A stretch of 24,971 bases of DNA from a virus: positions 1 to 24,971 of the IMG/VR virus record IMGVR_UViG_3300048068_000345, one strand, 5' to 3'. The stretch's first letter is position 1. Each line of letters opens with the position of its first letter. A program made the translations under genes and the position numbers. Below the pieces are notes generated by a model. It worked only from the letters and a program-made list of their open reading frames with translations, made no database searches and had not been told where the DNA came from. Positions 1-24,971 of the stretch are shown one piece after another.

Positions 1-2356
1 CTGATCCCAGACTTTGTAATGCATCTGTTTCTGGAACAAAATTCCACCCTGCGTCAAGTGTTAATGTAGATGTTCCACTATTTGATGTTAAGCCATCAAT
101 ACTCCCACCAAGAGCAACTAAATCAACAGTATTTCCACTTGAAATTGTTAGTAGTGTGCCGTCTAGTGCAAGAGATTGTGGTATGCCATCGCCACCGCCA
201 CCGCCACCACCTGTTGGCGGTGAAGAAACCCATGCAACACCATTATATGTTAGTACATCACCAACATCACCATTTATTGTAAGGTTATCTGCTAAAACAG
301 CAGTACCGTGGAATCTTTCACCATAGATATCATTAAATCTTAGATCGGCACTGCCGATATCCCATTCATTATCGATTGATGGCGCACTATGGCCATCTAA
401 TTTAATATAGTTATCAACATCAGTGAATACTGGGACTACGATACTATTGCCACCTGAGATAGTAATTTCATTACCAACAATTGAAAGTGTCTGTGCAGAA
501 CCGCCGCCGCCGCCAAGACTTGATAAATCTATTGAGTTACCGTTTGATATTAATAATTTGTCATCTACTATTGATAAGGTTTGATAATCAGCATCTAGTC
601 TCGCTGCTAGTTTATCATCTACCCATTGTTCAGTAGCATAGCCAGTTAAGTCAGTTGCAGCATCTACAAGTGATACAAGATCAACTGAGTTACCATTGCC
701 TGATCCACTTGAAATTGATAGAATAGTTCCATCGAATGTAAGTTCTTGTCCATCACTATCGCCCAAAGAGTTAATAGTATTTGTAACAAAATCTTGTGTT
801 GCATATTGTGTAAGATCAACTGGAGTAGATAGTGAAGCAAGATCAATAGTGTTACCACCTGAGATAGTCAATTCAGTGCCGTCTAAGGTTATCTGTTGCG
901 CATCAACATTTGCATATTCTGATAAATCTACAGAATTGCCATTTGAAATGCTAATAAGATTATCAGATAACGATAATACTTGTGATTCTGCAAGTAGATT
1001 TGTTGTATCTGTTAGGTCGCTCACATCTGTTGGAATAGTTGGTGTATCTGTTAGATCATTATAACCGCCACTAAATGCAGTGACTTTATCAAGTAGATTT
1101 GTTGTATCTGTTAAATCGCTCACATCTGTTGGAATAGTTGGTTTGTTTAGTAACGTATTCCAGTCACCATACGGATGATCTATATTATCAATCGCTGTAG
1201 TCAAATCAGTAGTTGTTACATAATTTCCTAAGTTCAAACTTATACTATTACCATCAGTAATGCTTAGTACATTACCATCCCATTCTAATTCCTGCTGTAA
1301 AGGAGCACCTGATGTCCAAGTTGAGCCATTAAATGTTAGAACATCACCTTGTGTGCCAGGTATACTTAAATTAGAAGCAAGAACTGCTGTGCCATGGAAT
1401 GTTTCTGCGTAGATATCATTGAATTTTAAATCTGGACTACCAATATCCCAATTTCTATCTAAACTTGGAACTGAATGAGCATCTGTTTTTACAACGTTAT
1501 CTGCTTGAACTGGTTCTGGGAGTGTAATTGAGTTCCCACCAGTTATAGATAGTGTTTGGCCATTTATTACAAGAGTTTGTGGCGTTGGATTTTCATTACT
1601 CTGTCCTGCACCTTGCGGCGCAGCAACCCAAGTGTTACCATTCCAAGTAAGAACATCACCATTATTTGACCCTGAGATTGTTAAGTTGTCAGCAAGAACT
1701 GCTGTGCCATGGAATGTACTAGCATATATATCATTGTATCTAAAATCACTACTACCTAAACTAAATGTATTATCTATAGTAGGAGTAGCATTTGCATTCA
1801 GTCTTACATAGCGGGCATCGCCATCTGCTTGACTAATTGCACCAAGATTTGCTCTTGCAATTGCAACATCTGATAGGTCTGATAGGTTATTTGATTTTGT
1901 TACAAATTGTGTTGTGTCAATATTTGATGATAGTGTAATTGTTTCACCATCATCCGCAATCGTAAGGCCTGCACCTGATGCTATACTTTTAAAAGCAAAT
2001 GTGCCTGATACATCTATACCTGATAATATTGAACTTCCATTACCTATGTTTGTGCCAGATTGAAGTGTTTCAGACAAGTCTGCTGATATTACAAGACCGT
2101 TGCCACTATCTGTTATTGTGACATTTGTTCCTGCTGTTATTGTTTGTAATACAAGAGATGATCCTGTAACTGAACCTAATTGATTTCCCGAACCAGTGTG
2201 TGATACCGAATCTATTCCGCTACCTGATCCACCTGAACCTGATCCTGCGGCATTAACGAATGCACCTTCCGAAGTGCTATATACAAGAACTTGGTCTTCT
2301 TGTAAATTACCAACTAATTTAAATGTTGGATTAAAAGGTGTTGCGTTTATACTCAT
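1..2356 (-). CDS. Tail-fibre-like repeat protein, 3' end missing
   Basis: An open frame runs from ATG at 2356 off the left edge, giving 785 codons with no stop. The start follows a purine-rich GGGGCAT stretch. The translation is rich in Gly, Ser, Thr, Asn and Asp and made of repeats. Three copies of a block of about 55 residues hold the core FNDIYxExFHGTAVLA (near 1617-1790, 1303-1472 and 213-385). A short motif, GNSIDLxxL, recurs many times. A near-identical 53-bp pair codes for PTIPTDVSDLTDTTNLL. Glycine runs form linkers. Such NDIYAxxFxGTA repeats are typical of fibre or other virion proteins in marine T4-like phages, probably trimeric beta structures that touch the host surface. Position at the end of the late-type operon fits a virion role. 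The exact part (tail fibre, whisker or other) cannot be told, and any C-terminal chaperone or receptor domain lies outside the window. Confidence 0.8.
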   Translation of the reverse strand, partial: MSINATPFNPTFKLVGNLQEDQVLVYSTSEGAFVNAAGSGSGGSGSGIDSVSHTGSGNQLGSVTGSSLVLQTITAGTNVTITDSGNGLVISADLSETLQSGTNIGNGSSILSGIDVSGTFAFKSIASGAGLTIADDGETITLSSNIDTTQFVTKSNNLSDLSDVAIARANLGAISQADGDARYVRLNANATPTIDNTFSLGSSDFRYNDIYASTFHGTAVLADNLTISGSNNGDVLTWNGNTWVAAPQGAGQSNENPTPQTLVINGQTLSITGGNSITLPEPVQADNVVKTDAHSVPSLDRNWDIGSPDLKFNDIYAETFHGTAVLASNLSIPGTQGDVLTFNGSTWTSGAPLQQELEWDGNVLSITDGNSISLNLGNYVTTTDLTTAIDNIDHPYGDWNTLLNKPTIPTDVSDLTDTTNLLDKVTAFSGGYNDLTDTPTIPTDVSDLTDTTNLLAESQVLSLSDNLISISNGNSVDLSEYANVDAQQITLDGTELTISGGNTIDLASLSTPVDLTQYATQDFVTNTINSLGDSDGQELTFDGTILSISSGSGNGNSVDLVSLVDAATDLTGYATEQWVDDKLAARLDADYQTLSIVDDKLLISNGNSIDLSSLGGGGGSAQTLSIVGNEITISGGNSIVVPVFTDVDNYIKLDGHSAPSIDNEWDIGSADLRFNDIYGERFHGTAVLADNLTINGDVGDVLTYNGVAWVSSPPTGGGGGGGDGIPQSLALDGTLLTISSGNTVDLVALGGSIDGLTSNSGTSTLTLDAGWNFVPETDALQSLGS
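991..1142 (-). repeat. Direct repeat pair inside the fibre gene
   Basis: Two 53-bp copies at 991-1043 and 1090-1142 differ at only two bases by eye and are spaced 99 bp apart, which is 33 codons. The unit encodes PTIPTDVSDLTDTTNLL. The near identity suggests recent duplication or recombination inside the fibre gene. Confidence 0.85.
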
Positions 2357-2367
2357 TTCTATGCCCC

Positions 2368-2736
2368 TTAATAATTTAGATATATCTTATCGATATATCC
2401 AACTGTATTGATATCAGTTTGTCCCAGTGATGTTCTGTCTAGTGTAGCTCTTAAAAATACTAAATTTGCAGTAAAGGTATATCCTTCTACGCCTGTAAAT
2501 TCATTATAGTCTTTAAATGGCATGCCGTCAATTAATATACTAAACCAATCATCTTCTGTTGGATTAGTCGCAAGTGTACCTTGAATACGAACCCTTCCAA
2601 TTAGTCCTTGACCATAAACAGCCACCGTATGAAGTCCATCAGTGAAGCCATAATAACTATCACCGGGAACTGCATTACCTACAAGATCAAGATTTGTTCC
2701 TGAATTTTCTAGAAGAGTTATTGTTTTACGTGCCAT
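2368..2736 (-). CDS. Conserved phage protein, probable virion component
   Basis: A 122-residue protein starting at 2736, behind a good AAGGAAT ribosome binding site. It has no signal peptide or membrane segment. The sequence alternates short hydrophobic strands with Gly, Thr and Asp turns and ends YIDKIYLNY, suggesting an all-beta fold. It lies 11 bases upstream of the fibre-like gene and follows a 56-residue gene, so all three are probably co-transcribed. I recognise the general type from T4-like marine phages but know no function. A structural or fibre-associated role is inferred from position only. Confidence 0.65.
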   Translation of the reverse strand: MARKTITLLENSGTNLDLVGNAVPGDSYYGFTDGLHTVAVYGQGLIGRVRIQGTLATNPTEDDWFSILIDGMPFKDYNEFTGVEGYTFTANLVFLRATLDRTSLGQTDINTVGYIDKIYLNY

Positions 2737-2745
2737 TATTATTCC

Positions 2746-2916
2746 TTATTCTACTTGAGTCTCTACTTCAACTACTGCAGCGCCACCAATAAGTTCAGCC
2801 ACAACTTGTTCAATAGTTAGTGAAACTTCTTCGTTAATAAGGTTTGATTTGTCTTCGCCGCTTTTAGAAATCTGTGATACTCTGATTACTAGAATTTCCT
2901 CTTTAATACTCGCCAT
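2746..2916 (-). CDS. Small acidic phage protein (56 aa)
   Basis: ATG at 2916 with AAAGGAT 8-9 bases upstream, ending in TAA at 2746-2748. The product begins MASIKEEILVIRVSQISKSG, is acidic and has no membrane segment. The C-terminal half (residues 30-56) is rich in Val and Glu. It sits 9 bases before the next gene in the same direction. The reading frame, strong ribosome binding site and tight packing support it as a real gene. Function unknown. Confidence 0.6.
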   Translation of the reverse strand: MASIKEEILVIRVSQISKSGEDKSNLINEEVSLTIEQVVAELIGGAAVVEVETQVE

Positions 2917-2962
2917 TTTATATCCTTTTAGTTTATATTAATGATATTTATCTATAAACTAT

Positions 2963-3670
2963 TTATCCGATTGGGTCGATTTCATGTCTAAGTATTGCTT
3001 TAGTAATTTTAGTAATATTCTCACTAGCGACAAATGCCATTAACTGCACATCAATATACTCTCTGCAGTATATAGTATATGAATTATATACGCTATGCCT
3101 AAATTTATATCTATAATTTGTGCTATTTAACGGTATAGTAACATCTTCTTTTACAAACCTACGCACATTAGTATTTAATAAGTAATTATCATTATTTGAA
3201 TATGTATCAACGAGTAATGGTCCCAAGGATACATGAAGATTATTATTATATTTTAAACTAATTTTATATCGAAATTTTTTATAATATAAATTATTTTTAA
3301 TCTCAACATTGTCTTCCTGTGCCTCCAATGTTTCTGATAGATTTTCTATAAAGGGAATATGAATTTCTTGTTGTAAATTGCTATATCGTGATGTTGCAAG
3401 TTCAAACACATCTTTATCTTCGAAATACACATGTGTCATTGAACTGTTTGCAAATTTAGTACCCGGTTTACTTCTAAGAAATCGTATACAATTTGATCTT
3501 GCAATCATATCTTCTGGTGTTACAGGGCAGTCAAACCACCAACCATAACCAGTTCGTTCCGTATAAGAATCTACAATTTCTTTTGACGGAAATCCATATA
3601 GCCGTTTGTATGCGATCTTATAAGGATATTTCTTATAAAATAATTTTGTAGATTCAACGTGTTTAACCAT
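2963..3670 (-). CDS. Hypothetical phage protein (235 aa)
   Basis: I place the start at ATG 3670, where ATGGTTAA overlaps the TAA stop of clpA. A longer reading from a TTG at 3676 is possible but less likely. The protein is rich in Tyr, Asn and basic residues, has no signal peptide or clear membrane helix, and contains several YRYKFR/YKKFRYKIS-like beta-strand stretches. I recognise no catalytic motif. Its overlap with clpA and position before the virion genes place it in the same late-type operon. Function unknown. Confidence 0.6.
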   Translation of the reverse strand: MVKHVESTKLFYKKYPYKIAYKRLYGFPSKEIVDSYTERTGYGWWFDCPVTPEDMIARSNCIRFLRSKPGTKFANSSMTHVYFEDKDVFELATSRYSNLQQEIHIPFIENLSETLEAQEDNVEIKNNLYYKKFRYKISLKYNNNLHVSLGPLLVDTYSNNDNYLLNTNVRRFVKEDVTIPLNSTNYRYKFRHSVYNSYTIYCREYIDVQLMAFVASENITKITKAILRHEIDPIG

Positions 3671-5909
3671 ATGCAAATTCTAACTCATCATTAGAAACTT
3701 TCACAGTGACTTTCCCACCATTCATTAGTTTACCAAATAAAACTTCTTTTGATAAAGGCTTCTTAATATAATCATTGATAACACGTTGTAACGGTCTTGC
3801 TCCCATATCTGGTATATAACCACGTTCACGCATCCATGCTTTGGCGCCCAATGTTAATTCAATTACTACACCTTTATCAGCCATCATTTCATTTAGTTCA
3901 TTGATCGACTTATCAACAATCATATCAATGTGCTCACGCTGCAAAGCAACAAACTCAACCATAGCATCTAATCTATTTCTAAACTCAGGTGAAAAGAACT
4001 TTGTGACCGCTTGCATACTTGCATCATTATTATCATTGCTAAATCCAATTGCTAGTTTGGATTTTTGCGCAGCACCTAGATTACTAGTCATAATAAGAAT
4101 AGCATTACTAAAGTCAGCAACCTTACCAGTTGAACTTGTTAATCTGCCGTCATCCATAACTTGCAATAGTAAATTCATAACACTTGGGTGTGCCTTCTCA
4201 ACTTCGTCTAACAGAATAATACAGTTTGGAGTTTCTTCTACATCATTAATGAGTTTGCCACTCCCTGCACCGCCTTCAGCGTGTCCCACATAACCTGGAG
4301 GAGCACCGATCAATTTAGACACACTATGCTGTTCCATATATTCACTCATATCATATTTGCGAAGTGTTACATCTAAATTACTTGCAAGTTGGCGACATAG
4401 TTCAGTCTTACCTGTTCCCGTTGGTCCAACAAATAAGAAACTACCAATGGGTTTATTAGTAGGACGCATCCCAGACTTAGCAACAAGAATAGATTCTACT
4501 AAAGTGCCCACTGCTTTATTTTGGCCAAATAGTTTCTGCTTGATATTGTGTTCTAAGTTGGCGTAGTTTGTATTTTCTTTTGCATCTATCATATCCAGTG
4601 GAATACGTGTAATCTTTGATACTGCTTGTTCAACAGCATTTCGGTCAATTTTACTAGTTGAATTATGCAACTTAGTTCTTGCGCCTGCAACGTCAATGAT
4701 ATCAATTGCACGGTCTGGGTTATACTTACCATGCATATAACGTTCAGCCAAATCTACTGCATAATCAAGAGCATCATCATCATATTCATTGCCATGGAAC
4801 TCTTCATAGTATTTTTTAATACCTTTGACAATTAACTTTGTATCTTCTTTGCTTGGTTGCTCAATAACAACTTTTTGAAAACGGCGTTGTAATGCTCTGT
4901 CCTTTTCAAAATTCTCTCTATATTCTTCACTGGTGGTTGCGCCCATACAAAGTAGTTTGCCACCTGCTAATAGTGGTTTCAGCAAGTTAGCAATATCAAT
5001 ATTTGAACCACCTGCTGAGCCTGCTCCCATTATCATATGAATTTCATCAATGAATAAGATTACATCATCCTTTTCAGATAATTGTTCAAAAACTATTTTA
5101 GCACGTTCTTCAAATTCACCGCGATACTTTGTTCCCGCAACCATTGCTGTTACGTCTAATGAATAAACGATTTTATTTTTAAGCATATCAGGACATTCGT
5201 CATTAACAATGTTTCTTGCTAAACCTTCAGCAATAGCAGTTTTACCAACTCCCGGCTCACCTACAATTATAACATTATTCTTTTTTCGTCTTGCCAATAC
5301 TTCAGAGATTTCAAGAATTTCGTCTGTTCTGCCAATGACTGGATCAATCTTTCCTTCTGATGCACTTTTATTTAAGTTTTCACAGAAGTCTTCAAATTTT
5401 ATTTGTCCTTGCCCCTCCGGACCACCAGCCATACCGCGTTGTTGTCCACGTTGTGCAGTATTTGCAAATGCATCGTAGAAATCTTTTTCAATAATCTTAA
5501 CTACTTTATCTCTACTTGCACCATTCTTCTTTAAAATATACGAAGCATGAGATGATGTCTCACTTAATAATGATACAATAAGATCCTTACAGAACATTTG
5601 CTTTCTACCAGTAAAAATAACCTGTGTTACTGCACGATTAAAAACACGGTCAAGTGCTAGGGTTTGTCTGGGTCCCATACCATCTAATTTTTCAACTGTG
5701 ATATCTTCACGTTGAGCAAGGTTTTCTTCAAGGTCTCTGATAATATTAGAATGACTGCAATTCATTTTGGCTAATAATTCTAGTACATCTTTTTCGTCCA
5801 TTAATACGTATAACAAATGTTCAAGTGTTACATATTCATGTGAAAGCGAAGCAGCCTTAATTAAAGACTGGTCTAATACCCAACTGACTCGATTATTATA
5901 ATTGTCCAT
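3663..5909 (-). CDS. clpA: ClpA-like AAA+ unfoldase
   Basis: A full-length 748-residue protein, close to the 758 of E. coli ClpA. Residues 1-145 form the double Clp N domain, followed by a Gly/Gln-rich linker (about 155-168). The first AAA+ module has Walker A GEPGVGKT (217-224), pore loop KYRGEFE (261-267) and Walker B ILFIDEIH (284-291). The second has Walker A GPTGTGKT (495-502), pore loop GAPPGYVG (535-542) and Walker B IILLDEVE (564-571). An IGF tripeptide at 621-623 sits where ClpA carries its IGL loop, which docks on ClpP. ClpB's coiled-coil middle domain is absent, so this is ClpA rather than ClpB. Known role: ATP-driven unfolding of substrates into ClpP. ATG 5909 has an AAGGAAT site and overlaps the dnaJ-like gene by 14 bases. 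No clpP is in the window, so it may use host ClpP. Confidence 0.93.
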   Translation of the reverse strand: MDNYNNRVSWVLDQSLIKAASLSHEYVTLEHLLYVLMDEKDVLELLAKMNCSHSNIIRDLEENLAQREDITVEKLDGMGPRQTLALDRVFNRAVTQVIFTGRKQMFCKDLIVSLLSETSSHASYILKKNGASRDKVVKIIEKDFYDAFANTAQRGQQRGMAGGPEGQGQIKFEDFCENLNKSASEGKIDPVIGRTDEILEISEVLARRKKNNVIIVGEPGVGKTAIAEGLARNIVNDECPDMLKNKIVYSLDVTAMVAGTKYRGEFEERAKIVFEQLSEKDDVILFIDEIHMIMGAGSAGGSNIDIANLLKPLLAGGKLLCMGATTSEEYRENFEKDRALQRRFQKVVIEQPSKEDTKLIVKGIKKYYEEFHGNEYDDDALDYAVDLAERYMHGKYNPDRAIDIIDVAGARTKLHNSTSKIDRNAVEQAVSKITRIPLDMIDAKENTNYANLEHNIKQKLFGQNKAVGTLVESILVAKSGMRPTNKPIGSFLFVGPTGTGKTELCRQLASNLDVTLRKYDMSEYMEQHSVSKLIGAPPGYVGHAEGGAGSGKLINDVEETPNCIILLDEVEKAHPSVMNLLLQVMDDGRLTSSTGKVADFSNAILIMTSNLGAAQKSKLAIGFSNDNNDASMQAVTKFFSPEFRNRLDAMVEFVALQREHIDMIVDKSINELNEMMADKGVVIELTLGAKAWMRERGYIPDMGARPLQRVINDYIKKPLSKEVLFGKLMNGGKVTVKVSNDELEFAYG

Positions 5910-6279
5910 TGTATTCCTTAAATTTAATTCTTAGTATAGTGTTTGGGAGTATGTTATTAATAATTACTGTATCATTAAATTGTGTATTATTTGGAACAAA
6001 TACATCAAATGTTATCATATCATCATATATAAATGATGATGTTTCACCTTGACAATATTTTAATTCCAACGCATCTAATTCAACAGTCATATTTACAGTT
6101 AACGTTCTATTCTCTACATATTTATTTTTTACCTTTATGTATGCAAGTCGTACAGCATCAAATTCTTCTATTGAACCGCCATGATCTGGGTGTGCAGTCA
6201 ATAAACACTTTTTATATGCATTACGGATTTCATCTTTACTAGAGTATTTATTAATCTCTAGAAGTTCATATGGAGTCAT
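5896..6279 (-). CDS. Miniature DnaJ-like co-chaperone
   Basis: 127 residues. Positions 1-55 form a J domain with the essential HPD at 30-32 (CLLTAHPDHGG), preceded by helix II (EIRNAYKKCLL). About 58-127 look like one beta-sandwich substrate-binding domain of DnaJ: a VNMTVELDALELKYCQG strand pair, then VFVPNNTQFNDTVII and ILRIKFKEY, matching the usual pattern of PAGTQPG then LRLKGKG. The zinc finger and Gly/Phe region of full DnaJ are missing. J proteins stimulate the Hsp70 ATPase, and no dnaK is visible, so the partner would be host DnaK. The gene overlaps the o-spanin stop (ATGA) and the clpA start, so it is tightly coupled to both. Confidence 0.8.
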   Translation of the reverse strand: MTPYELLEINKYSSKDEIRNAYKKCLLTAHPDHGGSIEEFDAVRLAYIKVKNKYVENRTLTVNMTVELDALELKYCQGETSSFIYDDMITFDVFVPNNTQFNDTVIINNILPNTILRIKFKEYNGQL

Positions 6280-6683
6280 TGTGAATCAGGTAAAATATTG
6301 TCAATGTCAGTTTCATCGCCATTTGAATAGTAGTCTTCATATGCTACTATGATTGCGTTTTGTTCACTCAGTTTTTTAAGAATCTTTGCCATATCTAACG
6401 CAAGTGCTTCATACCCAGTATTGGTCAATGCATACACGACAACAGGTTTTCCACTTGCTTTGATTTTGTTAAATTCTTCTGCCGCATTGTCTGGCGTAAT
6501 AATTATCCAATCAATTTTTGAAAGTTTTAGTGCTTCAGATTCAGGCAAGATTAACTCAGGTCTGTCAATAGGCTGTGGAGTATATTCTAGTTCTCTTGGT
6601 GTTCTACTACATGCACTAAGGCTTATAGTTAGGGTTAGCAATATCAGAACATTCATTATTGATTTGTGAAGGTTTTGTAGCAT
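6276..6683 (-). CDS. Outer-membrane lipoprotein, o-spanin-like
   Basis: 135 residues with a lipoprotein signal: a short N-region with Lys7, a hydrophobic core (LILLTLTISL) and lipobox LSAC with Cys25. After a Pro-rich linker (residues 28-46) comes a compact domain of about 80 residues with WIIITPDNAAEEF and VVVYALTNTGYEALAL stretches. The gene starts inside the upstream i-spanin-like gene (68-bp overlap in another frame), as in Rz/Rz1 pairs. In that system an outer-membrane lipoprotein joins an inner-membrane partner to fuse the membranes during lysis. The extra C-terminal domain is larger than classical Rz1. The start at 6683 is chosen because it keeps the positively charged N-region and has AGAGGA upstream. 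Confidence 0.7.
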   Translation of the reverse strand: MLQNLHKSIMNVLILLTLTISLSACSRTPRELEYTPQPIDRPELILPESEALKLSKIDWIIITPDNAAEEFNKIKASGKPVVVYALTNTGYEALALDMAKILKKLSEQNAIIVAYEDYYSNGDETDIDNILPDSQ

Positions 6684-7080
6684 TAATTTCGTCCTCTGTT
6701 AGTGGTGATCCACCTACTATTTCTAAACATCTTAACATATTATCACTAGCTTTGTCAATGATTTTTTGAACATCTTTTGGTCTACTTGCTGCTAGAAAAT
6801 CTAATTCGTGTCTTGCCAATTTGTTTTCCAGATTGCGTACACGTGTATCTGCTGCTTTGAATTTTGAGTTTGCTTTATCAAATTCTATTCTAACACGCCT
6901 TAAATCTTCCTGTGTTTTATCCAAGGCTGCCTGCGTTGCTTTTTGTGCCATTTCAGATTTTGCAGCATTCTCTGCGTATATGCGTATTTGATTTTGGGTA
7001 TAAGTGTAGTATTGCCATAATGCAAAACCAGCCGCAGCAAGTACTGCGGCAATAATTAAATATTTTTTTATTGCGAACAT
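6616..7080 (-). CDS. Inner-membrane coiled-coil protein, i-spanin (Rz-like)
   Basis: 154 residues: a basic start (MFAIKKY), one membrane helix (about 7-26, LIIAAVLAAAGFALWQYY), then a long charged helical region (about 35-105) with heptad-like spacing, expected to lie in the periplasm as a coiled coil. This is the layout of Rz-type i-spanins. The downstream lipoprotein gene begins inside its 3' end, the usual genetic signature of spanins. It would act at the last step of lysis, disrupting the outer membrane after holin and endolysin; neither of these is visible nearby. AAAGAG precedes ATG 7080. Confidence 0.72.
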   Translation of the reverse strand: MFAIKKYLIIAAVLAAAGFALWQYYTYTQNQIRIYAENAAKSEMAQKATQAALDKTQEDLRRVRIEFDKANSKFKAADTRVRNLENKLARHELDFLAASRPKDVQKIIDKASDNMLRCLEIVGGSPLTEDEINATKPSQINNECSDIANPNYKP

Positions 7081-7085
7081 TTGAA

Positions 7086-7499
7086 TTACTCTTTGTTTGT
7101 TTTAATCCACGTTGAAATATCATCCGAAGAAATATTAATTGTTTGGCCATTGTAAAAGTCAATATTCCAGTTTGTAATATCTACTAATCGTGTTACATCT
7201 TCTAACATTAATAATACTTTTTGCATTAGGTCTTCGTTTTTAATTTCAACAAATACCAAATACATTCCATCTTCGTCTGCAACTGGTGAAACCTCAGTGT
7301 CTAGAATTTCAACCACTCCACGTTCAATAAAACGTGCTAAATCATCTGCAGGTTTTTCATCAGTGACATAAAATGCAACAACAGTCACATCATCAACTGT
7401 GCCAACTTTAGGTTCAAAATCTGCTACAGTAACCTTTGTTGTTACTAGAGATTTCAAGTCATTATGTTTCACGCCTTCATTTATCTGTGCAAATTTCAT
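7086..7499 (-). CDS. Conserved T4-like phage protein (137 aa)
   Basis: The start at 7499 lies 3 bases after the upstream gene's stop, with GGAG inside that gene's end. The protein is acidic and soluble. Residues 25-115 alternate beta strands and helices (TVVAFYVTDEKPADDLARFIERG, split around a central Glu/Asp-rich turn, then MYLVFVEIKNEDLMQKVLLML). I recognise this as a recurrent family in marine T4-like phages, paired with the gene upstream, but no function is known to me. Its place in the late-type operon suggests a virion or assembly role. Confidence 0.65.
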   Translation of the reverse strand: MKFAQINEGVKHNDLKSLVTTKVTVADFEPKVGTVDDVTVVAFYVTDEKPADDLARFIERGVVEILDTEVSPVADEDGMYLVFVEIKNEDLMQKVLLMLEDVTRLVDITNWNIDFYNGQTINISSDDISTWIKTNKE

Positions 7500-7501
7500 A
7501 A

Positions 7502-8014
7502 TTAAATCTCCTGGCTATTGATATTTGTATTATCATCTAATCCAGAAGTGTATGCATCGTTTAAATCTGATACATCAATATCTTCTGAACCTACTTTAAT
7601 TTTTTCATCTGAAAAATCATCAATGAATTTTCTAGGCATCCATATGTCTACTGTCCAAATTGAATCACTCTTCAGTTTTGGCATTCCTTCACTATCAAGA
7701 TCATTTGGTGATTTAGGAACGATTGGAGTTTTCAATACACCTTTATTGAATTTAATTTCGCAACCGATTTTTTCTAAACGTAATCCTCCCTTGGGATCAG
7801 GCATACCTTTATATGGATACATTAATTTAATATGTAGCCAATAGCGTGAAAGATGTGGACCTTCAACGATTTCACCTATATCCCAGTTTTTATAAGCATA
7901 CATGCCTGTATCTTCTAGAATTTTTTCAAATTCCATAAGAATATCTAATAGTGTGTTATTTTTATTAACATCACGTAGGTTATCTAATATATCATCTTGA
8001 TTTAATTCAGACAT
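7502..8014 (-). CDS. Conserved phage protein, first gene of left operon
   Basis: 170 residues, soluble, no signal peptide. The N-terminal third is helical and acidic; the middle holds HLSRYWLHIKLMYPYKGMPD and GLRLEKIGCEIKFNKG strand-rich stretches; the last 35 residues are acidic and look disordered. A promoter at 8039-8067 (TTGACA-17 bp-TAAATA) lies about 25 bases upstream of ATG 8014, so this appears to be the first gene of the spanin-dnaJ-clpA-fibre operon. Conserved in T4-like marine phages as far as I recall; a structural role is inferred from context only. Confidence 0.62.
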   Translation of the reverse strand: MSELNQDDILDNLRDVNKNNTLLDILMEFEKILEDTGMYAYKNWDIGEIVEGPHLSRYWLHIKLMYPYKGMPDPKGGLRLEKIGCEIKFNKGVLKTPIVPKSPNDLDSEGMPKLKSDSIWTVDIWMPRKFIDDFSDEKIKVGSEDIDVSDLNDAYTSGLDDNTNINSQEI

Positions 8015-8038
8015 TTGTAAAACTCCATTTGTTAAATG

Positions 8039-8067
8039 TATTTATCACATAAAAACTTTTTTGTCAA
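8039..8067 (-). promoter_or_regulatory. Promoter of the left (late-type) operon
   Basis: Minus strand: TTGACA (8062-8067), 17-bp spacer, TAAATA (8039-8044). The -10 lies inside GATAAATA, close to the T4 late consensus TATAAATA and the NATAAATA motif described for cyanophage late genes. The start would be near 8032, 18 bases before ATG 8014. It lacks the conserved spacer of the early-type promoters elsewhere in the window. Confidence 0.55.
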
Positions 8068-8114
8068 TATATAATCGTAATACATTATTCGAAAAAATTA
8101 ATGATAAGTAATAT

Positions 8115-8133
8115 TGAGACAAGAAGTGTCTCA
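8115..8133 (+). other. Hairpin in the phoH leader
   Basis: Perfect 7-bp inverted repeat TGAGACA-AGAAG-TGTCTCA with a 5-base loop, 18 bases before the phoH ribosome binding site. There is no U-run after it, so it is not an obvious terminator. It may stabilise the phoH mRNA or be a protein-binding site. No plus-strand promoter was confidently found upstream. Confidence 0.5.
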
Positions 8134-8165
8134 CTCTGAAAACCCCTTCCTAAGGAGGCTATAAT

Positions 8166-8924
8166 ATGGCACGAAAAAAACGTGTTGACAACAAACAAAC
8201 AAACAAATCTAACCGTGAACCTTATCATCCAGATGGTCAGCGTAGCGGTATTATTCCACTAAGAAAAAAAACAATTCCAACAATACTACCCCGTAACATA
8301 GCACAAGAAGATTATCTATATCAACTGGCAGATCCAAAAAATAATATATGTTTTGCAATCGGTCCAGCTGGTACTGGTAAAACACTGTTATGCACTCTTA
8401 TGGGCGTTAAAGCTTTTATGGAAAGAGAGGTGAAAAAAATTGTTATTACTCGTCCTGCAGTCTCGGTGGACGAACAGCACGGGTTCTTACCAGGTGATCT
8501 AAATGAAAAAATGGCACCGTGGACAAGACCTATATTTGATATATTCGAAAAGCATTTTTCGGTGGCTGAAATTGAATCGATGTTGGCAGAAAACATCATA
8601 GAAATCGCACCACTTGCATATATGCGTGGCCGAACGTTTGAGGACGCTTGGATCATTGCTGATGAAATGCAGAACGCTACAAAGTCACAAATGAAAATGC
8701 TATTAACTAGAATTGGTAATAATACTAAAATGATTGTTACTGGTGACTTAAAACAACATGACCGAGGTTTTTCAGAGAACGGTCTTTCAGATTTTATGGA
8801 ACTTACTAGACGTTATGAACTTGCAAATATGAATCATATTGCTATCTCACGTTTTGATATGATGGATGTAGAAAGACATCCAGCAGTTGTAGAAGTTCTT
8901 AAAATTTACGGAGAAGACGAATAA
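8166..8924 (+). CDS. phoH: PhoH-like P-loop ATPase
   Basis: 252 residues with Walker A GPAGTGKT (66-73), Walker B IIADEMQN (163-170), and the PhoH signatures TRPAVSVDEQHGFLPGDL (residues 95-112) and VTGDLKQHD (191-199). PhoH is a cytoplasmic NTPase common in marine phages; its role in infection is unsettled, with RNA metabolism or phosphate stress proposed. It is the only plus-strand gene here, divergent from the left operon and convergent with the HAD gene at 8983. A strong AAGGAGG (8152-8158) sits 7 bases before ATG 8166. A hairpin terminator follows just after the stop. Confidence 0.93.
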   Translation: MARKKRVDNKQTNKSNREPYHPDGQRSGIIPLRKKTIPTILPRNIAQEDYLYQLADPKNNICFAIGPAGTGKTLLCTLMGVKAFMEREVKKIVITRPAVSVDEQHGFLPGDLNEKMAPWTRPIFDIFEKHFSVAEIESMLAENIIEIAPLAYMRGRTFEDAWIIADEMQNATKSQMKMLLTRIGNNTKMIVTGDLKQHDRGFSENGLSDFMELTRRYELANMNHIAISRFDMMDVERHPAVVEVLKIYGEDE

Positions 8925-8926
8925 AA

Positions 8927-8951
8927 AAAGGGGAGCGCAATGCTCCCCTTT
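8927..8951. terminator. Bidirectional rho-independent terminator
   Basis: Stem AAAGGGGAGC / GCTCCCCTTT with a GCAAT loop. The minus strand runs into a T7 tract (strong termination for the HAD gene at 8983), while the plus strand has only TTTAC, so it works better leftwards. It separates the convergent phoH and HAD genes. Confidence 0.85.
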
Positions 8952-8982
8952 ACATTTGGGTTAGTTAGAAAGAGAGAAACAT

Positions 8983-9576
8983 CTAACCCAGAACAGTCTT
9001 TACGATTGCAGCCCAATCTTCGCACTTAATGATTTCTTTGTTATCACAATCTTCGTTGTGGGGGTGCGAAATCAACACACTTTTCAAACCAAACTGCAAA
9101 CCACATTCAGCATTTTCAGTTTTATCTTCTAACCAATATTCAGCAGTTGGATACTTTGCTGTAAATTCAGCAAGAGCATCATCTTTGTCTGCGCCTGTAT
9201 CAAGGCAAATAACTTCTTTACATACATCCATACCAAATACATTCTTCAAGTTGGAGATACGAAGTAACCGTGCCTTTTCATCTAGTGAAAGAGAAGTGAT
9301 AACAACAAACTGATAGCCTGCTTCAACTAGCCGAGCAACACCGCTCCGCGCATCACGAAATGCTGGTAGAAATCCCATCCATGCACTTTCATTGAATTCT
9401 TTTACTAACCGCTTACCTTCAGCCTTTGCAATGCCATATGTAATGCTCATGTCATATACATTTTCTACTTTTTTAGAATAACCTTTCTGCATCATCCAAT
9501 CGGAGAACATACCCTCCCAGTTCAGCATAACACCATCACAGTCAGTAAAGATAATTTTTTCGTTTGACATATTCAT
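8983..9576 (-). CDS. HAD-superfamily phosphatase
   Basis: 197 residues. Motif I is FTDCDGV (Asp12, Asp14: nucleophile and general acid/base), followed by a helical cap (about 20-75), motif II VVITS (about 91-95), and a motif with acidic residues, YWLEDKTEN (near 146-154). HAD proteins of this size include 5'(3')-deoxyribonucleotidases and small-molecule phosphatases; the substrate cannot be told. Nucleotide salvage during infection is plausible. It has its own early-type promoter (9599-9627) with a leader of about 16 bases and ends at a strong terminator, so it is probably transcribed alone or as the last gene of the tRNA region. A second start at 9570 (MSNEK) is possible. Confidence 0.78.
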   Translation of the reverse strand: MNMSNEKIIFTDCDGVMLNWEGMFSDWMMQKGYSKKVENVYDMSITYGIAKAEGKRLVKEFNESAWMGFLPAFRDARSGVARLVEAGYQFVVITSLSLDEKARLLRISNLKNVFGMDVCKEVICLDTGADKDDALAEFTAKYPTAEYWLEDKTENAECGLQFGLKSVLISHPHNEDCDNKEIIKCEDWAAIVKTVLG

Positions 9577-9598
9577 ACTTTCTTCTTATTACTCTTAC

Positions 9599-9627
9599 TT
9601 TATATAGTGATTCGTTCAGAATGTCAA
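9599..9627 (-). promoter_or_regulatory. Early-type promoter before HAD gene
   Basis: TTGACA (9622-9627), 17 bp, TATAAA (9599-9604), with the shared spacer core AACGAATCACTA. The -35 abuts the stop of the 61-residue gene upstream. Confidence 0.85.
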
Positions 9628-9630
9628 GTA

Positions 9631-9816
9631 CTAATTTTGTTTTTTGTGCCTACGAACACGTTCACGCCATACAACATAACTACGTTTTTTAAGATTATAT
9701 TTCATTATTTTCATAACTTCATCTTCAGTTAAATCATACTGAGATTTAATATCAGCCCAAGTTGTTTTATCACACCAGGCACTCGCAATAAGTTCAGATA
9801 AATTATATTCAGTCAT
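9631..9816 (-). CDS. TIGR03643/DUF2805-like small protein
   Basis: 61 residues. The pattern matches the small TIGR03643 (DUF2805) family: an IIxxAWxDxT-like start (LIASAWCDKTTWADIKSQYD), a helix-turn-helix-like middle (LTEDEVMKIMKYNLK) and a basic end with YVVWRERVRRHK. The layout suggests a small helical, possibly nucleic-acid-binding protein; the family's function is unknown to me. No clear ribosome binding site precedes ATG 9816. It lies just downstream of the tRNA-Ser region. Confidence 0.65.
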   Translation of the reverse strand: MTEYNLSELIASAWCDKTTWADIKSQYDLTEDEVMKIMKYNLKKRSYVVWRERVRRHKKQN

Positions 9817-10023
9817 ATGATTATTACCGTAAATTAGGTCGGATGCATCTTTATACCATCAGCCCACCAACTAGTAACTTGTTGTAGTCCGGTCATCAAC
9901 ACTAACACACTCCGCTGTGCGACAATACTTTGTATCGACATTTTTTTGTATGAGAACAACCTCACTTCATTCATATGGGACCTTGTAACCCATACTAGCA
10001 AGTAGTAACTCTTGCGTGGCTCT
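9817..10023 (-). other. About 200 bp downstream of tRNA-Ser, no convincing gene
   Basis: This stretch contains a 6-bp hairpin TATGGG/CCCATA with a 9-base loop (9974-9994). An open frame begins upstream inside tRNA-Ser and is therefore suspect. An internal ATG near 9973 would give about 46 residues, but there is no clear ribosome binding site and the codons (AGG, CGG, GTG) differ from neighbours. It may be a trailer of the tRNA transcript or a small RNA. Confidence 0.4.
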
Positions 10024-10111
10024 TGGCAGACAGGGTGGGATTCGAACCCACGGAACCTCTCGGTTCGCCGGATTAGTAATCCGGTGCTTTCGGCCACTCA
10101 GCCACCTGTCC
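10024..10111 (-). tRNA. tRNA-Ser, anticodon ACU
   Basis: Acceptor GGACAGG/CCTGTCT, discriminator G, CCA encoded, long variable arm (class II). Anticodon stem CCGGA/TCCGG with loop TTACTAA gives anticodon ACU for Ser codon AGU. Bacterial serine tRNAs of this box normally have GCU. Confidence 0.85.
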
Positions 10112-10118
10112 ACATTCT

Positions 10119-10195
10119 TGGTCGGAGTATAAGGATTCGAACCTTAGACCTCTGCGTCCCAAACGCAGCGCACTACCAGACTGTGCTATACTCCG
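10119..10195 (-). tRNA. tRNA-Pro, anticodon UGG
   Basis: Acceptor CGGAGTA/TACTCCG, discriminator A, CCA encoded. Anticodon stem CTGCG/CGCAG with loop TTTGGGA gives UGG. Confidence 0.9.
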
Positions 10196-10201
10196 TATCA
10201 G

Positions 10202-10276
10202 TGGCATCCCGTAGGGGAATCGAACCCCTCTTTTCAGGTTGAAAACCTGACGTCCTAACCGATAGACGAACGGGAC
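10202..10276 (-). tRNA. tRNA-Glu, anticodon UUC
   Basis: Acceptor GTCCCGT/ACGGGAT, discriminator G, CCA encoded. Anticodon stem TCAGG/CCTGA with loop TTTTCAA gives UUC. Confidence 0.9.
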
Positions 10277-10286
10277 AAATTACATC

Positions 10287-10361
10287 AAGCAGTTTTTGGA
10301 CCTGCTTAGGTCATCCTGGGCACCATTTGCTCAATTGTTTTACAAGGGGAACAAAACCCTT
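10287..10361 (-). other. Structured spacer between tRNA-Asp and tRNA-Glu
   Basis: About 90 bp with no gene but two hairpins: AAGCAG/CTGCTT (10287-10307, 9-base loop) and AAGGG/CCCTT (10344-10361, 8-base loop). The first overlaps an alternative GACC/GGTC pairing (10299-10312), so two folds compete. Possible RNA-processing signals, a small RNA or a decayed tRNA. Confidence 0.4.
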
Positions 10362-10367
10362 TAACTA

Positions 10368-10444
10368 TGGCGCGGTTGACGGGACTCGAACCCGCGGCCC
10401 TCGGCGTGACAGGCCGATACTCTAACCAACTGAGCTACAACCGC
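10368..10444 (-). tRNA. tRNA-Asp, anticodon GUC
   Basis: Acceptor GCGGTTG/CAACCGC, discriminator G, CCA encoded. Anticodon stem TCGGC/GCCGA with loop CTGTCAC gives GUC. Confidence 0.92.
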
Positions 10445-10450
10445 TTGTTA

Positions 10451-10693
10451 TTATTCTCCAATATCAAGTGACAATTGACGTTCTGCATCTGCCTCTTCTT
10501 TGCGTTCTGCAATAATCATATCGACAATTTCATCAAATGATTCATAAAATTGTTCATCATCTTTCCAGAATGAGCGACACTCAGCATATGCATCAGCATC
10601 TACGAAATTCCAGTTGATTGAATAATCATCATTGAGGTTTTCTGATTTTTCAACTGAATTACGGATTTCGATTTCAAGCATTGAATAGATCAT
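10451..10693 (-). CDS. Small acidic hypothetical protein (80 aa)
   Basis: 80 residues, strongly acidic, rich in Glu, Asp and aromatics, helical with no membrane segment. Motif SINWNFVDADAYAECRSFW lies in the middle (residues 25-43), and the end QLSLDIGE is acidic. It has its own promoter (10725-10753) with a leader of about 25 bases and a GAGAG site before ATG 10693. The stop is 7 bases before tRNA-Asp, so both may share a transcript. Function unknown; small acidic early phage proteins often bind host factors, which is only a general analogy. Confidence 0.6.
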   Translation of the reverse strand: MIYSMLEIEIRNSVEKSENLNDDYSINWNFVDADAYAECRSFWKDDEQFYESFDEIVDMIIAERKEEADAERQLSLDIGE

Positions 10694-10724
10694 TGTGATT
10701 CTCTCTTATCGTTTCTATACATAC

Positions 10725-10753
10725 TTTATAGCATGATAGAAATAGATTGTCAA
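10725..10753 (-). promoter_or_regulatory. Early-type promoter, variant spacer
   Basis: TTGACA (10748-10753), 17 bp, TATAAA (10725-10730). Unlike the main family it lacks AACGAATCACT and instead shares TTGACAATCTA and ATGCTATAA with the promoter at 12784-12812. Confidence 0.8.
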
Positions 10754-10766
10754 GTATTATTTTAAA

Positions 10767-10898
10767 TTATTCGTCTAAACCTAAACACGGAATAAGAATT
10801 GACTGCTTACAATTATCTGGATATGCAATTGCCGAAACAACGACCGGCATACCCACCATAAAGAACGAAATAATAATAAAAGATAGTAATAGTTTCAT
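10767..10898 (-). CDS. Small secreted two-cysteine peptide (43 aa)
   Basis: ATG 10898 with AGGATT upstream; stop TAA at 10767-10769. Residues 1-25 form a classic signal peptide: MK, a hydrophobic core (LLLSFIIISFFMVGMPVVV) and a small-residue cleavage site (SAIA, cleavage probably near residue 25). The mature part would be about 18 residues with two cysteines (Cys30 and Cys38) that could form a disulphide in the periplasm. It lies between tRNA-Tyr and the promoter at 10725. Function unknown. Confidence 0.6.
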   Translation of the reverse strand: MKLLLSFIIISFFMVGMPVVVSAIAYPDNCKQSILIPCLGLDE

Positions 10899-10915
10899 AA
10901 GTTATAATCCTAATT

Positions 10916-10999
10916 TGGTGGGCGACCCTGGAATCGAACCAGGCGTGCGTCTCCGCGAGGGAGTTACAGTCCCCTGCCACACCTTGCGGCCTGTCGCCC
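10916..10999 (-). tRNA. tRNA-Tyr, anticodon GUA
   Basis: Acceptor GGGCGAC/GTCGCCC, discriminator A, CCA encoded, long variable arm. Loop CTGTAAC gives GUA. Confidence 0.92.
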
Positions 11000-11010
11000 A
11001 ATATTTTATG

Positions 11011-11214
11011 TTAGTCTAAAAATTCAATCATTTTTAGAATACGGGTGCGGTGCTCTTTATCGCTGACAATGTTCTCCATCATTTCTTCAATGGTAGCGTC
11101 TTCGGCATCAATATCGTTTAACCATCCATCAATATTTAATGGATCGTCCTCTAAATTTTCACGTTCATACACTTCGTCTGCTAATAGTCTTTCTAATGCT
11201 TCAAAGTCTGTCAT
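11011..11214 (-). CDS. Small acidic hypothetical protein (67 aa)
   Basis: 67 residues, very acidic, predicted helical (EALERLLADEVYERENLE and TIEEMMENIVSDKEHRTRIL). No membrane segment or metal motif. The ribosome binding site is weak. It lies between two tRNA genes, with its stop 11 bases before tRNA-Tyr. Function unknown. Confidence 0.55.
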   Translation of the reverse strand: MTDFEALERLLADEVYERENLEDDPLNIDGWLNDIDAEDATIEEMMENIVSDKEHRTRILKMIEFLD

Positions 11215-11251
11215 TTTAATTCATTGCCTATTTTTGTTTCATTTTAATATT

Positions 11252-11342
11252 TGGTAGAAGTGGGTGGATTCGAACCACCTCAAAGGCGCTAATCTGGCGC
11301 AAAGAGCATATAAGACTCCTCTGACTACCAAGTCTCACTTCC
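11252..11342 (-). tRNA. Atypical long-variable-arm tRNA, anticodon UAU
   Basis: Acceptor GGAAGTG/CACTTCT, discriminator A, CCA encoded, T arm GGTGG-TTCGAAT-CCACC. The anticodon stem GGAGT/GCTCT has two wobble pairs and loop CTTATAT, giving UAU (Ile codon AUA). Yet the variable arm is long (hairpin GCGC-cagatta-GCGC), as in Leu/Ser/Tyr tRNAs, and the D arm is unusually short. From the D loop to the anticodon it aligns best with tRNA-Leu. Amino acid identity is uncertain and it may be degenerate. Confidence 0.6.
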
Positions 11343-11349
11343 AATTTGT

Positions 11350-11426
11350 TGGTGCTCCCGGTAGGACTCGAACCTACGACCGACCCGTTATGAGCGGGTG
11401 GCTCTAACCAACTGAGCTACAGGAGC
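11350..11426 (-). tRNA. tRNA with CAU anticodon (Met or Ile2)
   Basis: Acceptor GCTCCTG/CGGGAGC, discriminator A, CCA encoded. Anticodon stem ACCCG/CGGGT with loop CTCATAA gives CAU. The G1:C72 pair argues against an initiator. Elongator Met and lysidine-modified Ile2 (AUA) cannot be separated by eye. Confidence 0.88.
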
Positions 11427-11434
11427 ATTATTTC

Positions 11435-11509
11435 TGGAGCGGGTAAGGAGAATCGAACTCCTGTCTAAAGGTTGGAAACCTACCGTAATAACCACTATAC
11501 GATACCCGC
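11435..11509 (-). tRNA. tRNA-Gly, anticodon UCC
   Basis: Acceptor GCGGGTA/TACCCGC, discriminator T, CCA encoded. Loop TTTCCAA gives UCC. The anticodon stem GTAGG/CCTTT has one T-T mismatch. Confidence 0.85.
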
Positions 11510-11517
11510 GGTTTATT

Positions 11518-11697
11518 TTATCTTTCTACTAAAGGAGTAGCAGCCTGTGAATCATGATAGTCACCACTTACATAGTAATCACGATAAGCAACCTCTTTGA
11601 CCATTATACCGTTCTTCATACGATATGTAACAATTTCTCTACGAATGACACCAGTAGTATCAGCATCAAATGCTGCTTTAAATGGTCCTTCTGCCAT
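11518..11697 (-). CDS. Conserved small phage protein (59 aa)
   Basis: ATG 11697 with a strong AAGGAG 8 bases upstream and TAA at 11518-11520. The product begins MAEGPFKAAFDADTTGVIRR and contains YRMKNGIMVKEVAYRDYY, a compact strand-rich protein of mixed charge. It is in a tRNA cluster between tRNA-Leu and tRNA-Gly. The type recurs in marine T4-like phages as far as I recall; function unknown. A plus-strand frame over the same bases is its shadow. Confidence 0.65.
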   Translation of the reverse strand: MAEGPFKAAFDADTTGVIRREIVTYRMKNGIMVKEVAYRDYYVSGDYHDSQAATPLVER

Positions 11698-11720
11698 ATT
11701 GTATTCTCCTTAATAATATT

Positions 11721-11806
11721 TGGTACTCGTACCCGGACTTGAACCGGGACGCCTCAAGGGCAACAGATTTTAAGTCTGGCGCGTCTACCGATTCCGCCAT
11801 ACGAGC
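11721..11806 (-). tRNA. tRNA-Leu, anticodon UAA
   Basis: Acceptor GCTCGTA/TACGAGT, discriminator A, CCA encoded, long variable arm. Loop CTTAAAA gives UAA. One mismatch closes the top of the anticodon stem. Confidence 0.9.
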
Positions 11807-11815
11807 ATATTTCAA

Positions 11816-12076
11816 TTAGATGATATAATCATCGTGTTCATTTTCCCATTGACTAATGGCATTCCTTAGACCCATCGCCAACCAATCACCACCTGACATA
11901 TCAAGCATTTCGCTCCATTGTTCAACAACTTCATCAATTTGCTCACGTTCCAATTCATCAGGTGAATCTACACCAAAGTGTTCCTGAATTAATCCAAATG
12001 CCCATTCAGTAACTTCACCTTCTAACCAATCAAGCATTTTGTGTGGTCGATGAATTTCAAATTTATCTTCACTCAT
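11816..12076 (-). CDS. Hypothetical acidic protein (86 aa)
   Basis: The start is set at ATG 12076, which has GGAGG at the right spacing and overlaps the upstream stop as ATGAGTGA; a frame from further upstream would ignore that site. 86 residues, acidic, helical, with three Trp-containing helices (MLDWLEGEVTEWAFGLIQEHF; EVVEQWSEMLDM; DWLAMGLRNAISQWENEH). No recognised motif. Translation is coupled to the membrane protein upstream, suggesting a shared task. Function unknown. Confidence 0.6.
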   Translation of the reverse strand: MSEDKFEIHRPHKMLDWLEGEVTEWAFGLIQEHFGVDSPDELEREQIDEVVEQWSEMLDMSGGDWLAMGLRNAISQWENEHDDYII

Positions 12077-12431
12077 GTTCGCCTCCATTTCCACGTCCGG
12101 TATACTTACGACCAGACTGTAATAATTTGTTTAGGGACTCAGGGTTTTTTTCTGCTTGACGGAAGGTAACTGCAGTAATTGTAATGCCACTAATTAAAAA
12201 AATATGAAACGCTGCACTAATACCAAAAGCAAACATACTACCTACCATTACTGCGAATATGCCACTCCAAATAAAGAATAGGGACTGAAATACCATATGT
12301 CCTACCATTGGATCTAAATTGCGTAGTGGTGATTTTTCAACTGTCATTACACTATCCCACATTTCTTTGGGTAGTTTAAAAAGAGTTGTTAGAGTTTTTT
12401 CCCACCCAATTGGCTTATTAGAGGGTTTCAT
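12069..12431 (-). CDS. Small membrane protein, two helices
   Basis: 120 residues with two adjacent membrane helices (about 45-66 and 68-88, MVFQSLFFIWSGIFAVMVG and an alpha-helical IFLISGITITAVTF segment). The N-terminal part is amphipathic and the C-terminal tail is basic, so both ends probably face the cytoplasm. AAGGAG sits 5 bases before ATG 12431. The end overlaps the next gene by 8 bases. It is early-region and not next to lysis genes, so a holin is not supported, though two-helix holins exist. Function unknown. Confidence 0.65.
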   Translation of the reverse strand: MKPSNKPIGWEKTLTTLFKLPKEMWDSVMTVEKSPLRNLDPMVGHMVFQSLFFIWSGIFAVMVGSMFAFGISAAFHIFLISGITITAVTFRQAEKNPESLNKLLQSGRKYTGRGNGGEHE

Positions 12432-12451
12432 TTTCTTCTCCTTATTTAATT

Positions 12452-12528
12452 TGGCGGTCCCTATAGGATTCGAACCTATGACCTACTGCTTAGAAGGCAG
12501 TTGCTCTATCCAGCTGAGCTAAGGAACC
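12452..12528 (-). tRNA. tRNA-Arg, anticodon UCU
   Basis: Acceptor GGTTCCT/AGGGACC, discriminator G, CCA encoded. Anticodon stem ACTGC/GCAGT with loop CTTCTAA gives UCU, reading AGA/AGG. Confidence 0.92.
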
Positions 12529-12539
12529 GTTATTCTTAA

Positions 12540-12755
12540 TTAGTATACTAACTGGAATCCATCTACCGGACTTTGGTTCCAACCACGTGCTTCTGCATAT
12601 ACTTGAATAATATATTTAAGTGTGGTTCCCTGAGGCCAGGTTGTACTTTGTTTCCAAGCCCACATATCCATTTCAACCATAAGTGATTGTTGACCTTGAC
12701 AAGTTTCAGCATTAACCTTGTTTGATTCGTCCCAAACCATTTTTGCATCTGACAT
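12540..12755 (-). CDS. Hypothetical protein (71 aa), Trp-rich
   Basis: 71 residues with five Trp and a WAWKQSTTWPQGTTLKYIIQ core, soluble, probably a small alpha/beta fold. AAGGAAC precedes ATG 12755. The promoter at 12784-12812 lies about 30 bases upstream, so this is the first gene of the tRNA transcription unit. Another frame over the same bases is a shadow. No function recognised. Confidence 0.58.
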   Translation of the reverse strand: MSDAKMVWDESNKVNAETCQGQQSLMVEMDMWAWKQSTTWPQGTTLKYIIQVYAEARGWNQSPVDGFQLVY

Positions 12756-12783
12756 AGTGTGTTCCTTTTTATCTTATATACAA

Positions 12784-12812
12784 GTTATAGCATATTGATT
12801 CTAGATTGTCAA
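12784..12812 (-). promoter_or_regulatory. Early-type promoter before the tRNA cluster
   Basis: TTGACA (12807-12812), 17 bp, TATAAC (12784-12789). Variant spacer shared with the 10725 promoter (ATCTA and ATGC). Likely drives the 71-residue gene and the first tRNAs. Confidence 0.8.
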
Positions 12813-12815
12813 CCT

Positions 12816-12947
12816 TTAATTTCCAAAATAGTTAATTAAATTCCACCATGTATATTCGGTTCCCTGACCAAAGTCCATCCAGCCCAATGCAAATACACCC
12901 ACCAAAACATAGCAAATAAATTCATCAAGTTTTTCACTATTACTCAT
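12816..12947 (-). CDS. Small membrane protein (43 aa)
   Basis: ATG 12947 overlaps the upstream stop as ATGAGTAA; TAA lies at 12816-12818. One membrane segment (about residues 10-24, FICYVLVGVFALGWM) follows a charged N-terminus, then a Trp/Tyr-rich tail (TEYTWWNLINYFGN). Translational coupling to the 55-residue gene supports it. Function unknown. Confidence 0.55.
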   Translation of the reverse strand: MSNSEKLDEFICYVLVGVFALGWMDFGQGTEYTWWNLINYFGN

Positions 12948-13107
12948 GTGGCGCATACTCCGCTTCAAATTGATCCATTGAGTTTTTCTTTTCATCTAAC
13001 ATAAGTTCTAAAGTGTTGATTGCCATACGCTTTTCATCACTTGCACCTTCTGTTAAGTTAATAATTGCATTTTCTAGAACTTTTATATCGTTTAGAACAT
13101 CATTCAT
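12940..13107 (-). CDS. Small helical protein (55 aa)
   Basis: ATG 13107 with AGAGGT upstream and TAA at 12940-12942. The product begins MNDVLNDIKVLENAIINLTE and is an amphipathic, probably coiled-coil helix with an acidic end. Promoter 13136-13164 lies about 30 bases upstream, making a two-gene unit with the overlapping 43-residue membrane protein. Function unknown. Confidence 0.6.
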   Translation of the reverse strand: MNDVLNDIKVLENAIINLTEGASDEKRMAINTLELMLDEKKNSMDQFEAEYAPHE

Positions 13108-13135
13108 AATAGACCTCTTTTGTTATTACTATTAT

Positions 13136-13164
13136 GTTATACAGTGATTCGTTCTAAATGTCAA
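13136..13164 (-). promoter_or_regulatory. Early-type promoter, main family
   Basis: TTGACA (13159-13164), 17 bp, TATAAC (13136-13141), with core GAACGAATCACTG. The -35 lies inside the last codons of the gene at 13154. Confidence 0.82.
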
Positions 13165-13861
13165 GATATATTTTGTTTAACCAATCAAAATCATTTATTT
13201 TTTGTAGAGTTCCTGGCGAATCAACATAAAATTTACCAAAGTCTTCTCCCATCTCTGCACCGATAGAAATTAATTCATGATGTTCAATGGGCAATGGTGA
13301 TTTCCAACGTTCAAGCCTTGATTGTATATCATCAGTTGCCACTCCACTTGCTAGTTTAGCGCATTCTCTAAACGCACCTTTCCATGCATTAAATGGAGTC
13401 GTTGCAAATCTAGTTTCATTTGAAGGTGTATCTATACGATAATATGGATAGCCAAGTTTTGCTACACCAGTAGTTACATCAACTATTTTTGTGGAACTTT
13501 TAACAAAGAATGAATTACGATTAAATAATTTAACACCGCCATATCCTGAAAGTTCACCCGTTGCTGGGTTTAATGCTCTCCAAACGTGCGTACATTGCGT
13601 CTGTGGTACCGCAGGATATACATCTATACTATCTGATGGTATATATGAAAAATCAAAATCATCAATTATCCAAGCATCGCCATCTACAACATAAAAGTTT
13701 TCAGTTAGACTTTGTTCTGCGCAAGCACGGTGTGCAGCATATACTCCTTCGATATCAGCAGTATTAATAACTCGCTGGTTCTTGCCAACCTTAGATAATA
13801 TTCTGTTTAAATTGTTATCTGAATAATCATCCTGGTAAGTAAGATAGAATACATCTATCAC
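13154..13861 (-). CDS. Possible glycosyltransferase-like protein
   Basis: 235 residues starting with GTG at 13861, which overlaps the upstream stop (GTGA); no nearby in-frame ATG exists. Near the N-terminus are a VFYLTYQDD strand and, at 55-62, FYVVDGDA. The DGD at 60-62 is placed like the DxD nucleotide-sugar/metal site of GT-A glycosyltransferases, after an AAHRACAEQS helix. The later part (YGGVKLFNR, 103-111; TTPFNAWKGAFRECAKL) also resembles GT-A proteins. Substrate unknown; possible roles are modification of phage DNA or of a surface glycan. The family match is by eye only. Confidence 0.5.
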   Translation of the reverse strand: MIDVFYLTYQDDYSDNNLNRILSKVGKNQRVINTADIEGVYAAHRACAEQSLTENFYVVDGDAWIIDDFDFSYIPSDSIDVYPAVPQTQCTHVWRALNPATGELSGYGGVKLFNRNSFFVKSSTKIVDVTTGVAKLGYPYYRIDTPSNETRFATTPFNAWKGAFRECAKLASGVATDDIQSRLERWKSPLPIEHHELISIGAEMGEDFGKFYVDSPGTLQKINDFDWLNKIYLDI

Positions 13862-14190
13862 GCCACTTGGATCTCAGGGGGCTTACCGTTATCACTTACG
13901 CCTAAGATACCTTCTGGATCACCTAGCCAAAATCGAATATTTTTATCATCATCAAGTCTTAGGTCTTGTCCTTGTGACCATCTGCCATGCTGCATTAGTA
14001 CCCAATCACCAACTTTTACATCGTTCTGATCTGGTCCCACTGCATATACTTCTGCCCATCGTGGTCTAATACCTCTATCGCCTGCTTCTGTTGTACTATC
14101 ATCTAAATGAATAAGTCCATTTAGTTTTTTAAATCCTGTGTCCATATTAGTAAGAATAATTTTATTTCCAATTGGAGATAACGTTTTCAT
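13858..14190 (-). CDS. GroES-like co-chaperonin (gp31-like)
   Basis: 110 residues from ATG 14190, chosen for its AAGGAATT site; a longer reading upstream has no such site. Length equals T4 gp31 (111) rather than longer host proteins. It starts with the GroES-type strand LSPIGNKIIL, followed by a Gly/Thr-rich mobile-loop region (about 17-40) and the core RWAEVYAVGPDQNDVKVGDWVLMQHGRW (split here: 44-59 and 60-71). Known role: capping the host GroEL cage to fold phage capsid proteins. It overlaps the next gene by 4 bases. Confidence 0.8.
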   Translation of the reverse strand: MKTLSPIGNKIILTNMDTGFKKLNGLIHLDDSTTEAGDRGIRPRWAEVYAVGPDQNDVKVGDWVLMQHGRWSQGQDLRLDDDKNIRFWLGDPEGILGVSDNGKPPEIQVA

Positions 14191-14200
14191 TATTAATTCC

Positions 14201-14626
14201 TTATTTTGATTTTTTAGATTTGTTTTTCTTTGTTTCATCTGCTTTAATAAAATTGCCGTCAGCATCTTCTACCCATTCTGGATCAGTATTTTCTGCTACT
14301 GGTTCTGAAAAAGGTTCTGGTAATGGTCCGGGACTAACCTCTTGAATTATAGGCTCTTCCCAATCATCTTCCATTGGTTTATCTTGCATTTTAGGCGCTG
14401 GGGTATCATCTAACTTGATACTTGCAGATTTGACTGCGTTTGGATTATTACGATTATAATGTTCTCTTGCTATTTCATCAGCACTTTTCATAACTCTGCC
14501 TGCACGACCAAGCTTATCGCCACGTGCATTAGAAGCGGTATTACCTACTGTTATATTTTTATCTTGTTGCGCTAACAATTTACCAATATCAATATTAACA
14601 CCTCGCATACTTTTATAATTTTTCAT
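14201..14626 (-). CDS. Conserved T4-like phage protein, disordered tail
   Basis: 141 residues. Residues 1-60 are conserved in type (MRGVNIDIGKLLAQQ, NARGDKLGRAGRVMKS), while 70-141 are Pro/Glu/Asp-rich and end in a run of Lys, probably disordered. I recognise the N-terminal pattern from marine T4-like phages, where it is annotated as unknown or structural. GAAGG precedes ATG 14626. It lies 10 bases before the gp31-like gene. Confidence 0.65.
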   Translation of the reverse strand: MKNYKSMRGVNIDIGKLLAQQDKNITVGNTASNARGDKLGRAGRVMKSADEIAREHYNRNNPNAVKSASIKLDDTPAPKMQDKPMEDDWEEPIIQEVSPGPLPEPFSEPVAENTDPEWVEDADGNFIKADETKKNKSKKSK

Positions 14627-14639
14627 ACCTTCGCCTTCT

Positions 14640-15191
14640 TTATCTAAGGAACTCTTTCCAATCTAGGTCATAGTGAATACTATTTATCTTATGTACCCCT
14701 ATCAAGTATAGCACATAACTTGCTACACTACTTCCGCGACCAACTCCCCATACTATTTTATTTTCTTGCATATAATCTACTAAATAAATCATATATCGTA
14801 ATAGCATAATCATATCACGCTTTAAGAATTCTGTTAATTCTTCATTGACTCTTATTAATTCCTGTTCAGTATTACATAATTTTTTTACGTAATCAGTCAC
14901 ATCAATTGTTTTATATTCATCTGGCATAAACCATTTTGATTGATTGTCTTTATCGAACTCTGCCAATTCTGTAGTTATTATTTCAATGGGTTTTATAGTA
15001 TTAATGTTTAAATAATTACTTTGAATAGCAGTATTGTATTTTTCAAAATCTTCATGCCACTCTACACATTCTATAGATTCAATATTTTCTTGGTTGTATA
15101 GCATTTCATATAAGTCATGCCGATTATATACAACTCTACCATATTGATCTTTTAATGAATCAATCCGTGACGATTTTTGGCTGCCAATCAT
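14640..15191 (-). CDS. DnaE-like fragment with GRGSS motif
   Basis: 183 residues. About 125-183 match the part of bacterial DNA polymerase III alpha just before the active site: a helix (MIYLVDYMQENKIVWG), then GVGRGSSVASYVLYLIG (149-165) and a YDLDWKEFL end, which parallels GPGRGSAAGSLVAYLLG and YDLLFERFL in DnaE. In DnaE the catalytic PDFDxD follows directly, but this protein stops there, so it cannot be a polymerase alone. The first 110 residues are not recognised. It may be a split or remnant polymerase, or a protein using this fold for another task. It overlaps the upstream gene by 32 bases. Confidence 0.6.
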   Translation of the reverse strand: MIGSQKSSRIDSLKDQYGRVVYNRHDLYEMLYNQENIESIECVEWHEDFEKYNTAIQSNYLNINTIKPIEIITTELAEFDKDNQSKWFMPDEYKTIDVTDYVKKLCNTEQELIRVNEELTEFLKRDMIMLLRYMIYLVDYMQENKIVWGVGRGSSVASYVLYLIGVHKINSIHYDLDWKEFLR

Positions 15192-15828
15192 GTATTTTTA
15201 TAACCTCACCTGGATCATCAACAAGTTTTAACTCACCGAGGATTACTTGTTGTATTTCATTTAATACATTATCATATTCTGGTGGGTTTGTCAAGTCTGT
15301 TTCTTCATTTACCTCATAATCAATTGTTTCAGGTGATTGTCTAAACCACCATGGTGTATCATAATAATATTCTTTTTGACCGATCCATGTTTCTAGACTC
15401 GGCAATGCAGGATAATCTTCATCAGCATATGTATAACTCATTGTGGGATTTTCAAACTTACTTGTAATCTTCACACTTATAATATCTATATGTCCATCTG
15501 CGATTGTATTAAGTTTAGCATGTAGTGTCATAGCGATAATGTCACTTGTAGGAACATATGGGAGCATAACTATCTTATTATTTATTTCACTTAATTTTAT
15601 TGGTGCTGATTTATGCGTAAAAATGCTTTGATGTAATACTTCTTCTAAGAAGAATTTTACTTTTAGAAATGCTGCATTTCCCATAGCAATATCTCCGGTA
15701 CACCAAACAAACTCAATTTCTGCATCAAAAATTTCTGAATATAAAGATGCCTCCGCTTGTATTAATGTCGTACTAAACATTGTCTTAAATGTTGTAAAAC
15801 TATTTGCTGTAACTACTGTATCGGTCAT
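15160..15828 (-). CDS. Hypothetical phage protein (222 aa)
   Basis: 222 residues, soluble, acidic; N-terminal half of strand and helix with FVWCTGDIAMGNAAFLKVKF, C-terminal half with Trp/Tyr-rich loops (YYYDTPWWFRQSPE) and an acidic helix before the end. No motif recognised. Start at 15828 overlaps the upstream gene by 4 bases (ATGA). Part of the long MazG-gp31 run. Function unknown. Confidence 0.6.
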   Translation of the reverse strand: MTDTVVTANSFTTFKTMFSTTLIQAEASLYSEIFDAEIEFVWCTGDIAMGNAAFLKVKFFLEEVLHQSIFTHKSAPIKLSEINNKIVMLPYVPTSDIIAMTLHAKLNTIADGHIDIISVKITSKFENPTMSYTYADEDYPALPSLETWIGQKEYYYDTPWWFRQSPETIDYEVNEETDLTNPPEYDNVLNEIQQVILGELKLVDDPGEVIKIHDWQPKIVTD

Positions 15829-16196
15829 TTTTTATAACTCTCTTCTAGTTCTATTTTATTTGTATTCGCTATACCTTCATATAGCCAATATACGTTTTCA
15901 TCAATATCAGTATCATTTTCATCAGTATAAAAATCATACATGAAAAACACCTTAGGAAATAACTTACTTAATGGTTTAATAAAATCAATTAAATTAATGT
16001 GGCGACAGTTGGTTATAAATCTTAATACATCATGTCCGTTATCCCAAGCCATATCTTCAAAATTAAGACAATCATTATTGGATTTGGTCCATGAATCTTT
16101 TATATATTCATAAAATTTAGTAGTTTCTATATCTGTTCCATCTACTGTTATACTATGATATGTTTTAATAATACTTTCATTCTTCGTCTGGGTCAT
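15825..16196 (-). CDS. Hypothetical acidic protein (123 aa)
   Basis: 123 residues, acidic, with Asp-rich loops (DENDTDIDEN, near 94-103) and hydrophobic stretches (LFPKVFFMYDFY). GGAGAAG lies before ATG 16196, inside the end of the upstream gene, overlapping by 20 bases. No motif recognised. Function unknown. Confidence 0.58.
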   Translation of the reverse strand: MTQTKNESIIKTYHSITVDGTDIETTKFYEYIKDSWTKSNNDCLNFEDMAWDNGHDVLRFITNCRHINLIDFIKPLSKLFPKVFFMYDFYTDENDTDIDENVYWLYEGIANTNKIELEESYKK

Positions 16197-16425
16197 CTAC
16201 ATCTTCTCCTACAACTAGGGATTCTGGGGTGCGACCGCTAATGATATCAAATCGCTGCCGTTCTAACCGCTCAGTTAATTCAAATTGCAGCATTTCTAAT
16301 ATACCCTGCAATTGTTCAACCGCATCGTCTAGCCCCATTGAATGAGCAATGTTCATTTTTTTCTGAACATCAGTCATTTTTGTGTCTAGTTCCTCTTCGG
16401 AGAGACTCTTATACTCTTGAAACAT
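16177..16425 (-). CDS. Coiled-coil protein (82 aa)
   Basis: 82 residues, with residues 5-58 a long charged helix likely to form a coiled coil (SEEELDTKMTDVQKKM, LQGILEMLQFELTERLERQR) and an acidic, disordered tail ending DVDDPDEE. AAGGAAT precedes ATG 16425. It follows MazG by 47 bases. Small coiled-coil proteins of this type are common in T4-like phages; function unknown. Confidence 0.6.
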   Translation of the reverse strand: MFQEYKSLSEEELDTKMTDVQKKMNIAHSMGLDDAVEQLQGILEMLQFELTERLERQRFDIISGRTPESLVVGEDVDDPDEE

Positions 16426-16472
16426 TATTTTATTCCTTATGTCTCTTTCCTATAGTTATTTAGTATAAGAAT

Positions 16473-16829
16473 TTATTTAATGAATTGTTTTAATTCTGGT
16501 GCTTTCCATCCTTCTGGCTTTAATACCTTACCATCTTCACGTTTAATTACTTTACCTGTTTCTGGATTAATCTTTGCAAAGTTAGTATTCATTACTTCAT
16601 TCCATGCTGCTTCACTATCCCAGCCTGCTGCACGAATAGCGCCCATAGTAACAACTAAAATATCAACTAGCGCATCAAGTTGCTCTACTTTATCTTCTGC
16701 AACAACTGCGTCTACTAATTCACCATACTCTTCATCAATTAATCCCAGATACATTTTATAATTTTCTGGAGATGATGGTTGGTCACATGCAGTTGCAAAG
16801 CGTTCAATATCATTAAATGGATTTGTCAT
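16473..16829 (-). CDS. mazG: MazG-like nucleotide pyrophosphohydrolase
   Basis: 118 residues of the all-alpha NTP pyrophosphatase fold. Metal-binding motifs: DEEYGEL (E34 and E37, giving ExxE) and LDALVDILV (D52, D56). Such enzymes cleave nucleoside triphosphates to monophosphates and pyrophosphate. Cyanophage MazG proteins hydrolyse dNTPs, and early proposals linked them to (p)ppGpp; the substrate here is not shown. GAGGT precedes ATG 16829. It has its own promoter and heads the long run of genes to 13154. Confidence 0.85.
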   Translation of the reverse strand: MTNPFNDIERFATACDQPSSPENYKMYLGLIDEEYGELVDAVVAEDKVEQLDALVDILVVTMGAIRAAGWDSEAAWNEVMNTNFAKINPETGKVIKREDGKVLKPEGWKAPELKQFIK

Positions 16830-16862
16830 ATTACCTCATAAGTTTATTTAATTATAGATTAC

Positions 16863-16891
16863 ATTATACATGATTTATTAATTAAATGCAA
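16863..16891 (-). promoter_or_regulatory. Promoter before mazG
   Basis: TTGCAT (16886-16891), 17 bp, perfect TATAAT (16863-16868). The start would be near 16856, about 27 bases before ATG 16829. The spacer is unlike the AACGAATCACT family, so it probably uses ordinary host sigma70. Confidence 0.65.
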
Positions 16892-16903
16892 TAGTTAATA
16901 TTT

Positions 16904-17059
16904 TTATTTTCTATTTTTTGCCTGATTATGTTGAACTGTATTGCGGGCTACATTGCTATTTTTTGTTATGAGAAGAATTGTATCATTCTCATCCACAACG
17001 ATATAATACAAAACCCTATGTCCTGTTTTCGTTCTACGTTCTTCAATTCTTGTTGTCAT
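16904..17059 (-). CDS. Small basic hypothetical protein (51 aa)
   Basis: The start is placed at ATG 17059, 13 bases after the putA stop; a longer reading would need a TTG at 17104 inside putA. 51 residues, basic, with a TKTGHRVLYYIVVDENDTIL strand pair and a basic, Asn/Gln-rich tail. Last gene of the COQ4-putA group. Function unknown. Confidence 0.5.
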   Translation of the reverse strand: MTTRIEERRTKTGHRVLYYIVVDENDTILLITKNSNVARNTVQHNQAKNRK

Positions 17060-17072
17060 ATTATCTTCACTC

Positions 17073-19916
17073 TCATTTTGATAATAATACAGTATTGCCT
17101 CCAATTGCAGTGGTATTGATACTCACATGCTTCTCCCAAACATATGATTTTAAATAATCTGGTCCGCCCGCTTTGGGTCCAGTACCTGACAATCCAATGC
17201 CACCAAATGGCTGTGTTTCTACTATTGCTCCAATTTGATCCCGATTGATGTAAATATTACCAACATTAACATTATTAATAATCCCATCATAAAAAGATGC
17301 TATTCTGGAATGAATACTCATGGTTAAACCAAATTTCGTTTCATTAATATATGATATAATGTCATCTAGTTCATCAACATCATATTCGTATACATGCAAC
17401 AGAGGTCCGAATATTTCCTTATCAAAATATTTTTTATAATCCGATACTAGATAAGCACTTGGTGGAATTGTTAAAGCAGGTAATTCAACACCATTTCTTG
17501 ATCTTGTCGCTATCAGTATTTCATTTTCTTCTAATACGGATATCCTATTTTGTATACTTCTAAATGCATCACCATCAATGACACGTGTAACATCAGTATT
17601 CAAATCATCACTGAACCCCATCTGCACAACTTTAATAGCATTTCCCAACATCTTTAAAATAGTATTAGCATTATCTTTTTGTACAAATAAAAATCTTGTT
17701 GCACTACAACGCTGTCCTGCACTATCAAATGCACCGTGTATTACATCTTTAACTAATTGTTCTGGTAAACACGTACTATCAGCAATCATACAATTAATGC
17801 CGCCAGTCTCTGCAATAAACGGTATAATAGGTCCGTCACGGTCTGCCAACACACGTTGAATACGCTTTGCAGTTTTATGTGAACCGGTAAATGTTATACC
17901 TTTAATTCTTTCGTCTGCTACTGCAAGTTCTGCATCCTTGGGATCAGTGGGACATAATCTAATAGCATAATCTGGTATACCGCATTCAAGCATACAACTA
18001 ACTGCAGTCTCAGCAACCTTAATTGTTTGTGGTGCAGATTTTGCTAATACAGTATTACCTGTTAGCAATGCTGCTATAATTGGTCCTACAAAAATAGCAA
18101 GTGGAAAATTCCATGGTGCTATAACCATCCACACACCGTGTGCCTGATATGTAGTTGTATTAATTTCGCCTGTATAACTTAACGTATCGCCTTGATTATA
18201 TAATTTTTCTGCTTGTTCAGCATAGTATCTAATAAAATCTATGGCTTCACGAACTTCGCCAATAGCGTTAGGATATGTTTTATTTGCATGTGTAACTAAA
18301 TTACTTGCTGCTTGTTCCATATGTGTTTCCAAATGATCAGCATATTCAAGAACTACTTTCTTTCGTTCATTGAATGTAGTTTTACTCCATTCTCTGTGAC
18401 CTTCATCTAGCACGGTAATACTATCGTTTACTGACAATTGTTCAGGTACAATAAATTCATAACTTGGTCTCCCCACCAGATATTCAATCCAGCTAGGGTC
18501 AGTTAAATCATATCCACGACTATTCTTACGATTGGAGTACAAATCTTCATATGTTGGTAATTTTTCTCGTTCTTTTTTTGCTTCTATAAATGGATCCACC
18601 AGTTGTTGATTAAAAACAAAACTAGTGTTTGCTCCATTTTCTAATAATCTACGGACAAGATATGCAAGTAAATCTTTATATTCGCCTACAGGTGCATACA
18701 CTCTAATACTAGTATTGTATGTTTTTCGTAGATGATCAAATAGTCCATCCCCCATACCATATAATTTTTGAAACTCAAATTCACCTCCTAGGGTTTCGTG
18801 GTAAAAATATATGGCTGCCACGGTGAATGGATTATGTGTGGCATATGCAGGCTTGATATACTCAGATAACATAATTTTTCTTGCGCATGCAAGATAACTT
18901 ATGTCGGTATATTCTTTACGTGAGAATACAGGATAGTGTAAGCCTTCTTGTTGTGCTATCTTTATTTCTGTATCCCAATATGCCCCTTTAACTAAACGGA
19001 CACATATCGATGTATTGGATTCTTCTGCAATATGTTCTAATGTATCTATTGCCCAGAACGCACGTTTTTGATATGCTTGGACTGCGAACCCAATTGTGTT
19101 CTCTTTAAATTTATGTGTTAATAATAATTCTTCTAATACCATTATACTTAAATCTAAACGTGATGCCTCTTCAGCATCAATAAACATAGTGGTATTTTTA
19201 TCTTCACAAAGTCTGGCAATTGCTGCTAATTTTGGGACTAAATGATGTATTACATCAGCATGATTTCTTAACTCATATCTTGGATGAATAGCACTTAGTT
19301 TAATACTAATGCTATCTTCAAACCATGCTGCAGCCTGTATATACTTTTCATAGTATGCGTTGGCATCTGGCCAATTTGTTGCTGCTTCGCCCAACATATC
19401 AACTGAGTATGAGTATGATTTATCTACTGCAATTTTTGCATCTTCAATGGTTTCGCCCATTACAAATATATTGCCCATTCGTTTAACAGATTCTTTAACA
19501 ATCTTACGAACTGTAGGCCAACCTAATCTACTAATTAAATTATTATATGCTGCAAAACTCTGTGCTTGAGTTAATGCTTTGCCACTTAAAGTCGCATAGA
19601 AACTATTTTGTGACAAAAGGTTCCAATCAGCATTTGTTAGTTTTTCTTTAATTAATTTATCTTGCGTTTTTTTATCTGGCGTTCTTAGTAAACATTCACA
19701 TAAAGTCATTAACGCAATGCCTTCATTGCCAGATAATTCATATGCAGTCATAAGTTGATGTATCATACTAGATTCATTAAATGCAGAATTAATTACATTT
19801 GATGTTTCTAAAATTTCGGTTCGGTCTTCTTTTGTAAGTCTTGAAGCAAGCATTAATTTTGGAATTAATTCTAGTTCATCCATTCTATAATATATATTAT
19901 GTTGATAAATTCTCAT
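17073..19916 (-). CDS. putA: PutA: bifunctional proline dehydrogenase/P5C dehydrogenase
   Basis: A complete 947-residue PutA. Residues about 1-110 are a helical N-terminal domain. The PRODH barrel has SIKLSAIHPRYE (204-215), VRLVKGAYWD (306-315), YATHN (358-362) and LVRRLLENGANTSFV (420-434) with the substrate-binding Arg pair 422-423. The aldehyde dehydrogenase half has PWNFP (601-605), FTGS (676-679), ETGG (703-706), catalytic Cys737 in SAGQRCSA, FGPLL (836-840) and QPFGGIGLSGTGPKAGG (902-918). It oxidises proline to glutamate in two steps, using FAD with electrons to ubiquinone, then NAD. It is the short, enzyme-only type (about 1000 residues), without the DNA-binding ribbon-helix-helix. 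ETGGQN has become ETGGIN; the catalytic residues are kept. ATG 19916 overlaps the COQ4-like stop by 4 bases. Confidence 0.93.
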   Translation of the reverse strand: MRIYQHNIYYRMDELELIPKLMLASRLTKEDRTEILETSNVINSAFNESSMIHQLMTAYELSGNEGIALMTLCECLLRTPDKKTQDKLIKEKLTNADWNLLSQNSFYATLSGKALTQAQSFAAYNNLISRLGWPTVRKIVKESVKRMGNIFVMGETIEDAKIAVDKSYSYSVDMLGEAATNWPDANAYYEKYIQAAAWFEDSISIKLSAIHPRYELRNHADVIHHLVPKLAAIARLCEDKNTTMFIDAEEASRLDLSIMVLEELLLTHKFKENTIGFAVQAYQKRAFWAIDTLEHIAEESNTSICVRLVKGAYWDTEIKIAQQEGLHYPVFSRKEYTDISYLACARKIMLSEYIKPAYATHNPFTVAAIYFYHETLGGEFEFQKLYGMGDGLFDHLRKTYNTSIRVYAPVGEYKDLLAYLVRRLLENGANTSFVFNQQLVDPFIEAKKEREKLPTYEDLYSNRKNSRGYDLTDPSWIEYLVGRPSYEFIVPEQLSVNDSITVLDEGHREWSKTTFNERKKVVLEYADHLETHMEQAASNLVTHANKTYPNAIGEVREAIDFIRYYAEQAEKLYNQGDTLSYTGEINTTTYQAHGVWMVIAPWNFPLAIFVGPIIAALLTGNTVLAKSAPQTIKVAETAVSCMLECGIPDYAIRLCPTDPKDAELAVADERIKGITFTGSHKTAKRIQRVLADRDGPIIPFIAETGGINCMIADSTCLPEQLVKDVIHGAFDSAGQRCSATRFLFVQKDNANTILKMLGNAIKVVQMGFSDDLNTDVTRVIDGDAFRSIQNRISVLEENEILIATRSRNGVELPALTIPPSAYLVSDYKKYFDKEIFGPLLHVYEYDVDELDDIISYINETKFGLTMSIHSRIASFYDGIINNVNVGNIYINRDQIGAIVETQPFGGIGLSGTGPKAGGPDYLKSYVWEKHVSINTTAIGGNTVLLSK

Positions 19917-20455
19917 AATCTTTTACTAGCCTTACTTCTTTTAAATAATGTCCTTTCAATATATCTATTGTGGCGAAGTATGTCTAAATTTATATCAAAT
20001 ATCGCACGAATTTCACCCATTGTTTTATTTTTATAAGGGTCAAAATCCACTTGATGTATATTTTTAGTCCGACGAGTCTTACCATAAATAATACCCATAT
20101 CAAACGCTATTAGTTCTCTTTCGCCAAAACGATATATTTTTGGAAATATATTCGATGCATAGTATTTATACAATGCCACATGCCAGTTTTTTAATGACGT
20201 TGCGTTGCCCATTGTATAACCTATAACAAATGCTTCATCTTGATTTAATAATCCTCTGCCCAATAATGCGTGAATGCAATCGTGTGATTCTAAACATATC
20301 GCACCTGGTAGACTAAATGGCGATTTGGGATTTTCTATTATCTTTACATACCAACTTATATCTATCGAGTCGCTGCCAGGTAAGGTATTTAATACAGAAA
20401 TGAGAGTGTCATTGCCGTTTTCTATTCCAGGATTCCAATCACTGTAGTGTAACAT
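19913..20455 (-). CDS. COQ4-like protein, ubiquinone-biosynthesis family signature
   Basis: 180 residues. Residues 58-74 hold HDCIHALLGRGLLNQDE, that is HDxxH-x11-E with H58, D59, H62 and E74. This exactly fits the metal-binding signature of COQ4, even to the HxLLG context. It is followed by a helix (AFVIGYTMGN) and, near 142-160, a KTMGEIRAIFDI segment like the COQ4 C-terminal region. COQ4 is needed for ubiquinone synthesis and is reported to act on the ring during its oxidative decarboxylation. The stop overlaps the putA start (ATGA), so translation is coupled. No good ribosome binding site precedes ATG 20455, which lies just after a terminator hairpin. The family call is by motif only. Confidence 0.6.
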   Translation of the reverse strand: MLHYSDWNPGIENGNDTLISVLNTLPGSDSIDISWYVKIIENPKSPFSLPGAICLESHDCIHALLGRGLLNQDEAFVIGYTMGNATSLKNWHVALYKYYASNIFPKIYRFGERELIAFDMGIIYGKTRRTKNIHQVDFDPYKNKTMGEIRAIFDINLDILRHNRYIERTLFKRSKASKRL

Positions 20456-20481
20456 AATAATATTTAGTCAGAATAAAAAGA

Positions 20482-20505
20482 ACCCGACTACCTAAGTAGC
20501 CGGGT
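20482..20505 (-). terminator. Rho-independent terminator upstream of COQ4-like gene
   Basis: Stem ACCCG-A-CTAC / GTAG-C-CGGGT with one mismatch and a 4-base loop. The minus strand continues TTCTTTTTATT. It should stop transcripts arriving from 20608-21139, leaving COQ4-putA to start anew or to depend on read-through. Confidence 0.75.
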
Positions 20506-20525
20506 CAAGTTTGCGAAGAGGACTA

Positions 20526-20546
20526 TAGGATGAATCATTCATCCTA
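20526..20546. promoter_or_regulatory. Perfect 21-bp palindrome
   Basis: TAGGATGAAT-C-ATTCATCCTA: two perfect 10-bp arms around one base, in the gap between the gene at 20608 and the terminator. As RNA it gives an 8-bp stem with loop ATCAT. It could be an operator for a dimeric regulator or an RNA-processing hairpin. Confidence 0.6.
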
Positions 20547-20607
20547 AAGTACAGAGAAATCAATCCCTGCATTAGTATTTAAAATAAAATTAAATAAAGA
20601 TAACTAT

Positions 20608-20940
20608 CTATAAAACTTTTTCTTGTAATAATGAATATACACACTCAATTACTTGTGTTGAGAACCCACCAATGTGCCAGTTATATTCCCCCATTGGAGT
20701 TGAAGGCTGTTTCCAATCATAAATTGTCGCAACAACAACTTCTTCTATAAAACTTCCAGGCGCATCTTGTAATTGAATTACAAATTCCAATGTCCATTCA
20801 ACTGTGACTTTATCATTTGACGTATATGTTGGTTCACCAAAAGCAGCAACAATATCAGCATATGTAGTATTAACATATCCCTGTAGTGCAGTACCATTGA
20901 CATTAACACTGGCATCATTTGTAATATTAATAATTTTCAT
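20608..20940 (-). CDS. Conserved phage protein (110 aa)
   Basis: 110 residues with the pattern ALQGYVNTTYADIVAAFGEPTY... then VATIYDWK and GEYNWHIGG, which I recognise as a recurrent small protein in T4-like marine phages and some bacteria; function unknown. It looks like a compact alpha/beta protein. AGGAG precedes ATG 20940, which overlaps the upstream stop as TAATG. Transcribed from 21111-21139 and ended by the terminator at 20482. Confidence 0.68.
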   Translation of the reverse strand: MKIINITNDASVNVNGTALQGYVNTTYADIVAAFGEPTYTSNDKVTVEWTLEFVIQLQDAPGSFIEEVVVATIYDWKQPSTPMGEYNWHIGGFSTQVIECVYSLLQEKVL

Positions 20941-21089
20941 TATACATCTCCTACCTTGAGATTTACTCGCTTTACACCGTTACGCTTTCCAATATAATAG
21001 AAGAACTTCTTTGCGTTTTCATACGTTTTGAATTTTTTTGTCTTTTTAGGATAGTTGTAGTAGCCATATTCAACAGTAAACATAATCAT
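20940..21089 (-). CDS. Small basic protein (49 aa)
   Basis: ATG 21089 (or 21083), TAA at 20940-20942. The product begins MIMFTVEYGYYNYPKKTKKF, is strongly basic and aromatic, and ends VKRVNLKVGDV. It lies about 15 bases after the expected start of promoter 21111-21139 and is coupled to the next gene (TAATG). Size and charge suggest nucleic acid or protein binding; function unknown. Confidence 0.6.
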   Translation of the reverse strand: MIMFTVEYGYYNYPKKTKKFKTYENAKKFFYYIGKRNGVKRVNLKVGDV

Positions 21090-21110
21090 TCCTTCTCAAC
21101 TTATACACTC

Positions 21111-21139
21111 TTTATATAGTGATTCGTTTAAGATGTCAA
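21111..21139 (-). promoter_or_regulatory. Early-type promoter, main family
   Basis: TTGACA (21134-21139), 17 bp, TATAAA (21111-21116), with core AACGAATCACTA. Downstream AGAGTGTATAAG matches the promoter at 23167. Confidence 0.87.
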
Positions 21140-21146
21140 GTATTAA

Positions 21147-21242
21147 TTATGTAATTACCATTAAAACGGCAATCGTGGGCATCAATATAAAAATTATAGA
21201 TGCCATAATAACATGAATACAATGCCAAACTGTCTTTTCCAT
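21147..21242 (-). CDS. Tiny membrane peptide (31 aa)
   Basis: ATG 21242 with a strong GGGGAGG 8 bases upstream, TAA at 21147-21149. The product begins MEKTVWHCIHVIMASIIFIL and is almost entirely one membrane helix. The ribosome binding site is among the best in the window, which supports translation. It follows the zincin-like gene by 23 bases. Function unknown. Confidence 0.5.
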   Translation of the reverse strand: MEKTVWHCIHVIMASIIFILMPTIAVLMVIT

Positions 21243-21265
21243 AGTATTATCCTCCCCTCTTGTTA

Positions 21266-21925
21266 TTAGAAATAATTTGCAGTATATTTCATTAACTGTT
21301 TAATTTGTTTTGACTCAAGTGAAAAGTATTCCCTATAACGTTTATATACTGGGAGTTCCTCTGCGAACCTCTCAGGTCCTCTCAGCGCCTCTAGAGGCAT
21401 ATCTGTATCTCGCATCTCTGCTGCTAAATCGTGTCCATATGCCATCAATTCATGTGGATCACGCAAGTAACTGCACATTAAATCACGTTCAGTGCCACCA
21501 GCAGCCTTTAACTCAACGCCCTTCATATAACCTGATTTGTATGTAACCAACACTGTTGGATCAAATTTGTCATACTGTTTCCAATGAATAGTTTCATGAG
21601 CCAACATACGCATGATTATCTTTTTAAATGTTTTTGGTCCCCATACTTTTACTAAGTTAGTAGCGTGTAAAAATACTCTTACACTTTTACCTTCAATGGG
21701 ATCCCAATCGGCTGCAGCACTAACCCATTCATCTGGGTCTTTACGAACTGAATGGTCAGTAATAAATTCAATAGGCAAATCATCGAAATTGTTAGCATTT
21801 AAAATCTCCTCAAGTTCATCAATATCATCAACATTATTATGATCAGAAAGATATTCAGAATATTCTGAACATCCTTCATCAATCATTATTTCTACTTGGT
21901 CAAGGAAATCTAAATCAGGTTGCAT
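21266..21925 (-). CDS. Zincin-like metallopeptidase (HExxH)
   Basis: 219 residues. HETIH at 110-114 lies in a helix (MRMLAHETIHWKQYD), as in zinc peptidases, and PHELMAYGHDLAAEM (157-171) supplies a possible third ligand, E159, in a second helix. The N-terminal 60 residues are acidic. The mid region VRVFLHATNLVKVWGP could be the edge strand. No signal peptide, so cytoplasmic. A role in processing a phage or host protein is possible, but activity is unproven and some such phage proteins have lost it. Follows the 112-residue gene by 9 bases, transcribed from 22305-22333. Confidence 0.65.
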   Translation of the reverse strand: MQPDLDFLDQVEIMIDEGCSEYSEYLSDHNNVDDIDELEEILNANNFDDLPIEFITDHSVRKDPDEWVSAAADWDPIEGKSVRVFLHATNLVKVWGPKTFKKIIMRMLAHETIHWKQYDKFDPTVLVTYKSGYMKGVELKAAGGTERDLMCSYLRDPHELMAYGHDLAAEMRDTDMPLEALRGPERFAEELPVYKRYREYFSLESKQIKQLMKYTANYF

Positions 21926-21934
21926 ATTTTATCC

Positions 21935-22273
21935 TTAGCGTAAATAGTTAGGACCAGTCCATTGAACAGTATAATCATCTGAAAGAATATTGCCACGAGC
22001 CGCATTACGAGCAGGCGCATTGAAACCTGCTGCTTTCAGAATATCGCCACGCTTGAATTTTTTGTCATTATCAGTATTGACAATAAAACCCCAAACACCA
22101 TTATTAATAATTTTAATGTATTTGCTACCAGTCTTAACAGTAAGACGATTGTTAAACTCATTAATCATATTCTGAACGTGTGTTTCAGCATCGGCAAAAG
22201 ACTTACCACGAAGTAACCATTTGGCATAGTCTGCTTTGATTGTAGCGATAAGAGTGTCAATTTGATTTTGCAT
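21935..22273 (-). CDS. Conserved T4-like phage protein (112 aa)
   Basis: 112 residues: helical start (IDTLIATIKADYAKWL), then GSKYIKIINNGVWGFIVN, FKRGDILKAAGFNAPARNAARGNI and a YTVQWTGPNYL end. I recognise this from marine T4-like phages, where it is of unknown function. It is compact and basic in its second half, so nucleic-acid binding is possible. It starts at 22273, about 25 bases after the expected start of its promoter. Confidence 0.68.
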   Translation of the reverse strand: MQNQIDTLIATIKADYAKWLLRGKSFADAETHVQNMINEFNNRLTVKTGSKYIKIINNGVWGFIVNTDNDKKFKRGDILKAAGFNAPARNAARGNILSDDYTVQWTGPNYLR

Positions 22274-22304
22274 TGTGAGATCCTTTGTTTCAATCTATAC
22301 TTAC

Positions 22305-22333
22305 TTTATATAGTGATTCGTTTAGAATGTCAA
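22305..22333 (-). promoter_or_regulatory. Early-type promoter, main family
   Basis: TTGACA (22328-22333), 17 bp, TATAAA (22305-22310), with core AACGAATCACTA and downstream GTAAGTATAG. Confidence 0.88.
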
Positions 22334-22338
22334 GTAGT

Positions 22339-22788
22339 TTATGCAACTTTCTTTTCATAAACTGCTTCGCCGTTGGAGAAAACACCAATACGATTAAACT
22401 CACCAAACTTTGCGTGAAACTTTTTAGTAATTTGCTTGACCCAGTTTTTCGCTAGTGGGTTCTCATTACCATAATAGTCTTCTTTGGCAATGATCCAAAC
22501 CGCTGCAGAACCACAGTATTGACTAACACCAAAGTAAGCAAGTTGGTTCTCTGCGATTGCCAGGTCTTCACGGCCAACCCATTCTTCACACTCTGACATT
22601 GATGGGAAAAGTTCTGTTGCCTTCTCAACCATCCATTCTTTGAAATAGTCCCAATCATCTCCTGCTTGAAACTCACAGAAGTTGTCATAGTCAACACAAT
22701 CATTTTCATCGTCCCAACCGTGACCATGTTCGGTTACATCATAGTAAGCAACGATTGCATCACGTGGTGTAGAAACTGAACGACCCAT
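22339..22788 (-). CDS. Hypothetical acidic phage protein (149 aa)
   Basis: 149 residues, acidic N-terminal half with many Asp and Trp (GHGWDDENDCVDYDNF; GDDWDYFKEW), basic C-terminal half (VKQITKKFHAKFGEFNRIG). No catalytic motif recognised. AAGGAGACCAAT precedes ATG 22788. Its own promoter at 22818-22846 makes it a single-gene unit. Function unknown. Confidence 0.62.
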   Translation of the reverse strand: MGRSVSTPRDAIVAYYDVTEHGHGWDDENDCVDYDNFCEFQAGDDWDYFKEWMVEKATELFPSMSECEEWVGREDLAIAENQLAYFGVSQYCGSAAVWIIAKEDYYGNENPLAKNWVKQITKKFHAKFGEFNRIGVFSNGEAVYEKKVA

Positions 22789-22817
22789 ATTGGTCTCCTT
22801 TTTTAACTTATACTTAC

Positions 22818-22846
22818 TTTATATAGTGATTCGTTCAGAATGTCAA
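22818..22846 (-). promoter_or_regulatory. Early-type promoter, main family
   Basis: TTGACA (22841-22846), 17 bp, TATAAA (22818-22823), with core GAACGAATCACTA and downstream GTAAGTATAAG. Confidence 0.88.
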
Positions 22847-22854
22847 CCTTTTTA

Positions 22855-23133
22855 TTATGCTGCCGATAACATTTCTGCAGGAACTTTCCAGTTCATATGT
22901 CCTACTTGTACGTGAATATAACGACGGTTTACTTTACTGATAACACCAGTTTCAACCATCTTACTACGACTAGTGAATTTAACATTATCACCTACGACGA
23001 ATGAACGGACTTTTTGATTAGCCAAGAACGTGCGCTGTAGTTGAACACGACTAGCGATTTCGTTCGATTGATCATAGTCTGCTTTGCCTACTAGTGCAAG
23101 AATTGTTTCCATTTCAGTTGTTGACAGTTTCAT
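22855..23133 (-). CDS. Small beta-barrel-like protein (92 aa)
   Basis: 92 residues: a helical half (1-38) then VGDNVKFTSRSKMVETGVISKVNRRYIHVQV and WKVPAEML (split here at about 47-77 and 82-89). That second half has the spacing of small SH3/KOW-like barrels (GDxVxF ... GxIxKVN ... VxV ... WxVP) often found in nucleic-acid-binding proteins; the fold is inferred, not shown. AAGAGGAT precedes ATG 23133. Promoter at 23167-23195. Confidence 0.6.
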   Translation of the reverse strand: MKLSTTEMETILALVGKADYDQSNEIASRVQLQRTFLANQKVRSFVVGDNVKFTSRSKMVETGVISKVNRRYIHVQVGHMNWKVPAEMLSAA

Positions 23134-23166
23134 AATAAATCCTCTTTCTCTCTAACTTATACACTC

Positions 23167-23195
23167 TTTATATAGTGATTCGTTTAGGATGTCAA
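23167..23195 (-). promoter_or_regulatory. Early-type promoter, main family
   Basis: TTGACA (23190-23195), 17 bp, TATAAA (23167-23172), with core AACGAATCACTA and downstream AGAGTGTATAAG. Confidence 0.88.
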
Positions 23196-23201
23196 CCTTT
23201 T

Positions 23202-24011
23202 TTATTCACTTGCCGCTGTTATCATTTTAATATTATTACTTATTGCAGTATTAAATTCTTCGGTAGTTTGATGTGCATAAAGCCCTTCGGACAACGCTCT
23301 ACTAAAACTAGCAGTTACGTTATCATTAAGACCTAGTTTATTACACGCTTCGTTTGTGCTGTATCCGCCACTTAGGAACACAACACGTTCTACATTGGGA
23401 AACACTGTAAGATTGTGATATAAATTGGGTGTTTCTGGTGGTGTTAGTTTGAGAATACATTTGCCTGGGAACTCGTCCAAGAACTCTTGCAAGTGATACA
23501 TAAGAGCATCTTCGACTTCACCTTTGATAGGATGGTCAATAGGTACTTCGGGTTCAATAATTGGTACAAGTCCATACTCACAAATAGTACGAGCAAGTGT
23601 AAACTGTTGTTTAAGCACAGGATGTACCATACCTAAACCGTGCACAATACTACGCATCTTAGTGCCGTAGATTTTAGGACCAATTCCATTTGTAGCAAAC
23701 TCTAACATCTGTTTTACTGGAAACTGTTTGAGTGTTCCATCTTCATCACAACCACTGTCAATCTTTAAGAATGTATCAATGCCTTTTTCGTCAAGCACGT
23801 TAACCATACCACGTGTAACTGAGTCTTGGTAAAGGATTGCTGCCCAGATGTTTTTGTCGTTGAAGTCAGGCGAGTTAACCATTCGCAAACGCATTGCATG
23901 CACTGTTTCCATTTTGTTGTGTTCGTTCCACTGCACCTGATAGCGTTCTAGTACGCCGCCTGTTGAACCACCACTGTGATCCATTGCTGCAATAAATCTG
24001 TGATCACTCAT
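23202..24011 (-). CDS. fda: Class I fructose-bisphosphate aldolase
   Basis: The start is placed at ATG 24011, with CAGGAG upstream, giving 269 residues; a longer reading runs into the upstream gene. The pattern follows the small bacterial class I aldolase of Staphylococcus (Fda, about 296 residues): FIAAMDHSGGST (6-17), GTKMRS (116-121), LVPIIEPEV (148-156), CILKLTPPETPNLY with the expected Schiff-base Lys188, LSGGYST (213-219) and ASFSRAL (234-240). It splits fructose 1,6-bisphosphate into two triose phosphates, or the reverse. It overlaps the HAD gene by 8 bases (ATGAGTGA), so the two are co-translated. Likely an auxiliary metabolic gene redirecting host sugar flux. Confidence 0.9.
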   Translation of the reverse strand: MSDHRFIAAMDHSGGSTGGVLERYQVQWNEHNKMETVHAMRLRMVNSPDFNDKNIWAAILYQDSVTRGMVNVLDEKGIDTFLKIDSGCDEDGTLKQFPVKQMLEFATNGIGPKIYGTKMRSIVHGLGMVHPVLKQQFTLARTICEYGLVPIIEPEVPIDHPIKGEVEDALMYHLQEFLDEFPGKCILKLTPPETPNLYHNLTVFPNVERVVFLSGGYSTNEACNKLGLNDNVTASFSRALSEGLYAHQTTEEFNTAISNNIKMITAASE

Positions 24012-24342
24012 ATGACTCTCCTGTTTCACGGAAGAAGTTTTCACTCCAAAACGCCTTATCATCAATCCAGATATCGTAGTTTTCTTTTTCGCCTACGCTT
24101 AGTTCGTGATGCTTTGCACCCCAAGTTACTAATTGGTTGTGTGTTAATTTGTAATAGTCTACGCCACTTACACAACCACGTGCTGTCATATATTTGATTG
24201 TGTGACCTGCATCATATAATGCGTTTACTTTTGCAATGCGTTCTGGCATTGGAATATGATTAGCATAGTCTTTCTTTCCACCACTATCTGGAATAATAAC
24301 TTCCTTACAAATGGTACCATCAATATCAATTACATATTTCAT
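24004..24342 (-). CDS. Small HAD-superfamily phosphatase
   Basis: 112 residues without a large cap: motif I VIDIDGTI (Asp6, Asp8), motif II MTARG (52-56, Thr53), and motif III DIWIDDKA (90-97, Asp94-Asp95). Small HAD enzymes of this type include sugar and capsule-precursor phosphatases and nucleotide phosphatases; the substrate is unknown. Its 8-base overlap with the aldolase gene suggests a joint role, possibly dephosphorylating a sugar product, but that is inference. AAGGAT precedes ATG 24342. Confidence 0.75.
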   Translation of the reverse strand: MKYVIDIDGTICKEVIIPDSGGKKDYANHIPMPERIAKVNALYDAGHTIKYMTARGCVSGVDYYKLTHNQLVTWGAKHHELSVGEKENYDIWIDDKAFWSENFFRETGESYE

Positions 24343-24359
24343 TTAACCTATCCTTATAA

Positions 24360-24722
24360 TTAGTCCCATAAATTTTCGTAATACTCACCAAACAATTTAA
24401 ACGCATTAGTGAGTCGTTCTTGAGTATCATCTAAACATGCCTTACATACTGGATCCGCAAAGTTTGCACATTTTTCAGCACACATATCGATTGCGTCAAT
24501 TTCTTTTGACTTATGGCCGAACGCCCAGATCATTTCGTCTAGAATTTCATCCCACTTTTCTATAGTAAGAGAAGCAGGATGTCCGTGTTGTGTTGCTTTT
24601 AGTTGCACAAGCATAGGATGAATAATCATAGCAAGTGTATGATCCATACTCCAAGTATCATGCGGTTCTATTTCAACTCTTGTTGCACGATTTTTACGAT
24701 AAGGGCCTATTTTAACTCGCAT
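24360..24722 (-). CDS. Conserved phage protein with Cys cluster (120 aa)
   Basis: 120 residues. DTWSMDHTLAMIIHPMLVQL (22-41) is a pattern I recognise from many T4-like phages, of unknown function. Then follow WDEILDEMIWAF (57-68) and a Cys cluster C-x3-C-x7-C-x2-C (about residues 81-96) that could bind a metal. No signal peptide. The start at 24722 has no strong ribosome binding site. It lies 17 bases upstream of the HAD gene. Confidence 0.65.
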   Translation of the reverse strand: MRVKIGPYRKNRATRVEIEPHDTWSMDHTLAMIIHPMLVQLKATQHGHPASLTIEKWDEILDEMIWAFGHKSKEIDAIDMCAEKCANFADPVCKACLDDTQERLTNAFKLFGEYYENLWD

Positions 24723-24735
24723 ATTTATATACTTT

Positions 24736-24936
24736 CTAATTTATTTGTTTTGGCCCAGAAGAAGTGAATTCCATGCCATGTGCATTTCCAACATATATTT
24801 TGCCATTCCAATTCATTCTAATTCTGTTAGATGCAATATAAGCATCAAATGATTTGCCCGGACGCATATTATCTGCCTCTACTTCAACACTATTATTATT
24901 CATTGTGTTGGTTAAAATTGCGATATTATCATACAT
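24736..24936 (-). CDS. Hypothetical protein (66 aa)
   Basis: 66 residues, soluble, with many Asn, Met and Gly; no motif recognised. AAGGAAT precedes ATG 24936. It lies 13 bases before the next gene in the same direction. Function unknown. Confidence 0.5.
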   Translation of the reverse strand: MYDNIAILTNTMNNNSVEVEADNMRPGKSFDAYIASNRIRMNWNGKIYVGNAHGMEFTSSGPKQIN

Positions 24937-24950
24937 TTATTATTCCTTGT

Positions 24951-24971
24951 TTAATCAAAAAAGTTACCTTC
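24951..24971 (-). CDS. Possible 3' end of an upstream gene
   Basis: One minus-strand frame from the right edge gives EGNFFD then TAA at 24951-24953. Spacing to the next start fits the dense packing, but only seven codons are visible. Confidence 0.3.
   Translation of the reverse strand, partial: EGNFFD

Follow-up and report, generated by a model that had tools for sequence, protein, structure and literature searches.

An intact bifunctional PutA in marine jumbo phages and its predicted COQ4-like partner

We analysed a 24,971-base IMG/VR record (the whole stretch hereafter called the window) that carries an intact gene for PutA, the bifunctional proline dehydrogenase/L-glutamate-gamma-semialdehyde (P5C) dehydrogenase, among the backbone genes of a jumbo phage. 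It is likely, in our judgement, that this putA is an auxiliary metabolic gene maintained by the phage and feeding host respiration, and that in the branch to which the window belongs it would form a proline-to-quinone cassette together with a COQ4-like gene that overlaps its start.

The phage and its PutA

The window is only a fragment of its phage, whose PutA-bearing relatives reach 342 kb (two contigs of that length). It is syntenic with Pseudomonas phage PA5oct (286,783 bases; Arenbergviridae, Wroclawvirus), where MazG, structural, PolIII-alpha fragment, chaperonin, reverse-strand PhoH, structural, DnaJ and ClpA genes follow in the same order; PA5oct differs in having no PutA, and its proteins are ~30-52% identical to those of the window. 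On the minus strand of the window this backbone comprises a MazG-type nucleotide pyrophosphohydrolase gene (16473-16829), which marks the downstream limit of the putA cargo, a conserved gene of the jumbo-phage backbone (15160-15828), a DNA polymerase III alpha-like fragment gene (14640-15191) that is a backbone marker common to PA5oct, a co-chaperonin-like gene (13858-14190) at the position of the PA5oct chaperonin, two virion structural protein genes (7502-8014 and 7086-7499), a DnaJ-like gene (5896-6279) recognized by its sequence and by its position matching that of the PA5oct DnaJ gene, and a ClpA-like ATPase gene (3663-5909); a PhoH-like gene (8166-8924) lies on the plus strand, opposite to the others, as in PA5oct. 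The ClpA is closest to those of the jumbo phages Phosso, PA5oct and Atu_ph07 (43-48% identity). The PA5oct gene order, the ClpA similarity and the 342-kb PutA-bearing relatives together indicate that the window is a fragment of a jumbo myophage, and we take this phage to be marine and of the PA5oct type. A pelagiphage or a small T4-like phage was also considered as the source, and was dropped in favor of a PA5oct-type jumbo phage on gene similarity and synteny.

Several other features of the window may be recorded here. The PolIII alpha fragment is small and free-standing, carries the motif GVGRGSS, and is conserved in many jumbo phages. Ten tRNA genes, tRNA-Pro(TGG) among them, lie at 10024-12528; comparable arrays occur in close relatives, and none was present in the stretches examined of contigs L008, L010 and L148. 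A 219-aa gene at 21266-21925, with an HETIH zinc-protease-like motif and no Pfam match, is kept upstream in most close relatives and in L010. At 23202-24065 there is a class I fructose-bisphosphate aldolase-like gene (231 bits to NF003784, under the cutoff of 392) that is missing at this place in related contigs, and thus represents further variable metabolic cargo.

The putA gene (17073-19916, minus strand) is an open reading frame of 947 codons with no internal stop. A reading of this DNA made earlier from the sequence only had proposed a complete 947-residue bifunctional PutA with intact catalytic motifs (the PRODH Arg pair, and Cys737 and Glu703 of the ALDH), and both parts of that proposal held. 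The product scores 1000 bits with the NCBIfam model for bifunctional PutA (NF008869), passing the cutoff of 747, and 784 bits with the model for trifunctional PutA (NF008772), below its cutoff of 1750. One chain contains the Pfam matches Pro_dh (E 2e-79), Aldedh (E 3e-85) and Pro_dh-DNA_bdg (the alpha domain, E 2e-21); no N-terminal ribbon-helix-helix DNA-binding domain was found by the Pfam search, the chain beginning at the arm/alpha domain. Among proteins of solved structure the best match is Bradyrhizobium PutA 3haz, aligned over 10-946 with E 1e-200. When three phage and eight bacterial PutAs were aligned, Lys206, Asp247, Tyr407, Arg422, Arg423 and Glu426 of the PRODH and Asn603, Glu703 and Cys737 of the ALDH were invariant in all 11, and we take the catalytic roles of these residues to be those established in the PutA literature. 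In the window protein Arg422-Arg423 lie within YLVRRLLENGAN, Glu703 within IAETGG and Cys737 within SAGQRCSA. Domain order, compact length, catalytic residues and lack of the ribbon-helix-helix are common to the phage protein and type A bifunctional PutA (Bradyrhizobium 3haz; NF008869), from which the phage PutAs differ in being phage-encoded, in their identity of only ~40-46%, in forming a separate long-branched clade, and in a changed motif, RDQIGA.VETQPFGG, where bacterial PutA has RNMIGAVVGVQPFGG.

In the PutA tree the jumbo-phage proteins form one clade (support 100/100) on a long stem. L178, a contig from an unrelated phage, has a PutA that joins this clade (100/98), and the PutA of another, L179, perhaps does so (81/91), each on a long branch; because of these long branches, a single viral origin that includes L178 and L179 may be exaggerated by long-branch attraction. 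The highest bacterial identity seen was ~46%, and similarity points to no close bacterial group. Building a tree with viral and alphaproteobacterial proteins had been suggested along with the original proposal, and the outcome was this separate, deep clade of phage PutAs. Pairwise dN/dS among the phage PutAs is 0.08-0.18 for the whole protein and stays at 0.05-0.20 when the two catalytic domains and the alpha domain are taken singly. We regard putA as old in phages and as functionally maintained there under strong purifying selection.

The COQ4-like gene and expression signals

The gene preceding putA (19913-20455, minus strand) encodes 180 aa and shares with putA a 4-base ATGA overlap, as had been noticed in the sequence beforehand. 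Its protein has an HDxxHx11E motif at residues 58-74, kept in all homologues compared. COQ4, a C1 decarboxylase of the CoQ pathway that depends on Zn, bears this HDxxHx11E metal motif (PMC9774615, PMC7615680). Direct identification of the 180-aa protein in Pfam and the PDB gave no match, Pfam Coq4 (PF05019) failing even at E 5-10, and the AlphaFold models were poor (pLDDT 37 and 44) and yielded no meaningful structural match. A profile built from seven COQ4-like sequences of phages and bacteria nevertheless matched the COQ4 profile with an hhalign probability of 95.7% (E 1e-8, score 64.1), the score of 20 column-shuffled control profiles reaching at most 17.3, and the alignment covers both the metal motif and a C-terminal motif. 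On this profile comparison the gene is a remote homologue of COQ4. With COQ4 (PF05019; Alr8543, PDB 6E12) it has in common the HDxxHx11E metal motif, the C-terminal motif and homology at the profile level; it differs in that the phage protein is shorter (180-200 aa) and under Pfam detection, and in that its gene is translationally coupled to putA.

One reading that we find plausible without favoring it is that no functional link joins the COQ4-like gene to PutA, the gene being independent phage cargo that came to lie beside putA by chance. COQ4-like genes do occur in two phage contigs with no full-length PutA (L185, 1-600, 136 kb; L186, 5962-6540, 45 kb), which makes the family a wider phage cargo gene, and in the other jumbo sub-branches L008 and L010 there is none beside PutA. 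Some alphaproteobacteria have clear homologues (lowest E 7e-60), and in those examined the gene is not beside putA, the neighborhoods showing no common operon. Against chance adjacency stands L179, a fragment of a phage genome that has an RNR-like gene and whose PutA is 39% identical to that of the window and is followed by a COQ4-like homologue (43%), again with a 4-base overlap, in the order opposite to that of the window; the overlap thus occurs in two very different phages. A strong PutA match was also present in six of the seven alphaproteobacteria with a clear COQ4-like homologue, vs. 121 of 385 overall; both lineage and genome size confound this comparison.

An intrinsic terminator-like hairpin (20481-20506, minus strand), conserved in L002, L006 and L009, lies shortly before the COQ4-like gene, and consecutive hairpins are seen at ~20480-20570. 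Paired changes within the hairpin AGGATGAAT.ATTCATCCT in those three contigs suggest a conserved RNA structure. A late-promoter-like element, ACTAAATA (20461-20468, minus strand), is placed 6-13 bases ahead of the start codon of the COQ4-like gene, and the pattern NHTAAATA is enriched upstream of window genes (9 in 60-base windows vs. 2.0 expected). Many other window genes are preceded by a repeated sigma-70-like box, AACGAATCACTATATAAAG, which the COQ4-like/putA operon lacks; near-identical copies occur upstream of 23133, 22788, 22273, 21089, 13107 and 9576, in several places with TTGACAT before them, and this box is probably an early promoter of the phage. For the COQ4-like/putA operon these signals hint at middle or late expression.

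Proposed role of PutA and its partner

PutA oxidizes proline at its FAD, giving the electrons to ubiquinone, and P5C/semialdehyde is then oxidized by NAD to glutamate. We propose that the phage would make its own bifunctional PutA during infection; at the FAD site proline would be converted to P5C, with two electrons passing into the ubiquinone pool, and in the second step the semialdehyde would become glutamate, with NADH made. Free proline, either an osmolyte or freed by protein breakdown, could in this way be turned into respiratory energy, and the glutamate could serve nucleotide, amino-acid and protein synthesis. The COQ4-like protein, translationally coupled to PutA, may support the quinone side, by synthesis or hand-off of quinone. 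Since PutA passes electrons to ubiquinone and COQ4 acts in CoQ synthesis, the pair is proposed to feed the host respiratory chain. We infer from sequence the catalysis, the quinone role, the timing and the benefit to the phage of this PutA/COQ4-like pair.

Other redox and amino-acid genes neighbor phage PutA, namely an NAD-binding reductase and a glutaredoxin (L008) and an L-piperidine-6-carboxylate dehydrogenase (L178). A bolder version of the proposal, advanced tentatively and with more doubt than belief, would have a dedicated proline-to-quinone respiratory cassette in marine phages, with a viral PutA clade and a COQ4-like protein supplying or presenting quinone, assembled at least twice and powering late infection. 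If this is true, the cassette would be the heterotroph-phage counterpart of the cyanophage photosynthesis genes.

It seems to us rather unlikely that PutA acts mainly by shifting metabolite levels, draining the osmoprotectant proline or building glutamate, with the quinone electrons a by-product. The intact chemistry also fits such a role, glutamate being the product, and neighboring cargo in the relatives is nucleotide-related (deaminase, MazG, phosphoribosyltransferase); but the recurring COQ4-like partner and the NAD-binding reductase and glutaredoxin neighbors indicate redox, and a monofunctional enzyme would be sufficient for mere proline removal. That PutA is kept for something other than catalysis, such as transcriptional control or binding, is very improbable: the trifunctional PutA of enterobacteria does repress put genes, but without a ribbon-helix-helix the phage protein should not have this repressor function, and the catalytic residues of both its sites are invariant.

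No proline transporter was identified, the sole SSF symporter found (G004/G005) not being a PutP equivalog. As a candidate PutP it failed the TIGR02121 model (37.8 bits for the G005 symporter, cutoff 515.5), and no PDB relative was found. In the 342-kb phage G005 (locus L013) this sodium:solute symporter gene (1405-2892) adjoins an IscU-type Fe-S scaffold gene (2965-3345) that is above the TIGR01999 cutoff.

PutA as phage cargo and its counterparts in other viruses

PutA is carried by about ten further IMG/VR contigs at 64-95% identity; the first scan gave ten loci, with 64-99% identity over the matched part, which a second pattern set confirmed, and a third scan added L177 (65%). At least four related phages also carry an intact PutA. 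The window aligns without a break to L002 from 12,426 to 21,922 (87%), and similarly to L004 and L009; L011 spans the downstream putA junction (93%, 13,226-17,476), and the L006 alignment begins at 16,960, crosses PutA and continues into the genes upstream of it. L140 is 99.98% identical to the window over 12 kb, but stops at 16,726, short of PutA. putA does not differ in GC from the DNA around it.

Two other contigs from relatives of the window phage, L148 and L149 (203 and 103 kb), have no PRODH anywhere, and at the corresponding site of L148 MazG comes immediately after a cytidine-deaminase-like gene. In G007, which like G005 is 342 kb long, the genes are deaminase, PutA, 224-aa ORF, MazG; the window has COQ4-like, PutA, small ORF, MazG; and G005 has PutA, phosphoribosyltransferase, MazG, preceded by genes for an NAD-binding reductase and a glutaredoxin. 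Set against the PutA-less L148, these orders mark PutA as variable cargo whose position, shortly upstream of MazG, is fixed. The small ORF directly after putA in the window (16904-17059, minus strand; 51 codons from ATG) is weakly conserved, being retained in only three relatives. The sequence-only reading had placed a small gene 13 bases downstream of putA, a spacing that is correct for the ATG at 17059 but not for the longest ORF, which starts with TTG at 17104 and overlaps PutA.

We give hardly any credence to PutA being host DNA, whether as an assembly chimera, a transduced host gene or a decaying passenger: PutA is common among bacteria and a phage relative without it exists, but at least ten independent viral contigs carry it, the alignments with L002, L004 and L009 pass both borders without a break (single-sided in L011 and L006), no bacterial PutA above the ~46% mark was found, and the gene shows purifying selection and phage-like GC. 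Assembly chimera and host contamination are ruled out by the further contigs, the selection and the border continuity; in particular, independent assemblies that cross both junctions contradict a chimeric join at either 16900 or 20455, which had been named beforehand as an outcome that would refute the proposal. The placement of PutA in a true phage genome is thus borne out by hallmark phage genes, PA5oct synteny, ten viral contigs and DNA continuity.

It had also been suggested that PutA is not an established phage auxiliary gene, and this agrees with what three sources contain: bona fide phage records in a collection of 50,697 records had no PutA, no PHROGs family covers its PRODH domain, and the open-licence literature yielded no paper that describes a phage PutA. 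PutA matches in 'Acinetobacter phage MD-2021a' records seem to come from bacterial chromosome (many other host ALDHs occur in the same set), and the mention of putA in a phage paper on Yersinia concerns host genes.

PutA is also carried by two phages unrelated to the jumbo group, the L178 and L179 already mentioned. In L178 (IMGVR_UViG_3300031646_000503, 46 kb) an L-piperidine-6-carboxylate dehydrogenase-like gene of lysine catabolism (5938-7344; 696 bits vs. a cutoff of 730) is separated by a 2-base gap from PutA (7347-10202), and a MazG gene is near PutA. The dehydrogenase-like neighbor suggests that breaking down amino acids may be a more widespread strategy among phages.

Known phage energy genes belong mostly to the photosynthesis, carbon-flux and nucleotide pathways of cyanophages. 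PutA offers a direct link from an abundant amino acid to the respiratory quinone pool, and a complete PutA kept by selection in marine jumbo phages would mean that direct feeding of respiration is also found in phages of heterotrophs. The COQ4-like protein provides a testable handle, its sole biochemically defined relatives acting in ubiquinone synthesis and its gene being linked to that of a ubiquinone-needing enzyme. New here are the COQ4-like identity of the upstream gene and the recurrence of the pair; monofunctional PRODH in viruses was already known. The PRODH encoded by Ostreococcus virus OtV5 is monofunctional, 253 aa long and closely related to proteins of the host of that virus, and a haptophyte virus also encodes a proline dehydrogenase (PMC2386258, PMC11953307). 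These differ from the phages in being eukaryotic algal viruses, with no P5C dehydrogenase described there; what they have in common with the phages is proline catabolism encoded by a virus of an aquatic microbe.
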